Of a stretch of DNA of 64,000 nucleotides, positions 1-64,000 are shown piece by piece. The stretch spans positions 62,001-126,000 of the forward strand of contig NZ_JABCQF010000007.1 in NCBI RefSeq assembly GCF_015244705.1, read 5' to 3'. The position numbers and the translations under genes were made by a program. This DNA is from Gluconobacter potus. GTDB lineage: Bacteria > Pseudomonadota > Alphaproteobacteria > Acetobacterales > Acetobacteraceae. The notes under the pieces were generated by a model that made no database searches, was not told the origin of the DNA, and saw nothing but the letters and a program-made list of their open reading frames with translations. Position 1 is the first letter of the stretch; every line of letters starts with the position of its first letter.

Positions 1-1
1 G

Positions 2-157
2 GATCACTTCATCATGCTGGGTGGTGCGCAGTCCATGCGACCTCTCCCGTATTTTACGGAGATCTTCCGGCTGGCGGATGGCTGCGGGTTGCTCCGCAAT
101 CCGGAACTGGCCGTCCGGCGCATGAAGTCGCTTCTGTCGCTCTATGGAGCCGACTGA
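2..157 (+). CDS. C-terminal 51 residues of a DUF993 / dihydrodipicolinate-synthase-like protein (5' end outside window)
   Basis: The frame is open from the left edge to a TGA at 155-157 and shares bases with the next start codon, so the two genes are translationally coupled. The visible residues read DHFIMLGGAQSMRPLPYFTE and end in an Arg/Leu-rich helix. From memory this pattern (a GGxQSxRxLP motif followed by LADxxGLLxxPELA) suits the C-terminus of DUF993 proteins, TIM-barrel lyase-like proteins often encoded beside a sugar-phosphate isomerase. Family assignment rests on that recollection and the neighbour only. Function in the cell is unknown. Confidence 0.55.
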   Translation, partial: DHFIMLGGAQSMRPLPYFTEIFRLADGCGLLRNPELAVRRMKSLLSLYGAD

Positions 158-1014
158 TGCGCGACTTCACCCACGATCATTCCGCGCTGGCCCTGAATAC
201 CGCGACCCTCGGCCATAACATGCCGGGGGCAGGGGCCGGATGGTCCGCCGAACGGACAATCGACGCCTGCGCCGAGCGTGGCATCGGCGGCATCGTCTTC
301 TGGCGTCCGGAACTTCAGGGCCGGGCTTCGGCCATCGGGCAGCACGCCCGGCAGGCCGGAGTGGAGATCGTGGGTCTGTGCCGTTCGCCGTTTCTTGTGG
401 GGCCTCTGGCGCCACACGGACGGCAGGCGGTCGTGGATGATTTCCGTCGTTCCATCGACGAGACCGCCGATCTGGGAGGCAAGATTCTGACCATCGTGGT
501 GGGGGGCGTCGAGCCCGGCACCAAGGGGGTGAGGGAGAGCCTCGATATTGTCACGGACCGTCTGTCGGCAGTGCTGGACTACGCATCCGAACGGGGCGTC
601 AAGCTGGCTCTGGAGCCGCTGCATCCGATGTATGGCGGGGACCGCTCCTGCCTGCCGACACTGCGTGATGCCCTGGATATCTGCGACGTCCTCAATTCCG
701 ACACGCTGGGTGTGGCGGTCGATGTCTATCACGTGTGGTGGGACACCGATCTTCCGCGCCAGCTTGAACGGGCAGGGACGCGCATCATGGGGTTCCATCT
801 GTGTGACTGGCTCGTGCCGACGACGGATTTTCTTCTGGATCGCGGGATGATGGGGGACGGCGTGGCGGATCTGAAAGGTCTCCGCGCGGGTGTGGAACGC
901 GCGGGATATGACGGGTTCTGCGAAGTCGAGATTTTTTCTGCAAACAACTGGTGGAAGCGCGATCCGGCCGAAGTGCTGGATGTGATGATACAGCGCTTCC
1001 GCGATATCTGCTGA
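157..1014 (+). CDS. sugar phosphate isomerase/epimerase family protein (AP-endonuclease-2-like TIM barrel)
   Basis: This 285-residue protein carries features of the xylose-isomerase-like TIM barrel (AP_endonuc_2): a metal-ligand Glu in the segment LALEPLHP near residue 152, the string [11 protein letters not shown] near 188 with Asp and His ligands, and FCEVEIFS near the C-terminus with the last Glu ligand. Members isomerise or epimerise sugars or sugar phosphates in the cytoplasm using a divalent metal. The start at 157 is fixed by its ATGA overlap with the upstream stop. The etf operon follows after 14 bases. The substrate cannot be read from sequence; a role in inositol- or polyol-type sugar breakdown with the upstream DUF993 gene is inferred. 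Confidence 0.8.
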
Positions 1015-1028
1015 GAACGGAGAGTATC

Positions 1029-1790
1029 ATGAAGATCCTCGTCCCTGTGAAACGGGTCGTCGACTATAACGTCCGCATCCGCGTCCGGCCGGATGGGTCT
1101 GGCGTTGATCTGGCGAACGTCAAGATGTCCATGAACCCCTTTGACGAAATCGCGGTCGAAGAGGCCATTCGTCTCAAGGAAAAGGGCGTGGCGACCGAAG
1201 TGGTCGTCGTCTCCATCGGTGTCGCGCAGGCGAAGGATACGCTGCGGACCGCCCTCGCCATGGGAGCGGACCGCGCCATTCTCGTGACGGCAACGGATGA
1301 TGTGAACGTCGATCTGGAGCCGCTTTCGGTGGCGCAGATCCTGAGCAAGGTCGTGGCAAACGAACAGCCTGGTCTGGTGATCGCGGGCAAGCAGGCGATC
1401 GACAACGACATGAATGCGACCGGCCAGATGCTTGCCGCCCTGCTGGGCTGGGGGCAGGGCACGTTCGCCTCTTCTGTTACGATCGAGGACGGTTCGGCGC
1501 TGGTGACACGTGAAGTCGATGGTGGTCTTCAGACCATCAAGCTGAAGCTTCCGGCCGTGGTGACGACGGACCTGCGTCTCAACGAACCCCGCTATGTGGC
1601 GCTGCCCAACATCATGAAAGCGAAGAAGAAGCCGCTTGAAGAGGTGTCGCTCGACACGCTCGGCGTCGCGGTTCGCTCGCGTCTGACAGTTCTGAAGACG
1701 GTCGAGCCACCGCAGCGCCATGCCGGCGTGAAGGTCGGCTCTGTCGATGAACTGGTGTCGAAACTGAAGAATGAAGCAGGAGTCCTCTGA
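1029..1790 (+). CDS. etfB: electron transfer flavoprotein beta subunit
   Basis: 253 residues, starting [20 protein letters not shown], the characteristic EtfB start. The start at 1029 is preferred over an upstream in-frame ATG at 951 because it has a GGAGA ribosome site 6 bases upstream and does not overlap the isomerase gene. Contains the AMP-binding ETF domain and the recognition-loop region [17 protein letters not shown] near residues 193-209, the Lys-rich segment EtfB proteins use to dock on partner dehydrogenases. With EtfA it carries electrons from FAD dehydrogenases to ETF:quinone oxidoreductase. The stop overlaps the etfA start by one base, so the two subunits are made stoichiometrically. 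No acyl-CoA dehydrogenase lies nearby, so the electron donor is not indicated. Confidence 0.96.
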
Positions 1791-2716
1791 TGTCTGTTCT
1801 GCTACTTGCCGAAGTCAATGAAGGGCGTCTGGGAACGGATATTGTCGCCAAGGCCCTGACGGCGGTTGCCACGCTGGGTGACGTGCATGTTCTCGTCACG
1901 GGCGAGAACTGCGCGGCAGCGGCCGACGAGGCGGCGAAACTGGCGGGTGTGTCGAAGGTTCTTCTGGCGGATGATGCATCTCTGGCGCACGGCCTTGCCG
2001 AGCCCGTCAGCACGCTCATCGTCTCGCTGGCCAAAGACTATAGCCACATCGCCGCTGGTGCGACCGCGTTTTCCAAGAACGTCCTGCCGCGCGTTGCTGC
2101 GCTGCTGGATGTGATGGTCCTGTCCGAGGTCACGGCTGTTCAGGACGCGGACACGTTCGAGCGGCCGATTTACGCCGGCAATGCGATCCAGACGATCCGC
2201 TCCTCCGATCCCGTCAAGGTCTTCACGGTCCGCACGGCAGCCTTCACGGCAGCACAGGGCGGCGGAAGTGCCCTTGTCGAAACCGTTAGCGTTCCGGCCG
2301 ATCTCGGCCTGTCGCAGTGGGTCGAGGACAAGACGGTCGCATCCGAACGCCCGGACCTGACATCGGCAAAGATCATCGTGTCTGGTGGACGTGGTCTTGG
2401 CTCGAAGGAAAATTTCGACGCCATTACCACTCTTGCGGACAAGCTGGGTGCTGCGGTTGGCGCAAGCCGCGCGGCGGTAGATGCGGGCTACGCACCCAAT
2501 GACTGGCAAGTCGGACAGACCGGCAAGGTCGTGGCGCCGGACCTCTACATCGCGGTCGGCATCTCGGGCGCCATCCAGCATCTCGCGGGCATGAAGGATT
2601 CCCGTGTCATCGTCGCGATCAACAAGGACGAGGATGCACCGATCTTTCAGGTCGCCGATTACGGGCTGGTCGGGGACCTGTTCACCATCCTGCCCGAACT
2701 GACAGCAAAGATCTGA
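1790..2716 (+). CDS. etfA: electron transfer flavoprotein alpha subunit
   Basis: 308 residues with the usual two-domain EtfA plan. The C-terminal FAD domain shows [15 protein letters not shown] near residues 195-209, [23 protein letters not shown] near 224-246, then [20 protein letters not shown] and [20 protein letters not shown], all signature FAD-binding strings of the family. It binds the FAD of the ETF heterodimer. The one-base stop/start overlap with etfB (TGATG) indicates translational coupling. The ETF:quinone oxidoreductase gene follows after 43 bases. Confidence 0.96.
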
Positions 2717-2759
2717 CCATGCGCAGCCTCGGTATCACGATCGGAGAGGGAGAAAAGTC

Positions 2760-4409
2760 ATGACGGCGATTGAACGCGAAAGCATGGACTATGACGTCGT
2801 CATCGTCGGTGCCGGACCGGCGGGCCTGTCGGCTGCCATCCGTCTCAAACAGCTTGACCCGGACCTGTCCGTCGTTGTGCTGGACAAGGGTTCCGAGGTT
2901 GGCGCCCACATCCTCTCCGGCGCGATCATTGATCCGTGTGCGCTCAATGTCCTGCTGCCGAAATGGCACGAAATGAACGCGCCGATCACCGTGCCTGTGG
3001 AGACGGACAGTTTCTATGTCCTGGGCGAGAAGGGCCAGACACGTCTTCCCAACTGGCTCATGCCGCCTTTCATGAACAATCACGGCAACTACATCGTTTC
3101 GCTGGGGAATGTCTGCCGCTGGCTTGCCGAAACGGCAGAAGGGCTGGGCGTCGAGATTTTCCCCGGTATGGCGGCCAGTGAGCTTGTGTATGGCGGGAAA
3201 GGCGAAATCCGGGGCGTGGTCGCCGGTGAGTTCGGACGGAACGCGGATGGCACGCCGGGCGAGAATTACGAACCGGGTATGATCCTGGCAGGGAAGTATG
3301 TGCTGATTGCCGAGGGTGTGCGGGGTTCTTTAGCGCTACAGATCATGAGACATTATGGTCTGTCGGATGGCAGGGACCCGCAGAAATTCGGGATTGGCCT
3401 GAAGGAAATCTGGGAAGTGGACCCGGTCCGGCATAAACTTGGCACGGTCGTTCACACGATGGGCTGGCCTTTGGGGCGCAATGCGGGAGGCGGCGCGTTC
3501 ATCTATCATCTGGATAACAATCAGGTCTGTGTCGGGTTTGTCGTGCATCTGAGCTACGAAAATCCCTATCTCGACCCGTATCGGGAGTTCCAGCGTTTCA
3601 AGCATCATCCGCTGATGGCGGGGCTGCTGGAAGGCGGAAAGCGGATCGCCTATGGCGCCCGTGCCATTTCGGAAGGTGGGTGGCAGTCCATTCCAAAGGT
3701 CGTTTTCCCCGGTGGCGCGCTTCTGGGCTGTTCCGCCGGGCTTGTGAATGTTCCGCGGATCAAGGGCAGCCACAATGCCATTTATTCGGGAATGCACGCG
3801 GCAGAGGCTGCTCATGCGGCGATCCGGGGTGGCCGGAGCGGCGATGAACTTACGGCCTATGACACCGTCCTGAGGGAAGGGCCTGTGGGCCGGGATCTCA
3901 AGCTTGTCCGCAACGTCAAACCACTTTGGGAAAAATACGGCCTGGCGGGCGGGATCGTGCTGGGTGGCCTTGATATGTGGACGGCGTCTCTGACTGGGGC
4001 GCCTTTGTTCGGGACAATGCATCATCACAAGACGGATGCGGCAGCGACGGGGAAGGCTGCGGATTTTTCGCCGATTGCCTATCCGAAACCGGATGGGAAG
4101 CTCAGCTTCGACCGGGTGACCAATGTGGCGTTTTCGTTCACCAACCATCACGAGAGCCAGCCCTGTCATCTGAAGCTCAGGAATGCTGACATTCCGATTA
4201 CGGTGAATTTGCCGATCTATGCCGAACCGGCGCAGCGCTATTGCCCGGCGGGGGTTTACGAGATTGTCGAGGACGCGGGGAAACCACGCTTTCAGATCAA
4301 TTTCCAGAACTGCGTGCACTGCAAGACCTGCGACATCAAGGATCCGTCCCAGAATATCGTCTGGACGCCGCCGCAGGGCGGGGACGGACCCAATTACCCG
4401 AATATGTAA
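2760..4409 (+). CDS. electron transfer flavoprotein-ubiquinone oxidoreductase
   Basis: 549 residues. The N-terminal FAD Rossmann motif VIVGAGPAGLSAAIRLKQ begins near residue 14. The middle region has the ETF-QO strings PKVVFPGGALLGCSAGLVNVPRIKG and GMHAAEAA. The C-terminus has the 4Fe-4S cluster Cys set: CPAGVYE, then NCVHCKTCDIKDP and the closing NIVWTPPQGGDGPNYPNM. It oxidises reduced ETF and passes electrons to membrane ubiquinone. A GGAGAGGGAG ribosome site precedes the start. It completes a self-contained etfB-etfA-etfQO electron route. Gluconobacter relies on quinone-linked oxidation, so direct feeding into ubiquinone fits its physiology (inference). Confidence 0.96.
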   Translation: MTAIERESMDYDVVIVGAGPAGLSAAIRLKQLDPDLSVVVLDKGSEVGAHILSGAIIDPCALNVLLPKWHEMNAPITVPVETDSFYVLGEKGQTRLPNWLMPPFMNNHGNYIVSLGNVCRWLAETAEGLGVEIFPGMAASELVYGGKGEIRGVVAGEFGRNADGTPGENYEPGMILAGKYVLIAEGVRGSLALQIMRHYGLSDGRDPQKFGIGLKEIWEVDPVRHKLGTVVHTMGWPLGRNAGGGAFIYHLDNNQVCVGFVVHLSYENPYLDPYREFQRFKHHPLMAGLLEGGKRIAYGARAISEGGWQSIPKVVFPGGALLGCSAGLVNVPRIKGSHNAIYSGMHAAEAAHAAIRGGRSGDELTAYDTVLREGPVGRDLKLVRNVKPLWEKYGLAGGIVLGGLDMWTASLTGAPLFGTMHHHKTDAAATGKAADFSPIAYPKPDGKLSFDRVTNVAFSFTNHHESQPCHLKLRNADIPITVNLPIYAEPAQRYCPAGVYEIVEDAGKPRFQINFQNCVHCKTCDIKDPSQNIVWTPPQGGDGPNYPNM

Positions 4410-4518
4410 AATTTTACAGACCAGATCAAAGTAACGGCATCCATGCAGAACTCGGAATCCATGGCTGCCGAAGTGTTTCTTCCGATCACAGAAGAAGACC
4501 AAGAAAAGGAACACGGTC

Positions 4519-5919
4519 ATGAGTGACGTTGGCGTTGTACAAGGCGTTCCGCGCGTTTCACTCAACGGCAGAAGTGCCCTCGTAGCCACTCTGGCTGCGG
4601 TGGCAGGTCTGATGTTCGGGCTGGACCTGGGTGTCATATCCGGAGCGCTGAAATTCATCGGTATCGAGTTTCAGGTCAATGATTTCGGTAAGGAGTGCAT
4701 TGTCTCAGGCATGATGGTCGGCGCAGCGCTCGGAGCCCTGTTCGGGGGACGGCTGTCTTACATCCTGGGCCGCAAAAAGCTGCTGATCATCTCGGCACTG
4801 CTCTTCATTTCCGGGTCGGCGCTTTGCGCGCTGGCGCCGTCCGTTCCGGTCCTGATCGCGGGCCGTGTGGTCCTTGGACTGGCGATCGGCGTCGCGAGCT
4901 TTACCGCTCCACTTTATATTTCGGAAATTGCGCACCAGCAGCATCGCGGGGCGCTGATTTCCGTCTATCAGCTCATGATCACGGTGGGCATTCTGGTTGC
5001 GTTCATCTCCGATGCGCTTCTGGCCTATTCGGGGTCCTGGCGCTGGATGCTGGGCATCGTGGGCGTTCCGGGTGTTCTGTTCCTCATCGGTGTTCTGTTC
5101 CTGCCGGACAGCCCGCGCTGGCTGGTTCTGCGGGGGCGGCATGACGAGGCGTTCGATGTCCTGCACGGTCTGCGCGGCAATGACACGCATGCCCGTGACG
5201 AGATCGTCGAAATCCGTGAACAGCTTGCCCAGGCTGATGGCGGGTACACGCTTTTCAAGAAGAACCGGAACTTCCGCCGGGCGGTCTATCTGGGCGTGGC
5301 GCTTCAGGCGATCCAGCAGTTCACCGGCATCAATGTGGTCATGTACTACGCGCCCCACATCTTCGAGATGGCAGGTTTCGGCACAAGTGCCGCCCTGTGG
5401 GGCACGGTGATCGTGGGTCTGGTCAATGTGCTCTCCACGTTCATCGCTATTGGATATGTCGATCGCTGGGGCCGGCGGCCCATGCTGATCGCGGGCTTCA
5501 TCATGATGGCGCTCGGCATGTTTACAGTCGGAATTCTTCTGTATTTCGGCACGGGCAACAGCGATCTGGCGCGTTACGCGGCTGTTGCGATGCTGCTGTG
5601 CTTCATCGTCGGTTTTGCTTTTTCCGCCGGGCCGCTGGTGTGGATCCTGTGCTCCGAAGTGCAGCCCATGAAGGGGCGTGACTTCGGCATCGGGTGCTCG
5701 ACCTTCACCAACTGGGGCACCAACATGATTGTTGGTCTGACCTTCCTCTCGCTCCTGACGACGCTGGGAAGCGCTCAGACCTTCTGGCTCTACGCCCTGC
5801 TCAATCTCATCTTCATTTTCGTGACGATGAAGTTCGTCCCGGAAACCCGCGGTGTGTCGCTTGAACAGATCGAGCGGAATCTCATGGCCGGCAAGCCCCT
5901 CAATCGCATCGGCCTGTAA
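4519..5919 (+). CDS. MFS sugar porter family transporter (GalP/XylE-like sugar:H+ symporter)
   Basis: 466 residues with 12 predicted membrane segments. Sugar-porter signatures are visible: GLDLGVISGAL in helix 1, GRRPMLIAGF (motif A repeat) after helix 8, LPDSPRWLVLRGR at the start of the central loop, QQFTGINVVMYYAP in helix 7 (the substrate-binding QQxxGxN), and a closing VPETRGVSLEQIE. Such proteins import hexoses or pentoses with protons across the inner membrane. The GAPDH gene begins 68 bases downstream on the same strand, suggesting joint expression for cytoplasmic sugar use. The exact sugar is not resolvable. Confidence 0.92.
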   Translation: MSDVGVVQGVPRVSLNGRSALVATLAAVAGLMFGLDLGVISGALKFIGIEFQVNDFGKECIVSGMMVGAALGALFGGRLSYILGRKKLLIISALLFISGSALCALAPSVPVLIAGRVVLGLAIGVASFTAPLYISEIAHQQHRGALISVYQLMITVGILVAFISDALLAYSGSWRWMLGIVGVPGVLFLIGVLFLPDSPRWLVLRGRHDEAFDVLHGLRGNDTHARDEIVEIREQLAQADGGYTLFKKNRNFRRAVYLGVALQAIQQFTGINVVMYYAPHIFEMAGFGTSAALWGTVIVGLVNVLSTFIAIGYVDRWGRRPMLIAGFIMMALGMFTVGILLYFGTGNSDLARYAAVAMLLCFIVGFAFSAGPLVWILCSEVQPMKGRDFGIGCSTFTNWGTNMIVGLTFLSLLTTLGSAQTFWLYALLNLIFIFVTMKFVPETRGVSLEQIERNLMAGKPLNRIGL

Positions 5920-5987
5920 GCGCAGGCCTTCCCCTCATTCACAAAAGGACAGGCCCTGACATCGGGGCATCAAACGGAGACAGTATC

Positions 5988-7007
5988 GTGGCAGTCAAGA
6001 TCGGGATCAATGGATTTGGACGTATCGGACGTCTGACCTTGAGAAGTATTATCGAGAGCGGACGGACTGACATTGTTCCTGTTGTCATTAATGGTCCAGG
6101 CAGTGTCGAGGACAAGGTTCACATGCTGGTCTATGACAGCATCCACGGAAGGTTCCCGGGGAAAGTCCATCTTGAAGGCGATCAGTTGACGATCGAAGCG
6201 CATGGCCGGAGTTACGGACCGATCCGTATTTCCTCGGAGCGTGAGCCGGGGGCGGTTGCGCTCGATGGCGTGGATGTCGTCATGGAGTGCTCCGGGCTCT
6301 TTACGTCGAAACAGGCTGTGCAGCCCCTGTTGCAGGCGGGAGCACGAAAGGTTCTCGTCTCCGCTCCGGCAAGTGATGCGGATGCGACGATCGTGTATGG
6401 CGTGAACAATGATGCGCTCAAACCGGACATGACGGTTGTCTCGAATGGGTCGTGCACGACAAACTGTCTGGCGCCGCTGGTCAAGGTGGCGGACGAGGCG
6501 TTCGGCGTCGAATGCGGTTACATGCTGACGGTTCATTCCTATACGGGCGATCAGCAGATCGTGGATCGCAGGCATCGTGACCTGAGGCGCGCACGGGCGG
6601 CCGGTCAGAACATGGTCCCGACGTCCACGGGTGCCGCCAAGGCGATCGGTCTTGTCCTGCCGCATCTCAAGGGACGGCTGGTCGGATCGTCGCTTCGGGT
6701 GCCGACACCGAATGTCTCGATGGTGTCGCTCGATTTCGTGCCGTCGCGTGCTCCGTCATCGGTAGATGACATCAACGCGGCCTTTCATGAGGCGTCCGTG
6801 GGCGCTCTTGCGGGCGTTCTGGACTACAGCGATGGCATGCTCGTTAGCAGCGATTTCAATCATAGCGCTGCGTCCTCCAGTTTCGATGCGACGCAGACGG
6901 CGCTCATCCGGAATGGTGAGATGATCCATATCTGCAGCTGGTATGACAATGAATGGGGCTTCTCCAACAGAATGATCGATACCGCGGTTCTCATGGGGAG
7001 CCTGTAA
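5988..7007 (+). CDS. gap: type I glyceraldehyde-3-phosphate dehydrogenase
   Basis: 339 residues starting at a GTG with a GGAG ribosome site 8 bases upstream. The N-terminal dinucleotide fold starts VKIGINGFGRIGR; the catalytic cysteine lies in SNGSCTTNCLAP and the His partner follows in the usual region near VHSYTGDQQ; the C-terminus has SWYDNEWGFSNRM. It oxidatively phosphorylates glyceraldehyde 3-phosphate. One residue stands out: the strand-2 end reads VINGPG (Gly36), where NAD-specific bacterial enzymes normally have Asp (IND), the residue that holds the adenosine ribose. That suggests NADP use or dual specificity. An erythrose-4-phosphate dehydrogenase is a less likely alternative. Confidence 0.93.
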   Translation: MAVKIGINGFGRIGRLTLRSIIESGRTDIVPVVINGPGSVEDKVHMLVYDSIHGRFPGKVHLEGDQLTIEAHGRSYGPIRISSEREPGAVALDGVDVVMECSGLFTSKQAVQPLLQAGARKVLVSAPASDADATIVYGVNNDALKPDMTVVSNGSCTTNCLAPLVKVADEAFGVECGYMLTVHSYTGDQQIVDRRHRDLRRARAAGQNMVPTSTGAAKAIGLVLPHLKGRLVGSSLRVPTPNVSMVSLDFVPSRAPSSVDDINAAFHEASVGALAGVLDYSDGMLVSSDFNHSAASSSFDATQTALIRNGEMIHICSWYDNEWGFSNRMIDTAVLMGSL

Positions 7008-7092
7008 GGGCGGCAGGGTGGTCGATCTCGTCGTCCGAGTTGCTTCGACAGGCATTATGGCAGACGGTTCTTCCGGTGCCTGAGAGGCAGGG

Positions 7093-7827
7093 ATGAGAGG
7101 TCGGTCCATGATGCAACAGGATGTTCCAGTCCATTTTGCGACTGCCATATCGTCGGAGCTTCAGGAAAAAGTCCTGAATGCTCCGCAGTTTTCAGGCTGG
7201 ATCGCAAAGACCCGGTCCAGTTTCGATCTCCGCTCGGTTCTTGTCCGTGATGTGCTGATGTTCGGCTCGCGCGTCGGTTTCGTTGTTGTTGAGGCCGATG
7301 CGTGGAACGAAGGGGCGAAAATGCCCTGCTTTGCCGTGCTTCGGGACCCGACGGTTTCCATCATGCCGGTCGTGACCGTGAAGGAGGCTCCGGACGAGCG
7401 CTATGTCGTCCTGGTGCGTGAGGCGCGGCTTCCGGTCGGGCAGATGGTGACGGCTTTACCGGCCGGCGTGATTGACGGGGAGGCCGCTGAAATTGCCGCT
7501 CTGCGCGAACTGCGGGAGGAGACGGGGCTGAACCTCACAGCAGGAAGGCCCTACAGACTGCGTGAGACGCCGGTGTTTCTGTCGCCCGGTGGAAGCAGCG
7601 AAGAGATGATGCTCTATGCCGTGGACATCATTCTTACACGGGCGGAAATGGACGGGCTGCTTGATCGGAAGGGTGGGCTGGCTAACGAGCATGAGCACAC
7701 GACAGTCTGTGTCGTCCCGCTGAAGGACATGCCGCGTCATACGCCGAATGTTCATTGTCTGCTGAGCTGGCATCTGTACCAGCAGCATTGTGCGGATCTG
7801 AAATCCGCACAATGCTCCAGGAGCTGA
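7093..7827 (+). CDS. Nudix hydrolase, ADP-sugar pyrophosphatase-like
   Basis: 244 residues. The Nudix signature lies near residues 124-147 and ends in RELREETGL. It is preceded by LPAGVIDGE, which is one residue shorter than the common PAGLIDPGE loop of ADP-ribose pyrophosphatases, so the Gly-to-Glu spacing of the box is atypical. Downstream FLSPGGSSEEMMLYAVDI matches the ADPRase-type core that contacts substrate. The enzyme would hydrolyse a nucleoside-diphosphate sugar in the cytoplasm using Mg2+. An ATG at 7108 with GAGAGG upstream is an equally good start. The last codons form half of a strong hairpin shared with the end of the convergent phosphate transporter. Confidence 0.85.
   Translation: MRGRSMMQQDVPVHFATAISSELQEKVLNAPQFSGWIAKTRSSFDLRSVLVRDVLMFGSRVGFVVVEADAWNEGAKMPCFAVLRDPTVSIMPVVTVKEAPDERYVVLVREARLPVGQMVTALPAGVIDGEAAEIAALRELREETGLNLTAGRPYRLRETPVFLSPGGSSEEMMLYAVDIILTRAEMDGLLDRKGGLANEHEHTTVCVVPLKDMPRHTPNVHCLLSWHLYQQHCADLKSAQCSRS
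7784..7816. terminator. perfect 14-bp hairpin at the junction of two convergent genes
   Basis: AGCATTGTGCGGAT and its exact reverse complement flank a 5-base loop. The hairpin lies wholly inside the last codons of the Nudix gene and 11 bases from the stop of the convergent phosphate transporter gene. There is no T-run on either side, so it may act as an RNA 3'-end stabiliser or a Rho-assisted bidirectional terminator rather than a classic intrinsic one. Confidence 0.6.
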
Positions 7828-9456
7828 TCAGAAGATCTGACGGAACAGGACGTACAGGATCCCTGCAATTGCCATGGCGGCGGGCAGGGTCGTAACCCAG
7901 GCCAGCGCCATGGAGCGCAGTGTCCCGAGCTGAACGCCCGAGCCGTTGGCGGCCATGGTTCCGGCGACGCCGCTGGACAGGATATGCGTGGTGGAGACGG
8001 GCAGGCCATAGCCTTCGGCAAGGCCAATGGTCGTCATGGCCACGATTTCGGCCGATGCGCCCTCGGCGTAGGTCATGTGGGTCTTGCCGATCTTTTCACC
8101 GACCGTCACGACGATGCGCTTCCATCCGACCATCGTGCCAAGGCCCAGGGCAATGGCGACGGAGACCTTAACCCAGAGCGGGATGAAACGGGTGCCGTGA
8201 TACAGTTCGGACTGGAAGGATTTGAGGGACTTTTTTTCCGCAGGCGTAAAGTCCTGAGCTTCTCCCATGACGCGGATGGCGTCAGCGACCAGATACATGT
8301 CCGTACGGACGTTCGGGACGGCGGCGGCAGGGACGGCCTTCATGGAGCCGTAGGTCTTGACCGAGGTGGAGATATCGTCGCTGAGGACGGCCAGGGCGTC
8401 ATAGGTTTCGGGAGACGCGATGGATTTGGCGCGCAGACCTGCACCGACGATCTCGCGGGCATTTTCGGCCGTCAGCGCCGTGGACTGGTTCGGGACGTGG
8501 GTGAGGAAGATCTTTTCGGCTTCGGCAGAAGACTGGATAAAGGCCGGCATGGCGCTCTCGGGCATCGCCCGGTTCAGCGCGTAGGCCGTGGGGGCCGCGC
8601 CGATCAGGATCAGCATGATCAGGCCCATGCCTTTCTGTCCGTCATTGCCGCCATGGGAGAACGAGACGCCCGTGCAGGTGAAGATCAGCAGCGCGCGGAT
8701 CCACAGCGGCGGCGGAGTGTCGCCCTCAGGAGCCTGATAGAGCGCCTTGTTGCGGACCAGAAGCTTCATGACGAGAAGCAGCAGCCCGGCCATGACGAAC
8801 CCGCAGATGGGACTGAACAGTAGCGCGGAGAAGACTTTCTCAACCTGCCCCCAGTCAACGCCCTGCGTTGCGGCACCGGCGGGGGACATCAGCTGGTTGG
8901 CCAGACCGACACCCATGATCGAGCCGACGAGAGCGTGCGACGAACTGTTGGGGATACCGAAGGCCCAGGTGACGAGGTTCCAGACGATGGCCGCGATGAG
9001 CAGGGCGAAGATCATGGCGTAGCCCGCGCTGCTTCCGGCCTGAAGGATCAGTTCCACTGGCAGGAGCGTCACGATGCTGTAGGCCACGGCGCCGGTGGAG
9101 AGTGCGACGCCAAGGAAGTTCCAGAAACCGGACCAGATGACGGCCACGAGCGGCGGCAGACTGCGGGTATAGATAACGGTTGCGACCGCGTTGGCCGTGT
9201 CATGGAAGCCATTAACGAACTCAAAGGCCAGCGCGATGACCAGGGCAATGCCGAGCATCACGAATGTACCCGTCGCCAGGGCGCCTTCACCGACCGAATG
9301 CATGTCCTGAAGGATGCTGAAGGCGGCAAATCCCAGTGCGCCGATCAGCACGATGAAGAAAAGTATGACGTGAAGGGGCTTGTTGCCTCCATTCATGTCG
9401 GGGCGCGACGGGGTCGGGATCTCCGCGCGGGAGCCTATGGTCGTTTCAGACATCAC
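7828..9456 (-). CDS. inorganic phosphate transporter, PiT family
   Basis: 542 residues with about 10-12 membrane helices. The family repeats appear as FEFVNGFHDTANAVATVIYTRSL (residues about 78-100, GFHDTANA signature) and again as FTCTGVSFSHGGNDGQKGMGL in the second half. A long soluble loop of roughly 130 residues (around 290-430) lies before the C-terminal helices, longer than in E. coli PitA. It takes up phosphate, probably as metal-phosphate, with protons. It faces away from the ATPase operon, sharing a 304-base intergenic region, and its end converges on the Nudix gene. Confidence 0.93.
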   Translation of the reverse strand: MMSETTIGSRAEIPTPSRPDMNGGNKPLHVILFFIVLIGALGFAAFSILQDMHSVGEGALATGTFVMLGIALVIALAFEFVNGFHDTANAVATVIYTRSLPPLVAVIWSGFWNFLGVALSTGAVAYSIVTLLPVELILQAGSSAGYAMIFALLIAAIVWNLVTWAFGIPNSSSHALVGSIMGVGLANQLMSPAGAATQGVDWGQVEKVFSALLFSPICGFVMAGLLLLVMKLLVRNKALYQAPEGDTPPPLWIRALLIFTCTGVSFSHGGNDGQKGMGLIMLILIGAAPTAYALNRAMPESAMPAFIQSSAEAEKIFLTHVPNQSTALTAENAREIVGAGLRAKSIASPETYDALAVLSDDISTSVKTYGSMKAVPAAAVPNVRTDMYLVADAIRVMGEAQDFTPAEKKSLKSFQSELYHGTRFIPLWVKVSVAIALGLGTMVGWKRIVVTVGEKIGKTHMTYAEGASAEIVAMTTIGLAEGYGLPVSTTHILSSGVAGTMAANGSGVQLGTLRSMALAWVTTLPAAMAIAGILYVLFRQIF

Positions 9457-9760
9457 TGATCCATGGTTTGTTTACCTTTCCTTAATTTATTGAAGCGGCC
9501 AAGCGGATGCGACTGCTGAAACATGATCGTTTTGCGACAGACGATTTGATTTCAGCCTCGTGCCGGCGTGGTCTTGCCTGACCGGCGCAGGACGTTCAGT
9601 GTATACGGACATGACTGACGGCACTGTGGGGGAAGATCTATTATCGTTTCATGAATCCGCTCACTTTCCCAGCGTAAATATCGACGCCTCGGGGACGCGG
9701 GTTTATTAAGGCGTGGCAAGAGAGCTGTCCTGCGATACGGCGCGCTCAAAAGGAGACTAA
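9457..9760. other. divergent intergenic region between the phosphate transporter and the N-ATPase operon
   Basis: 304 bases with no credible ORF or RNA gene. It must hold both divergent promoters. A Pho-box-like element (9523-9540) faces the transporter, and a good ribosome site (GGAG, 7 bases before the atpD ATG) ends the region. I see no clear sigma-70 hexamer pair for the atp operon. Confidence 0.5.
9523..9540 (-). promoter_or_regulatory. possible Pho box upstream of the phosphate transporter
   Basis: On the minus strand the bases read CTGTCGC-AAAA-CGATCAT, two heptamers in an 11-base period. Each matches the Pho-box heptamer CTGTCAT at 5 of 7 positions. The site lies about 70 bases upstream of the transporter start, a sensible position for PhoB control. 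The match is imperfect. Confidence 0.35.
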
Positions 9761-11630
<1,870 letters not shown>

Positions 11631-11634
<4 letters not shown>

Positions 11635-11921
11635 AAGATGACAGCCCCCAGGCTGACGAGATGGAAGCCGCCATCCGCCAGCGCATGAACCGCCAGCGCA
11701 CCGGCGAGACGGATGGAGACGTCAACGTCACGCAGCATCTCGCCCGGATTGGTGTCCTTGGCTGGACGATCATCACGCCGCCTCTTGGCGGGCTCCTGCT
11801 GGGACGGTGGCTGGATCACCGCTGGGGAACGGGAGTTGCCTTCTCGGCCGGTCTGCTCATGGCCGGATTTGCGGCGGGTGGCTGGAGCGCCTGGAAATGG
11901 ATGAGTCATCCCCATGCCTGA
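11631..11921 (+). CDS. atpQ: N-ATPase AtpQ, AtpI/AtpZ-like small membrane protein
   Basis: 96 residues from a GTG overlapping the atpC stop. A soluble N-terminus of about 40 residues (ADEMEAAIRQRMNRQRTGE) is followed by two membrane helices (IGVLGWTIITPPLGGLLLGRWL and VAFSAGLLMAGFAAGGWSAW). This AtpZ/AtpI-type hairpin (GRWLDHRWGTG between the helices) is thought to help insert the c-ring or bind divalent ions. Its place between atpC and atpR is diagnostic of N-ATPase operons. Confidence 0.88.
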
Positions 11922-12228
11922 AAAAGAGATCCTGACGTCCCTTGGCTGGCTTCTGGTCGGGCTACTCGCCGGGAGTGTTCATGTGGCCGCCCTGTGGGTC
12001 AATGTGCAGTTCCTGATGACGCCCTCAAGGCGCCCTGTGGCCATAGCGATGCTGCTGGGGCGCTTTCTGCTGCTGGGTGGGCTGCTTTATCTTGCCGCAC
12101 GGAGTGGAACCGCTTCGTTCCTCTGGGCGACCTGCGGTGTGCTTGTCGCGCGGCCGCTCGTGCTGCGGATCATGAAGGCCCGCATCGGTCCCGGCGTCAG
12201 GATCGGTGAAGAGGGACCGCTGCGATGA
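11914..12228 (+). CDS. atpR: N-ATPase subunit AtpR
   Basis: 104 residues with three predicted membrane segments: LGWLLVGLLAGSVHVAALW, an Arg-flanked second (AIAMLLGRFLLLGGLLYLAA) and a third (ATCGVLVARPLVLRI). AtpR is found only in N-ATPase operons. A membrane-embedded Arg (here in LGRFLLLGG) has been proposed to pair with c-ring carboxylates during assembly. Overlaps both neighbours by a few bases. Confidence 0.88.
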   Translation: MPEKEILTSLGWLLVGLLAGSVHVAALWVNVQFLMTPSRRPVAIAMLLGRFLLLGGLLYLAARSGTASFLWATCGVLVARPLVLRIMKARIGPGVRIGEEGPLR

Positions 12229-12926
12229 TGTCGCCGCTTTCAAGCCATGTCCTGTTTCATATCGGCCCGGTCCCGGTGACGCAGCCTGTGGTGACGACGT
12301 GGGGGATCATGGCCGTCCTTACGCTCGGGGGGGCCTGGATTTCCCGCACTCTGACCTCTGGCCGGCCCGGTCGGCTCCAGACGCTGCTTGAACTGGGTGT
12401 CACGGCGCTTGACCAGCAGATCCGTGAGACCATGCGGACCGAGCCTGCGCCGTACCGGTCTTTCGTGGGCACGCTTTTCCTTTTCATCCTTGTGGCAAAC
12501 TGGTCCTCGCTCGTGCCTGGCGTTGAGCCGCCTACCGCCATTCTGGCAACGGATGCGGCACTGGCGATCACCGTGTTTCTGGCCATCATCATTTTCGGCG
12601 TCCGCTCCGGTGGCGTCACGGGCTATCTGCGCAGCTTCCTGTGGCCGAGTGTCGTCATGGTTCCTCTCAACCTGATCGGGACGGTCACGCGCACCTTTTC
12701 GCTCATGGTCCGGCTGTTCGGGAATGTCATGGCCGGTGTTTTCATCATCGGGATCGTTCTCTCCCTTGCCGGACTGCTCGTTCCCATTCCTCTCATGGCA
12801 CTCGATCTCCTGACGGGAGCCGTGCAGGCGTATATTTTCGCCATTCTCGCCATGGTCTTTATCGCGGGCGCGCTGACCAGACCTGCTGCGCCCCAATCCA
12901 TTAAAAATACAGGATCCCGCTCATGA
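12225..12926 (+). CDS. atpB: N-type F1Fo ATPase subunit a
   Basis: 233 residues, five or six membrane helices. The essential Arg is in the family motif SLMVRLFGNVMAG near residues 157-169 (equivalent to the SLRLFGN helix of E. coli). The following helix pair (LLTGAVQAYIFAILAMVFIAGAL) is the half-channel region. It forms the stator ion channel against the c-ring. The start overlaps the atpR stop by four bases, and its own stop overlaps atpE. Confidence 0.94.
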   Translation: MMSPLSSHVLFHIGPVPVTQPVVTTWGIMAVLTLGGAWISRTLTSGRPGRLQTLLELGVTALDQQIRETMRTEPAPYRSFVGTLFLFILVANWSSLVPGVEPPTAILATDAALAITVFLAIIIFGVRSGGVTGYLRSFLWPSVVMVPLNLIGTVTRTFSLMVRLFGNVMAGVFIIGIVLSLAGLLVPIPLMALDLLTGAVQAYIFAILAMVFIAGALTRPAAPQSIKNTGSRS

Positions 12927-13168
12927 ACTGGCTCGCTCTGGCAAGTATCGTCTCCGCCGCGATGGCGGTGTCATTCGGCTCCATAGGGCCAGCGCTCGCG
13001 GAAGGACGGGCTGTCGCCGCCGCCATGGATGCCATTGCGCGCCAGCCTGAATCCGCAGGCACCATTTCCCGGACGCTGTTTGTGGGGCTCGCCATGATCG
13101 AGACCATGGCCATTTACTGCCTGGTCATTGCCCTGCTTCTGCTCTTTGCCAACCCTTTGCTGAAGTAG
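12923..13168 (+). CDS. atpE: N-type F1Fo ATPase subunit c
   Basis: 81 residues forming a helical hairpin with loop IARQPES (residues 38-44). Helix 2 carries the ion-binding Glu60 in MIETMAIY, with Thr61 and Tyr65 where sodium-binding c subunits have Ser/Thr and Tyr. Helix 1 carries a second acid, Glu27 (PALAEGRA), where the Ilyobacter subunit has Gln32. Two carboxylates per site are typical of N-ATPase rotors. Whether this ring moves Na+ or H+ cannot be decided from sequence. Start overlaps the atpB stop. Confidence 0.95.
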   Translation: MNWLALASIVSAAMAVSFGSIGPALAEGRAVAAAMDAIARQPESAGTISRTLFVGLAMIETMAIYCLVIALLLLFANPLLK

Positions 13169-13172
13169 TCCG

Positions 13173-13907
13173 GTGACAGTCGACTGGTGGACAATCGGGC
13201 TGCAGGTCATCAACGTCAGCGTTCTGATCTGGCTGCTTTCCAGGTTTTTCTGGCGCCCGATCTGCGCCGTCATCTCCCGCCGTCAGCAGGAGATCGCAGC
13301 CCAGCTTGCGCAGGTCACGGACGGGCAGAAGCAGCTCGAAGCGGACCGTGCCGCCGTCAGGGAGGCACTTAGCGGGTTCGAGCAGGAAAGGGCCCGCATC
13401 GTGCAGCAGGCCCAACAGGACGCGCAGAACGAAAGACAGGCCATTCTGGCAAAGGCCCAGCAGGATGCGGCGGCTCTGGAGGCTGGCGCAAAGCAGAGTA
13501 TCGCGCAGGAAGAGGCGGAAAATCAGGCCCGCTGGCGGTCAGACGCGGCTGCCTTGTCCTGCGATATTGCAGGGCAGCTTCTGGCGGAGACAGGCTGCTG
13601 CCGTCCGGCACGCGAAACGCTCTTCGACAGACTTCTCAAGGCGATTGCGACACTTCCCGACCGGGAGCGGCTCAGTCTGCGCGACGGCTTCACCTTTGCC
13701 ACGGCAACAGCACCGGGGCCTGATGAGCGTCAGGCCTATGAGAGCGCCCTCATGACTGCGGTGGGTGAACATCCCGCCATTACCTGGACCGTCGATCCTG
13801 CTCTCGTGGAAGGGTTTGCCGTGAAAACGCCTTATCTGACCGTGGCGTCCAACTGGCAGGCTGATCTGGTTCGTATCAGGGAGGGCCTGTCTCATGCCGG
13901 ACACTGA
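13173..13907 (+). CDS. atpF: N-type F1Fo ATPase subunit b with delta-like C-terminus
   Basis: 244 residues from a GTG, much longer than E. coli b (156). A single N-terminal membrane helix (LQVINVSVLIWLLSRFFW) is followed by a long charged Gln/Ala-rich coiled coil (residues about 35-130). The C-terminal 100 residues end in TWTVDPALVEGFAVKTPYL, which resembles the conserved end of the delta subunit (FRVDPALIGGxRIRVGD). No separate atpH gene exists in the operon, so this protein probably supplies both the peripheral stalk and the delta contact to F1. Confidence 0.9.
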   Translation: MTVDWWTIGLQVINVSVLIWLLSRFFWRPICAVISRRQQEIAAQLAQVTDGQKQLEADRAAVREALSGFEQERARIVQQAQQDAQNERQAILAKAQQDAAALEAGAKQSIAQEEAENQARWRSDAAALSCDIAGQLLAETGCCRPARETLFDRLLKAIATLPDRERLSLRDGFTFATATAPGPDERQAYESALMTAVGEHPAITWTVDPALVEGFAVKTPYLTVASNWQADLVRIREGLSHAGH

Positions 13908-15417
13908 CCAGGCCGCCAACTGGCTGGCCTCGGCCCGGTCCAGCCTGACGGATATTTCGGTTGGGCCCCAGACAGACCGGACGGGGCGGGTCGAAGACAT
14001 TGGCGACGGGATTGCCCTGATTTCCGGTCTTCCCGATGCGAAGCTGGACGAACTGCTGTCTTTCGGGAACGGTCGCTACGGTTTTGTGCACGGCCTGGAA
14101 GAAGACAGCATCGGCTGTATCCTGCTCAACAATGAAGGCACGATCGAAGCCGGCGATGCCGTTCAGGGAACGTCGGGTGTCGTGAGTGTTCCGGTCGGGC
14201 CGGGGCTTCTGGGACGGGTGGTGGACCCGCTGGGACGGCCGCTCGATGGTAAAGGGCCGGTTGAGGCGGAGACCTGGTTTCCGGTCGAGCGGCCCGCTCC
14301 GGCCATTATCGACCGTGAACTCGTGACGGAGCCCGTTCAGACGGGGACGCTGGCGATCGATACGCTTTTCCCCATTGGGCGGGGACAACGGGAACTCATC
14401 GTCGGCGACAGGGCGACCGGCAAGACCACCATCGCGGTCGATGCCATTCTGGCCCAGAAATCCAACGACATGATCTGCGTCTATGTCGCCATTGGACAGA
14501 AGACTTCCAGCGTCCAGCGCGTGATTGAGACGATCCGGACGCGGGGTAATCCGGATCGATGCATCATCGTGGTGGCGCGTCCGGCGGAAGCGCCTGGCCT
14601 GTGCTGGATTGCGCCTTTCGCGGCCATGAGCATGGCGGAATATTTCCGGGACCGTGGGCAACATGCTCTCCTCGTCATCGACGATCTGTCCAAGCATGCC
14701 GCAACCCATCGCGAGGTTTCCCTGCTTACCGGAAGGCCCCCGGGTCGTGAGGCCTATCCGGGAGATATCTTTTACGTTCACGCGCGTCTGCTGGAACGTG
14801 CAGCGAAGCTCTCGGCGGCGAAAGGGGGCGGCTCTCTGACGGCGCTGCCGGTTGCGGAGACAGAAGCGGGGAACCTTAGCGCCTATATTCCGACCAATCT
14901 CATTTCCATAACCGATGGCCAGATCGTCCTGAACCGTACGTTGTTCGATCAGGGGCAGAAACCGGCCGTTGATGTGGGTGTGAGCGTCAGCCGTGTGGGT
15001 GGGGCCGCGCAGTCGTCCATCCTGCGGTCGTCGGTCGGGACGCTGCGTCTGGATTATGCGCAGTTCATTGAACTCGAAGCGTTCACGCGTTTCGGGGGGC
15101 TGCCGGATACGCATGTCCGGCAGCAACTGGCGCGGGGCGCGTGTATCCGTGCGATCCTGCGTCAGGGGCCGCATGCGCCACTGGATCTTCTACAGGAAGT
15201 GGCACTCGTCACGGCTTCGCAGAATGGTCTTCTGGATGGTGTGACAGCAAAAAATATCCGGACCATCCAGAGCGGTCTGGGCGATTATCTGCGGAGCAAC
15301 GCATCTGAGATATCGACGGCGATAGAAAGCGGGGGCGTTCTTTCCACGGAGCAGAAAGAGCGTTTTGTGGCCTGTCTGCGGCAGTATGTTGAGCCCCGGG
15401 CTTCAGCCGCCTCATGA
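13894..15417 (+). CDS. atpA: N-type F1Fo ATPase subunit alpha
   Basis: 507 residues. Walker A reads GDRATGKTTIA near residues 170-180, followed by CVYVAIGQKTSSVQRVIE; the alpha signature around LLTGRPPGREAYPGDIFYVHARLLERAAK is present, as is NLISITDGQIVLNRTLFDQGQKPAVDVGVSVSRVGG. The subunit binds nucleotide non-catalytically and completes the F1 hexamer. The first 14 bases overlap atpF and the stop overlaps atpG. Confidence 0.95.
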   Translation: MPDTDQAANWLASARSSLTDISVGPQTDRTGRVEDIGDGIALISGLPDAKLDELLSFGNGRYGFVHGLEEDSIGCILLNNEGTIEAGDAVQGTSGVVSVPVGPGLLGRVVDPLGRPLDGKGPVEAETWFPVERPAPAIIDRELVTEPVQTGTLAIDTLFPIGRGQRELIVGDRATGKTTIAVDAILAQKSNDMICVYVAIGQKTSSVQRVIETIRTRGNPDRCIIVVARPAEAPGLCWIAPFAAMSMAEYFRDRGQHALLVIDDLSKHAATHREVSLLTGRPPGREAYPGDIFYVHARLLERAAKLSAAKGGGSLTALPVAETEAGNLSAYIPTNLISITDGQIVLNRTLFDQGQKPAVDVGVSVSRVGGAAQSSILRSSVGTLRLDYAQFIELEAFTRFGGLPDTHVRQQLARGACIRAILRQGPHAPLDLLQEVALVTASQNGLLDGVTAKNIRTIQSGLGDYLRSNASEISTAIESGGVLSTEQKERFVACLRQYVEPRASAAS

Positions 15418-16289
15418 CGGAGCGGCTGCAGGAGGTCACGGCCCGGATTGGTAACGTCAAGGAACTGGGCGGCATTGTGGACTCAATGCGCAGCCTCGCA
15501 GCCGTACGGGTGCAGCAGGCCCATCGGGCTGCCCTGGCGGTCGAGACGTATGCCGGGACCATTCAGGATGCTCTGGTCTGTATCGCTCCGCTGCTGCCCG
15601 TGGATCGGAACGGGCAGTCATCACAGGAGCCGGGAAAGACAGGCGTGATTGCCTTCTGCGCCGAGCAGGGGTTCGCGGGGCTGTTCAGTGAGCATGTCCT
15701 TGATGCCCTGCAGGAGGATGAGAAGGAGCATCTCTTCCTGATCGGCACTCGCGGCAATGCCATTGCCCGCTCCAGGGGGATCAAAGCGGAATGGATAGCG
15801 CCTGCGGTTCAGAACCCGGGGGCGGTTCCTGCACTGGCTGACAGCATCACGAAGGAAATCGGGCGGCAGGTTGTCGCCGGGGCGCTGACGCATGTCAGCG
15901 TCATTGTCTGCCAGTCTTCGGAGCAGGAGAAGGCGAGCGTAACCCGGCAGTCGCTTTTCCCGCTGGACCCGGCTCTGCTGCGTAAAACGGTGACGTCAGG
16001 GCCGGTCCCCCTGCTGAATGTTGCGCCGCAAAAGCTCATGACCGATCTGGTGGCAGACTATATTTTCTCCCAGCTCTGTCTGGCGGCACTGAAATCCTTC
16101 GGGGCGGAAAACAAGGCGCGGAGCGAGCGGATGACGGCCGCGCATCATGAAATCACGCGCCAGCTCAAATCCCTGGAGCAGCTTCAGAGAACCGTCCGTC
16201 AGGAAGAAATCACGTCCGAGATCATAGAACTCGTATCAGGCCCGACGCTGGCGAAACTTAAACGGTTCAACCGCCATTCCCGGACCTGA
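15414..16289 (+). CDS. atpG: N-type F1Fo ATPase subunit gamma
   Basis: 291 residues. The N-terminal helix reads MTERLQEVTARIGNVKELGG and the C-terminal helix QLKSLEQLQRTVRQEEITSEIIELVSG, matching the antiparallel coiled coil of the rotor shaft. The central Rossmann-like domain contains FCAEQGFAGLFSEHVLDAL, equivalent to the DRGLCGGLN region but lacking its Gly-rich core, as expected for a divergent N-type gamma. Last gene of the operon. No intrinsic terminator is visible in the 70 bases downstream. Confidence 0.92.
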   Translation: MTERLQEVTARIGNVKELGGIVDSMRSLAAVRVQQAHRAALAVETYAGTIQDALVCIAPLLPVDRNGQSSQEPGKTGVIAFCAEQGFAGLFSEHVLDALQEDEKEHLFLIGTRGNAIARSRGIKAEWIAPAVQNPGAVPALADSITKEIGRQVVAGALTHVSVIVCQSSEQEKASVTRQSLFPLDPALLRKTVTSGPVPLLNVAPQKLMTDLVADYIFSQLCLAALKSFGAENKARSERMTAAHHEITRQLKSLEQLQRTVRQEEITSEIIELVSGPTLAKLKRFNRHSRT

Positions 16290-16360
16290 AATCATAAGAA
16301 GGAACTGAATACGGGGAGTGCCGTTCTATGGAGCCTGACATTCTTCCAAGGACAGTCCGT

Positions 16361-16528
16361 ATGCGTAAATCAATCCTGCTTCTGTTGGCTCTTTCGGTCT
16401 CCTGCGTGACCCTGACGGCATGTGAGCATCACCGGACATTCGGGGAAAAGGTCCGTGACACCGTCGATCCGCCGAAAGGCCCGGTCGAACGCGCAGGCCG
16501 CTCTGTCGATCGCTCACTGGGCAACTAA
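16361..16528 (+). CDS. small lipoprotein, entericidin-like size
   Basis: A 55-residue protein. The start at 16361 is chosen over 16328 because it has AAGGA nearby and begins directly with a lipoprotein signal: MRKS, a hydrophobic stretch, and the lipobox LTAC. The mature part after the lipid-anchored Cys is only 34 residues, EHHRTFGEKVRDTVDPPKGP and a basic tail. Short lipoproteins of this pattern recur in acetic acid bacteria to my memory; no function is known. Its stop overlaps the 3' end of the convergent MFS gene by four bases. Confidence 0.75.
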   Translation: MRKSILLLLALSVSCVTLTACEHHRTFGEKVRDTVDPPKGPVERAGRSVDRSLGN

Positions 16529-17784
16529 GGGCTGCTGCGCATCGAGATCGGAGCACGAACCAGCAGGAGCGAGAGTGCTCCTGCGCCAATCAGTCCGGCT
16601 GAGCACATATACCACGCCATATCAAAACGTCCGGTGTAAGAAACGATGTAGCCCGTCACGATGGGGGCAAAAAGCCCCAGGGAATTGCTACAGGTCAGTG
16701 TGACGCCAGTAACCGTGCCGATCTTGTCTCCGTCCTCGATCAGGTCTGTCAGCAGGGCCGTATTGGCTCCGTTTGCAGCAATCAGGCAGGCAAGAGAGCC
16801 GCCAAGGATGAAGAGGATCGGCGTCATTGTATGGAAATGGGGCAGAAAACCGATCGTCGCGGCTCCCGTTAGACAGATGGCGACAATAAACCTGCGGCGA
16901 GGCGGGTGAATGCCGTTGCGGAATGTGATGTGTTCTAGAATGCGTCCAATAATGATGGCTCCGAGGGCTGCGGAAAGATAGCAGAGCGCTGTTCGCGTGC
17001 CGGTACCGGTAATATCGATATGAAGTTCATGAATGAGGTAAAGGGGCATCCAGGACATCACCAGGAAATTCAGGTAATTCTGGGTACACTGGACCACGAG
17101 GATGCCAAGAAAGGACGGGGAGCGGAAAAGGTTCTGTATCGATGCGACTGAAAAGGGCGCACGGGCAGGGGCAGAAGCTTTTTCAGCAGGGGCACGATAG
17201 ACCATCCACCAGATGGTGGCCCATATCAGTCCGATGATCCCGAGGGCCATGAACTCGAACCGCCAGCCAAACAGGGCAATCAGATAGGCGCCTGCGATCG
17301 TGCCACCAGCCAGTCCGAGCTGCATGCCGGTCAGCAGGACCGTCATGACAGAGCCGCGCTCCTTGGGAAGCGCCCAGTTGCGGACGACGGTTGCACCCAC
17401 ACCAAAAGTCGGTGCTTCGCCTACGCCGAGGAGAACGCGCGTCATCAGGAACTGGGTGATATTGTGAACCATTCCGCCCAGGAGCATTGCAAAAGACCAG
17501 AGCGAGACGGCCAGACTGCCGATCAGGCGCGCTCCCTTGCGATCGAGAAGCATGGTCGAGGGGAGATTCAGCAGGAAATACGACCACAGGAAGCTGGATG
17601 ACACCCATCCCATCTGCACGGGAGAGAGCGTGAATTCCCTGCCCAGCGTCGGAAGGGCGATGGAAAGAGCTGCACGGTCGCCGTAGCTGATGACATACAT
17701 CAGAAAGACAAGAAAAAAGAATATATAGCGAGACGGAACGTTCCGATTCCGGGATTGGGACGTTGTGGCTTGATCTGTTGTCAC
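16525..17784 (-). CDS. MFS transporter, anion:cation symporter-type (sugar acid or aromatic acid)
   Basis: About 419 residues with 12 membrane helices. I start it at the GTG at 17784 (VTTDQATTSQ...), which has GGAGA 8 bases upstream, instead of the longest frame to 17937, whose first 51 residues are Pro/Lys-rich and overlap the upstream gene. ACS-family marks are visible: YVISYGDRAALSIALP in helix 1, GWVSSSFLWSYFLLNLPSTMLLDRKGARL in helices 2-3, and the helix-5 motif of the family. Members import organic anions such as glucarate, galactonate or phthalate with protons. The substrate is unknown. Confidence 0.85.
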   Translation of the reverse strand: MTTDQATTSQSRNRNVPSRYIFFFLVFLMYVISYGDRAALSIALPTLGREFTLSPVQMGWVSSSFLWSYFLLNLPSTMLLDRKGARLIGSLAVSLWSFAMLLGGMVHNITQFLMTRVLLGVGEAPTFGVGATVVRNWALPKERGSVMTVLLTGMQLGLAGGTIAGAYLIALFGWRFEFMALGIIGLIWATIWWMVYRAPAEKASAPARAPFSVASIQNLFRSPSFLGILVVQCTQNYLNFLVMSWMPLYLIHELHIDITGTGTRTALCYLSAALGAIIIGRILEHITFRNGIHPPRRRFIVAICLTGAATIGFLPHFHTMTPILFILGGSLACLIAANGANTALLTDLIEDGDKIGTVTGVTLTCSNSLGLFAPIVTGYIVSYTGRFDMAWYMCSAGLIGAGALSLLLVRAPISMRSSP

Positions 17785-17872
17785 GCTGTCGGTCTCCGGG
17801 AATTTCTGTCGTTTCGGAAGGGGAGGTCCGAAATCGGGGATTGGTATGGATAAGGTGGATGAGAAGAAGAAA

Positions 17873-18790
17873 TCAGGAGCCTTCCGCCGCTTCAACTGTT
17901 GCGGTGACGGTCGCCCGGGCTTTTGAGGCCCGGTCATGGCGAAGCATCCAGATGCCTGAGCCGATAATCAGAACTGCGCCCACAGCCATTGCGGAACTGG
18001 GAATTTCTCCGAACCCCAACCAGCCGATCAGTGCTGCCCAGAGAAGGCCGGTATAGGCGAAAGGCCCGATTGCCGAGACCTGTGTGGACGCAAATGCCTC
18101 GGTCTGGAGGACCTGGGCAATACCAGCAAATGCTCCGACGACGACCAGGCACAGTGCATCCTGAAAGCCTGGTGTGACCCAAATGAATGGGAGAGGAGCT
18201 GCCGTCATGAGGCTCATGAGAATGGCCTGCCAGAGCGAAATTGTTGTACTGGCCTCTGTGGCAGAGAGTTGTCGGATCTGCATGGTCGTCAGTGCGCCGA
18301 CTGCGCCCTGTGCCAGCGCAAGCAGATAGATGATCGTGGAAACTGATGTCGCGTCCGTGTTGAGCAGCCCTTTGCCAAGGGCGACCACCACAACCCCAGC
18401 AAATCCTATCAGGACTGCAACCCATCGCTGGAGAGACGGACGTTCATGGAGCAGCGGGATCGAGAGCAGCACCAGAAACAGGGGCTGCGTGTAGGACAGG
18501 ACTTGCTGCTCTGCCAGCGGCAGGCGTGTCACCGTGATGACCACCATAATCATGCTGATTAGCCCGACGACAGAGCGGATCAGATGGCCACCGAAGTGAT
18601 GCGTTTTGAGAATAATCCCTGTTCTGGAAGCAATCAGAAGAACAAAGGGAAGCGAGAACAGATTGCGAAAGAATATGATTTCAAGCGCCGGAAGTCGTGA
18701 ACCTGTCAGCTTCTGGAGTGCGTTCAAAGCTGCAACGAAAAATGTAGCTGAGGCCAGAAGCAATGCTCCGCGTTTCAGATCATGCTTCAT
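17873..18790 (-). CDS. EamA/DMT family transporter
   Basis: 305 residues with ten short membrane helices in two EamA repeats (starting near residues 10 and 155). The motif ALEIIFFRNLFSLPFVLL near residue 35 is typical of the family, as is the central pairing LAEQQVLSYTQPLFLVLLSIPLLHER. DMT proteins export metabolites or take up nucleosides, drugs or S-adenosylmethionine; nothing here discriminates. The MFS gene follows after 88 bases on the same strand. Confidence 0.87.
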   Translation of the reverse strand: MKHDLKRGALLLASATFFVAALNALQKLTGSRLPALEIIFFRNLFSLPFVLLIASRTGIILKTHHFGGHLIRSVVGLISMIMVVITVTRLPLAEQQVLSYTQPLFLVLLSIPLLHERPSLQRWVAVLIGFAGVVVVALGKGLLNTDATSVSTIIYLLALAQGAVGALTTMQIRQLSATEASTTISLWQAILMSLMTAAPLPFIWVTPGFQDALCLVVVGAFAGIAQVLQTEAFASTQVSAIGPFAYTGLLWAALIGWLGFGEIPSSAMAVGAVLIIGSGIWMLRHDRASKARATVTATVEAAEGS

Positions 18791-18954
18791 GAAAACTCAT
18801 ACCCCGATGCACGATACTGATACAGTAGTGCTCTGATAACGGACCCAGAAGTGTTGCAGGAACGATTTCCTGCGACGTTCTGAAAACGTAATGCATGTTC
18901 GTGAAATCCAGCTATAGGAACTTCCGGCGTCGCAATAAGGATTTCTTATGGATG

Positions 18955-19722
18955 TCAGTCTGGAAGCTGGAAAGCTGGTGTGAGGGTTGCGCCCGTCGCT
19001 TCAATTTCCGAGCGGATGGCCTTTGCCAGTTCGAGCGATCCCGGCGTGTCACTGTGTACCAGAATGGACTGCGCCTTCACTTCAAGCCGTGAACCGACGG
19101 AGGTTGTGACAGAACCGTCTTCAAGAAACTGCCTGACACGTGCCCTGACGGCATCAAGATCATGAATGACGGCACCGGGCTGACCGCGTGGTACGAGGGT
19201 CCCGAGGCTTGTATAGGCACGATCTGCAAGGAAAAGGGTCTGGGCACGGATGCCGGCCTTGTCCGCCGCACGCTCCGTAAGCTGTCCGGGCATGCAGAAG
19301 ACCGTCAGTTCCCTGTCCAGAGCCGCAATGGCACGGGCGAGCCGCAATGCGAGCCCTTCATCGGCATTGGCCATATTCCCGAAGGCGGCATGGTAGCTGA
19401 CATGGGTTACGCGGTGCCCATGCAGTGCGGCAACAGCCTGAAGCGCCCCGATCTGATAGACCATCATGGCTTCCATATCGGCGTCCGAAATGGACATGGA
19501 CCGGCGACCGAAGCCCATGAGATCGGGCAATCCCGGGTGTGCGCCAATACCGACGCCCTTTTCCTTGGCGAGCTGGACGGTCCGGTTCATGATCGCGTAA
19601 TCACCGGCATGGAAGCCGCAGGCGATGTTGGCGGACGAGATGACATCCATCAGCCCGTCGTCATCGGCGATCCGCCAGCGGCCAAAGCCTTCGCCCATAT
19701 CGGAATTGAGGTCGATTTTCAT
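18955..19722 (-). CDS. pxpA: 5-oxoprolinase subunit A (LamB/YcsF family)
   Basis: 255 residues opening with MKIDLNSDMGEGFGRW, then SSANIACGFHAGDY, IGAHPGLPDLMGFGRR and YHAAFGNMANADEGLA, all hallmark strings of the LamB/YcsF family. With PxpB and PxpC it forms the prokaryotic ATP-dependent 5-oxoprolinase that opens pyroglutamate to glutamate. It is third in the operon pxpB-pxpC-pxpA; the start overlaps the pxpC stop by four bases. PxpA supplies the 5-oxoproline-opening activity together with the kinase-like BC complex. Confidence 0.93.
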   Translation of the reverse strand: MKIDLNSDMGEGFGRWRIADDDGLMDVISSANIACGFHAGDYAIMNRTVQLAKEKGVGIGAHPGLPDLMGFGRRSMSISDADMEAMMVYQIGALQAVAALHGHRVTHVSYHAAFGNMANADEGLALRLARAIAALDRELTVFCMPGQLTERAADKAGIRAQTLFLADRAYTSLGTLVPRGQPGAVIHDLDAVRARVRQFLEDGSVTTSVGSRLEVKAQSILVHSDTPGSLELAKAIRSEIEATGATLTPAFQLPD

Positions 19723-20723
19723 GCTTTGCCTCCGGGTTTTGCGCCGTTTCGGGACTGACTGGACGCGCGATAATGCGCCACCATCAGACGCAGGTCTTCA
19801 AGGTAGCGATTGATCGGCTGATCGGCTTCGATGCCTGCCTTGTGGCTGCATTCCACGAAGCGGATGGCTGTCCCGATCCGGGCCTGCGCCAGACGCCACA
19901 GATCAGCTTCGATGACGGTTGCGATACGTGGATAGCCGCCTGCGGTGTTGGCGTCTGCGAGTTGCACGATAGGTTCGCCGGCTGGCGGTACCTGCACGAT
20001 CCCCGGAATAATGCCGTATGATCGCAATTCGACCTTTTCGAGCAACGTCAGGGGCGCGCCGCTGAGGCGGTATCCGACACGGTTGCTTTGCGGCGTGATC
20101 CGCCACGGATGGCCCCAGAAGCGCTCGCGGGAGTCTTCTGTAAAGCGTGTATAATCCGTTCCGGGAACGGCACGCAGGAAGACGGTTTTTTCTTCGCACG
20201 GCCCTGTATCAAGGATGCGAACAGGGGGGACTGCACCATAGCCGGATAGATGCTCGGTTGCAGGCTGCGTTACAAGCTCGTCGCCAGCTTCCAGAAACCG
20301 CCCTTCAACGCCGCCGAAGCTGCCCCGGAGCTGCGTGCTGCGTGAGGCGAGAACAACGGGCACGTCAATACCGCCGCTCACACAGACATAGCCGCGGGCA
20401 CCCGTTTTCGGGATGCCAACCTGAAGGACCTGTCCGGAAGCAGCAGTCTCGACGGACCATGCAAGAACAGGCTTGCCGTCCAGTGTCAGCGGCGCATCAA
20501 TGCCGGTAACAGCGAAACTGGTCGGCGTTTCGAAGCGGATGACGAACGGGTAGGTCTGGAGTTCGATGCAGGCGGCCCCTGGCTCATTGTCCAGAAGGAT
20601 GTTCCCGATTTCCAGGGCCAGGGGATCCATGACGCCTGAGCTGCCGACGCCGAGATTACGATATCCTGGCCGTCCCAGATCCTGCACGGTATTGAGGGGG
20701 GCGGTCTCGAGGATCGTAATCAC
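19719..20723 (-). CDS. pxpC: 5-oxoprolinase subunit C (biotin-dependent carboxyltransferase family)
   Basis: 334 residues, beginning MITILETAPLNTVQDLGRPG and containing GVMDPLALEIGNILLDNEPGAACIE and GGIDVPVVLASRSTQLRGSFGG, the signature of the allophanate hydrolase subunit 2/KipA fold. PxpC and PxpB form the ATP-binding complex. The same fold occurs in urea carboxylase, which matters because a biotin carboxylase and carrier are divergent neighbours here. Overlaps both flanking genes by four bases. Confidence 0.92.
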   Translation of the reverse strand: MITILETAPLNTVQDLGRPGYRNLGVGSSGVMDPLALEIGNILLDNEPGAACIELQTYPFVIRFETPTSFAVTGIDAPLTLDGKPVLAWSVETAASGQVLQVGIPKTGARGYVCVSGGIDVPVVLASRSTQLRGSFGGVEGRFLEAGDELVTQPATEHLSGYGAVPPVRILDTGPCEEKTVFLRAVPGTDYTRFTEDSRERFWGHPWRITPQSNRVGYRLSGAPLTLLEKVELRSYGIIPGIVQVPPAGEPIVQLADANTAGGYPRIATVIEADLWRLAQARIGTAIRFVECSHKAGIEADQPINRYLEDLRLMVAHYRASSQSRNGAKPGGKA

Positions 20724-21415
20724 AGTTCGATGCTTTCCGGGTAAAAACGGATACGATCGCCAATGGCAAAAAGGGAAGGAGAAGCGCGATACGGATCGAA
20801 AAGGCAGATTTCGGTATAGCCGATCGAGTTCCAGCCATTCGGGCCAGTCAGCGCAGAAATTCCTGCCTGCATGCCGCCGATCGTCACGGTTCCTGCCGGC
20901 ATGTTGAGTGATGGCACGGATTTTCGTGGCGTGGCGATGCGGGGATCGAGGCCGTGCAGATAGCCGAAACCCGGCGCGCTCCCGACGGCACAGACGGTGT
21001 ATTCGCCTTCGTGATGAAGTCGGATGACCTCTTCGGGAGGCAGGCCCGTATGGGCAGAAACCGCAGCAAGATCGTCACCCAACGCGCCACCATACTGCAC
21101 GCCCACTTCGAAGAGCCGTCCTTCGATCTGGCGGGGTGGGAGCATTTCCCAGGCGTTCCGGAGCCAGTCTGCGGTCTGTTCCGGATGCTCGGGGGCATGG
21201 GTGAAGATCAGGAGCAGGTTCGTGACGCCGGGGACGAGTTCCTGGATGTTCGGGCGGTTTTCGGTATGGGCGATGAGAGCCCAGATCCGCTGCTGCTGCC
21301 GCATGGTGAATTCGCCGGGTGCTTCGAACAGCATGGCGCGTGTGCCCATCATGCTGATGACCGGGGCGCTGGCGGCGTGACGCCGGTCCGGTGTGAGGAG
21401 CGTGTCTGCGGTCAA
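20720..21415 (-). CDS. pxpB: 5-oxoprolinase subunit B (allophanate hydrolase subunit 1/KipI family)
   Basis: 231 residues. Visible family strings include FEVGVQYGGALGDDLAAVSAHTGLPPEEVIRLH, YTVCAVGSAPGFGYLHGLDPRIATPR and PAGTVTIGGMQAGISALTGPNGWN, the last two being the KipI active-site core. First gene of the pxpBCA operon. The longest frame starts at a TTG (21415); an ATG at 21352 (MMGTRAMLFEAPGEF) would fit the family N-terminus as well, and neither has a strong ribosome site. Confidence 0.9.
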   Translation of the reverse strand: MTADTLLTPDRRHAASAPVISMMGTRAMLFEAPGEFTMRQQQRIWALIAHTENRPNIQELVPGVTNLLLIFTHAPEHPEQTADWLRNAWEMLPPRQIEGRLFEVGVQYGGALGDDLAAVSAHTGLPPEEVIRLHHEGEYTVCAVGSAPGFGYLHGLDPRIATPRKSVPSLNMPAGTVTIGGMQAGISALTGPNGWNSIGYTEICLFDPYRASPSLFAIGDRIRFYPESIEL

Positions 21416-21730
21416 AACATGCAGTTCCCGGGCTGTGACGGTTCCGTCTCATTTTCTCAAGTCCGCTTTTGAGGCGGTAACGAAACGATATGACTGGCAC
21501 GGGAATGATGGCCAGAGCAATTCGCCGTGTGATGTCATTGGATAATCTTATGGTTCCAGAGGGTAAGGTAAGGGTTCCATCGGATTATGTTATGGGGCAA
21601 GAACGAACGGCTCTTGGTGTTTGTGAAATAACTCCATTAGCGTCGGAATAATATTCCTGCCGGATGTTCCGTATTTCATGCGGCGCTGATGGCGGTCTCT
21701 TCCTGTCCTCCAGCAATGGGTCTCATTCGC
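21416..21730. other. divergent intergenic region, 5-oxoprolinase operon versus dehydrogenase/biotin operon
   Basis: 315 bases with no convincing gene. The notable content is a spaced direct repeat: GGATAATCTTATGG at 21540-21553 and GGATTATGTTATGG at 21582-21595 (12 of 14 identical, 42 bases apart). The spacing equals four helical turns, a pattern expected of a regulator that binds both copies on one DNA face. No regulator gene is adjacent. Confidence 0.5.
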
Positions 21731-22486
21731 ATGAGCAATACTCCTTACCGCACCGCTCTCGTTACTGGCGCTTCTTCGGGCATTGGCGCTGCCATTGTCC
21801 GGCGGCTGAGCGAAAGCGGCATTGAAGTTCATGCTCTGGCCCGCGATGCGAAGCGCCTTGAGGCGCTGGCAAGCGAAACGGGGTGCATTCCCCATGCCGT
21901 CAGCGTGTCGGACCAGGCCGGGCTTGAGGCCCTCCTTGCCGGGCTGGAAGTCGATGTTCTGGTGAACAATGCGGGACAGTCGCGGACGGGTAATATCACC
22001 AACACGACGCCTGAGGACATTGATGCGCTGGTGGATGTGAATCTGCGCGCTGTCCTGCAGTTGACGCGGCTGGTGGTCCCAGGGATGATCGCGCGGGACC
22101 GTGGGCATATCGTGAATATTAGCTCCATTGCCGGGCACTATGCCTTTGCGGGCGGCAATACGGTCTATCATACGACAAAAGCCGGTGTGCATTCGCTGTC
22201 GCAGCAGTTGCGCTGTGATCTGTTCGGCCGTCAGATCCGGGTGACGGAAGTTTCGCCGGCGCGTGTGGAAACGGAAGTTTTCGGTCGTCTGATCGGAGAC
22301 ATGGCCGAGGCGAAGAAGCGCTTTTTCGATGAGTATGATTCGCTGCTGCCGGAAGATATCGCGAACTCCGTGGCGTTTGCGGTTCTGGCTCCCCAGCGCA
22401 TGAATGTCAGCTTCATGGAAGTGCTGCCGACGATGCAGGTCGTGGGTGGTCTGAATTTTGCGAAGAAAACGTCTACTCCGGCCTGA
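21731..22486 (+). CDS. SDR family oxidoreductase (YdfG-like)
   Basis: 251 residues from the ATG at 21731; an earlier in-frame start at 21689 would add 14 residues without family similarity. The NAD(P) motif is VTGASSGIGAAIV, the NNAG motif is VLVNNAGQSRTG, and the catalytic set is the Ser pair in NISSIAG with YHTTK (Tyr, Lys). The protein reduces a carbonyl or oxidises an alcohol, possibly a 3-hydroxy acid as in YdfG. It is first of four genes with short overlaps, directly ahead of the biotin carrier and carboxylase, but how it fits their chemistry is unknown. Confidence 0.85.
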   Translation: MSNTPYRTALVTGASSGIGAAIVRRLSESGIEVHALARDAKRLEALASETGCIPHAVSVSDQAGLEALLAGLEVDVLVNNAGQSRTGNITNTTPEDIDALVDVNLRAVLQLTRLVVPGMIARDRGHIVNISSIAGHYAFAGGNTVYHTTKAGVHSLSQQLRCDLFGRQIRVTEVSPARVETEVFGRLIGDMAEAKKRFFDEYDSLLPEDIANSVAFAVLAPQRMNVSFMEVLPTMQVVGGLNFAKKTSTPA

Positions 22487-22938
22487 TGGCAGTGGATATC
22501 TCACAGATCAGTCGTCTGATCGATCTCATGGCTCAGGCTCCGATTGTGGAGCTTGAGATTGAGGAAAACGGTCGGAAGATCCGTCTTGGGAAGGCGTGTG
22601 GAACGCAGGATGCTCCTGTAGCCGCCACCGCGCATGTGGCCTCGACAGAGAAGGCACTGGTTGCGGCAAAGGCTGCACCGGCAGTGGTCTCTGTCCCCAA
22701 AGCCGCGGAGACGATCACTGCGCCGTCCTACGGGGTCTTTCACCTCTCTCCGTCACCGGATGCGCCGCCTTATGTCACTGTTGGCCAGAAGGTCGAGGCA
22801 GGACAGCAGGTGGGGCTTCTTGAAGCCATGAAGGTTTTCAATCCTGTTCGTGCGACCGTTGCGGGGACGATTGAGGAGGTTCTCGTGGCTGCCGGCGCCG
22901 AAGTCGACATGGGAACACCTCTGTTCCGTCTGGTATGA
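22486..22938 (+). CDS. biotin carboxyl carrier protein (AccB-like)
   Basis: 150 residues. The biotinyl domain at the C-terminus has LLEAMKVFNPVRA with the acceptor Lys116 inside the canonical EAMK. An Ala/Pro/Lys-rich linker (about residues 45-80) joins it to an N-terminal segment ISRLIDLMAQAPIVELEIEENG typical of AccB. Overlaps the dehydrogenase stop by one base and the carboxylase start by four. Because it is paired with its own carboxylase and faces pxpBCA, it probably serves a dedicated biotin enzyme rather than fatty acid synthesis (inference). Confidence 0.9.
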   Translation: MAVDISQISRLIDLMAQAPIVELEIEENGRKIRLGKACGTQDAPVAATAHVASTEKALVAAKAAPAVVSVPKAAETITAPSYGVFHLSPSPDAPPYVTVGQKVEAGQQVGLLEAMKVFNPVRATVAGTIEEVLVAAGAEVDMGTPLFRLV

Positions 22939-24302
22939 GTGACATGCAGCGTTTCAAAAGAGTTCTGATTGCCAATCGTGGGGAAATTGCCCTGCGGATC
23001 CAGCGTGCCTGCCGTCAGCTCGGGCTGGAGACGGTGGCAGTGTATTCGGAAGCGGATGCAGATAGTCGGCACGTCCGTGAGGCGGATGTAGCTTTGTGCA
23101 TCGGCCCGGCCGCCGCCTCGAAAAGCTATCTGGATATGGAAGGTCTGCTTCTGGCTGCGAAAGTGACAGACGCGGGAGCCATCCATCCGGGATATGGATT
23201 CCTTTCTGAAAATGCGGATTTTGCGGATGCGGTGGAAGCGGCTGGACTGACCTTTGTCGGGCCGACGGGTGATTCCATTCGCATGATGGGTGACAAGATC
23301 ACGGCAAAGCGGGCCATGCGCGATGCTGGTGTGCCCTGTGTGCCGGGGTCCGACGGGCCGTTGCCGTCTTCTGCAGAAGAGGTCAGAGCCATTGCGCTCG
23401 AGGTTGGCTTTCCAGTGATCGTCAAGGCTTCGGGCGGCGGCGGCGGTCGTGGCATGCGGGTGGTTCACAGTGTGGACGAACTGGATGATGCCGTGGTCCT
23501 GACAGCCAAGGAGGCTCAGCAGGCGTTTGGCAATCCGACGCTCTATCTTGAAAAATACATGCAGAAGCCGCGCCATGTGGAAATCCAGGTTCTGTGTGAC
23601 ATGCATGGGACGGCGTTGTGGCTTGGCGCGCGGGATTGTTCCCTGCAGCGGCGTCATCAGAAGGTTCTGGAAGAAGCGCCGGCGCCCGGGATTCCGTCTG
23701 AGACGATCGCCGAGATCGGGGAGCGCTGTGTTCAGGCCTGCCGCCAGATCGGTTACCGCGGAGCGGGTACGTTTGAATTCCTGTATGAAGACGGGATCTT
23801 TGCGTTCATCGAGATGAATACGCGTGTCCAGGTCGAACATCCCATCACGGAAGAGACGACCGGCATTGATATCGTGGCCCAGCAATTGCGGATTGCGCAG
23901 GGCGAGACGCTTGATATGCGCCAGGAGGATATCCGGATGCAGGGTCATGCGATCGAGTGCCGTCTGAATGCGGAAGACGCCGCGACATTCATGCCATCTC
24001 CGGGAACGGTGACGCGGTGGGATCTGCCGGGTGGTCCGGGTATTCGCGTCGATACGCATGTGGTCAGCAATTACACGGTTCAGCCTTATTATGATTCGCT
24101 GATCGGCAAGATCATCAGCTATGGGGCAACGCGTGAACAGGCAATTGCCCGGATGCGGGTAGCGTTGGCCGAGATGAGGGTCGAAGGCATTTCGACCAAT
24201 ATCGCGCTGCATCAGGATCTGCTGGCTGATCCGCAGTTTCAGGCGGGGGGCGTCGATATCCACTATCTTGAACGCTGGCTGGCAGAGAGGTCATCATCAT
24301 GA
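22935..24302 (+). CDS. biotin carboxylase (AccC-like)
   Basis: 455 residues with the full ATP-grasp biotin carboxylase plan: FKRVLIANRGEIALRIQRAC at the start, GYGFLSENADFADAVEAAGLTFVGP, the Gly-rich ATP lid KASGGGGGRGMRVV near residues 159-172, RDCSLQRRHQKVLEEAPAP with the catalytic Arg/Lys region, and EMNTRVQVEHPITEE. It carboxylates the biotin of the adjacent carrier using ATP and bicarbonate. Overlaps its neighbours by four bases each. A carboxyltransferase partner is not encoded on this strand; PxpC across the divergent promoter is of the biotin-dependent carboxyltransferase fold. Confidence 0.93.
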   Translation: MSDMQRFKRVLIANRGEIALRIQRACRQLGLETVAVYSEADADSRHVREADVALCIGPAAASKSYLDMEGLLLAAKVTDAGAIHPGYGFLSENADFADAVEAAGLTFVGPTGDSIRMMGDKITAKRAMRDAGVPCVPGSDGPLPSSAEEVRAIALEVGFPVIVKASGGGGGRGMRVVHSVDELDDAVVLTAKEAQQAFGNPTLYLEKYMQKPRHVEIQVLCDMHGTALWLGARDCSLQRRHQKVLEEAPAPGIPSETIAEIGERCVQACRQIGYRGAGTFEFLYEDGIFAFIEMNTRVQVEHPITEETTGIDIVAQQLRIAQGETLDMRQEDIRMQGHAIECRLNAEDAATFMPSPGTVTRWDLPGGPGIRVDTHVVSNYTVQPYYDSLIGKIISYGATREQAIARMRVALAEMRVEGISTNIALHQDLLADPQFQAGGVDIHYLERWLAERSSS

Positions 24303-24742
24303 GCCCTGCGGAAAATCAGGTTCCGGTGTTTGAAGGTATCCCGTCTTCAGACGATCTCGCACGGATTGCAGATCTGCTGGTTCAGGCGGGGCTGGAGACG
24401 ATCGAGCTTTCGGATGGCAAGGGCTCGCGGTGCTTTCTGCGCGTGAAGGCTCCTGCTTCCGCGCCACATGTGCCGATTGCTGGCGCCCCGTCTGCGTCTG
24501 TTGAGACGATGCAGACTGATATTGCGGTCAATGCACCTTATTTCGGAGTGCTGGCGCTGACGGATCTGGCGGAAATTGGAACGCTGGTGCGGCAGGGCGA
24601 TGTCGTGGCCCAGATGCGGATCGGAACTCTACAGATTCCGGTTACGGTTCCTGTAGAGGGAACGGTCGTGGACGTTGTCGGGCAGGATGGTGTGCTGACC
24701 GGCTATGGGGCCATCATTGTACGGATTGAACCGACTGTCTGA
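24299..24742 (+). CDS. biotin-carrier-like protein lacking the biotin-accepting lysine
   Basis: 147 residues. Its layout copies the carrier two genes upstream: an N-terminal LARIADLLVQAGLETIELSDG segment, a Pro/Ala linker, and a C-terminal lipoyl/biotinyl-type barrel (VNAPYFGVLALT...GTLVRQGDVVAQ...VEGTVVDVV). At the tip of the barrel, where the first carrier has EAMKV, this one has AQMRI: Arg107 replaces the acceptor Lys. It therefore should not be biotinylated, and may be a structural or regulatory partner of the carboxylase. Last gene of the unit; a perfect terminator follows. Confidence 0.8.
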   Translation: MSPAENQVPVFEGIPSSDDLARIADLLVQAGLETIELSDGKGSRCFLRVKAPASAPHVPIAGAPSASVETMQTDIAVNAPYFGVLALTDLAEIGTLVRQGDVVAQMRIGTLQIPVTVPVEGTVVDVVGQDGVLTGYGAIIVRIEPTV

Positions 24743-24770
24743 GAGTAGCCCAACCTGTCGGATCTAGGGG

Positions 24771-24802
24771 AACGAGGAAGCCATATGGCTTCCTCGTTTT
24801 TC
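24771..24802 (+). terminator. intrinsic terminator after the biotin carboxylase operon
   Basis: A perfect 14-bp palindrome (24771-24798, arms AACGAGGAAGCCAT and its complement) followed by a run of Ts. It ends the rightward operon and sits just past the stop of the convergent aminotransferase gene, so it may stop transcription from both sides. Confidence 0.88.
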
Positions 24803-24804
24803 GT

Positions 24805-26007
24805 TCAGGTCAGGGAGGTAACGAAGTCTGCGATACGGCGGCAGCCTTCCTTCAGTGTTTCCCGGTCGGTGGCGTAGGAAATGCGGAAGAAAGGGCTCAT
24901 GCCGTAAGCGCCGCCCTGGACAGATGCAACCTGCTTTTCTTCCAGCAGGGCCATGACGAAATCAGCGTCTGTTGCGAGATGCCGGCCCTTGGGTGTGGTT
25001 TTGCCGAGGCAGGCACCGATCTCGGGATAGACGTAGAACGCGCCCTGAGGCGTGTGGCAGGTCACACCGGGAATGTCATTCAACAGGCCGACCACGAGAT
25101 CGCGACGGGACTGGTACTCTGCGGCACGCTCCTTCAGGAAATCCTGCGGGCCTTCAAGGGCAGCGATGGCCGCAGCCTGGGCGATGGTGTTGATGCCGCT
25201 GGTGGACTGACCCTGCATGTTGTTCATGGCGGCAATCAGGTCACGCGGACCACCACAATAGCCAACGCGCCAGCCGGTCATGGCATAGGCCTTGGAGACG
25301 CCGTTGACCGTCAGCACACGGTCCTTCAGGCGCGGCTCGACTTCCGCGATGGTGCAGAACTCGAAATCGTCATAGATCAGATGCTCGTAGATGTCGTCCG
25401 TCATGATCCAGACATGCGGATGCTTCAGGAGGACTGCGGCGATCTCTTCCATGTCCTCACGCGGGCAGCAGGCACCGGTCGGATTGTTGGGGAAGTTCAG
25501 CAGAAGCCATTTGGTCTTCGGCGTGATGGCCGCGTCCAGCGCCTTGGCGGACAGGCGGAAATTGTCCTCGGCCGGACAAGCGACTTGCACCGGTTTTGCG
25601 CCGCACAGGCGGGCAATGTCGGAATAGCTGATCCAGTAGGGGGAGGCGAGGACGACTTCGTCACCGGTATTGCAGGTCGCCATCATGGCATCGAAGATGA
25701 TCTGCTTTGCACCATTGGCGACGAGGATTTCGTCGAGGGCGTAATCGAGATGGTTCTCGCGCAGGAACTTGGCCTGCACGGCCTTTTTGAGCGCGGGTTT
25801 GCCGTCCTGCGGGGGGTATTTGGTATCGCCACCGCGGGCAGCGGCAATGGCAGCGTCCACGACATGGTCCGGGGTCGGGAAATCAGGCTCGCCGGAAGAA
25901 AGGCTGACGATCTTCAGGCCTTCCGCCTTGAGCTCGCGGGCCTTGTCCGTCATGGCAGCGGAGGCCGAGACTCCAATTCCGTTCAGTCGATCAGCAAAAC
26001 CGGGCAT
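24805..26007 (-). CDS. aspartate aminotransferase family PLP enzyme
   Basis: 400 residues, class I aminotransferase. Landmarks: LSSGEPDFPTPDHV near residue 37, SPYWISYSDIARLCGAKPV, NFPNNPTGACC, the PLP Lys in LTVNGVSKAYAMTGWRVGYC (residue about 236), and FRISYATDRETLKEG with the substrate-carboxylate Arg. It matches the Ib subgroup of aspartate aminotransferases found in alphaproteobacteria, exchanging aspartate and 2-oxoglutarate. It is divergent from the aspartate ammonia-lyase gene, so two aspartate enzymes share one promoter region. Confidence 0.92.
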   Translation of the reverse strand: MPGFADRLNGIGVSASAAMTDKARELKAEGLKIVSLSSGEPDFPTPDHVVDAAIAAARGGDTKYPPQDGKPALKKAVQAKFLRENHLDYALDEILVANGAKQIIFDAMMATCNTGDEVVLASPYWISYSDIARLCGAKPVQVACPAEDNFRLSAKALDAAITPKTKWLLLNFPNNPTGACCPREDMEEIAAVLLKHPHVWIMTDDIYEHLIYDDFEFCTIAEVEPRLKDRVLTVNGVSKAYAMTGWRVGYCGGPRDLIAAMNNMQGQSTSGINTIAQAAAIAALEGPQDFLKERAAEYQSRRDLVVGLLNDIPGVTCHTPQGAFYVYPEIGACLGKTTPKGRHLATDADFVMALLEEKQVASVQGGAYGMSPFFRISYATDRETLKEGCRRIADFVTSLT

Positions 26008-26242
26008 TGATGGGTCTCCATTGCCGCAAGGGGTGGTAACGCGTGCGCGAATGGAAACATCGTAAGTCGTTTCGATGACGCCAAGATACTGCCGAAAATT
26101 GTCTGACCCTATATCACAATCATATGGGGATGAATCGAAGTCGCAATAATAGGCTTCAGGCTGGTCAGGGGGTGCAAGGCCTCTGAAGATCCTTTTGGCG
26201 AAGGATCGTGCTCTGCTTCAATCACAGTTCTGGATATCCGAA

Positions 26243-27736
26243 ATGACGACATCTGCACCCCAGTCAGAAGTCCCGGCAAACATGATGCCGCAGCAGACGG
26301 ATATGCCGCCGCCAGCCGGTTTCCGGGTCGAGAAAGATCTGCTGGGAGAGGCCCGGATCCCGGTCGAGGCGCTCTGGGGCGTTCATACCAGTCGGGCGGC
26401 GCAGAACTTTCCGATCAGTGGAGAGCCCGTAGGGGCGTTTCCCGATTTTATCCGTGCATTCGTGACGGTCAAGCAGGCTGCGGCACGGACGAACAGGGCG
26501 CTCGGCTATCTGGACCATAAGCGTGCCGCACTGATCGAGGAGGCCTGTCTGGCGCTGTTGAAGAGCGATGATTACCGCAATGATTTCATCGTAGATGCCA
26601 TGCAGGGTGGGGCGGGAACGTCCACCAACATGAATGTCAACGAAGTGATCGCCAATGTCGCGCTGGGACTGGCGGGGAAGAAGCCTGGCGATTACCGGGT
26701 TGTGCATCCGAACGACCATGTGAATATGGCGCAGTCTACCAATGATGTTTACCCCACGGCGCTGAGACTTGGCGTGCTTGCAGCCACAGTGCCGTTGCTG
26801 GCGGCTCTGGAAGATCTGGCGTGCGCATTCAAGACAAAGGCTGATGAATTCGCATCTATTCTGAAAGTTGGACGCACCCAGTTGCGGGACGCCGTTCCCA
26901 TGACGCTCGGGCAGGAATTCAGGACGTTTCAGCATGCGGTGGAGACGGAGATTCGCCATATCCGGGATCAGTCCGAGTCTTTCCTGACAGTCAACCTGGG
27001 CGGGACGGCGATCGGGACGGGTCTGAACACCGATCCGCGTTATGCGGAGACTGTTGTGCAGGAGCTTGGCAGGCTGACCGGTCTGGCGGTGGTGGAGGCG
27101 TCTGACAGGATTGAAGCGACCTCGGATGTCGGGGTTTTCGTCCAGTTCTCGGCTGTACTGAAGCGCCTGGCGCTTAAGCTGTCCAAGATTTCAAGCGATC
27201 TGCGGCTGCTGTCCAGCGGGCCGCGGGCCGGCATCGGCGAGATCATGCTGCCAGCCGTGCAGGCAGGGTCATCGATCATGCCGGGTAAGGTGAATCCGGT
27301 CATTCCAGAGGCCGTTAACCAGGTGGCGTATCTCGTGGCAGGATACGATGTCACGGTGAGTATGTGTGCCGATGGTGGGCAGTTCCAGCTCAATCCGTTC
27401 GAGCCCATGATCGGGTACTGTCTCTTCTCGTCGCTGAAGACGCTGACGGCGGCAGTGACGCTTCTGACTACGAAATGCGTATCTGGTATTGCCGCGGATC
27501 CCGAGCGGTGCCGCTATCTGTTCGAGCGGAATATCGGTATTGTCACTGCGCTGGTGCCGGTGCTTGGATATGATGCCTGTTCGCAGATTGCCCGCCGTGC
27601 GCTGGCGGAAAACCGGACGGTCTCGGAACTTGTGCTTGAAGAGAAGCTGTTGTCCGAGAATGAGCTTGCAGGGCTTTTGCGGCCGGAATTCCTGACACAG
27701 CCCAATGTCGGGCGCGTGACTGCTGCTGTTATGTAG
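26243..27736 (+). CDS. aspA: aspartate ammonia-lyase
   Basis: 497 residues from the ATG at 26243; a TTG at 26195 would extend it by 16 residues, and neither start has a strong ribosome site. Fumarase/aspartase class signatures: GGAGTSTNMNVNEVIAN, the substrate loop STNDVYPTALRL, RTQLRDAVPMTLGQEF and the catalytic loop GSSIMPGKVNPVIPEAVNQV with Ser and Lys. Aspartase-type strings (TNMNVNEV, GGQFQLN) favour it over fumarase C. It deaminates aspartate to fumarate and ammonia in the cytoplasm. Its stop overlaps the end of the convergent LysR gene. Confidence 0.93.
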   Translation: MTTSAPQSEVPANMMPQQTDMPPPAGFRVEKDLLGEARIPVEALWGVHTSRAAQNFPISGEPVGAFPDFIRAFVTVKQAAARTNRALGYLDHKRAALIEEACLALLKSDDYRNDFIVDAMQGGAGTSTNMNVNEVIANVALGLAGKKPGDYRVVHPNDHVNMAQSTNDVYPTALRLGVLAATVPLLAALEDLACAFKTKADEFASILKVGRTQLRDAVPMTLGQEFRTFQHAVETEIRHIRDQSESFLTVNLGGTAIGTGLNTDPRYAETVVQELGRLTGLAVVEASDRIEATSDVGVFVQFSAVLKRLALKLSKISSDLRLLSSGPRAGIGEIMLPAVQAGSSIMPGKVNPVIPEAVNQVAYLVAGYDVTVSMCADGGQFQLNPFEPMIGYCLFSSLKTLTAAVTLLTTKCVSGIAADPERCRYLFERNIGIVTALVPVLGYDACSQIARRALAENRTVSELVLEEKLLSENELAGLLRPEFLTQPNVGRVTAAVM

Positions 27737-28667
27737 AGGCATGGGTCCCGGGCCAGTTGCGCGATGATGCCATGGCCCGGGCAAGATCAATGAGGCGTTC
27801 GCGGACCGCGACCGAAGCCTCGGTTTCGGGAACAAGTTCGGGGATGCAGAGGGAAACGTTTTCGCTGATGACGGGATTGCGCAGGGCGTAGATGCGGGAT
27901 TTGCCTTCGACGGCAATTCGGCTGGCAACCGACCAGGGAAGGATGGTGCTGCCGATTCCTTCCTGGATTGCGCCCTGAAGGGTTGTCAGGGCTTCGATCT
28001 CCGCGACGATGGTTGGCTCCAGCCCCTTGCGAAGGAAGGCCATGTCGATAGCCTTGCGAACGAAGTTATGCTTCGGGGGCACCAGAAGCGGGATGTCCGT
28101 AATGTCGGCGAGCTGGACCGTATTTTCGTCCTCATAGGGAATATTGAGGGCATGAGGGGCAAGCAGAAAGAATTCCTCTTTCATCAGCGGCGTAAAGCTG
28201 ACCCCCTTCATGGGACCTGAGCCATGGATCACGGCCATATCCAGGCGGCCCGTCATGACGAGTTCACTGTATATGTCGTCGAAACTTTCGGTCAGATGCA
28301 GCACGATGCCGGGAAGGTCTTCCCGGATGCGGCGCAGAAGCTCAACCGAGAGCGTGGATCCCGCGCTGTATGGAGAAAGGCCTACAGAGACCTTGCCGAC
28401 GAGGGGACCAGCCCCTTGGGTGATCTCGACCATGGCACGGTCGAACTGCTTGCTCAGGATCTGGACATGTCGGTAAAGGACTGACCCAGCGATTGTCGGG
28501 GTGACGCCGCTTTTGCTGCGGATGACCAGTTTCTGACGGAAAGCGCTTTCGAGGGCGGCCAGTTGCTGGCTGAGTGCCGGCTGGGCGATGTTCAGCAGGT
28601 CGGCAGCGCGTGAAATGCTGCCGAGGTCGATGATCTTCACGAAGGCCTGCAAACGCCTGATATCCAA
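27729..28667 (-). CDS. LysR family transcriptional regulator
   Basis: 312 residues. The N-terminal winged helix-turn-helix is MDIRRLQAFVKIIDLGSISRAADLLNIAQPALSQQLAALE; the remainder is a substrate-binding-type effector domain (VGLSPYSAGSTLSVELLRRIRE starting near residue 95). The opening residues resemble the NAC/CynR-like nitrogen assimilation group. LysR proteins usually control the divergent neighbour, here the TonB receptor at 28905, but the convergent aspartase is also a plausible target. Confidence 0.9.
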   Translation of the reverse strand: MDIRRLQAFVKIIDLGSISRAADLLNIAQPALSQQLAALESAFRQKLVIRSKSGVTPTIAGSVLYRHVQILSKQFDRAMVEITQGAGPLVGKVSVGLSPYSAGSTLSVELLRRIREDLPGIVLHLTESFDDIYSELVMTGRLDMAVIHGSGPMKGVSFTPLMKEEFFLLAPHALNIPYEDENTVQLADITDIPLLVPPKHNFVRKAIDMAFLRKGLEPTIVAEIEALTTLQGAIQEGIGSTILPWSVASRIAVEGKSRIYALRNPVISENVSLCIPELVPETEASVAVRERLIDLARAMASSRNWPGTHAST

Positions 28668-28697
28668 CTGGTCAATCTCCTGATGTGACGAACTATG

Positions 28698-28765
28698 ATT
28701 CCGATAGTCTGCCGATTGGGGGAAATCGTCAATGAATCCATCGGAATATGCTTAATTTTTTAAGC
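28698..28765. promoter_or_regulatory. inverted repeats in the LysR/TonB receptor intergenic region
   Basis: ATTCCGAT (28698-28705) and ATCGGAAT (28740-28747) are exact inverted copies 34 bases apart. A second small palindrome GCTTAATTTTTTAAGC lies at 28750-28765. They lie between the divergent LysR and receptor genes, where a LysR regulator would bind. The wide spacing is not the usual T-N11-A site, so the assignment is tentative. Confidence 0.35.
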
Positions 28766-28904
28766 TGCGGCAGCTGGTGAAATTTTCCTGCGTCCTCGTT
28801 GCGAAATTGGAATATAAATAATCCATATGACGCCAAAACATAACGTATCCGTACCATAAACTCATGCTTTCGCATCGGGATTCCGGCGACTTGAGAGGGA
28901 TGCA

Positions 28905-31382
28905 ATGTTGATTGGGTCAAATTGGAAACTCTGTCTGGTCGCAAGTGCTGCACTGGGCGCGTTCATACCGGATATCGTTCTCGCAGCGTCGACTGCGCCA
29001 TCCGTGCCTGTAAAACATCACAGGGTTATTGCACGAAAAGGTGCAAGTGCCGCGCCTGTGCGGAGTGCTGCGCCGGTTCATCATGCTCCGACGTCACTTC
29101 TGGCCTCTTCGACTGAAAGTATTCAGGTCGGTGGGCGGCAGACGAACTCCGTATTCTCTCCGGTGACGGCGCGGCACAGCACGACGCAGGTGACGGTGGT
29201 GACGGGGGCTGAACTGCTCAAGACGGGTCAGACGAACGTCCTGTCAGCGTTGGCCCAGGCCAATCCAGCCATCACCACCTCGGCATTGCCAGGCGGTGGA
29301 GCGAGTGCGTTCGTCCAGACGATGCAGCTTCGCGGGCAGTCTCCTGACGATACGCTGATCCTTGTCAACGGGCATCGACGCCATATTGGTGCGAATTTCA
29401 ATTCGAATGCCGGTACGAACTGGGGCAGTGAGCCAAGCGACATTTCGCTGATCCCGGTGTCTGCAATTGATCATATCGAGGTTATTACGGAGGGCGCGTC
29501 TGCGCTTTACGGGCAGGATGCCATTGCTGGTGCGGTCAATATCGTGCTCAAGCGCGATACGCATGGTGGCAGCATTAACTTCAAGAACAATGGCTATTAC
29601 GCAGGTGACGGCCAGGGTCTTGATGGATCGGCCAATTATGGCATGGCTCTGGGCAATAACGGCGGCTATCTCGATCTGGCAGCTCAGGTGACGCATCAGC
29701 TTCCCACGACGCGTGGAGGCAATTTCTATGGAACGCTTTACAGCGATTCACGGAATGAAACGGCCAATCGTGACGTTCAGCGCGGGCTTGGTCTGCCGAA
29801 ATCCACGCTTGAGACGATCAGCGAGAACATGTCTATGCCGCTGGGGAATGGTTTCAGTGTCTATAGCACGTCGACATTCTCACATCGCCGGGCCAATGTA
29901 GCGGAGACGTATCGCAGCGCTGCCGATACGGATACCTGGATCAATACTGACCTGTACCCGAATGGCGATCAGCCGTATATCACAATGGACCAGTATGATT
30001 TCGAGACGGATAATGGTATCCGGACCCATAAATTCGGGTTCGCCTGGGATGCGTATGTCACGTTTGGCCGTGACGCCCAGAAATACGGTACCAAGGATTC
30101 CGAAAACGTCTCCCTCACCGACAGCACGCAGACCTCGTTCTATGACGGGTCTTCCATTGCGACGGAACTGACGAGCGGCATTCGCGGGTCGCGTTCGTTC
30201 CAGACGGGCTTTCTGCCTCGACCGGTTGATCTGAAGTTTGGCGCCGAATACCGCCACGATACGTTCCAGATGACCGAGGGCGAGACGGCGTCCTGGGAAG
30301 GGCTTGGGGCGACGGATCATCCGGGTAACGTCCCGATGGCTGTTACCAATCAGAACCGCGATGTCTACGAAGGCTTCGCGAACCTGGACTTCTACGTTAC
30401 CAAGAAGTGGGAGTGGACGCTGGGCGGGCGTGTCGCGAGCTACAACAACCTTGCGACCGTTGAGACCGGATCGGTCGGGACACGGTACAATTTCAACAAG
30501 CGCTGGGCTATCCGCGCCAATATCAATACGGGCTATCGTCCGCCGACGTTGGGCGAGATGTCCTATTTCTATTCTGCGCCTTATCCCGGCTATACGGTGG
30601 ATCAGGTCCCGGCTAACAGCGCCATCGCCAAATATCTTGGTGCAGGTAGCATGAAGGGTGAATATTCCCGAAGCTACAGCATCGGTGTGGATGCGACGCC
30701 GGTGAATGATTTTCATGTAACCGGTAATCTTTACTACATCGCCATCAATTCCCGTCTGGGAAGCACGAAAACCTATAGCGTCGATACGAGCGATGCCGTT
30801 CTCATGAACCTGCTTGCGCAGAATAATCTTGAGAGTGCGACTTCGCTTTCCTATTACGCCAACCTTTACAATACCCAGACATTCGGCGGCGACTTCAGCG
30901 CTGACTACACGCTGCATACGCGGCGTCTGGGGCAGTTCCGCTTTGCGATGGGGATCAATTTCTCGGATACGGAAATCCGCTCCTCGAACGCCAGCTTCGT
31001 CAACGAGTACACCAAGGAAATTGTCCTGCATGCGGCTCCGAAGAACCGCGAGCAGATCAGCGTGAACTGGACCTACGGCAAGTGGTCTGCGTTCGTGCAG
31101 GAGATGCGTTATGGCTCGATCATCTATATGGCATCTCCGACAGGCGCCGGCAGCGTCCCCTTCATGCAGAATCCCGCGCTTCTGACCAATCTTGAGGTGG
31201 ACTATAAGATCCTGCCGCGCTGGACGATCGGGGTTGGTGCCAACAATGTTGGCAACAAGTATCCGACGCGCGTTCCTTCTTCCATTTCCCATACGCAGCA
31301 GGGGCTTACGAAGTATGCCTCCTATTCGCCTTATGGTTTCAATGGCGGCATGTATTACGTAAAAACGTCTATCAACTTCTGA
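28905..31382 (+). CDS. TonB-dependent outer-membrane receptor
   Basis: 825 residues with a Sec signal peptide (cleavage likely after VLAAST, near residue 29), an unusual basic/Ala linker, a plug domain (TQVTVVTGAELLKTGQTNVLSALAQ, then LRGQSPDDTLILVNGHRR and YGQDAIAGAVNIVLK) and a beta barrel ending in a terminal aromatic (YYVKTSINF). The plug resembles the broad OAR-like carbohydrate/unknown-substrate class more than siderophore receptors. A GAGAGGGA ribosome site precedes the ATG. Divergent from the LysR gene. Substrate unknown. Confidence 0.9.
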   Translation: MLIGSNWKLCLVASAALGAFIPDIVLAASTAPSVPVKHHRVIARKGASAAPVRSAAPVHHAPTSLLASSTESIQVGGRQTNSVFSPVTARHSTTQVTVVTGAELLKTGQTNVLSALAQANPAITTSALPGGGASAFVQTMQLRGQSPDDTLILVNGHRRHIGANFNSNAGTNWGSEPSDISLIPVSAIDHIEVITEGASALYGQDAIAGAVNIVLKRDTHGGSINFKNNGYYAGDGQGLDGSANYGMALGNNGGYLDLAAQVTHQLPTTRGGNFYGTLYSDSRNETANRDVQRGLGLPKSTLETISENMSMPLGNGFSVYSTSTFSHRRANVAETYRSAADTDTWINTDLYPNGDQPYITMDQYDFETDNGIRTHKFGFAWDAYVTFGRDAQKYGTKDSENVSLTDSTQTSFYDGSSIATELTSGIRGSRSFQTGFLPRPVDLKFGAEYRHDTFQMTEGETASWEGLGATDHPGNVPMAVTNQNRDVYEGFANLDFYVTKKWEWTLGGRVASYNNLATVETGSVGTRYNFNKRWAIRANINTGYRPPTLGEMSYFYSAPYPGYTVDQVPANSAIAKYLGAGSMKGEYSRSYSIGVDATPVNDFHVTGNLYYIAINSRLGSTKTYSVDTSDAVLMNLLAQNNLESATSLSYYANLYNTQTFGGDFSADYTLHTRRLGQFRFAMGINFSDTEIRSSNASFVNEYTKEIVLHAAPKNREQISVNWTYGKWSAFVQEMRYGSIIYMASPTGAGSVPFMQNPALLTNLEVDYKILPRWTIGVGANNVGNKYPTRVPSSISHTQQGLTKYASYSPYGFNGGMYYVKTSINF

Positions 31383-31417
31383 TTGTATTCAGAACGCGAT
31401 TTTTTGTGTCTCGAAAT

Positions 31418-31456
31418 GAACGGGCGTATGGTCGGCAAAGCGACCTGCGCCCGTTC
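31418..31456 (+). terminator. nested hairpin downstream of the TonB receptor
   Basis: Outer arms GAACGGGCG and CGCCCGTTC pair perfectly, with an inner GGTCG/CGACC stem. Only a short T-run follows, so termination may be partial. It lies 36 bases after the receptor stop. Confidence 0.6.
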
Positions 31457-31593
31457 GCTGTTTCCGGCCAGGTGACGTTTTCATGAAGTTTCGGGATCGC
31501 GGGATGAATTAGGGACGGGAGACGACTATTCATCCGGGGCTATTTCTCTAGTCTGTCGCAATACGCGGCTTCAGGTCCCAGGCAACGGTTGAT

Positions 31594-34074
31594 ATGTCCA
31601 CTCGCAGAACCTTCCTCAAATACGCCCTGTTCGGTAGTGCCGCAGCCGCAACGGAAGGGCTTCCGGCCGCCATCCGTCGCGCTTATGCCATCGCGCCCGA
31701 GCCGGGTACGACATATCTGAATGCCGAGCATGTCGTTATCCTCATGCAGGAAAACCGCTCTTTCGATCATATGTTCGGAACACTGGCCGGCGTTCGCGGC
31801 TTCAACGACAGGCGCGCGATCCGTCAGAAGAACGGCAGCTCCGTTTTCGTGCAGTCCGGCAAGAGCGGGGAGACCTATGCGCCGTGGCGCCTGAACATTC
31901 ACGACACAAAGGTCACCTGGATGGGCTCGATCCCGCACTCCCGGGACAGTCAGGTCGATGCCTGGAACGGGGGGCATCATGACCGGTGGATTGACGTCAA
32001 GCGGCCTCACAAGAAGGAATACAGGCAGTATCCGCTGACGATGGGATATTATACCCGCGAGGATCTGCCATTCTATTATGCTCTGGCCGATGCGTTTACG
32101 GTCTGTGACCAGAACTACTGCGGCGTCATGTCCAGCACGACGCCCAACCGTCTCGTCTTCTGGACAGGAACCGTGCGGGACCAGCAGAATACCGCGTCAA
32201 ACGTCTACATGCGGAACCCGGAAATCCTGGAAGGCGGCATGACCTGGATGACCTTTCCGGAGCGGCTGGAGAAGGTCGGGGTGTCGTGGAAGTTCTATCA
32301 GAACGAACTGAGCCAGACGGGCGGCATGTCTCCGGCGGAGCGTTCCTGGCTGTCCAATTTCGGCTGTAACGTGCTGGAGTGTTTCGACAGCTTCAATGTC
32401 AGCTCCAATCCGGGCTTTGGAGAATGGATCGAAGAGCGGATCCGGGAATGTTCAGAGCATATCAATCGGCTTGAAAACCTTGAGATGCTGGTCTCCGGGG
32501 AGCGGAGCGAGCAGCTTGTCGAGGCGAAGGCCCTGATGGAGGTTCTGAAGAAGCGTCAGAAATCCTCGAAGGGATTTGAGAAGCTGACGCCCGAGGAGCG
32601 CGCGCTTTTCACGAAGGCCTTCGTGATCAACAGCGGCGATCCTGATTATCGCAGCCTTGAGGAACTCTCCTTCGTGGACGATCCGGATGCGAAGGGGATG
32701 AAGGCGCCGAAGGGAGACGTGCTGTACCAGTTCCGCAAGGATGTACGGACAGGCCAACTCCCGGCTGTTTCCTGGATGGCGGCGCCCGAGCATTTCTCGG
32801 ACCACCCGACATCGGCCTGGTATGGGGGGGCCTGGTATGTGTCGGAAGTCATGAACATCCTGACCGAGAATCCCGAGGTCTGGAAGAAGACCATTTTCAT
32901 TCTGACCTATGATGAAAATGACGGGTATTTCGATCACGGCTGTTCCTATGCGGCCCCTGATCCGCAGCGTCCGGAAACGGGCCACTCTTCCGCTTCGATC
33001 GGGGCAGACGGGCTGGAATACACGACTGCCGAGGACGAGGTTTGCCGGGGCGTTCCCGAACGGCTCGCACGCAGTGGCCCGATCGGGCTCGGCTTCCGGG
33101 TGCCGATGGTTGTGGCGTCTCCGTGGAGCCGGGGTGGGCTGGTCAATTCGCAGCTTTTCGACCACAGCTCGACACTGCGGTTTCTGGAGCATTTCGTTGA
33201 GAAGAAGTTCGGCACGCCTGTCCGGGAAACCAATATTTCCCCTTGGCGTCGGGCCATCTGCGGCGATCTGACGTCCTGTTTCCATCCTCAAGACGAGGTT
33301 GCGCCGTCCCTGAACTATCTGGACCGGAACACGCATCTGAAGGCTATCGAAGATGCGCGGAACCGTCCCATGCCGGGTGGTTTCCGCTCGCTGTCCGGGG
33401 ATGAGATCGCCGCACTGAAAGATCAGCCGGATCTGCTGCGGCAAACCGTACGACAGGAAAGCGGAACACGTCCGGCCTGTGCGCTGCCCTATGAGCTTTA
33501 CTGTGATGGCGGCATTGATGTGGAGCGCGGGCAGGTCAGCCTGAAGCTGGGAGCCGGGCAGAGCGTTCATGGAGAGCGGGCGGCCGGCGCGCCATTCAAT
33601 ATCTATGATTACCGCAATGGTGGTCGCGATATGCAGGCTGGAACCTACGCCGTAGCGGCGGGAGACCGGATGGATGTGACGCTTCCGGCTGCGGATGGTC
33701 TGTATGATGTCGCGGTTCATGCGCCCAACGGGTTCTACCGGGCTTATCGGGGGCATGCTGATCGGGTCGCGCTTCGTTCAGCCTGTCGTTATGACGTTGG
33801 CGGCAAGGGCAAAGGGCCCAGGATCGTTCTTTCCCTGACCAATGGTGGCAAGGCACCGCTGACGGTTCAGTACCATGCCGGCGATGCTGGGCCACTGCGG
33901 ACGGTGGTCCTCAAAGGGCGGGGGCATCAGGAGATCCGGCTGGATCTGTCAGCCAGCCATCAGTGGTATGACGTGACGCTAACATCGCCGGAAGATCCGG
34001 ATTTCAGGCATGTTCTGGGCGGCCGGATGGAAACGGGGAAGATCACGCTCACTGATCCGGCGATGGCTGGCTAA
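31594..34074 (+). CDS. phosphocholine-specific phospholipase C (Tat-exported)
   Basis: 826 residues. A Tat signal is plain: MSTRRTFLKYALFGSAAAAT. The catalytic domain has the phosphoesterase start EHVVILMQENRSFDHMFGTLAGVRGF, then SQVDAWNGGHHDRWI and FILTYDENDGYFDH, all typical of the PlcN/PlcH family. The C-terminus (about residues 610-826) holds two beta domains of the DUF756 type. Such enzymes release phosphocholine from phosphatidylcholine outside the cytoplasm. Phosphatidylcholine is a known membrane lipid in acetic acid bacteria, so self-lipid turnover as well as scavenging of yeast or plant lipid is possible (inference). Confidence 0.92.
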   Translation: MSTRRTFLKYALFGSAAAATEGLPAAIRRAYAIAPEPGTTYLNAEHVVILMQENRSFDHMFGTLAGVRGFNDRRAIRQKNGSSVFVQSGKSGETYAPWRLNIHDTKVTWMGSIPHSRDSQVDAWNGGHHDRWIDVKRPHKKEYRQYPLTMGYYTREDLPFYYALADAFTVCDQNYCGVMSSTTPNRLVFWTGTVRDQQNTASNVYMRNPEILEGGMTWMTFPERLEKVGVSWKFYQNELSQTGGMSPAERSWLSNFGCNVLECFDSFNVSSNPGFGEWIEERIRECSEHINRLENLEMLVSGERSEQLVEAKALMEVLKKRQKSSKGFEKLTPEERALFTKAFVINSGDPDYRSLEELSFVDDPDAKGMKAPKGDVLYQFRKDVRTGQLPAVSWMAAPEHFSDHPTSAWYGGAWYVSEVMNILTENPEVWKKTIFILTYDENDGYFDHGCSYAAPDPQRPETGHSSASIGADGLEYTTAEDEVCRGVPERLARSGPIGLGFRVPMVVASPWSRGGLVNSQLFDHSSTLRFLEHFVEKKFGTPVRETNISPWRRAICGDLTSCFHPQDEVAPSLNYLDRNTHLKAIEDARNRPMPGGFRSLSGDEIAALKDQPDLLRQTVRQESGTRPACALPYELYCDGGIDVERGQVSLKLGAGQSVHGERAAGAPFNIYDYRNGGRDMQAGTYAVAAGDRMDVTLPAADGLYDVAVHAPNGFYRAYRGHADRVALRSACRYDVGGKGKGPRIVLSLTNGGKAPLTVQYHAGDAGPLRTVVLKGRGHQEIRLDLSASHQWYDVTLTSPEDPDFRHVLGGRMETGKITLTDPAMAG

Positions 34075-34086
34075 GCGCCTTCCGGC

Positions 34087-34368
34087 TCATGGTCGGGCGC
34101 TGCGTTCCCAGAGGGAGCAGGCGAGTGTCGCGACCATGATTTCAAGGCTGGCAAGCAGAATCCATTCGATCATGTTCAGGATGACGGTCCCGTCGCTGAG
34201 AGTCTGAAGCGCGAGGCTGAGGAGCAGAACCGGGGCGGCGCATGATTTCAGGATGCGCCGCCGTGCTGCTGTCAGGCGGTCATGCCAGAAGACCCGGTTT
34301 CCGCGATGAGAGGCCGCGACGAACATCAGCATGGCGGACTGTCCGCACAGAACGGAAATCCAGTTCAT
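34087..34368 (-). CDS. DUF3325-like small membrane protein
   Basis: 93 residues from the ATG at 34368, which overlaps the PepSY stop; the longer frame upstream to 34536 is a shadow of the PepSY gene. Three membrane segments: ISVLCGQSAMLMFVAA, LKSCAAPVLLLSLALQTL and LNMIEWILLASLEIMVATLAC. The size and position (after a PepSY protein, with a DUF3649-like protein at the other end) match DUF3325 proteins of siderophore-uptake clusters. Function unknown. Confidence 0.7.
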   Translation of the reverse strand: MNWISVLCGQSAMLMFVAASHRGNRVFWHDRLTAARRRILKSCAAPVLLLSLALQTLSDGTVILNMIEWILLASLEIMVATLACSLWERSARP

Positions 34369-35828
34369 GCCAGGAGCCCGGTTTTTCGTATTCTGTGATA
34401 CGTCGCAAAAGCGAAAGATGCTGACAGGATAAGGGCTGTCAGCCCGACGCCTGCAACGATGCTGCCATGCCAGGGCAGGCTGAGCGCTGCGATCAGAAAG
34501 CATGCTGCGGCATTGCCGCCCAGCAGCTCCGCCCATGTCCGCTCTGGGTTACGGACTAGCGTGTAGGCCAGCGTGATCCCCCAGACGATGAAGACGGTTG
34601 TCACTTCCCATCCGGCTCGGTGGGGCATCGTGACGGGGAGAAGGCGGTTGGCGATGAAAAAGGATGCGAAGGCGAGGGGCGTACCCATCAGAACGCCCAC
34701 ATTCAGACGGGCGACGATCCGGTGTCCCAGATGATGCGGGCGGCGCAGGCGCTTGAGCGTCCACAGATGCATGCCGCTGCCAATCAGCGCCGCGAGCGCC
34801 AGTCCGGACAGGAAATAGAGCCAGCGTGTGACCCAGGGCGCAAAACGCGCCACATGCAGTCCGTACAGGAACGTATAGGCCCGGATGACAGGGCGTTTTT
34901 CGATATGTTCCCTGAGGATGTGACCTGATGGACCATCGAAGGTGATGATTTGCGACGAGGTGCTGACGGTACGGCTGTTGCCCGCGATTATCGTAACGAG
35001 TGACGCCTGATCGGACGGATTGAAAACATAGATCTGTTCCAGGCCCGTGCCGCCGAAACGCCTGTCAGCTTCCTGGAGCATGGGGAGGATCGGTGCGAGA
35101 TGACCTGCATGGCCACTTGCCGGGCGGGAATAGAGCGCGGGATTGAGCTCCGTGTAGGAGGCGGTGACGTCGTTCCGGTAAAGCGCCTGGGTGCTCCAGG
35201 GAAGGAGCAGCGATCCGAGGGTGACGGCGCCTGTGAAGGAAATCATCAGATGGAAAGGCAGGGCGGCGACACCAAGCAGATTGTGCGTGTCCAGCCAGCT
35301 TCTCTGTCCGCGCGAGGGACGGAAGGTGAAGAAATCCGCGAAGATGCGCCGATGGATGATGATGCCGGTGACCAGCCCGACGACGAGGGCCAGAGCGGCG
35401 AGGGCTGCGATAAGCCGCCCCCAGGGATGGGGAAGCTGAAGCTCGAAATGGAAGCGGTAGAAGAATTCGCCGCCGAGCGTGTCCCTGATACCATCCGGGC
35501 TTCCGGTTTCGGGGTCGAGGGCACGCTGGATGTATTTGCCCTTTGTGTCAGGCCACAGGGCTGTTGCAAAGGAACACAGATCAGTTGCGCTGCCGACATA
35601 CCAGGCACTGGCGGTGGACGCGTTGCGGTTCAGCCAGTCCAGGGCATGGGCGTCCGTCAGGAGGGGGGAGGAAACGGAAGTGGAAAGTTCGGGCCTGGCC
35701 CAGAGGCTGATCTCTCGCCGGAAGACGCTCAATGCGCCGGACAGGGCAATGGCGAACAGCACCCAGCCCGTGACGAGACCCAGTGTCGTGTGCACTACAG
35801 CCATGGACGCGCGGAACGTGCCTTTCAT
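34365..35828 (-). CDS. PepSY-associated TM helix protein (putative ferric-siderophore reductase)
   Basis: 487 residues with an N-terminal helix (HTTLGLVTGWVLFAIALSGALSVF), PepSY-type periplasmic loops, a further helix pair near residues 140 and 195, and a cluster of C-terminal helices. Conserved His residues in HTTLG, HFELQLPHPWGR, DTHNLLGVAALPFHLMISFTGA and LYGLHVARFAPW are placed as in the PepSY_TM family, where they are thought to bind heme and reduce ferric siderophores in the periplasm. It lies between DUF3649 and DUF3325 genes and downstream of a siderophore receptor, all with four-base overlaps. Confidence 0.9.
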   Translation of the reverse strand: MKGTFRASMAVVHTTLGLVTGWVLFAIALSGALSVFRREISLWARPELSTSVSSPLLTDAHALDWLNRNASTASAWYVGSATDLCSFATALWPDTKGKYIQRALDPETGSPDGIRDTLGGEFFYRFHFELQLPHPWGRLIAALAALALVVGLVTGIIIHRRIFADFFTFRPSRGQRSWLDTHNLLGVAALPFHLMISFTGAVTLGSLLLPWSTQALYRNDVTASYTELNPALYSRPASGHAGHLAPILPMLQEADRRFGGTGLEQIYVFNPSDQASLVTIIAGNSRTVSTSSQIITFDGPSGHILREHIEKRPVIRAYTFLYGLHVARFAPWVTRWLYFLSGLALAALIGSGMHLWTLKRLRRPHHLGHRIVARLNVGVLMGTPLAFASFFIANRLLPVTMPHRAGWEVTTVFIVWGITLAYTLVRNPERTWAELLGGNAAACFLIAALSLPWHGSIVAGVGLTALILSASFAFATYHRIRKTGLLA

Positions 35829-36184
35829 GGCTGCCAGCCTCCGAGGAGTCCCAGGCCGCTCAGGAGAGAGGCCACGAGGATCAGGAAAGCCAGCAGTCGC
35901 CCGATACGGGTGACTGCGAAAGCTGCTATGAAAACGACGGGCCAGAGGACCAGGCCGAGAAGGATTCCGGCCATGGCGTTGTCAGCCCTGGACAGGGGAA
36001 GCCAGAACGCAAGGCAGACACCGCCCAGCGCGGAGAGGGCGTAACCGAGCGGCAACGCCACGACGAGGCGCAGGGCGATGTCGTAGCGCCGGGTTCCGGG
36101 TTGTGGTTTACCAGCTGAAGCCAATATTGGCCTGCGCGTTGCGGCGCTCTCCGTAATAGCAGTATTCCTGACCGTAAGAGGCAT
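35825..36184 (-). CDS. DUF3649-like small membrane protein
   Basis: Up to 119 residues with three membrane helices: ALRLVVALPLGYALSALGG, ADNAMAGILLGLVLWPVVFIAAFAV and LLAFLILVASLLSGLGLL. The family (about 90-100 residues) is found in PepSY/siderophore-receptor operons. The longest frame overlaps the receptor gene by 77 bases; a TTG at 36124 would give a 99-residue product and little overlap, and is at least as likely. Its stop overlaps the PepSY start. Confidence 0.7.
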   Translation of the reverse strand: MPLTVRNTAITESAATRRPILASAGKPQPGTRRYDIALRLVVALPLGYALSALGGVCLAFWLPLSRADNAMAGILLGLVLWPVVFIAAFAVTRIGRLLAFLILVASLLSGLGLLGGWQP

Positions 36185-38297
36185 AGCTCAGGCAATTGGC
36201 GATGAAGTTCTTGTCAAAGAGGTTGCGGACGCTCGCGCCCACATTCCAGCCATGCAGGCTGTGGGAGAGGTTGGACAGGTCGTATCGCACCGACGCATCG
36301 AACACGGCATATTGCGGCACCCAGACACTCCCGTAAGATGCTTCACCACCATAGGATTTATTGGAATAGCGCATGCCGCCGCCGAAGCCGAGGCCCTTCG
36401 CGGGACCCGACGGCATCGTATAGAAGGCGAACAGCGAGGCATTACCCTTGCCGGACTGGATGAGCGGCTTGCCGGTTGAGTCGTCATGCACCTTCTGGAT
36501 GCTGACGGCTGCTGTTAGCACGAGATTGTGGAACGGCTCGGCATGGGCCTCGAACTCGAAGCCGTCCGAATGGACCAGCCCGCTTTCAGCGCTGTAGCCG
36601 GTGTTGCCGACAGCAACGAGAACGTTGGTCTGCTCGATATGGAAGCCCGCAGCCGTCAGGAGCAGTGAGGTGCCCGGAAGCTGGTATTTCAGGCCGCCTT
36701 CAAGCTGTTTGCCGAGCGACGGATTGGCCTGACGCACGGTCTTTCCGCCATCTGTCGAGACGCTGCCGGACTGTGGCTGGAAGGATGTCGAGTAGCTGAT
36801 ATACGGCGCAAGACCGAAATCGAAATGATACAGGCCCGAAGCACGCCAGGTAATCTGGCTCGGGCTCTGGTTGGTCGTCGTGTTGTACATGTTGTCGGTC
36901 TGATGGGACCGGTACCAGTCGTTACGGATGCTGCCTGTCAGGATCAGGTGACGCCAGTGGATTTCGTCCTGTCCATAGATGCCGGCCTGATGGGAGTCGG
37001 TGTTGTAGTTCACCCAGGGGGACGGAGTGGGAATGGCCATCTGTGAGTTCGGATGAAAGACGTTCAGATCAGGAGCTGAACCGTAATAACCGACTTCCGA
37101 GGCGCTCTGCTGCATGTAGTCGAAGCCGAACATCATTGTATGACGTAGCGGTCCGGTCCGGACATGGCCTTTGAACTGGCTGTCAAAGGTCAGGTTGTGC
37201 GTATGTTCGTTGGTGGCGATGGCCGAGCGGGCAAGCGTATCGTCCGAGACGTAATAGCCGCTGTCATAGACGCTGCGGTACTGGGTCTTGATGTCGTCGT
37301 AGCGGCCGCGCGTGCTGAAGCTCCAGTCGCTGTTGAAGCGATGGTTGAGGATGTAGGTGATGGAGCCGTGGCGACGGTTGTATTTTTCGAACGATGAATC
37401 GCCGTCGTAGAAATTGCGCGGCAGATAGCCGAAAGACGCGCGTTTGAGCGACCCGACGAGCGGGACGCCACCATAAGTGCCGTTTTCCGGGTCATACTGG
37501 TAGTTGCCGAGGATCGTGAGCGTCGTGGGGCCGTCGCCACCGAAGGTGAAGGACGGGCTGATGGAGAAACGGCGGCTTCCGGTGCGGGCGAGCTGGCTGT
37601 GCTGGCCGTTGATGGTGCCATTGACGCGGTAGCGGACGAAGCCGTTATCCGTCATATAACCGCCGACATCGGCATCCACGCGGTACAGGTCGAACATGCC
37701 ACCAGTCGCATTGACGCTTCCGTAAGAGCGCTGGTCCGTGGCGAGTTTGCTGGAGAGGGCGACGAGGCCGCCGGGGCTGGACTGGCCGTAAAGGGCCGAC
37801 GCCGGACCCTTGAGAATTTCAATGCGATCCAGACGCGAGGTGTCGGTCTGGGCTACGGCATAGCCGGTCGGGCTGTCCTGAAGCTTTAGACCATCAAGGA
37901 ATGTCGGGATGGAAAAGCCGCGCAGGGCGAACTGGTCATAACGTGTTCCCACGCCGCCGCCACGAAGATCGGCAGTGATGCCCGCGGTATAGCGCACGGC
38001 CTGATTGAGGTTCAGGACGTTGCGGATGTCCATTTCGTTGCGGGTGATGACCGTGACCGACTGGGCGGTTTCGATCAGGGGCGTGTCCGACTTGGTTGCG
38101 GACGAGGCGAGGGTCGAAGCCCTGCGTGCGCGAACTTCGAGCTTTTCGATAGTCCTGGCCTGTGTCCCGGTTGAGCTGGCTTTTTTTGTGCCCGATCGCG
38201 GGGGCAATTCGGTTGCGGCATTCTGGTCGGCTGCGAAGACTTCTCCACTCATGACGAGGGAGAGGGGTATCGCGTAAAGAATCCTGCTGCGGTGCAT
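36108..38297 (-). CDS. TonB-dependent siderophore receptor
   Basis: 729 residues from the ATG at 38297 (GAGGT ribosome site 5 bases upstream; the TTG at 38309 is less likely). Signal peptide MHRSRILYAIPLSLVMSGEVFA. The plug domain reads TAQSVTVITRNEMDIRNVLNLNQAVRYTAGI, then FALRGFSIPTFLDGLKLQDSPTGY and LKGPASALYGQSSPGGLVALSSK, the classical FhuE/FpvA pattern. The barrel ends GERRNAQANIGFSW with the terminal aromatic. It imports ferric siderophores. First gene of a unit with DUF3649, PepSY and DUF3325 proteins. I see no convincing Fur box upstream. Confidence 0.94.
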   Translation of the reverse strand: MHRSRILYAIPLSLVMSGEVFAADQNAATELPPRSGTKKASSTGTQARTIEKLEVRARRASTLASSATKSDTPLIETAQSVTVITRNEMDIRNVLNLNQAVRYTAGITADLRGGGVGTRYDQFALRGFSIPTFLDGLKLQDSPTGYAVAQTDTSRLDRIEILKGPASALYGQSSPGGLVALSSKLATDQRSYGSVNATGGMFDLYRVDADVGGYMTDNGFVRYRVNGTINGQHSQLARTGSRRFSISPSFTFGGDGPTTLTILGNYQYDPENGTYGGVPLVGSLKRASFGYLPRNFYDGDSSFEKYNRRHGSITYILNHRFNSDWSFSTRGRYDDIKTQYRSVYDSGYYVSDDTLARSAIATNEHTHNLTFDSQFKGHVRTGPLRHTMMFGFDYMQQSASEVGYYGSAPDLNVFHPNSQMAIPTPSPWVNYNTDSHQAGIYGQDEIHWRHLILTGSIRNDWYRSHQTDNMYNTTTNQSPSQITWRASGLYHFDFGLAPYISYSTSFQPQSGSVSTDGGKTVRQANPSLGKQLEGGLKYQLPGTSLLLTAAGFHIEQTNVLVAVGNTGYSAESGLVHSDGFEFEAHAEPFHNLVLTAAVSIQKVHDDSTGKPLIQSGKGNASLFAFYTMPSGPAKGLGFGGGMRYSNKSYGGEASYGSVWVPQYAVFDASVRYDLSNLSHSLHGWNVGASVRNLFDKNFIANCLSYASYGQEYCYYGERRNAQANIGFSW

Positions 38298-38446
38298 ACC
38301 CGACCTCAATGACTGTGCGTGCTGGCGCGTGATCAGAGGCTGGTATCGATATTGCGAGTTAGTTGCAAGTAGCGTCAGAAGAAAATGAAACTTTGAAAGA
38401 TTTCCTCAATAAGTGACTGATTGTTACGGTCTTTTGCTGAAAAGGC

Positions 38447-38473
38447 ATCCGGGCGCTGTAATAGCGCCCGGAT
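38447..38473 (-). terminator. intrinsic terminator of the polyol operon
   Basis: ATCCGGGCGCT and its exact complement pair around a 5-base loop. Read leftward, the stem is followed by CCTTTTC. It lies just after the stop of the dehydrogenase gene, the last gene of the leftward polyol operon. Confidence 0.85.
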
Positions 38474-38482
38474 CGTCCTTGC

Positions 38483-39256
38483 TCACCAGACGGTGAAGCC
38501 CGCATCCACATTCACGATGGCGCCGGTCATCAGGCTGGCTGCGTCGGACGCCAGGAACTGCACGACGGAAGCGACTTCATCGGGCTGGCCCACGCGGCCC
38601 ATCGGGGTTCCGGCGATCCAGGCGTCGTAGAGTTCCGGCTTTTCCATGCCGAAGCGGGTGAGCGTCGTTTCGATATAGGTGGGGGCAACGGCGTTGGCAC
38701 GAATGCCATGGGGAGCCCATTCTGCGGCCAGCGAGCGGATATACTGGTGAACGCCGGCTTTCGACGCATTATAGGCCGCCTGCTGCTGCGGGCGGTTGAC
38801 GATCAGGCCGGACATGGAGCCGATTGCGACAATGACGCCCTGTTTCTGTTCGAGCATGATGCGCCCGACGGCCTGACAGGAGCGGAACATGCCGTTCAGG
38901 TTGATATCGACCTGCTTGAGCCACTGACCATCCGTCATGTCCTCGGCCTTGACCTCGGAAATACAGATGCCGGCGCAGGCGACCAGGATATCCACGCGGC
39001 CTTCCTGTTCATGAACGCTGCGGACAGCGTTCTGCACACTTTCCGTATTCGTGACGTCCATGACGACGCTGCTGACATCATGGCCTTCCATGCGCAGGTC
39101 TTCCACGGCTTTTGTGGCCATGGCTTCATCGAGATCGGCGATGATGACGCGGGCGCCAGCCTCGGCCAGTGCGGTGACGCAGGCCAGGCCGATGTTCTGT
39201 GCGCCGCCGGTGACGATGGCGACGCGGTTATCGAGGCGGAGTTTTTCCATGTACAT
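38483..39256 (-). CDS. SDR family polyol dehydrogenase, D-arabitol/galactitol-dehydrogenase-like
   Basis: 257 residues. The cofactor motif is VTGGAQNIGLACV, followed by IIADLDEA, an Asp at the end of strand 2 that favours NAD. The active site has the Ser in IGSMSGLIVNRPQ and YNASK. The string GSMSGLIVNRPQ closely resembles galactitol dehydrogenase (GSMSGTIVNRPQ), a polyol-oxidising relative. The gene ends an operon of pentulose kinase plus a polyol ABC importer, so it probably oxidises an imported pentitol or hexitol (for example D-arabitol to xylulose) that the kinase then traps. Confidence 0.88.
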   Translation of the reverse strand: MYMEKLRLDNRVAIVTGGAQNIGLACVTALAEAGARVIIADLDEAMATKAVEDLRMEGHDVSSVVMDVTNTESVQNAVRSVHEQEGRVDILVACAGICISEVKAEDMTDGQWLKQVDINLNGMFRSCQAVGRIMLEQKQGVIVAIGSMSGLIVNRPQQQAAYNASKAGVHQYIRSLAAEWAPHGIRANAVAPTYIETTLTRFGMEKPELYDAWIAGTPMGRVGQPDEVASVVQFLASDAASLMTGAIVNVDAGFTVW

Positions 39257-39274
39257 GGGATGTGGTTCCTAAGA

Positions 39275-40378
39275 TCAGGCAGCGAGCGGGTGGCGGTGGC
39301 AGGCTTCTAAGGCCAGGCCGTCAGGGGCAAAAAGATGGCAGTTCTTTGGTGGAAGGGTCAGGCTGACGCGGGTTTCGACCTCCGTCAGGACTGCGCCATC
39401 CGTCTGGACGACGATGATTTCCCCGTCCGGCATGCGGACATGGACGAGCGTGATGGCCCCGAGGCGTTCGATGACTTCCACGACGCCGCTGTTGGGGCCG
39501 GAAGAGGCCAGTTCGACATGTTCGGGACGGATGCCGACCGTCACCTTTGTTCCGGGCAGCAGGCCCGGGGATGTGACGGGCACGTACAGGGTCGAGCCGT
39601 CGCGGAGCTGCACGCTGGAGCCTGCGGAATCTCCGCCCTGGAAAATGGCCGGGAAGAAGTTCATGGGCGGCGAGCCGATGAAGCGGGCCACAAACAGGTT
39701 GCGGGGGTGGTGGTACAGTTCGAGTGGGGAGCCGATCTGTTCGACCACGCCTTTCTGCAGAACGACGATCTTGTCCGCCATGGTCATGGCTTCGACCTGG
39801 TCATGTGTCACATAGATCGTGGTGGCGCCGAGCTTGCGGTGCAGGGCGGAGAGCTCCACGCGCATCTGGCCGCGCAGGGCGGCATCGAGGTTCGAGAGCG
39901 GCTCGTCGAACAGGAAGACTTTCGGGTTGCGGACGATGGCGCGACCGATGGCGACGCGCTGCCGCTGGCCGCCGGAGAGCTGTCCGGGTTTGTGGTGCAG
40001 ATAGGGCTCGAGCTGAAGCGTGCGGGCGACGTGCTCGATCTTCTCGCGGCGCTCGGCCTCCGGCATTCCGGCCAGTTTGAGGCCGAACTCCATGTTTTTG
40101 TAGACGTCCATGTGCGGGTAGAGCGCGTAGGACTGAAAGACCATCGCCAGACCGCGCTTGCCGGGTTCCACGTCATTTACGCGCTGTCCGTCGATCAGGA
40201 GATCGCCGGATGTGATGTCCTCAAGGCCCGCGATCATGCGCAGGAGCGTGGATTTTCCGCAGCCTGACGGGCCGACGAAAACCACGAATTCGCGCTCTTC
40301 GATCGAGAGGGAAATCCCCTTGATGATTTCTTCCGTAAGGTAGGTCTTGTGGAGGTTCTTGAGTTCGACAGTCGCCAT
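39275..40378 (-). CDS. polyol/sugar ABC transporter ATP-binding protein (SmoK/UgpC-like)
   Basis: 367 residues. Walker A GPSGCGKSTLLR near residues 37-48, signature LSGGQRQRVAIGRAIVR, Walker B VFLFDEPLSNLDA and the switch His in YVTHDQVEAMTMADK. The C-terminal third is the OB-fold regulatory domain of CUT1 importers (VGIRPEHVE). It powers the two permeases encoded directly upstream. The gap to the preceding permease gene is 53 bases. Confidence 0.93.
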   Translation of the reverse strand: MATVELKNLHKTYLTEEIIKGISLSIEEREFVVFVGPSGCGKSTLLRMIAGLEDITSGDLLIDGQRVNDVEPGKRGLAMVFQSYALYPHMDVYKNMEFGLKLAGMPEAERREKIEHVARTLQLEPYLHHKPGQLSGGQRQRVAIGRAIVRNPKVFLFDEPLSNLDAALRGQMRVELSALHRKLGATTIYVTHDQVEAMTMADKIVVLQKGVVEQIGSPLELYHHPRNLFVARFIGSPPMNFFPAIFQGGDSAGSSVQLRDGSTLYVPVTSPGLLPGTKVTVGIRPEHVELASSGPNSGVVEVIERLGAITLVHVRMPDGEIIVVQTDGAVLTEVETRVSLTLPPKNCHLFAPDGLALEACHRHPLAA

Positions 40379-40431
40379 GGGTCAGGCCCCGTTTATGCAG
40401 GAAAGTTGAGTGGAGTGAGCCGGGGTCCGCA

Positions 40432-41259
40432 TCACTTGACGGCTCCGAAAGTCAGGCCGCGGACGAGCTGTTTCTGGCTGATCCAGCCGAAAACGAGGAT
40501 CGGTGCCACGGCGAGGGTGGAGGCTGCGGACAGTTTTCCGAAGAATAGTCCTTCCGGTGATGAGAAGGATGCGATGAACGCTGTCAGGGGGGCTGCGTGC
40601 GAGGAGGTCAGGTTCAGGGACCAGAAGGCTTCGTTCCAGCACAGGATGAGCGACAGCAGGGCCGTGGATGCGATGCCAGGCAGGGCGAGCGGCAGCAGGA
40701 CCATCGTCATTTCCTGCCAGCGCGTGGCGCCATCCATCCGGCCCGCTTCCAGAATGGGGGCAGGGACTTCGCGAAAGAACGTGTAGAGCATCCAGACGAT
40801 GATCGGCAGGTTCGTGAGCATGTCCACGATGGCCAGACCGGTGCAGGTGTCGAGCAGATGCGTGTTGCGGGCCAGCAGGTAGATCGGGACCAGCACGCCG
40901 ACAGGCGGCAGCATCCGGGTGGAGAGCATCCACAGCAGGGTCCCGCGTGTGCGTTTTGAGGGCAGGAACGCCATCGAATAGGCCGCCGGGACGGCAAGGG
41001 CGATGGCAATGGCTGTGGCCCCGACCGAGACGATCACCGTATTGAGCGCGAAATGCCAGTAGCTGGCACGTTCGAACACTTCGCCGTAGCTGCTCAGCGT
41101 TGGCATGAAGAACAGCTTCGGGGGGGTGGAAATCGCCTGAACCTCGCTCTTGAAGCTCGTCAGGATCATCCAGAAGATCGGGAAGAACAGCCAGAGCGCG
41201 ATGCCCCAGCCGAGGACGGTGACGCCGATCCGGGTGCTGGTTTTGGTCTTGAGCGCCAC
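40432..41259 (-). CDS. polyol ABC transporter permease (SmoG/MalG-like)
   Basis: 275 residues with six membrane helices. The ATPase-docking EAA loop reads PAPILEAGRMDGATRWQEMTMVLLPLALPGI near residues 185-215, and the C-terminus is the MalG-type GLTFGAVK. It pairs with the second permease in the CUT1-type importer. The gene lies one base after the stop of its partner. Confidence 0.93.
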   Translation of the reverse strand: MALKTKTSTRIGVTVLGWGIALWLFFPIFWMILTSFKSEVQAISTPPKLFFMPTLSSYGEVFERASYWHFALNTVIVSVGATAIAIALAVPAAYSMAFLPSKRTRGTLLWMLSTRMLPPVGVLVPIYLLARNTHLLDTCTGLAIVDMLTNLPIIVWMLYTFFREVPAPILEAGRMDGATRWQEMTMVLLPLALPGIASTALLSLILCWNEAFWSLNLTSSHAAPLTAFIASFSSPEGLFFGKLSAASTLAVAPILVFGWISQKQLVRGLTFGAVK

Positions 41260-41260
41260 G

Positions 41261-42184
41261 TCAGGCCTCCAGATTGCGGGCTACGGCGCGCACCAGAAAG
41301 ATCGCGACGATATTGGCGATGATGATCGCGACCACACCACCAGCCGAGGCGCCACCCACGTCGAACTGGAGCAGGGCGCGTGAATAGATCAGATAGGCCA
41401 GATTGGTGGAGGCCACGCCGGGACCGCCGGCAGTCGTGACGGAGATTTCCGCGAAGATCGTCAGCAGGTAGATCGTCTCGATCATGACGACGACGCTGAT
41501 GGCGCGGCCCAGATGCGGCAGGATGATGTAACGGAAACGGGCGATCGGGCCGGCGCCGTCCATCCGGGCGGCTTCACGCTGTTCACCGTCAAGCGACTGC
41601 ACGGCCGTCAGCAGGATGAGGACCGCGAAAGGCAGCCATTCCCAGGCGACGATCATCATGACGGTCAGGAGCGGGAACCGCGCCAGCCAGTCGATCGGCG
41701 TGAGACCCACAGCCCGCATCATGGCGGAATAGACGCCATAGATCGGGTGCAGCATCAGGTTCTTCCACAGCAGTGCCGAGACCGTGGGCATGATGAAGAA
41801 TGGCGAGATGACCATGATGCGGGCAATGCCGCGGCCGAAGAACTCCTGATCGTACAGAACGGCCAGCAGGGTGCCGCCGCCGACGCTGATAATCAGGACG
41901 CCCGCAACCAGTACGAACGTGTTCAGCAGCGAATGCAGGAAATCGGGATCGGTCAGCAGATACCAGTAATTGTCGATCCCCGCGAAGCCGTGCAGCGTGG
42001 GGTCAACGAGGTTGTAGTTCTGCACCGAGTACCACAGCGTCATGACGAGTGGGACGATCGACCACACCAGAAGAAGCAGGACGGACGGGGAAAGGAGCAG
42101 GAGACCTGTCCTTTTCCCGCGTGCCTTCGTCTGGTTCAGGGCAGTCGCTCCGGCGGGCGGGCTGTGTTCGAGTACGGCCTGCAT
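41261..42184 (-). CDS. polyol ABC transporter permease (SmoF/MalF-like)
   Basis: 307 residues, six to seven helices. The EAA loop reads QSLDGEQREAARMDGAGPIARFRYIILPHL near residues 200-228. The first helix is LLLLSPSVLLLLVWSIVPLVMTLWYSVQNYNL, a MalF-type start. Forms the membrane channel with the downstream permease. The binding-protein gene precedes it by 27 bases. Confidence 0.93.
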   Translation of the reverse strand: MQAVLEHSPPAGATALNQTKARGKRTGLLLLSPSVLLLLVWSIVPLVMTLWYSVQNYNLVDPTLHGFAGIDNYWYLLTDPDFLHSLLNTFVLVAGVLIISVGGGTLLAVLYDQEFFGRGIARIMVISPFFIMPTVSALLWKNLMLHPIYGVYSAMMRAVGLTPIDWLARFPLLTVMMIVAWEWLPFAVLILLTAVQSLDGEQREAARMDGAGPIARFRYIILPHLGRAISVVVMIETIYLLTIFAEISVTTAGGPGVASTNLAYLIYSRALLQFDVGGASAGGVVAIIIANIVAIFLVRAVARNLEA

Positions 42185-42211
42185 GGTATTCTTAACCTTG
42201 ATCGGGCGGCG

Positions 42212-43540
42212 TTATCGCGCGCGGCCGGACTGGCGGAGCGCGCGGGTGATCGAAGCCTGGGCGGAGGTCAGGGCCTGATCGACGGTCATCTGATCGGACA
42301 GGGTCGCGGCAACGGTCTGGCCGACCTGCGTGCCGATGGCCTGGAATTCCGGGATGCCGACGAACTGCGCACCGGTATAGGGACGCGGCTGGGCGGTTGG
42401 GCCATTCGGATCAGCCGTCTTGATCGCGTTCAGCACGAAGGACGCGAAGGGGGCAGCCTTGACGTATTCCGGCGCGGCATAGGTGGAGGCGCGGGTTCCG
42501 GCCGGAACAGCGACCCAGCCTTTCTGTGCGGCGACCAGTTTCACGTAATCCTTGGACGTGGCCCATGTGATGAAGGTCTGGGCATCCGCGCTCTGATGGG
42601 AACTGACGGGGACGGCGAGGCTCCAGCTCCACAGCCAGGTCGGGCCTTTGCCATAAGGGCCTTTGGGGGAGGGTGCGAAACCGACTTTGTCCGCAACCTG
42701 CGACTGCTTGGGATCGAACAGCAGCCCGCCTGCGACGGTGGAATCAATCCAGATGCCGCAATGGCCGCTGGCGAACAGGGCCAGATTTTCGTTGAAGCCG
42801 TTGGAAGTCGCGCCCGGAGGACCGTCAGCTTTCAGTGCCGAGACGTACCAGTTCAGGGTCGCTTTCCAGGCATCGGACGTCATGGTCGGCTTCCAGGACA
42901 TGTCAAACCACTGAGCGCCGAACGTGTTGGCGAGCGACGAGATATACGCCATGTTCTCGCCCCAGCCTGGCTTGCCACGCAGGCAGATGCCGTAGACCTG
43001 ATTGCCCTTGTCCGTGATCTTGTCGGCGAACTGGCGGATCTGATTGTAGGTGGGCGTGTCCGGCATCGTCAGACCGGCTTTCTGGAACAGGTCCTTGCGG
43101 TAATAGGTCATGACGCTTTCGGCGTAGAACGGCAGGGCATAGAGCTTGCCATCCGCCGTCAGGCTGTCGCGGACGGAAGGCAGGATGTCGTTCACGTCAT
43201 AGGCGGCGTCCGGCTTGATTTCGGTAAGCCAGCCCTGTTTGGCCCAGATCGGCACTTCGTAGTTGCCGATGGTCACGACGTCGAACTGGCCGGTTTTCAT
43301 GGCGATATCGGTCGTGACGCGCTGACGCAGGACGTTTTCTTCCAGCGTGACCCAGTTCAGGTGAATGTCCGGATGGGCCTTCTCAAACTCCTGGGAAAGC
43401 TGCCGCATGACGATCATGTCGCCGTTGTTGACGGTGGCGATCGTCAGGGTTCCGGCTGCCCCGGCACTGGACAGGGCGGAGCCCGTGAGCAGAAGGGCGA
43501 GAGTGCAGATGGCGGTGCGTGTGGCTTTGAGACGGGACAT
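42212..43540 (-). CDS. polyol ABC transporter substrate-binding protein (SmoE-like)
   Basis: 442 residues with a Sec signal peptide (TAICTLALLLTGSALSSAGAAG, cleavage near residue 29). The mature protein is a cluster-1 extracellular solute-binding protein: LTIATVNNGDMIVMRQLSQEFEK at the start, then LYALPFYAESVMTYYRKDLF and NENLALFASGHCGIWIDSTVAGG. It resembles the mannitol/sorbitol-binding proteins (SmoE, MtlE) in these strings. It captures a sugar alcohol in the periplasm for the permeases downstream. Confidence 0.93.
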   Translation of the reverse strand: MSRLKATRTAICTLALLLTGSALSSAGAAGTLTIATVNNGDMIVMRQLSQEFEKAHPDIHLNWVTLEENVLRQRVTTDIAMKTGQFDVVTIGNYEVPIWAKQGWLTEIKPDAAYDVNDILPSVRDSLTADGKLYALPFYAESVMTYYRKDLFQKAGLTMPDTPTYNQIRQFADKITDKGNQVYGICLRGKPGWGENMAYISSLANTFGAQWFDMSWKPTMTSDAWKATLNWYVSALKADGPPGATSNGFNENLALFASGHCGIWIDSTVAGGLLFDPKQSQVADKVGFAPSPKGPYGKGPTWLWSWSLAVPVSSHQSADAQTFITWATSKDYVKLVAAQKGWVAVPAGTRASTYAAPEYVKAAPFASFVLNAIKTADPNGPTAQPRPYTGAQFVGIPEFQAIGTQVGQTVAATLSDQMTVDQALTSAQASITRALRQSGRAR

Positions 43541-43617
43541 GGAGATCGGCCTCTGGAAAGGGATGGTGATGCGTTTCGGTGGGCGGGAATGGCAGAACGG
43601 GTCGGACGGTTGGGCCG

Positions 43618-45264
43618 TCAGGCGGTGTTCTCCTTTTCCAGAACGTCACGCATCTGCTGACGCCAGGTGAGCTGCTGCGAGAGCATGTCGTGCGTGATGC
43701 TGCGCTTGGCGGCGTGATACGCAGCGAGGCGCGGGTCGGGGACGATCTTGTCTCCCGCGTGGCTCATCTGCGCCATGGCCTGTCGCAGATCGGTATATGT
43801 TCCGCTCGCGACAGCGCCCAGGATGGCGGCGCCTAGCAGGACGGAATCCGGCTCCGCGGGGAGCAGGATGCGGCATCCGGTAGCGTTGGCATGTTCGCGC
43901 AGGAAGACGGGGTTCTTAGTGCTGCCACCGGTCGCGAAAATCGTGTCGATCCGGTAGCCCTGCGCGTTGAGGGCCTCGATAATGTCCTTCGTGCCGTAGG
44001 CAAGGCCCTGTAAGGTGGCGAGGTACAATCGTGCCAGATCATCGACCGTGTCGGACAATCTGAGGCCACTGATCATGCCGGTCAGGTCAGGATCGGCATG
44101 GGGGGAACGGTTTCCATGGAAATCCGGAAGCACGTGCAGGTCGGCCGTGATCGTCCCCGGCAGGCTGCCGCGTTCCAGAGATTCGATCCGTGTGTTCAGA
44201 AGGGCGTAGACGCTGGTTTCCGTGTCTTTGGCTTCCTGTCTGAGGACGGAGCCAAAGGTATGGCTGGAAATAACGAAGTCGATCAGCGCGCCCGTAGCGG
44301 ACTGGCCTGCTTCGTTCAGCCACATCTCAGGGACCATGGCGTTCCAGTAGGGGCCCCAGACACCGGGCACGAAACGCGCGTCTTTCGACACGGCCATGTG
44401 ACAGCTCGACGTCCCGCAGATCAGCGATATTGAGCGCTCAAGTTGATCGTCCGAGAGAGAGCCTTCGGTGTTCAACCCGAACAGACCGATGCCACCGGCA
44501 TGGGCGTCAATGGCGGAAACACCCACGGGGATACCAGGTGGCAGTCCCATTTCCGCAGCCGCTTGAGCGTTCAAGCCGCCATCGACAAGACCGCCGAGGG
44601 CGCGAATGTCGTTCCCTATGCGGCTGAAGCCGTTGCGTGCGAGGTCTTCAAGTCCAATGGACTGGAAATATCCTTCGTCCCAGCGGTTTTCGTGAGCGAG
44701 ATAGGTCCATTTGCAGGCTGTCGAACAGGCGGAACGTGACAGCGAACCTGTGGCCCGCCATGTCAGGAAATCTGGGAGATCGAAGAAATGGGCTGCCTGC
44801 TCATAGATTTTCGGAAGATGGCGCTTCAGCCAGAGCAGCTTCGGCGTTTCCATTTCCGGGGAAATCGTTCCGCCGACATAGCGCAGCACGTCCTGGTCAC
44901 TGCTGTTGATTTCGCGCGTTTCTTCAAGGGCGCGGTGGTCCGCCCAGAGAATGATATCCTGTCCCGGTGCGCCGTCGGGATCTACCGAGAGACCCTGACC
45001 ATCGCCGCCAACGACGACGAGGGAACAGGTCGCATCGAAACCGATGCCAATGACCTGTCCGGGTTCGTCAAGCATTTCCAGAGCGCTGCGGGTCGCCTCG
45101 CAGATGGCAGTCCAGATATCCTGCGAGGATTGCTGGGCATAACCGGGACGCGGCGTCCATGTCTGGATCGGCCGGACGCATGAGGCCTTTTTGTCTCCCT
45201 CAAGTGTGAAGAGACCCGCCCGGGCACTGCCTGTTCCAACATCAATTCCCAGAACCAGATCCAT
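43618..45264 (-). CDS. FGGY-family pentulose kinase (D-ribulokinase-like)
   Basis: 548 residues from the ATG at 45264 (MDLVLGIDVGTGSARAGLFT); the ORF to 45303 adds 13 unlikely residues. The ATPase-fold phosphate loops are GIDVGTGSARAG at the start and FATGGSTKNPVFLREHANATG near residue 440. IGIGFDATCSLVV and PKLLWLKRHLP suit the FGGY pentulose-kinase group (ribulokinase-like) more than glycerol kinase. It phosphorylates a ketopentose such as ribulose or xylulose. First gene of the operon kinase-SmoEFGK-dehydrogenase, so the pathway is uptake, oxidation, phosphorylation. Confidence 0.9.
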   Translation of the reverse strand: MDLVLGIDVGTGSARAGLFTLEGDKKASCVRPIQTWTPRPGYAQQSSQDIWTAICEATRSALEMLDEPGQVIGIGFDATCSLVVVGGDGQGLSVDPDGAPGQDIILWADHRALEETREINSSDQDVLRYVGGTISPEMETPKLLWLKRHLPKIYEQAAHFFDLPDFLTWRATGSLSRSACSTACKWTYLAHENRWDEGYFQSIGLEDLARNGFSRIGNDIRALGGLVDGGLNAQAAAEMGLPPGIPVGVSAIDAHAGGIGLFGLNTEGSLSDDQLERSISLICGTSSCHMAVSKDARFVPGVWGPYWNAMVPEMWLNEAGQSATGALIDFVISSHTFGSVLRQEAKDTETSVYALLNTRIESLERGSLPGTITADLHVLPDFHGNRSPHADPDLTGMISGLRLSDTVDDLARLYLATLQGLAYGTKDIIEALNAQGYRIDTIFATGGSTKNPVFLREHANATGCRILLPAEPDSVLLGAAILGAVASGTYTDLRQAMAQMSHAGDKIVPDPRLAAYHAAKRSITHDMLSQQLTWRQQMRDVLEKENTA

Positions 45265-45341
45265 AGAATCACACCCAGATCTCAAAAAATACAGACAGGA
45301 CATGAGAGAAAAACACGCCCTGATTCAGCCTAACGTTTGTT

Positions 45342-45358
45342 TGTGATAGAATATCACA
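45342..45358. promoter_or_regulatory. 17-bp palindromic operator candidate between the polyol operon and gno
   Basis: TGTGATA-GAA-TATCACA is a perfect 7-bp inverted repeat with a 3-base centre. It lies 78 bases upstream of the kinase start in an AT-rich 285-base divergent region shared with gno. The half sites look like a CRP/FNR or GntR/DeoR-type site, but the inner TGTGA-N7-TCACA spacing is one base wider than a CRP site. Confidence 0.55.
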
Positions 45359-45549
45359 TTATATCGGCACAAAATACCGTAATTTGTGTTACATATAACT
45401 TTCAGACTGTCCAGAAGGGGGATGGAAATTTTTTCTGATAAAAGTTTATTGACGATGTGAGAGCACGTGGTGCGCACGCGGACTTGTGGATCCCAGGCGG
45501 GTTCAGGCTGCTAGGAAGAGCAGAACCGTGATTTCGAAGGCTGACCGAT

Positions 45550-46320
45550 ATGTCCCATCCCGATCTTTTTTCACTCTCCGGTTCGCGCGCCCTTGTGACA
45601 GGTGCGTCACGGGGAATTGGCCTGACTCTCGCAAAGGGGCTGGCGCGTTACGGGGCGGAAGTCGTCCTGAATGGCCGAGACGCTGAAAGTCTGAAGGCCG
45701 CGCAGTCCGAATTGGAGGCAGAAGGGTTAAAAGCCAGTACGGCGGTTTTCGACGTGACGGATCAGGATGCGGTGATTGAGGGGGTCGCGGCGATTGAGCA
45801 GCGTAGGGGGCCGATCGATATCCTGATCAATAATGCCGGGATACAGCGCCGCGCACCTTTGGAGGAATTTCAGCGCAAGGACTGGGATGATCTGATGTCA
45901 ACCAATGTCAACGCGGTTTTCTTCGTCGGGCAGGCGGTGGCGCGGCACATGATTCCGCGCGGACGGGGCAAGATCGTCAATATCTGTTCCGTCCAGAGTG
46001 AGCTCGCCCGCCCGGGAATTGCGCCCTATACGGCGAGCAAGGGAGCGGTCAAAAACCTAACAAAAGGCATGGCGACGGACTGGGCCAGGCACGGGCTTCA
46101 GATCAACGGGTTGGCGCCAGGATATTTTGCCACGGAAATGAATGAAAAGCTCGTGGCGGATGCAGAGTTCACGGATTGGCTGTGCAAACGCACGCCGGCA
46201 GGGCGATGGGGACGGGTCGAGGAACTGGTCGGGGCAGCAGTCTTCCTGTCTTCCACGGCTTCAAGCTTCGTTAACGGACAGGTGCTGATGGTTGATGGCG
46301 GGATTACCGTATCGTTGTAG
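45550..46320 (+). CDS. gno: gluconate 5-dehydrogenase
   Basis: 256 residues, SDR family. Cofactor motif VTGASRGIGLTLAKGLARYG with the NADP-favouring NGRDAES after strand 2, NNAGIQRRAPLEEF, NICSVQSELARPGIAPYTASKG with catalytic Ser, Tyr and Lys, and the end GQVLMVDGGITVSL. These residues agree closely with the Gluconobacter oxydans cytoplasmic enzyme I remember (Gno), which interconverts gluconate and 5-ketogluconate with NADP. The gluconate permease gene follows after 130 bases. The gene is divergent from the polyol operon. Confidence 0.95.
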   Translation: MSHPDLFSLSGSRALVTGASRGIGLTLAKGLARYGAEVVLNGRDAESLKAAQSELEAEGLKASTAVFDVTDQDAVIEGVAAIEQRRGPIDILINNAGIQRRAPLEEFQRKDWDDLMSTNVNAVFFVGQAVARHMIPRGRGKIVNICSVQSELARPGIAPYTASKGAVKNLTKGMATDWARHGLQINGLAPGYFATEMNEKLVADAEFTDWLCKRTPAGRWGRVEELVGAAVFLSSTASSFVNGQVLMVDGGITVSL

Positions 46321-46450
46321 TCTTTCTGCGGCTGACTCTGTTTCAATTTATCAGAACTGTGTTAGGGGCACTGTCTATCGGGTTTGTGATGGAATGGTTT
46401 TCGTTAAGATGGCCTCTTCTGTCGGGATGCCACAGGAAAGTTGACACCGG

Positions 46451-47794
46451 ATGAACTCCATCTTTGCCATCTCGCTTGCGACTGCGGCCATTGCGGCGGT
46501 TGTCATCCTTATTGCCCGTTTCCGGATCAATCCGTTCATCGTCCTCTTTTCGATCTCGATCCTGCTGGCCCTTATTGCTGGCATGCCTGCTGACAAGGTG
46601 GTGGGGTCGTTCGAGGCGGGGGCAGGACATGTGCTGGGGCATGTCGGAACTGTCATTGCGCTTGGCACCATGCTTGGGAAAATGCTGGCGGAGTCCGGTG
46701 GCGCCGATCGTATCGTCCTGACGATCTCGACCCTTTCGGGCCGTCGGCATGTCGACTGGGCCATGATGCTGATCGGCCTTCTGGTCGGCCTTCCCGTATT
46801 TTTCGAAGTCGGCTTTGTGCTTCTGATTCCGCTGGCGTTTGTTCTGGCGGATCGGACGCAGACGCCTTTACTGCGTGTCGCTCTTCCCATGGGGGCTGCG
46901 CTGTCCATCACGCATGCCCTTATTCCCCCGCATCCGGCTGCGCTTCTGGCGCTGAGCGCCTATCATGCGGATATCGGGAAGACCATTCTGCTTGGCATTG
47001 CGATTGGAACGCCGATTGCGGTGATTGCCGGGCCAGTCTTCGGGCGGTTTGCTTCAGCAAGAGTAATCCCCGAAGGGGTCAATCCGCTGGCGAAGCAATT
47101 CGTGAGCAGCAAGCCGCCGGAAGATCTTCCGGGGTTTGGCATCACGGTCTTCACAGTGCTGTCTCCCGTGATCCTGATGCTGGCCGGTTCAATGGCAGAT
47201 CGCGTTGCCGCGCCTCATACAACCTTCAGTAATATTCTGCATTTCATTGGTAATACGGATATCGCTCTTCTGCTGGCGACGGTCCTGTCATTTTATGTCC
47301 TGGGTCACGCACGGGGTTTTTCGCGAGAGACCGTTCTGCGATTTACAAATGAGTGCCTGGGGCCGACCGCCCTGATCATGCTCCTCTTAGGGGCAGGGGG
47401 TGGTTTCGGGCGTGTTCTCGTGGATAGCGGAGTTTCACGATCCATCACGGATACGGCACTTGGCGCTCATGTCCCTCTGCTGGTTCTGGCCTGGATGCTC
47501 GCTGCCATTGTGCGTGTTGCGTGTGGCTCTTCAACCGTTGCGATGGCAACGGCATCAGGGATTGTAGCACCCATTCTTGCGCGTTCAACGGGCGTTTCGG
47601 CTGAGTTAATGGTCCTGGTGACGGGAGCAGGTTCGGTCGCTTTCGGGCCAATGAACGACGCGGGATTCTGGCAGTTGAAGGAATATCTCGGCCTGACGGT
47701 TCCGCAGACTCTCAAGACGTGGTCCGTTCTGGAAACACTGATCGCAGTCTGCGGCCTCGTCTTCTGCATGATTGCTTCGATATTCGTTCATTAA
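46451..47794 (+). CDS. gntP: gluconate:H+ symporter, GntP family
   Basis: 447 residues with 12 or more membrane helices. GntP-family strings: FRINPFIVLFSISILLALIAGMP, GLPVFFEVGFVLLIPLAFVLA, THALIPPHPAALLALSAY, and GSSTVAMATASGIVAPIL. It imports gluconate that periplasmic glucose oxidation has made. Placed behind gno, it links uptake to gluconate/5-ketogluconate interconversion. The symbol follows the family; gntT or gntU are other names in use. Confidence 0.93.
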   Translation: MNSIFAISLATAAIAAVVILIARFRINPFIVLFSISILLALIAGMPADKVVGSFEAGAGHVLGHVGTVIALGTMLGKMLAESGGADRIVLTISTLSGRRHVDWAMMLIGLLVGLPVFFEVGFVLLIPLAFVLADRTQTPLLRVALPMGAALSITHALIPPHPAALLALSAYHADIGKTILLGIAIGTPIAVIAGPVFGRFASARVIPEGVNPLAKQFVSSKPPEDLPGFGITVFTVLSPVILMLAGSMADRVAAPHTTFSNILHFIGNTDIALLLATVLSFYVLGHARGFSRETVLRFTNECLGPTALIMLLLGAGGGFGRVLVDSGVSRSITDTALGAHVPLLVLAWMLAAIVRVACGSSTVAMATASGIVAPILARSTGVSAELMVLVTGAGSVAFGPMNDAGFWQLKEYLGLTVPQTLKTWSVLETLIAVCGLVFCMIASIFVH

Positions 47795-47870
47795 GTTCTC
47801 CCGCCCTGTTCGGGCTATCAAACTGATGGACGGATCAGCATGTTGTTTTGCTTCAGACCGGAGCGAGACT

Positions 47871-48464
47871 TTACGATAATCTTTCGAAATGCCGGATGAT
47901 CCACGAAATTTCGTAAAGAAGGCCGAGGCTTACAAACCCGATATGAAACCGGCGATCAGTCGAGATGATCGCAATACCGCACAGGACAAGATAGATTGGG
48001 ATACGGAACCAGTATTCAATTGAAAACAGGGCATAATGCGCGGGACCTTTTATAATCGTATCAAACAGATCGAAGATGACTGTCAGTGCAAAAAAGGAGA
48101 AGAACCATTTCCTCCTGGAAATAAAGAAGTCTTCATATCCCGTGTAATCGCTGATGGATTCAGGAAACAGAAAAGCACTCAGGAAAAATAGTATGATCGC
48201 GTAGAGCAGCAGGAACAGGTAGGTTTCAAATGTCCAGGCTGGTAATTCGATCAGCCACAACTCCCACCACCAGAAATGCATCAGCATCAGGAGCAGTGTC
48301 AGAACCCAGCCGATGTGAACGGGATAGATCCGCGTCTGGTTGGGGTGTTGAATAATCCGCACGAGGCCTGTCAGGAGGCGTGTTACGCTTAGACCAACCA
48401 CCATGCCCATGATTATCCGCACATGCTGGAAAATATCGGGAGGCGTCAACGGATGCGGAACCAC
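47871..48464 (-). CDS. hypothetical integral membrane protein (about six helices)
   Basis: 197 residues. Hydrophobic segments start near residues 15, 48, 80, 118, 150 and 170. The first 60 residues include HVRIIMGMVVGLSVTRLLTGLVRIIQHP, and a Trp-rich segment (HFWWWELWLIELPAW) follows; the C-terminus reads SWIIRHFERLS. I do not recognise a catalytic motif. Uncharacterised membrane proteins with this N-terminal pattern are, from memory, scattered in proteobacteria. Convergent with the gluconate permease gene. Confidence 0.7.
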   Translation of the reverse strand: MVPHPLTPPDIFQHVRIIMGMVVGLSVTRLLTGLVRIIQHPNQTRIYPVHIGWVLTLLLMLMHFWWWELWLIELPAWTFETYLFLLLYAIILFFLSAFLFPESISDYTGYEDFFISRRKWFFSFFALTVIFDLFDTIIKGPAHYALFSIEYWFRIPIYLVLCGIAIISTDRRFHIGFVSLGLLYEISWIIRHFERLS

Positions 48465-49287
48465 GATCAGCTTGCTCCGTGTGAATTTTCTTCAACCGTT
48501 TTCGTTACAGGGAAGAGCATTGATGATTTTCCGTCCATTCTTGCCAAAAAAGCAAGTCCCGCGCTGTTATCCGCCGTGACAGATCACTGATCTAGTCTCC
48601 ACATAATGCAGAACGAAAGACCGTCATCTGGTTCTGCGAGGTGTAGATCCGGGATAAGTGCCCCGGTGAGAGGGATACCCTTGAGATATTCCCAATAGTA
48701 ATAATAGAATACTTCAGTGATATTCTTGTCTAAAAAGATAAATGCCATATATACTGAAGTATTTACCACTATATTGGAATAATAATTGAATTTTATCGAG
48801 GTATATGCAGCGGCATGATTCGCTTTTACTATAGAAAATCCTTAAAAATAATACTAGTATATTCCCTGCGCTGAGAAAATGACAGGTCTTCGATAACAGC
48901 CAGCGGTTCACTATCGGGACTCTCTGCAAGGAGGTGCCAGAAGGTTACGTTTTCCGCTCACTCAGGACCGGGTAAAGGAAATACCGGTATCCTGATTTTT
49001 GTCGTTTAAGGCCGTGGAACGGAAGGCTGCCTGCCGCATACTGTTCATGGAGTCTGTCCCAGTTCCAGATCTGAAAACGACCATCGTATGGTCATCAAAT
49101 ATCCGGGGTGGAACGTCGCCCTTGAGATGCCCAGTGTTCACAACATTCGCCTTTGTGCGACGTGTCTTCTTGCCGAACTCGCCCGTCTTGGGAAGTGAAA
49201 AACTGGCCGAGCGTTCTGCCGAGTCCGGCGCAGGATTTCAGGGGCTCAGCACCTGGAAATATTGGTATGTGGGAAGGCGGCAGGTCT
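48465..49287. other. 823-base stretch without a supported gene, partly AT-rich
   Basis: The middle (about 48690-48860) is far more AT-rich than the rest of the window. It contains an 11-bp inverted repeat, AATACTTCAGT (48708-48718) and ACTGAAGTATT (48753-48763). Short frames on both strands (such as 48584-48769 minus) have no recognisable domain or ribosome site. It may be degenerate horizontally acquired DNA. No insertion-sequence ends or transposase motifs were seen. Confidence 0.5.
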
Positions 49288-49431
49288 CTATCGGCCGCGT
49301 GAAACCAATCCGTCGATTTTGTTGGCAAGCGCTGTAATCATGTGCGTGCCCTCATTCGGTTTGTCTGACTTGTCGGCGGCAATATTGAGGCGCTCTTCTT
49401 TATTTTGAAGCTCGGTTATTAACTCGTGCAT
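49288..49431 (-). CDS. possible 47-residue small protein
   Basis: A short frame reads MHELITELQNKEERLNIAAD and ends in ITALANKIDGLVSRGR before a TAG. It is amphipathic and charged like a real helical protein, with an in-frame TGA just upstream limiting its 5' end. A GGAG lies 17 bases before the ATG, too far for an ideal ribosome site. It may be a real small protein or a fragment. Confidence 0.3.
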   Translation of the reverse strand: MHELITELQNKEERLNIAADKSDKPNEGTHMITALANKIDGLVSRGR

Positions 49432-49707
49432 CTCTGAACCAATACCGTCTCCTCATCCTCAACGTCGCTTTCCAAAATCCCATTTTGAGAATCGGACCCT
49501 CCAGCTCAACATGCTTTCAAACATGCAATATCGATGCGCTATCAGCAGTTTCAGGCAAGACAGAAAGCGGCCATTTGAAACAATATTTTCTTCGTATGAA
49601 AGGGGCTGTGCAGGTAGCAGGGACTGAACTATCTGGCTCGAATTCTCATGGATCTGATCTGGCGGGGCGGAAGGGGTCTGCCTGCTGGACGGCTGGATTT
49701 TCTGGAT

Positions 49708-50322
49708 ATGACCTCACCATATGGACCCGGGCTTCGTCACTCGCACGCAGAAGACATCTACGCCTTTCTGATCGGCTGTTCCTTGATTGTTATGGGACTC
49801 ATGTACCTGCACAAGGCCGGGCTCGTGACCGGAGGCGTGGCCGGCATTGCCCTGCTGCTCTCATATGTCGTTCCCATGACCCCCGGGAATCTGTTTACGG
49901 TCATTAACATACCGTTTCTCCTGTTCGCCATTCGCGCTATGGGCGCGCGCTTTGCCATTAAAACGACAATCGCCAGTTTCGGGATTACAGCCCTCGCAGG
50001 TGTCATCCCGAATGTCATGGCACTCTCTTACGTCCACCCCCTGTTCGCCGCGATATTCGGTGGAACCGTCATCGGGATGGGGATTCTCTCCCTTGCACGC
50101 CATCAGGCCGGTGTAGGTGGAACAGGCGTTATCACGCTCTGGCTCCAGAAAAGTCGGGGAATCAATGCAGGCCGCGTTCAGATCATGATTGATACAGCCA
50201 TTCTGACACTGTCCACATTTTTCCTGCCATGGGAAAAAGTCCTGCTGTCAGCCGTAAGCGCCTTTGCAATGAGTGGTGTCCTGATTGTATTCCACCGGCC
50301 TGGGCGCTACATCGGGCATTAA
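49708..50322 (+). CDS. YitT family membrane protein
   Basis: 204 residues from the ATG at 49708; an ATG at 49648 would add 20 residues. About five helices are visible. The first pair carries the family pattern IYAFLIGCSLIVMGLMYLHKAGLVTGGVAGIALLLSYV, followed by GNLFTVINIPFLLFAIRAMG and YVHPLFAAIFGGTVIGMGILSLARHQAGVGGTGVITLWLQ, which match YitT/YczE-type proteins (transport role proposed, unproven). No clear partner genes. A weak hairpin (50410-50435) lies downstream. Confidence 0.8.
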   Translation: MTSPYGPGLRHSHAEDIYAFLIGCSLIVMGLMYLHKAGLVTGGVAGIALLLSYVVPMTPGNLFTVINIPFLLFAIRAMGARFAIKTTIASFGITALAGVIPNVMALSYVHPLFAAIFGGTVIGMGILSLARHQAGVGGTGVITLWLQKSRGINAGRVQIMIDTAILTLSTFFLPWEKVLLSAVSAFAMSGVLIVFHRPGRYIGH

Positions 50323-50559
50323 ACGCAGGCAAATCCATTTCCTTCTGTCAGTTTGCTACGCTCCCGGTATAGGCCCGGACGGCTGGGGGTGAACAACGAG
50401 AAGTGGAACGGAGCAGGACCTCAACCCTCTGCTCCTGGAGTGCCGCCTCAGCACGATATGGAGCCACGCAAAGAGGCCGCCCGCTTTTCTTTTTTTCCTG
50501 ACCGAACCTTGTTTGCCGAGTGGTTTTACAGTGTCTCACCACTTTGACGGGAGCCGACC

Positions 50560-50724
50560 ATGACCGTTGAGAGCAACCAGTTTATTCGCGCATCGTGGAT
50601 CAAGGCCAGTGAATTGCCGAACCCGTGTCCGCCCCGCCCTCCCATTCCGCCAGCACCCAATCCTTATCCTCCGCCGGGTGGTAATCCGCCTCCCATGGAG
50701 GAACCACCCAATCTGGTGAACTGA
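50560..50724 (+). CDS. 54-residue proline-rich small protein
   Basis: ATG at 50560 with GGGAG 6 bases upstream. The product starts MTVESNQFIRASWIKASELP and is then dominated by proline: 18 of 54 residues, in runs such as CPPRPPIPPAP, NPYPPPGG and NPPPMEEPP, ending NLVN. There is one cysteine, and no membrane helix or signal. It lies 78 bases from the tRNA-Val fragment. I know no family. A small secreted, structural or modified-peptide precursor are all open options. Confidence 0.55.
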   Translation: MTVESNQFIRASWIKASELPNPCPPRPPIPPAPNPYPPPGGNPPPMEEPPNLVN

Positions 50725-50801
50725 AAAGGGAGTCTGATGACTTTCGTCACCCTCAGAGCTGGCCAAGCCCACAGACTACCACGATGACGGTCCGGATCGA
50801 G

Positions 50802-50848
50802 TGGTGGGCGCAACAGGGATTGAACCTGTGACCCCTACCATGTCAAGG
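50802..50848 (-). tRNA. 3' fragment of tRNA-Val(GAC), probable attachment site (att) of an integrated element
   Basis: On the minus strand 47 bases match the 3' part of a tRNA: CCTTGACATGG (anticodon loop with GAC), a variable region, T arm ACAGG-TTCAATC-CCTGT, and TGCGCCC-A-CCA. The D arm and the 5' acceptor strand are missing: past position 50848 the sequence no longer pairs with the stems. A 3'-only tRNA copy is the usual scar left by an integrase that targets the 3' end of a tRNA gene. The truncated side faces right, so the element should lie to the right. Confidence 0.8.
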
Positions 50849-51017
50849 GAGGTGGAAATCTCTCAAAATGGCAGTTTTTTACGGTAAAATAGATAGAGAG
50901 CTACGAGACTGCACGGGTTTTGCACTTCACGTCAGCATCCTGCCCAGATTTTCAACATTAAACTGAGCAGGAAGATTCTAGCGACAGGCCTGTAGAGGCA
51001 GTGAAGTGGGCCGGCGT

Positions 51018-51602
51018 TTAAGGATGCATCAGGACATCTTCGGGACTCTCGAGATATCTCCTGACGTGCCTGAAGGCGTCCTGAGCCCCTTGGATACACC
51101 GCGTAGGGTCCAGTTCCGGCGCATGATCAATGGCTTCACGAAACCTGTTCCATGACAGTCCCCGGCCTTCTGGATCTGGGGCGAGGTGTCGGGCACCGAA
51201 GCTTGGTGTAAAGCCGATTTTCTGCGCAAGCTTTATGAGAAAACCGGCTCCGAGCTTGGATCCTTCCCCGACATACAACCATCCGGCTGCCACGGAGGCG
51301 TCCTCCACCGGCAAAAAGGTTGGGTGTGACGGAAGAGGCTCGCCAAGATCGTTCAGGTCTTCCTGAATCAACGAAAAACGGTTTCTGGCCTCAAGACCCG
51401 GAATAATGCCGGCGAGCACCTCATGGCGGTACAGAGGGTCAAGATGCTGGTGAAACCGATACTGCAGGAGCACAAAGTCGCGATAGCCCTTGGTCGTGGC
51501 AAACATGTTCCGCGACATGATGCTCTGATCCAACGTCTCATGTGTTGACGTTGTCGCTTCCTTGAGGCGGCGCGACAGGGGGAGTGTGTTCGTTTCGTTC
51601 AT
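51018..51602 (-). CDS. biliverdin-producing heme oxygenase
   Basis: 194 residues from the ATG at 51602 (MNETNTLPLSRRLKEATTST); the longer frame upstream of it is a shadow. The proximal heme-ligand histidine is His21 in TSTHETLDQ. The distal helix GWLYVGEGSKLGAGFLIK has the Gly-rich kink that sits over heme, as in bacterial HemO-type enzymes. It cleaves heme to biliverdin, CO and iron. Divergent from a heme-type TonB receptor across a Fur-box-like site, so the pair forms a heme-iron module. Confidence 0.88.
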   Translation of the reverse strand: MNETNTLPLSRRLKEATTSTHETLDQSIMSRNMFATTKGYRDFVLLQYRFHQHLDPLYRHEVLAGIIPGLEARNRFSLIQEDLNDLGEPLPSHPTFLPVEDASVAAGWLYVGEGSKLGAGFLIKLAQKIGFTPSFGARHLAPDPEGRGLSWNRFREAIDHAPELDPTRCIQGAQDAFRHVRRYLESPEDVLMHP

Positions 51603-51703
51603 CAGGCTACGGGCCTTTCGATAGTATGCCGCTCTCTGAATGGGAGGGCGCAATGTAAATGCCGATCGATCCGATGTGACCAGAAAAATACACTCGTTTT
51701 GTT

Positions 51704-51722
51704 GCGAACGATAATCATGAGC
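51704..51722. promoter_or_regulatory. Fur-box-like site between heme oxygenase and heme receptor
   Basis: GCGAACGATAATCATGAGC agrees with the 19-base Fur consensus GATAATGATAATCATTATC at 14 positions, including the perfect central GATAATCAT. It lies about 100 bases from both divergent starts, where it could repress both under iron sufficiency. Confidence 0.6.
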
Positions 51723-51808
51723 AACAAGAGCGAATTCCGGTTGACGGGCGCTTTTTAAGGACCTTACATGCGATCGATTCTCATTTGCAATGCCTGAGGT
51801 TTCCCGCA

Positions 51809-54133
51809 ATGCCAAGGTTCTGTCCGCGACCACGTCGCGTCTTTTTTTCCTATATGCTGGCGACCACGGCACTGGCCTGCGCCTGTGTAGCACCTGCCGT
51901 TGCAGCGTCGGTGAATACCGATCCGAAGACGTCCAAATCTGCTGTTTCAGCAACCACGTCCAAAAGCAGCGCGAGTACACCAACGCCTCCACCGGTCTCG
52001 ATTGCCCTGCCGGCCGTGAAGGTGAAGGGGGCTCAGGACATCATTGATTCGATGAAATTCGATCCCGATGCAGATCACAGTTCGGTCGGCATGGCTGGTG
52101 TTCTCACGACAACGACCACTTACAAGACTTTTCGTGACCGGCAGATCGACAGCCTGGAAGATTATTCCCGTCGCGTGGATGCGTCCGTGAATTACAGTGC
52201 CGGGAATTCCAGCATCAACATCCGCGGGCTTGATCAGAACCGCATCCAGACAACCATTGATGGCGTTCGCATGCCCTGGGCGAATGATGGTGCCTATGCC
52301 GGGTCGTTCAGCACCGCGCAGGGTGGTGTCAGCGCCTTCGATTTCAATTCCCTCGGCGCCATTGATGTGGTCAAAAGCGCAGATTCCAGCTTTTTCGGCA
52401 CAGGTGCCCTCGGAGGCGTTATTGCACTCCGGACACTGGATCCGGAAGACATCCTCAAACCGGGAAAGACCTTCGGCGGCATCACGAAGCTGACCTATAA
52501 CGGCTCTGCTGAAGCGGCTCTCCTCGATCAGGCTTTTGCAGCCCGATACAAGAACACGGTTTTCCTGCTCCAGGGTGGCTATCAGAACGGAAGCGAGACA
52601 GGGAACGAAGGAAACATCTACGGTTACGGGCGCACCCGAACCGCTAAAGATCCTGCCAGCTATAGTCAGGGCAGCTTCCTCGGCAAAATCCGTCACTATT
52701 TTGAGGGTGGCCACCGGATCGGTCTGACTGGCGAATGGTTTGATCGCAATTACAATGAACGAACACGGACGTCTGAATCCACTGCTACCGACCATTATAC
52801 GACCAAAAGTGAAAATCAGCGTTCGCGCATCTCAGGCAACTACGATTACCAGGGGGAAACGCCGACTTCGCTTTTCAGCGAGGCTCATCTTCTGGCGTAT
52901 TGGCAGCAGATCAAGACTGATACCGATATTCTCAACAACGATACTGCCAAGGCTTCGACCTATAGCCATGAGCATCTGACGCTGCCGGTGCAGTCCTATG
53001 GCGTGAAAGGTTCAGCCACCAACAATGTCTTCACCGGTCCACTCCATCACGCCATTACCTATGGCGGTGAAGTTTTCCTGACCGATACCTACCAAACCCA
53101 GACCGGCCAGCAGGCGACATCCAGTCCTTATCTGCATGATAATTTCTCGGACATGCCGAAAGTTCATGGCACTGACCTTGGAGCACTGGTGCAGGATCGT
53201 ATCGGTATGGGTGCGAAGGAATGGTTCCATATCACCCCCGGATTCCGTTTCGACTACTTCCAGCGCGATCCTCACAATACTGCTTCCTATCAGGCGAATT
53301 CGGGCTACACCGGCCTGCCGCATGGAGCTCATGGCTCCCACTTTTCTCCCAAAGTCCTCATCGAAGGAAAAGTCACGAAGGATCTGACGCTGTATGCTCT
53401 GTATTCACAGGCCTATCGTGCACCGTCCGCTACAGAAGAATATCTGAATTACAGTACCGCACCCTACTACCAGGTTGTCGGCAATCCCAATCTCAAGCCC
53501 GAAAGCAGCAAAGGTTGGGAAGTTGGTTTGAAGTATGGTGATTCCGAACGTGGCGTCAACGTATCCTTCTACGACAATTATTATAAGAACTATATCGACA
53601 TGGACGGAATTACCGGTTGCTCAGGTTATTACCTCTGCTACGGCTATACCAATCTTTCCCATGTTCGAATCTACGGTACTGAAGCCAATATCCACTGGGC
53701 CTTTGACAAGCACTGGCACACATGGGGGTCCTTTTCCTACACGGATGGACGCGATACCGACATGAACTTCCACCTTGCGTCGGTCGCACCTTTCCGCGGA
53801 ATTATTGGCTTCGGGTACAAGACTGATCGCTGGGGCAGCGATCTGTCAGCCACATTCGCCACGCATCGAAACGACGCTAAATATCTGACCTCTACCGGAA
53901 CACTGACCAGTCAGTGGAAGACACCCGGTTATGTCCTCTTTGACCTTACCGGCTGGTACAGCCCTTCTTTCTATCACGCCCTGCGCATTCAGGCCGGAAT
54001 GTACAACATCTTCAACAAAGCCTATTACAACGCCGCATCACTCCCGTACGGAGCGTCGTCTTCATCTCTGTCCGAACGCTACTACACGCAGCCCGGTCGC
54101 TCCTTCAAAGTCACTGCAAGGATCGACTTCTGA
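51809..54133 (+). CDS. TonB-dependent heme/hemoglobin receptor
   Basis: 774 residues from the ATG at 51809 (TGAGG upstream; the TTG at 51785 is less likely). Signal peptide FFSYMLATTALACACVAPAVAAS. The plug has SLEDYSRRVDASVNYSAGNSSINIRGLDQNRIQTTIDGVR, then SFFGTGALGGVIALRTLDPEDIL, the layout of hemoglobin/transferrin/lactoferrin receptors. The barrel contains YALYSQAYRAPSATEEYLN and NPNLKPESSKGWEVGLKYG (FRAP- and NPNL-type boxes typical of heme receptors) and ends RSFKVTARIDF. The heme oxygenase is divergent. GC is somewhat lower and A-rich codons more common than in the core genes. Confidence 0.9.
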   Translation: MPRFCPRPRRVFFSYMLATTALACACVAPAVAASVNTDPKTSKSAVSATTSKSSASTPTPPPVSIALPAVKVKGAQDIIDSMKFDPDADHSSVGMAGVLTTTTTYKTFRDRQIDSLEDYSRRVDASVNYSAGNSSINIRGLDQNRIQTTIDGVRMPWANDGAYAGSFSTAQGGVSAFDFNSLGAIDVVKSADSSFFGTGALGGVIALRTLDPEDILKPGKTFGGITKLTYNGSAEAALLDQAFAARYKNTVFLLQGGYQNGSETGNEGNIYGYGRTRTAKDPASYSQGSFLGKIRHYFEGGHRIGLTGEWFDRNYNERTRTSESTATDHYTTKSENQRSRISGNYDYQGETPTSLFSEAHLLAYWQQIKTDTDILNNDTAKASTYSHEHLTLPVQSYGVKGSATNNVFTGPLHHAITYGGEVFLTDTYQTQTGQQATSSPYLHDNFSDMPKVHGTDLGALVQDRIGMGAKEWFHITPGFRFDYFQRDPHNTASYQANSGYTGLPHGAHGSHFSPKVLIEGKVTKDLTLYALYSQAYRAPSATEEYLNYSTAPYYQVVGNPNLKPESSKGWEVGLKYGDSERGVNVSFYDNYYKNYIDMDGITGCSGYYLCYGYTNLSHVRIYGTEANIHWAFDKHWHTWGSFSYTDGRDTDMNFHLASVAPFRGIIGFGYKTDRWGSDLSATFATHRNDAKYLTSTGTLTSQWKTPGYVLFDLTGWYSPSFYHALRIQAGMYNIFNKAYYNAASLPYGASSSSLSERYYTQPGRSFKVTARIDF

Positions 54134-54213
54134 AACAGATCAGAAGCTCCAGAAGACAGATAGAGATCCTCTGGAACTAGCTGACTGCTGGTCGATGTTT
54201 TTAGAGTCACTGA

Positions 54214-54249
54214 GGGTATGGGAGTACTTTTCGAAAGTTTCTCATACCC
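54214..54249. terminator. long hairpin between heme receptor and prophage genes
   Basis: GGGTATG...AG pairs with CTCATACCC, with a two-base bulge, and encloses a second stem ACTTT-TCG-AAAGT. It separates the rightward receptor gene from the convergent prophage operon. It has no T-run. Confidence 0.5.
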
Positions 54250-54309
54250 CCTAACTGGAACCCTTCAATTCGATTCCGCGCTCGTCCATCGAATTCACAG
54301 GATTGCGGG

Positions 54310-54420
54310 TCATTTCCTCCGCAGATCCCGCGCCGCGCCGATCATGGCGAGCGTGATTCCCGAGAGCAGAGGCACGAGGATGATAGTCCCGGCGATGAGA
54401 TCATGCAGCACGGACTTCAT
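54310..54420 (-). CDS. 36-residue single-helix phage membrane peptide
   Basis: The frame starts at the ATG at 54420 inside the last codons of the papain-like gene (20 bases of overlap) and reads MKSVLHDLIAGTIILVPLLS, then GITLAMIGAARDLRRK. It has one membrane helix with a basic C-terminus. Last gene of the leftward prophage operon; it is too short for most gene finders. The role is unknown; a small lysis or superinfection factor is possible. Confidence 0.5.
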   Translation of the reverse strand: MKSVLHDLIAGTIILVPLLSGITLAMIGAARDLRRK

Positions 54421-55156
54421 CCAGCAGGGAATCGAATTCTTCCCCGTTCGGGGAACAACCCGGCACCCCCAGCCAGTTCTCGCGTGACAGAAGACCATAG
54501 GCCTCATCGGCGATCGCCGTGAAGGTCGCCCAAGGCATGAAGGTGCGGGCGCCCCAGGTGTTGAAGAACACGCCGTCCGGGTTGTAGCCCACAAGAGCGA
54601 TCGCATGGCCGCCAGCAGGCTTGAGCGCATCGCTGGCAAGCGTATCCAGATCCCACGTCTTACCCAGGCCGAGCGACAGGAAGCCCTGTGGCACCTGCAC
54701 CCCCGCCAGCACCCCACCAAGGAACGCGATGCCGCGCTTGATGCTCATCTCGTCGGTCGGCTGGATGGAGCCGAATGCGGTCAGATAGTCGAGGGTCTGT
54801 CCCGGGCGTTGGAAGCCTGTCTGGCGCCATGCGTTCAGTTCATCCAGCAGCACAGTACCGTAGTCGTTTGTGCCTGTGGCGGGATTGAAGCCGGTGACGG
54901 CAGCATAGTTTTCCAGCACCTGATCGGTTGAGAGGACGACGAGCCCCTGTGCTGCTTTCGTCCAGGTCGCCACCAGCGCGGCGTGGGCAGCGAACGCGCA
55001 ACAGCCATATTTGTCATTGCCCCACATCTGATAGGGCACAGACGCGGACCAGTCGCGGGCGTAGGGTACGGTAGGCAATGCGGCTTCCAGAACAGGCGCA
55101 AGGCGATAAGTGCGATAGTCGTGTTTGGGGTCTTTTTTGCCGAGGCAGCGGGTCAT
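54401..55156 (-). CDS. papain-like cysteine peptidase fold protein (prophage)
   Basis: 251 residues with the papain triad in order: Cys52 or Cys53 in YGCCAFAAHAAL (compare GSCWAF), His184 in GGHAIALVGYN, and Asn199 in FFNTWGARTF (compare NSWG), the His-Asn spacing of 15 being near papain's 16. An N-terminal propeptide-like part is short. No signal peptide. Placed next to a second papain-fold protein with an ATGA overlap. Possible roles are peptidoglycan or host protein cleavage, or a defence-like effector. Not recognised as a named phage family. Confidence 0.72.
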   Translation of the reverse strand: MTRCLGKKDPKHDYRTYRLAPVLEAALPTVPYARDWSASVPYQMWGNDKYGCCAFAAHAALVATWTKAAQGLVVLSTDQVLENYAAVTGFNPATGTNDYGTVLLDELNAWRQTGFQRPGQTLDYLTAFGSIQPTDEMSIKRGIAFLGGVLAGVQVPQGFLSLGLGKTWDLDTLASDALKPAGGHAIALVGYNPDGVFFNTWGARTFMPWATFTAIADEAYGLLSRENWLGVPGCSPNGEEFDSLLDEVRAA

Positions 55157-55698
55157 GCGTTCACCTTTGGGGCCGGGACGTAAATGGGGGCGGTCTGGCC
55201 GAGAAGGCGCGCGCGCATCCGCAAGGGCAGGGCGCTTCCAAGCGCCATATTCTCGACCCGCCCGGCCTGATACAGGTCGTTGAGAAGCTGCTCGCCCGTG
55301 ACCAGGCGCCGGGATGTCGAAAACACGCCAGCAGCTGCGAGCGCGTCGTAAACGTATTCGAAGCAGTAGGCATGGCCGGGCCGCTGAAGAGACTGGATCC
55401 GGAAGGCCCAGGCCGCCATTGCCAGAACGTCGTATGACGTGCCCAGCATGGACTTGCAGTAGGCCTGGGCATGTGCCGCTTCATCGTCCGTCAGGCGGAT
55501 CGTGAAGGCATGCCCGGTCCGGGGTGGCATCCCGAAGGCTGGATCGGTAGGACCCACCCCCACGATCCGCGGGTAGGTGGCCGAATAGATCGTCCCGTCC
55601 AGCTCGATCGTGGCGTGGCTGTAGTCGCTTTCGAGCCGCCAGCAGATCAGGCGGCCGCATGCGTCCGCCGGGTAGTAGAGGCGAACCGTCGCGGTCAT
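55153..55698 (-). CDS. NlpC/P60-like (permuted, YiiX type) phage protein
   Basis: 181 residues from the ATG at 55698, which overlaps the glycosyltransferase stop. It shows the permuted papain-fold pattern: an early His (DYSHATIELDG, His28) and a late Cys (HAYCFEYVYDALAAAG, Cys112 with Glu114), where the typical YiiX/LRAT-type order is His then Cys. Such enzymes act as amidases or acyl-transferases on cell-wall or lipid substrates. Assignment rests on pattern only. It is translationally coupled with both neighbours. Confidence 0.65.
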   Translation of the reverse strand: MTATVRLYYPADACGRLICWRLESDYSHATIELDGTIYSATYPRIVGVGPTDPAFGMPPRTGHAFTIRLTDDEAAHAQAYCKSMLGTSYDVLAMAAWAFRIQSLQRPGHAYCFEYVYDALAAAGVFSTSRRLVTGEQLLNDLYQAGRVENMALGSALPLRMRARLLGQTAPIYVPAPKVNA

Positions 55699-56720
55699 GC
55701 GAACCGCTCCAGCCAGACGCACTCAGAGCGCTGGTTATAATTCACCATATCGCGCCGCTGGCGATGCAGCCGATACGAACGGGCCACGTCACTTTCTGCC
55801 CAGATTTTCATCAGAAGGGCCGCAATGCCCTTGCTCGATGTCGGATCTGCAAAGGCATACTCCCCGAGCCACGGGAATTCGCTTGAGGCGACAACAGGCA
55901 CGGAAGACGCCATGGCGTCGGCCGCCACGATGTTGAATGTTTCGGTGAAGGATACCTGCATGCAGATATCCATCGTGGCCATCAGGCGCAGGAAATCCGC
56001 GTGTTCCTGCCAGCCATGCTCGACCAGTTCATGCCGCGACGCAGCGAACACTTCCCGCAGGTTCTTGAGGACCGGACTGCCGTTCCCTTCAACCCGCGTG
56101 GCATTGACGTGGAAGCGCAGGGATAGGCCAGCCGCATCAGCAAAAGCCATGGCGGCAATCGCCTGAACCATGTGGTTCTTGAGCGGACGGATAGCACCGA
56201 AACAGCCGATATCGATCACATCGGACGGCATGGGCTTGGCGCTGATTTCGCCTCCGGATGGGGTGGGGTAATAGTTCGGCCCATACGTGACAAGCGTCTC
56301 CGGATGAGCGCATGCCGATGCGACAACCTGCATGTCACCGACTGCTCGGGGCGCATTGCACATGACCTCTACGCCACGGGCCAGATATGCCGCCGTCCAG
56401 CCAAACGCGATGCCCTCATTGGCGAGGAAAGGCGTTTCGGAATGATCGCGCACAATCCAGCGGACGCGCGGATGAAGGGCTTTCAGAACGTTGAATTTCT
56501 CTGGCACGACCCAGAATGCCTCGACAATGACATGTGTCGGACGATAGGCCGTCACTTCCCGGTCGATGCAGTTGTTGTCCTGCACTTCGACCGCTTTGGC
56601 CTCGATCCCATGGCTGGTGAGCATGTCCACGACAAAGCGCACCGAATTGGCCAGGCCGGAGGAACCGGAGGCATAGCCCCAGTTTCCCTCGCGGCTTTTC
56701 AGGATGAAGAGCAGGCGCAT
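55695..56720 (-). CDS. GT-B glycosyltransferase (prophage)
   Basis: 341 residues. Family-4/1-like features: MRLLFILKSREGNWGYASGSSGLANSVRFVVDML at the N-terminus (loops for nucleotide-sugar), IGCFGAIRPLKNHMVQAIAAM in the second domain, and the donor-site E-x7-D motif SFTETFNIVAADAMASSVPVVAS. No signal or membrane helix, so it acts in the cytoplasm. In temperate phages such enzymes often modify host lipopolysaccharide or phage DNA, changing phage receptors. Its start is one base from the lipoprotein stop (TGATG). Confidence 0.78.
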   Translation of the reverse strand: MRLLFILKSREGNWGYASGSSGLANSVRFVVDMLTSHGIEAKAVEVQDNNCIDREVTAYRPTHVIVEAFWVVPEKFNVLKALHPRVRWIVRDHSETPFLANEGIAFGWTAAYLARGVEVMCNAPRAVGDMQVVASACAHPETLVTYGPNYYPTPSGGEISAKPMPSDVIDIGCFGAIRPLKNHMVQAIAAMAFADAAGLSLRFHVNATRVEGNGSPVLKNLREVFAASRHELVEHGWQEHADFLRLMATMDICMQVSFTETFNIVAADAMASSVPVVASSEFPWLGEYAFADPTSSKGIAALLMKIWAESDVARSYRLHRQRRDMVNYNQRSECVWLERFA

Positions 56721-57295
56721 CAGGCCGCCACCTTCAGGATGCGGAGAGCCTGAGCTTCCGTCATGGCCGGTTCAGACATGGAGACGACGCCGAGGATGCC
56801 TTCGAAAACGGATACGATGGTCTTGAGTGCAGACAGGGCCGTATTCGCGTCGGACAGGACGGAACTGGATACCGTGCTGCTCGCGCCTGTGATGGCCGAA
56901 GACAGATCGGCAGCGACCGTCTGAAGATCTGCCAGGACCGAGTTGATCGCGCTCTTCATGGTCGTGTCGTCGTAGTTGACCGTCACGCTCGATCCCGCAG
57001 CGGTTGAGAAAGCGCTCAGGGCAGCCGAAAGGGCTACCGATGCCGTCTCGATCACAGCGACAGCCGGTGCACCGATCGCCGAAGCTACCGCAGCGATGGA
57101 CAGGACCGTCGAGACCGCGTTGATGCCAGCCTGACCGTAAGCCTTCACTTTGGCGACGTTGACCGTGATGGTCGTGACGTTGCCGGACTTCGTGACAGTG
57201 CAGGCGCCAAGCATGCCGATTGCGGAGCCGGCAAGAATTGTCCCGAGGAAACCGCGGCGCGTCTGACGCGCAGTGAGGGAATTCAGATCAGTCAC
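56720..57295 (-). CDS. Tat-signal lipoprotein, Ala/Ser/Thr-rich (prophage)
   Basis: 191 residues from a GTG at 57295 with GGAGG 5 bases upstream. The first residues are VTDLNSLTARQTRRGFLGTI, a twin-Arg signal followed by a lipobox (MLGAC near residue 32). The mature part is Ala/Ser/Val-rich and helical, without Trp, similar to coat-like or superinfection-type exported phage proteins of unknown role. The ORF continues upstream to 57355 but that start lies in the terminator hairpin. An intrinsic terminator lies directly before its ribosome site. Confidence 0.65.
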   Translation of the reverse strand: MTDLNSLTARQTRRGFLGTILAGSAIGMLGACTVTKSGNVTTITVNVAKVKAYGQAGINAVSTVLSIAAVASAIGAPAVAVIETASVALSAALSAFSTAAGSSVTVNYDDTTMKSAINSVLADLQTVAADLSSAITGASSTVSSSVLSDANTALSALKTIVSVFEGILGVVSMSEPAMTEAQALRILKVAA

Positions 57296-57314
57296 AGAGG
57301 CCTCCAATAAAAAA

Positions 57315-57332
57315 ACCGCCCCGGAGGGCGGT
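57315..57332 (-). terminator. intrinsic terminator fused to the next ribosome-binding site (prophage)
   Basis: Read leftward, ACCGCCC-TCCG-GGGCGGT forms a 7-bp stem, then TTTTTTT and ATTGGAGG, the ribosome site of the lipoprotein gene. The same stem-T-run-TTGGAGG layout recurs at 60027-60046. Confidence 0.85.
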
Positions 57333-57417
57333 TGGAACAGGTCATTCATTGGCATCCCCGATCAGGGGAGCATGCTTCTAGAAAAAGAAAATCGCGCGCA
57401 CCTAAGAGAAAGCCGCG

Positions 57418-57738
57418 TCAACCAGATACTTTTGGTGGTTCACCCGATTTCGGATGTGTAGAAGCCGGATCGAGACCCAGCCTGGCGGCCTCAACGGCGC
57501 GGCTGGCGTCGGCAGGGATCATCAGGGCCTTGGCGTCGGGCTGATAGGCGTTGGTGTTCCAGCCTCTGGACTGCGCCAGGGCGGACACGGCCTTGTAGAG
57601 CAGCGCCATCCTGCTGCTGGCAGCAGGTGGCTTCCAGAAGCGCATGGCCAGAGCGGCCGCCGCGATCAGGAAGGTGAGGATCGAGACCAGATCCCCCGCA
57701 TACTGCGCCGGCAGATATGGCAGGATCGTCTGGAACAG
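57418..57738 (-). CDS. holin-like phage membrane protein lacking a canonical start codon
   Basis: 106 residues if a CTG at 57738 is used. The frame reads LFQTILPYLPAQYAGDLVSI, then a membrane helix (LTFLIAAAALAM), MRFWKPP, and a C-terminal soluble part (LYKAVSALAQSRGWNTNAYQPDAKALMIPAD) ending in a Pro-rich tail. No ATG, GTG or TTG precedes MRFW back to the in-frame TAA. The first ATG (57645) would cut the helix. The tail gene upstream runs into this one out of frame, as if a small deletion fused the two. Holin role inferred from size, helix and lysozyme neighbour. Confidence 0.5.
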   Translation of the reverse strand: MFQTILPYLPAQYAGDLVSILTFLIAAAALAMRFWKPPAASSRMALLYKAVSALAQSRGWNTNAYQPDAKALMIPADASRAVEAARLGLDPASTHPKSGEPPKVSG

Positions 57739-59108
57739 GGAGTTCCATTTTGCGTAAGCGCTCCGGAGAGCGTCATGTTGCCACTGTTATCAATGGAAAA
57801 AAGCCGGGTATTTCCGGACGAATAAACGAGCTTTGTGCCATCATATTCGACGCACTTATCTGAGCTGGCGAAGCAAATTTCCTGCTCTGGTGCAGCAGTA
57901 AATGCGATCTTCGTATTTGTCGCATTTGCGGTGGTGATTGCAGCAGTCGTGTATGATCCAGACGCATTTAAAGCTGCAGCTGATGTTGACTGATCTTGAT
58001 AAGCCGACATCCCGGTATGCGTGCCCTGAACCGAGAAGACATTGGTCGGAGAGCTCGTATTGACGATGACATCCCCCACCGACGAAGAACCGTTGATAAC
58101 AATTTTGGCGACCGACGTACTGCTGACAATGTTGAGGTTCGAGCTGGTGGATGGTCCGGTCAGGAGCACATCGTGCTGACCTGCGCTTTCAGAGAAAATG
58201 CCCGCGACCGAGTGACTTCCAGCCGAATGGTATCCGTAGACGCCGCCACCTTCAGACATGATGTCATTGTCGCTTGCCACATCGGCGGTGCCTCCATTAG
58301 CCTTGCCCCCGATGAAAATGCCATCATGATAAGATGCAACGGTCTGGCCCGAGGACGCACCGAAGAAAATCCCAGCCAGGCTGGTAAAGCGCGACGTGGT
58401 GTTCAGAAATTCATTAACAATGAAGCACCCGTCTTGCCCATTACAGTCAAGATCGGCGTTGTTTAAGTCTCCCTCAGCGCCGATAGTGGACATATTGGCG
58501 GCCATACCACCCGCCGCGTTCATTGTACCAGAACCGGGCTGCCCATATAGCGTATTACTACCCGTAGATGGACTGAAATTTCGAGAAATATTCCAGTTAA
58601 TTCCCCATCCTGGGCCGCTCTGCGTGTCCTGCATCGCACCGAAATACGCGGCCATCTTCGCACCGGGAGCTGCAATTCCGCCGGTAGCTGAATCACGTCC
58701 AGTATTCATGTAGAGGCCGAAGTACCCCTGATATTCCCACTGCGGACCTAACGTCGTAGAGCCATAGGACGAAAACGCCGTCATCACCGGCCCGCCAGCA
58801 CCTTCAGTCGTCGGGCACGACGCTACGGGGCAGGTTGGAATGGATGGGTTGGCAGGAATGCTGATTTCCGTGGCAGATATTACGGCGTTACGGAGGGTCT
58901 GTCCTAGAGACTGACCGTTTATGGCATCAACTTTTGGCCCAATAGCTGCAGCGACAGCCGGAGACGATACGATGTCTGATGGGTTTCCGGTCGCCATATA
59001 CGATTTCCATGCTGGCATCGTATTGACAGGAAAGGTTTGAGCTTGTGCAGGGGGCGTAAAAAGTATGACGCCTCCACAAGCCAAAAGCACCGAAGGAAAG
59101 AGTTTCAT
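57666..59108 (-). CDS. putative tail fibre/spike protein with Sec signal peptide (prophage)
   Basis: 480 residues from the ATG at 59108 (GGAA upstream; longer frames overlap the lysozyme gene). It begins with a clear Sec signal MKLFPSVLLACGGVILFTPP and AQAQ. The remainder is Ser/Thr/Gly-rich beta-type sequence, with VNGSSSVGDVIVNTSS and a final FSIDNSGNMTLSGALTQNG repeat-like unit typical of fibre shafts. The last 25 residues, from GTPCSRRSCHICRR, are basic, unlike the rest, and read through the holin-like gene out of frame: probably a frameshifted end. An exported or surface protein is likely. Confidence 0.6.
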   Translation of the reverse strand: MKLFPSVLLACGGVILFTPPAQAQTFPVNTMPAWKSYMATGNPSDIVSSPAVAAAIGPKVDAINGQSLGQTLRNAVISATEISIPANPSIPTCPVASCPTTEGAGGPVMTAFSSYGSTTLGPQWEYQGYFGLYMNTGRDSATGGIAAPGAKMAAYFGAMQDTQSGPGWGINWNISRNFSPSTGSNTLYGQPGSGTMNAAGGMAANMSTIGAEGDLNNADLDCNGQDGCFIVNEFLNTTSRFTSLAGIFFGASSGQTVASYHDGIFIGGKANGGTADVASDNDIMSEGGGVYGYHSAGSHSVAGIFSESAGQHDVLLTGPSTSSNLNIVSSTSVAKIVINGSSSVGDVIVNTSSPTNVFSVQGTHTGMSAYQDQSTSAAALNASGSYTTAAITTANATNTKIAFTAAPEQEICFASSDKCVEYDGTKLVYSSGNTRLFSIDNSGNMTLSGALTQNGTPCSRRSCHICRRSMRGIWSRSSPS

Positions 59109-59130
59109 CTGCCATTTCCTGATGGATTGG

Positions 59131-59610
59131 TTACGCCGCGATGGCGGCTTGGAAATCAGGGATATTCGCCAGAGCGCAGGCCGAACCGAGCGGGGAATTG
59201 TACCAGCGCTTGTGGTACTGTGCTTGACCGGCCGCATCATCAGCCGCAGGGATCGGTTCAGGGGCCAGAAGGATCTTCGTGGCGCACATGGCCGCGCCGT
59301 AAAGCGGCAAGGTGATCATCAGATCGGCTGCGTGCGGTTGACCAGAGAGCAACTGGTTCAGGCCCGATGCGATCCTTGAGCGGGATGGTGCCGGAAGGGA
59401 GTTCTTCCAGATGTCGTCATGGGTGGCCGGCTCCATCTGCCAGAAGCCTTTGGCCGGGCCACCGTTGAGTTGCTCCAGCCAGACATAGCCGCTCTCGACC
59501 AGGCCGATACCGGTGACGATGTTGAGATGTGCCGGGTCGTCCAGACCAATCGCCTGGAGTGCCGGCCGGATCCACAGACGCTTGATCTGTGAGAGGTTCA
59601 GGCCGGCCAT
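59131..59610 (-). CDS. phage lysozyme/lytic transglycosylase-like endolysin
   Basis: 159 residues. The catalytic Glu is probably Glu39 in IVTGIGLVESGYVWLEQL, followed by the SLT-like GPAKGFWQMEPATHDDIW. A long middle loop and C-terminal YHKRWYNSPLGSA complete the fold. No signal peptide, so release depends on a holin. Its start overlaps the stop of the coiled-coil gene by one base, and the tail-type gene follows after 22 bases. It cleaves peptidoglycan during lysis. Confidence 0.75.
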   Translation of the reverse strand: MAGLNLSQIKRLWIRPALQAIGLDDPAHLNIVTGIGLVESGYVWLEQLNGGPAKGFWQMEPATHDDIWKNSLPAPSRSRIASGLNQLLSGQPHAADLMITLPLYGAAMCATKILLAPEPIPAADDAAGQAQYHKRWYNSPLGSACALANIPDFQAAIAA

Positions 59611-60008
59611 TACAGGTGAGCTTTCAGATAGGCCCCGATCGCGATCAGGGCCGCCAGAATGTAGGGACCGAAGGTCGCAGCCACCCAGAACATGGTTTTC
59701 TGGGACTTGTCGCGTTCGGCCCGCTCGTCCTGCGCGGCATCGAGCTTCTTTTCGATCGTTTTCAGAGAGGCATTGGTATCCGTCATGGTCTGCATGACGT
59801 TGGCAATCTGGGTCTTGATGTCCTGAATCGTCGCCCGGAGAGACTGAACTTCCGTCTTCATTTCCTGCCGGAACTCATCATGCCGGTCTTCGACCTTGGA
59901 CAAGGCCGTCTCAAGCGTCAGGATACGATCTTCAGCAGCCCGCAGGCTCTCTTCTGCGGTGCGCAGACGCTCACGCAATTCTGCGCTACCGGCAGTTTCA
60001 TCGGGCAT
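59610..60008 (-). CDS. coiled-coil protein with C-terminal TM helix, XhlA-like lysis accessory (prophage)
   Basis: 132 residues from the ATG at 60008 with GGAGG upstream. Residues about 8-95 form a continuous heptad coiled coil (LRERLRTAEESLRAAEDRIL and further), followed by a single membrane helix (FWVAATFGPYILAALIAIGAYL) and a short basic tail. This layout is typical of XhlA-type and spanin-accessory phage lysis proteins. Being ahead of the lysozyme gene supports the role. Confidence 0.65.
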   Translation of the reverse strand: MPDETAGSAELRERLRTAEESLRAAEDRILTLETALSKVEDRHDEFRQEMKTEVQSLRATIQDIKTQIANVMQTMTDTNASLKTIEKKLDAAQDERAERDKSQKTMFWVAATFGPYILAALIAIGAYLKAHL

Positions 60009-60026
60009 GCGGCCCTCCAATAAAAA

Positions 60027-60046
60027 AGCCGCCTCAGAGGGCGGCT
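60027..60046 (-). terminator. intrinsic terminator directly before the coiled-coil gene (prophage)
   Basis: AGCCGCC-CTCTGA-GGCGGCT (7-bp stem) is followed leftward by a T-run and ATTGGAGG, the ribosome site of the coiled-coil gene. It lies between the fibre gene and the lysis genes. Confidence 0.85.
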
Positions 60047-60070
60047 GTGACAGTCAGATAGTCAGACGGA

Positions 60071-62608
60071 TCAGTTCGCTGCCACTACACCATCATCAGA
60101 CCGCCAGGTTCCAGCGCTATCCTTGAAAACCCACCGACCGGTTCCGGCGCCTGATGCTTGTCCTGAATTCAGGCAATCGCGACACCAAAGGCGGGCAGAT
60201 TCCTCGAAAGAACTTGTGCTGGACGTGATGGACAAGAGGATACGGCCCGTATCGATGGAATCTGCGCCTTCGGAGTGGAGCATTCCCCCGGCCCCGATGG
60301 TAATATCGCCACCGAACGTAGCGGCTCCGCTGGTGCTTACGCTGCCCGCACTGACCACACCGGTAGTCGAGACCGAGCCGCCCGATATTTTCCCGGCCGC
60401 GGTTACGGTAGCGCCGGATACGTCTGCTGTCGCTGCAAGGGATTTCCCGGAGACCGCACCCGTACTTGTCAGCGAAGAACTGTTAATGGCTCCTGCCGAA
60501 ACCGCGCCGGAGATATTGACGGTTCCGTCCCCGTTTACCCGGAGACCACAGGTCGTCGCGTAGCCGCAGAGTGAAATACTGCCGTAGTTGGCGCCGACGT
60601 TCCACTCGATATCGCCCTGCTTGGAGCCGCCCGGATCCCCATCCGCCGGAATGGCGCCATCTACAGTCGGCCCCAAATGGGTCACGACCCGCTGCCAGCC
60701 ATCTGCGGCCGATGGGTTCCCGCTATCGTTCCACAGCACCATCTGGAATTGGTTCTTCGTCCCAACGCCAACAGGCATCTGCCAAATCTGGTAACTTTGT
60801 GTCGGGTTGTCCGTGGTGAGTTGCTGCTGCTTCAGTGAGGGCACAAAGATGTTGTCGCCATCGATCAGCCAGTTCCCGATACCACCGTCAAAGACGATGT
60901 GATGCGGGATATCGCCCCCGAAAAGATACTCGTAGCTGTCTGTCGTGAGCGCTGCGGGCTGGTTTCCCGCGTTCATCGAATGGCCTTGAAAATAGATGGA
61001 GTTTGCAGGAGCAGTCCCATTAACTACGGTCGGTCCATCCTCTTCATCCATCGTAAACTGGTGGATCAACGACTTGTTCGTGGCGCTCGGGATGAGGTCA
61101 CGGGCATCGATGATGGCGTACCAGTTGTTTGCGAACGCACTGGATGCGGCTCCGCCTCCGATAAACACGACAGGTGACGTATATTTGCTCCAGACGGTAT
61201 CGAGCGTTGTCGTCTGCGGAACCTGTCCCGATGCCCCCGTTCCCCATGATGGGACATCCCACCCCCAAACAGCGATAGTCGTATCACCCGCCGCGGGTGC
61301 CGTTTTCACGACTGCCGCATAAAGGTTCCGTTTCGGAAGAGTGCCCGCAGTATTCGTCAGAGACAGCGCAGGATTGGGGCTGTTCGTTGTGACATACATG
61401 CTCGGGTGGATCTGCGCGGCCTGAGAAGCCGTCAGTGGTGCTTGCAGAACGATTGACGTAGCGGTGTAGGACGCAACCGGAAGGACGAGCCGGGCTTGCT
61501 GATTGCCGAACAGAATGCAGTGGGCCGCCGTGTCAAATCCACCCATCGCAACGATCGATGTTGCGCCGCCTTCGGGGGGCTGTTCGGAGATTGGGTTTCG
61601 GGACGTATAAACCGAACCAAGCATATTCAGCGCATAACCACAGCCTGCGGAATATGGTCCGTATGGATCAGTCTGTTGTAAAACTTGCCGCTGCATGTAA
61701 GTTCCATCTGCGTACTGTCTCCACCCACCGATCAAGTCGGCCTCGTAACCCCTCGCCGGGTCGAACCCGCCAGCGAAGGTATCGGAAAGATAATTCGCAA
61801 AAGCGTCTGCACCTGCGATCATTTTACCTGTCAGCAGGTTTGCCGTCACATTCCCGTTCGCATCCAGTCCTGCCACGCCTGACGGAACGCCCTTCTGAGA
61901 GCTCGGAATCAGTTCGGATGACAGGTTCACCGGAGCCGTCGTCAATGTCGCCACAACCGTAGCAACCGAACCAGCAGACAGGGAGCTGCCGGACGGGGTG
62001 GCGGCCGGAGCCGTCTGATACCCCCAGCCGCCAAGCGTCACACCTGCTCCCGCCAGTCCCCAGCCGAGGCTGAATTCTGGCGGCGTGCATCCCGACGTTG
62101 TGGATGTCAGGGTCACGGGATTGGCTGGCACATCTGCCGCCGACCCGGCCGTCCCGCCGACCGAAACGGTGACGACAGATCCGGACAGCCCGTTCCCATC
62201 CGAGACAATGATTTTCGTGCCGGTGCCGGCCAGCGTGAACACGCTTGAGGCCGGACAGGCATTGCCGGCCGCCGTTACCGTTGCTGACGTGACCGTATAG
62301 CCAGAGGGGACGATCTGGGCTGTCTGTCCCAGAGCGTTGCCGGCAGTCGTGAGCGTCAGCGGCAGATCGGCCGGGGCATAGGCGCCTGGCTCTGTCACGG
62401 TGACCGCACTGACATGCCCGGAATACAGGGATGGCGGGTTCAGCGGAGCTCCGATCCGGCCCGCGCCGTCGAAGAGCGGCAGACTGGACGGCGTCGTGGT
62501 CGATCCATCGAGCGCGTGCCCTGTTCCCGGAACGACAAAGGGCGCAGCGCGGGCCGCACCTGACAGGACGAGTGCCAGCACTGCGCCGATGGTGGAGAAT
62601 GTCTTCAT
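60071..62608 (-). CDS. large tail fibre-like protein with Sec signal peptide (prophage)
   Basis: 845 residues. Signal MKTFSTIGAVLALVLSGAARA precedes a low-complexity Gly/Ser/Thr/Ala-rich protein. The C-terminal 150 residues hold short repeats (VSAGAINSSSLTSTGAVSG, ISGGSVSTTGVVSAGSVSTSG) and a fibre-tip-like end RWVFKDSAGTWRSDDGVVAAN. The middle has LIGGWRQYADGTYMQRQV and YFQGHSMNAGNQPAAL. Host-recognition fibre or spike is likely, and the Sec signal is unusual for an intracellularly assembled tail. Four-base overlap with the upstream gene. Confidence 0.6.
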   Translation of the reverse strand: MKTFSTIGAVLALVLSGAARAAPFVVPGTGHALDGSTTTPSSLPLFDGAGRIGAPLNPPSLYSGHVSAVTVTEPGAYAPADLPLTLTTAGNALGQTAQIVPSGYTVTSATVTAAGNACPASSVFTLAGTGTKIIVSDGNGLSGSVVTVSVGGTAGSAADVPANPVTLTSTTSGCTPPEFSLGWGLAGAGVTLGGWGYQTAPAATPSGSSLSAGSVATVVATLTTAPVNLSSELIPSSQKGVPSGVAGLDANGNVTANLLTGKMIAGADAFANYLSDTFAGGFDPARGYEADLIGGWRQYADGTYMQRQVLQQTDPYGPYSAGCGYALNMLGSVYTSRNPISEQPPEGGATSIVAMGGFDTAAHCILFGNQQARLVLPVASYTATSIVLQAPLTASQAAQIHPSMYVTTNSPNPALSLTNTAGTLPKRNLYAAVVKTAPAAGDTTIAVWGWDVPSWGTGASGQVPQTTTLDTVWSKYTSPVVFIGGGAASSAFANNWYAIIDARDLIPSATNKSLIHQFTMDEEDGPTVVNGTAPANSIYFQGHSMNAGNQPAALTTDSYEYLFGGDIPHHIVFDGGIGNWLIDGDNIFVPSLKQQQLTTDNPTQSYQIWQMPVGVGTKNQFQMVLWNDSGNPSAADGWQRVVTHLGPTVDGAIPADGDPGGSKQGDIEWNVGANYGSISLCGYATTCGLRVNGDGTVNISGAVSAGAINSSSLTSTGAVSGKSLAATADVSGATVTAAGKISGGSVSTTGVVSAGSVSTSGAATFGGDITIGAGGMLHSEGADSIDTGRILLSITSSTSSFEESARLWCRDCLNSGQASGAGTGRWVFKDSAGTWRSDDGVVAAN

Positions 62609-63021
62609 GTTCCAGCGCTCACAATCGAGGGGGTCGGCACCCCGTTATTGTTCCAGTAGGTATTGCCGCCGGTTCCGGGATCGCTCGTCGGGAGCGACGC
62701 AATCCATCCGTCATAGGATTTCCCCTGCGCTGCCGGCGTGAGGATCACACCACTTTCTGTTCCGGTGATCGGGCTGTAGGACAGAACACCAGCGTCCAGG
62801 AACCAGCCACCACCCTCCGGCGCCGCGGTCGGAAGCGTTGGCCCGATCCGGGTCAGTCCGAGCGCCAGGATCGAAGATGCAAAATTCCCGGCCGTGATGT
62901 TGCATGGCGCATAGCCCGTGAGAGTGCCCTGGACATCCGTAACGGGCCGAAGGAAGACGAGCAGATCCGTCGCCTGCACGCTGGTCTGCGTGAGAGCTGG
63001 ATCAGATGCGAGTTGTGGCAT
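62605..63021 (-). CDS. phage protein of unknown function, probable tail-associated
   Basis: 138 residues, beginning MPQLASDPALTQTSVQATDL and ending YWNNNGVPTPSIVSAGT. Gly/Thr/Pro-rich with no membrane helix or signal. The C-terminal GGTAGTGG-like content resembles short fibre-adaptor proteins. It lies between tail-type genes and shares four bases with the next gene, so a tail role is inferred from context. Confidence 0.55.
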   Translation of the reverse strand: MPQLASDPALTQTSVQATDLLVFLRPVTDVQGTLTGYAPCNITAGNFASSILALGLTRIGPTLPTAAPEGGGWFLDAGVLSYSPITGTESGVILTPAAQGKSYDGWIASLPTSDPGTGGNTYWNNNGVPTPSIVSAGT

Positions 63022-63025
63022 TGGC

Positions 63026-63472
63026 TTACCCGAAGATCAGGGGGGTTCCGGAGGCGTCAGGCACAATGGCCGCACCGAGAAGAAAGGCGTTGGGCGCATA
63101 GGCGGGAACAGCCGGGGTGATCAGGGACGGCGCAGGACGAACCACGATCGAAACCGAGGTATCCAGGGTTACGTCGAACGATGTCCGGACCGAGATCATG
63201 ACCTGCTGCGGACCAGAGGCACTCCACTGGGTCCAGAGCGCCACGACGGGACCGAACATGCTCACCCAGGCGATCGATGCTCCGTCGCACTGCGCTTCGG
63301 CGGCGACAATCCGCTCACCACGATCCAGCAGCCCTGAGAAATCAACGCCATAATCCGCACCTGAGCCCAATGCCGCATTGGGCCAGCAGAGCAGAAGCGG
63401 CGCGTTGATCCCGCGAACCCGGAATGCGGGTGGCACGTCCGCACGCACGATGCGCCGGCAGGGTGTGTGCAT
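63026..63472 (-). CDS. phage protein of unknown function, tail-associated by context
   Basis: 148 residues from the ATG at 63472, which overlaps the stop of the upstream gene; the longer frame to 63862 is a shadow. Mixed beta-type sequence (WVSMFGPVVALWTQWSASGP, then SFDVTLDTSVSIVVRPAPS). I do not recognise a family. It is coupled with the glycine-rich protein upstream and precedes the small tail-like gene by a few bases. Confidence 0.55.
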   Translation of the reverse strand: MHTPCRRIVRADVPPAFRVRGINAPLLLCWPNAALGSGADYGVDFSGLLDRGERIVAAEAQCDGASIAWVSMFGPVVALWTQWSASGPQQVMISVRTSFDVTLDTSVSIVVRPAPSLITPAVPAYAPNAFLLGAAIVPDASGTPLIFG

Positions 63473-64000
63473 CAGGAATATTCCCAGATCCGGATCAGGC
63501 CCGAAGCGCCCGTCCCCCCGGTCGTGGCGCCGAGCTGACTTCCAGATGCCCCTGAGCCAGAACCATATCCACGGGGCGCATCGGTGGTGATCGCTGTGCT
63601 CGTCGTATTGACGGAGTTGTTGCCACCCGTCCCGAAAGGACTGTTTGCGCCCAGGGCCGGGAGAGGCAGGCCGGGATTGGAGCCGTTCGGGACGAGCAGG
63701 CTGTTCATGCCGTTCGCACCCTGGACTGCGTCCAGAACAGTCAGGCCCGTGGCTGCGGCGACCACTGTGGCCCCACCCCCGGACTGGGATGTCCACCCAC
63801 CGGCGCTCGGAGCAGTTGACGTTCCGGCAGTTCCACCTGATCCGCCTCCCGCAGTAAGCCATCCGCCGAACAGGGTGTTACCGCCGGTGCCACCGCTCGC
63901 CCCCTCAGCTCCGACGCCTCCCGCGCCGATCGTCAGGGGAACCGCTGAAAGAGTGATCTTGGACAGATCAAACAGGGCACGGATAAACGCCCCGGCTGCT
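63472..64000 (-). CDS. glycine-rich phage tail protein, 5' end beyond the window
   Basis: The frame is open from the right edge to the TGA at 63472, at least 176 residues. It is strongly Gly/Ser/Thr-rich: GAGGVGAEGASGGTGGNTLF, further GGG repeats, and an end GLIRIWEYS. Phage receptor-binding adhesins with polyglycine helices have this composition and a short C-terminal cap. It belongs to the tail part of the late operon. Confidence 0.65.
   Translation of the reverse strand, partial: AAGAFIRALFDLSKITLSAVPLTIGAGGVGAEGASGGTGGNTLFGGWLTAGGGSGGTAGTSTAPSAGGWTSQSGGGATVVAAATGLTVLDAVQGANGMNSLLVPNGSNPGLPLPALGANSPFGTGGNNSVNTTSTAITTDAPRGYGSGSGASGSQLGATTGGTGASGLIRIWEYS

Follow-up and report, generated by a model that had tools for sequence, protein, structure and literature searches.

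Toxins, serotype change and phage exclusion are the best-known outcomes of lysogenic conversion. Temperate phages of the myovirus type have been described from acetic acid bacteria, phiAP1 and phiAO1 among them. The integration site of phiAP1 is the 3' end of tRNA-Ser, and the main text of the paper concerned (PMC8566455) mentions neither heme nor iron nor TonB. Here, we analysed a window of 64,000 nucleotides of Gluconobacter potus (on contig C7), in which phage genes likewise meet a tRNA 3' end, in this case that of tRNA-Val, with a heme oxygenase and a heme receptor gene between the two. We put a probability of roughly 80% on the reading that a myovirus-type tRNA-Val(GAC) prophage carries this heme pair as cargo in a variable slot, where it would be usable by the HmuTUV transporter of the host. 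The features concerned are listed below in window coordinates; relatives are named by handles (the genome itself is G000).

47796-50797, no strand, extra insert of ~3 kb, flanked by the host GntP-type gene and the tRNA scar
47871-48464, minus strand, ORF in the insert, no Pfam match
49648-50322, plus strand, YitT-family gene in the insert (Pfam YitT_membrane)
50560-50724, plus strand, 54-aa ORF in the insert, no Pfam match
50798-50848, minus strand, attachment core: tRNA-Val(GAC) 3' part (50802-50848) plus 4 bases, with an exact copy at C11:17131
50849-50925, no strand, putative phage attachment arm, AAAATGGCAGTTTT, then TGCACGGGTTTTGCAC, between the scar and the heme oxygenase
51018-51602, minus strand, predicted heme oxygenase of HemO/PigA type (PF01126, 68.6 bits)
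51704-51722, plus strand, Fur-like box within the divergent promoter region, shared with G017 and G016
51785-54133, plus strand, predicted TonB-dependent heme/hemoglobin receptor (hmuR type), alternative in-frame ATG at 51809
54134-54329, no strand, right junction of heme module and phage late region, hairpin at ~54214-54249
54401-55156, minus strand, last phage late gene before the cargo slot (phrog_19005)
55153-57355, minus strand, phage late genes: phrog_1128-like; glycosyltransferase (55695-56720); 56720-57355
59131-60020, minus strand, phage late genes: phrog_3108; coiled-coil protein with weak matches
60071-62608, minus strand, large tail-fibre-like protein, named from place and composition
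62605-64000, minus strand, further late genes of an operon that runs on along C7

On the minus strand, 50802-50848 equals 47 of 47 bases of the 3' part of an intact tRNA-Val(GAC) in the same genome (C11:17131-17205), from the anticodon stem-loop to the CCA, and the exact identity runs 4 bases beyond the tRNA part to a total of 51 (50798-50848). The remnant aligns without D arm and 5' strand, just as the earlier note had described its 47 bases; ARAGORN called no tRNA in the window, and no intact tRNA-Val stands to the left within it. Chance is excluded for a 47-base exact match that ends at a tRNA CCA end, and the candidate explanation of a chance tRNA-like stretch is ruled out by the exact 51-base match. 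The tRNA 3' end thus occurs in the genome as a direct repeat, once within the intact tRNA and once as a 3' fragment, and the broken side of the fragment points right, towards the heme oxygenase, the heme/hemoglobin receptor and the phage late genes. A tyrosine integrase (PF00589) lies 191 bp before the intact tRNA, which supports the earlier proposal of integrase recombination at a tRNA 3' end. The second copy of the 47-base core looked for to the right does exist, in the form of an intact tRNA-Val(GAC) with a neighbouring integrase, but on a separate contig, C11 (C7 ends at 150151), and the phage genes between the copies lie on two contigs.

How does the site look without the phage? In a comparison with relatives (pieces below 45 bases dropped), G001 has an empty site. 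The uninterrupted locus that had been anticipated is therefore seen, although it joins window position 47795, and not 50801, to the far side, so that 47796-50797 is a separate insert, one that the earlier note had missed. This stretch is missing in G001 and in G017 (Gluconobacter sp. P1C6_b), where host sequence to 47795 or 47805 continues into tRNA or scar; judged from the relatives, native host sequence stops at 47795.

Right of the scar, C7 carries myovirus-type late, head and packaging genes, with tail sheath, capsid, portal and terminase within C7:131000-150151; the capsid protein shares 60% identity with one from phiAO1. On C11, the stretch that leads to the tRNA has DnaB, a weakly CI-like gene and the integrase; the repressor candidate, at C11:5609-6283, has HTH_31 and Peptidase_S24 matches, both below Pfam cut-offs. 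The two contigs are unjoined in the assembly and their ends share no overlap; a repeat at the right end of C7 was considered and dropped, as its last 200 bases match themselves alone. The join is supported by gene order in three relatives (G002, G015 and G018), among the best non-overlapping matches listed by tblastn across genus genomes at a query coverage of at least 30%. Joined in this way, the element would be ~54.5 kb long. Islands and ICEs also integrate at tRNA 3' ends, which is what an integrative island or ICE in place of a phage would have in its favour; yet strong PHROG matches identify genes for terminase, portal, capsid, tail sheath and tape measure. They make such an element highly improbable and, if the contig join is right, rule it out for the element as a whole; an island devoid of phage genes was likewise rejected.

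A similar phage record, IMG/VR 2724679584_000003, is without the heme pair. Among the best non-overlapping tblastn matches listed (query coverage of at least 20%), four of the seven compared late proteins are 96-98% identical and the rest 65-91%, and the DNA is 89-96% alike over parts of the late end only, most of the rest having little similarity. The product of 60071-62608, for which neither PHROG nor Pfam gave a match, is 96% identical to a protein of this phage. An integrase was not found in three IMG/VR records, which carries little weight since the records may be fragments.

The putative heme oxygenase matches HemO (5e-38) and pa-HO (2e-33) in the PDB, and the histidine in its TTSTHETLD motif aligns with that of HemO TTAVHDSVD, which we take to be the proximal heme ligand. 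By family and conserved proximal histidine, 51018-51602 is predicted to encode a HemO/PigA-type heme oxygenase; searches of NCBIfam and PHROG gave no match to it. The divergent gene at 51785-54133 exceeds the curated cut-offs of both TIGR01785 (375.6 bits) and TIGR01786 (405.5 bits) and matches PhuR in the PDB (8e-50), profile scores that predict a TonB-dependent heme/hemoglobin receptor. The Fur-like box between the two genes fits 14 of 19 positions of the Fur consensus; when 2000 stretches of 198 bases were drawn at random from the window, 18 reached this score. At the right junction, similarity to the chromosomal locus of G016 stops at 54133 and similarity to the heme-less IMG/VR phage starts at 54329; the hairpin in between has -20.1 kcal/mol (z -2.0) on the plus strand and -18.9 kcal/mol (z -2.8) on the minus strand. 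A scan for promoter-like sites found 2 against 2.8 expected, not beyond chance, and one for terminator-like sites 5 against 3.0. A leftover piece of hmuT after the receptor stop was rejected, its best match having E 0.64, and the G016 similarity ending at the stop.

Does the heme pair belong to the phage, or is it a host or island module beside the tRNA, with the left end of the prophage to the right of the pair and a scar from an older event? The latter would suit tRNA-Val as an insertion hotspot, used by two or more element families and with the extra 3-kb insert next to the scar, and a pair whose synonymous divergence, given below, is host-like and unlike that of the late genes. However, a phage arm with repeats lies between scar and heme oxygenase; none of the four core matches in the genome falls between receptor and late gene; the phage-free G001 lacks heme genes there; and the same slot between the late gene and the attachment site holds other genes in four related prophages (G002, G005, G015 and G007). 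We therefore regard a host module as unlikely. Indeed, prophages of the same integrase family in G002, G005, G015, G007 and G018 have a similar arm beside the scar, with few bases changed and without heme genes (for G018, where the slot itself was not seen, this rests on genome-wide searches). The location of the arm, and the same pair at the same place in G017, argue that the heme genes are inside the phage, and the earlier claim that heme oxygenase, receptor and late genes all lie within the element is borne out.

Among 26 genus genomes, our own included, only G017 shares the pair at this site, in identical place and order beside phage genes; the absence of heme genes from the site in a prophage-free strain, a check set by the earlier note, holds in G001. 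Homologues of the late gene at 54401-55156 occur in the prophages of G002, G005, G015, G007 and G017, and across the phage family the slot at the attachment edge contains the heme pair, umuDC or others. A receptor was found at E<=1e-100 in 22 of 397 family genomes, beside a phage late gene only in G000 and G017 (tblastn of the neighbourhood, among the best non-overlapping matches listed at query coverage of at least 20%). The pair thus consists of extra genes that are absent at that place from otherwise similar phages, as in a moron.

What could the host do with these genes? The chromosomal hmuTUV is intact (dN/dS 0.09-0.19), and hmuR at that locus is replaced by an IS remnant. New here is that the host keeps hmuTUV while hmuR at the same locus gave way to an IS remnant; its own copy of the receptor seems to be lost, and the prophage may now supply it. 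An hmuU-type permease (at least 61% identity) occurs in 14 genus genomes, of which 13 have a receptor within 2 kb, as found by a query with the prophage receptor, and G000 has none; in 4 of the 13 (G009, G019, G003 and G021) this receptor is a weak match (27-36%). Some 2.6 kb beyond hmuU, G000 has a further TonB receptor gene, which G017 has too; its TIGR01785 score in G000, 61.5 bits, is under the cut-off. A second receptor of the same genome, in a methanobactin-type cluster on C14, scores 402.5 bits with TIGR01785, over the cut-off, versus 375.6 for the prophage receptor, and stays under the cut-off of TIGR01786. Heme uptake may therefore not depend on the prophage, and the idea that the prophage receptor is the only heme receptor of the host was cut back. 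With the chromosomal hmuR beside hmuTUV gone, the prophage receptor probably serves that transporter.

Between G000 and G017, dN/dS is 0.03 for the receptor and 0.16 for the heme oxygenase (0.23 with the longer frame), estimates that show purifying selection on the pair. The synonymous divergence is 0.29 and 0.32 for the pair, 0.22-0.37 for host genes and 0.73-0.84 for late genes, which suggests that the pair may be an old resident, not brought by the present phage body. This pattern, purifying selection at the host rate beside late genes that are far more diverged from G017 and yet partly 89-96% like another phage in DNA, would also be expected of a defective, domesticated prophage in which the heme pair is the living part kept by the host and phage genes come and go. 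In contrast, the genes examined for late, head and packaging proteins, DnaB and integrase are uninterrupted frames that match their families strongly, and we find domestication doubtful. Only tentatively, we speculate that a heme-uptake step was handed to the prophage: a resident module at the attachment edge would persist at the host rate while the phage body is exchanged, and its receptor would feed HmuTUV after hmuR was lost to an IS.

Returning to the reading of the pair as phage cargo, we propose that a temperate, presumably active myovirus-type prophage of ~54.5 kb would have integrated at the tRNA-Val(GAC) 3' end. From scar and arm it would run through heme oxygenase and receptor to the late genes, on to those for head and packaging, and then through replication and repressor genes to the integrase and the intact tRNA. 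The heme pair would be a moron, in a variable slot bounded by the last late gene and the attachment site. The divergent arrangement around a conserved Fur-like box points to possible expression in a silent lysogen under iron shortage. The phage-borne receptor would bring heme over the outer membrane and the chromosomal HmuTUV would take it on into the cytoplasm, where the iron would be released by the phage-encoded heme oxygenase together with HmuQ-like proteins of the host. Cargo of this kind would widen lysogenic conversion to nutrient uptake, here in an acetic acid bacterium. A phage receptor together with a host transporter that lacks its own would be a testable case of host dependence on a prophage, and, within a single phage family, the slot at the attachment edge is a natural setting in which to compare what such slots gather.

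In divergent heme oxygenase and receptor genes, the pair resembles the chromosomal hmuO/hmuRTUV loci of Acetobacter, Komagataeibacter and Gluconobacter sp. Dm-62. The prophage receptor is 93% identical to that of Dm-62 and 69-85% to those of 16 other non-prophage named loci; hmuTUV homologues adjoin the receptor in 15 of the 18 named loci, among the best non-overlapping tblastn matches listed at query coverage of at least 35%, and stand beside neither of the two prophage copies. A tree was built from 24 rows, with loci L158, L160 and L167 left out. Among 50,697 phage records, the heme oxygenase had two matches (40%), both named 'Acinetobacter phage MD-2021a', which we rejected as a precedent because the neighbourhood of one of the two records looks chromosomal, and the receptor had one partial match of 24%; a pattern scan for receptor relatives in IMG/VR matched 14 stretches, of which none was confirmed. 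A plasmid collection held 40 records matching the heme oxygenase, all below 60% identity. The earlier view that lysogenic conversion by a heme pair is rarely reported in acetic acid bacteria fits the open-access literature searched. In aquatic phages, heme oxygenases and tetrapyrrole genes contribute to making the pigments of photosynthetic hosts. For Acinetobacter baumannii, a paper on prophage iron genes counts a TonB-dependent receptor, as here, among the transporter genes of prophages; its main text is without the word heme (PMC6193963). Aquatic phages with tetrapyrrole genes likewise carry a heme oxygenase (PMC11480375); unlike theirs, the gene described here is of predicted HemO/PigA type and is paired with a receptor.

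In the draft genome of Gluconobacter potus (G000; 3.42 Mb, 67 contigs), the 47 terminal bases of tRNA-Val(GAC) recur exactly in the window, which spans 62001-126000 of contig C7, and the intact gene lies on contig C11 at 17131-17205. Exact identity between this scar and the intact region extends over 51 bases (50798-50848), and ARAGORN calls no tRNA gene in the window. The features concerned are, in window positions:

47796-50797: additional 3.0 kb separating host sequence from the scar
50802-50848: scar, the 3' part of tRNA-Val(GAC)
51018-51602, - strand: heme oxygenase
51785-54133, + strand: TonB-dependent receptor, hmuR type
54401-55156: last phage late gene

Among genomes of the genus (G numbers), we found an empty site in G001, where host sequence matching the window up to 47795 is followed by about 150 bases, the intact tRNA-Val(GAC) and the hutG-like gene that also comes after the intact tRNA on C11, with no phage or heme gene in between. 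The earlier note had read the scar as the product of integration at a tRNA 3' end, and the match to an intact gene near an integrase bears this out, as does the uninterrupted locus of the element-free G001. Its observation and interpretation, a prophage at tRNA-Val with the heme pair inside, stand; the border is corrected, since the host junction lies at 47795, not at 50801. We take the intervening 3.0 kb as a separate insertion, outside the prophage as delimited by Gluconobacter sp. P1C6_b (G017), where, as in G020, the end of the same host gene is followed by about 20 bases and then the scar. No second copy of the attachment core was found at the outer end of this insert. Its left part is low in G+C, and its YitT-family gene has relatives in G008, G022 and G007, each no more than about 0.7 kb away from a match resembling tRNA-Val.

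Do the heme genes belong to the phage? On its broken side the scar adjoins an attachment arm, an A-rich box with GGCAGTTTT and the repeat TGCACGGGTTTTGCAC. A similar arm, with a few bases changed, adjoins the scar in five other prophages (G002, G005, G015, G007 and G018) that have integrases 83-93% identical to that of G000; such an integrase was found in 8 of 12 other genomes, the tRNA flank being compared by protein. In the window the arm sits between the scar and the heme oxygenase, and the heme pair therefore lies inside the phage's own end. G017 has the identical order of scar, heme oxygenase (90%), receptor (98%) and late genes, which, with the absence of heme genes from this site in G001, supports their placement within the element. 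No comparable heme pair was found in the slots of the G002, G005, G015 and G007 prophages, read directly, or in genome-wide searches of G018.

The tRNA-Val prophages of G005 (loci L099/L100), G015 (L101/L102) and G007 (L103/L104) are reversed, with the integrase by the scar and the late genes by the intact tRNA; their integrases nevertheless share 83-86% identity with ours, and a similar arm flanks the scar. A second element family with another arm (AAAACCGGCTGACCCC and alike) occupies the same scar in G013 (L092), G016 (L093), G025 (L105) and G024 (L091), and tRNA-Val is thus an integration hotspot in the genus. On contig C8 of G000, some 10.6 kb separate a degenerate tRNA-Val(CAC) scar (3863-3900) from the intact gene (14471-14545), with no tblastn match to the prophage integrase in C8:1-20000.

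The slot between the last late gene and the attachment site holds about 2.6-3.4 kb of other genes in four related prophages: umuC and umuD homologues in G015 (L102 13654-15290), a fibre-like protein in G005, and proteins without known identity in G007 and G002. By eye, umuC/umuD-like ORFs also follow this late gene in the IMG/VR record L202 (11897-13533), in which the attachment core was not found. In a second IMG/VR record, 2724679584_000003, four of seven compared late proteins are 96-98% identical to those of the prophage and the remainder 65-91%; it has neither heme genes nor a match to the G000 prophage integrase, and its integrase-like ORF is, by eye, of a different type. Its similarity, which covers only parts of the prophage, starts at 54329, and similarity to the chromosomal heme locus of Gluconobacter sp. 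Dm-62 (G016) spans 51054-54133; the heme module is therefore bounded to about 51.0-54.3 kb.

Rightward from the scar, C7 carries late genes, then tape measure, tail sheath, neck, major capsid, protease, head morphogenesis, portal and terminase, with all ten proteins tested on the - strand, towards the contig end at 150151. At the start of C11 stand DnaB and regulatory genes, of which one resembles CI weakly, at scores below Pfam cut-offs; the phage part of C11 closes with a tyrosine integrase 191 bp ahead of the intact tRNA. The prophage would occupy 37,350 bases of C7 and 17,130 of C11, joined at a point that we infer, because the contig ends do not overlap and the final 200 bases of C7 occur only once in the genome. 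The join is supported by G002, G018 and G015, where homologues of the C11 early genes lie near those of the C7 packaging end, in the expected order.

The heme oxygenase is of the HemO/PigA type, and the receptor scores above curated cut-offs for heme/hemoglobin receptors, with PhuR as closest solved structure. Of 18 named loci that hold a close relative of the receptor, counting the P1C6_b prophage copy, 17 have an adjacent heme oxygenase and 15 have hmuTUV homologues by the receptor; the prophage copies of the pair are without hmuTUV. A tree built on 24 receptor rows groups the two prophage copies as sisters (support 93/89, marginally short of the tool's star), Dm-62 is nearest to them and Acetobacter oeni next, and all eight included chromosomal receptors of other Gluconobacter form a separate clade. 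This tree and the locus comparison suggest that the pair originated in an hmuO/hmuRTUV locus of a different lineage of acetic acid bacteria. The chromosomal heme locus of Dm-62 has as neighbours a transposase fragment and a protein with 29% identity to the prophage tail-fibre-like protein (L039 7184-9657), which hints at a possible route by which heme and phage genes met. A family scan found the receptor at E<=1e-100 in 22 of 397 genomes; with no phage late gene at 19 further receptor loci (flanks of about 1.5 kb) or at those of G015 and G022, G000 and G017 remain as the genomes with the receptor beside one.

Seven host genes show a synonymous divergence of 0.22-0.37 between G000 and G017, and the two heme genes lie at 0.29 and 0.32; an anti-repressor-like gene is at 0.39, the integrase at 0.49 and four late genes at 0.73-0.84. 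The heme pair matches its hosts, and the late genes are far more diverged. The simplest reading of these values is an old common lysogen in which late genes were swapped and the heme edge was retained; independent transfers of similar age may instead account for them.

Beyond the earlier note, we found that hmuR is absent from its chromosomal locus in G000. This locus, on C11, comprises an ABM-domain protein (HmuQ-like, below the NCBIfam cut-off), HmuT, HmuU, HmuV and a second ABM-domain protein. hmuR stands divergently beside it in G017, G001, G018 and G020; blastn synteny between G000 and G017 holds on either side of the missing gene, and in place of its 2.35 kb stands about 0.94 kb that includes a multi-copy IS in shortened form. 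This permease type (at least 61% identity) occurs in 14 genomes of the genus, with a receptor within 2 kb, by the prophage-receptor query, in all except G000; the match is weak in G009, G019, G003 and G021. The G000 HmuTUV frames are open, with dN/dS of 0.09-0.19 against G017. In the strongest host-side reading, uptake would depend on the prophage receptor. Against it speaks a second receptor, on contig C14, which passes the TIGR01785 cut-off and outscores the prophage receptor. Its neighbours, MbnB, MbnP and MbnH family genes, point to a role in copper, and it may also take up heme. This methanobactin-type cluster (L149 5083-11004) has, by eye, a recombinase-like ORF beside it (L149 2822-4087). 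One more TonB receptor gene, located 2.6 kb past hmuU and common to G000 and G017, falls below the cut-off.

In titles and abstract openings of mainly open-access literature, we found no report of a heme receptor carried by a prophage together with a heme oxygenase. Temperate phages of acetic acid bacteria have been described, phiAP1 residing at tRNA-Ser (PMC8566455); neither the main text of that paper nor PMC9379143, on Acetobacter prophages, uses the words heme, iron or TonB. A TonB-dependent receptor is listed among Acinetobacter baumannii prophage genes, in a paper where the word heme is absent (PMC6193963). The heme pair of this Gluconobacter prophage would be a moron with a predicted function in heme uptake.
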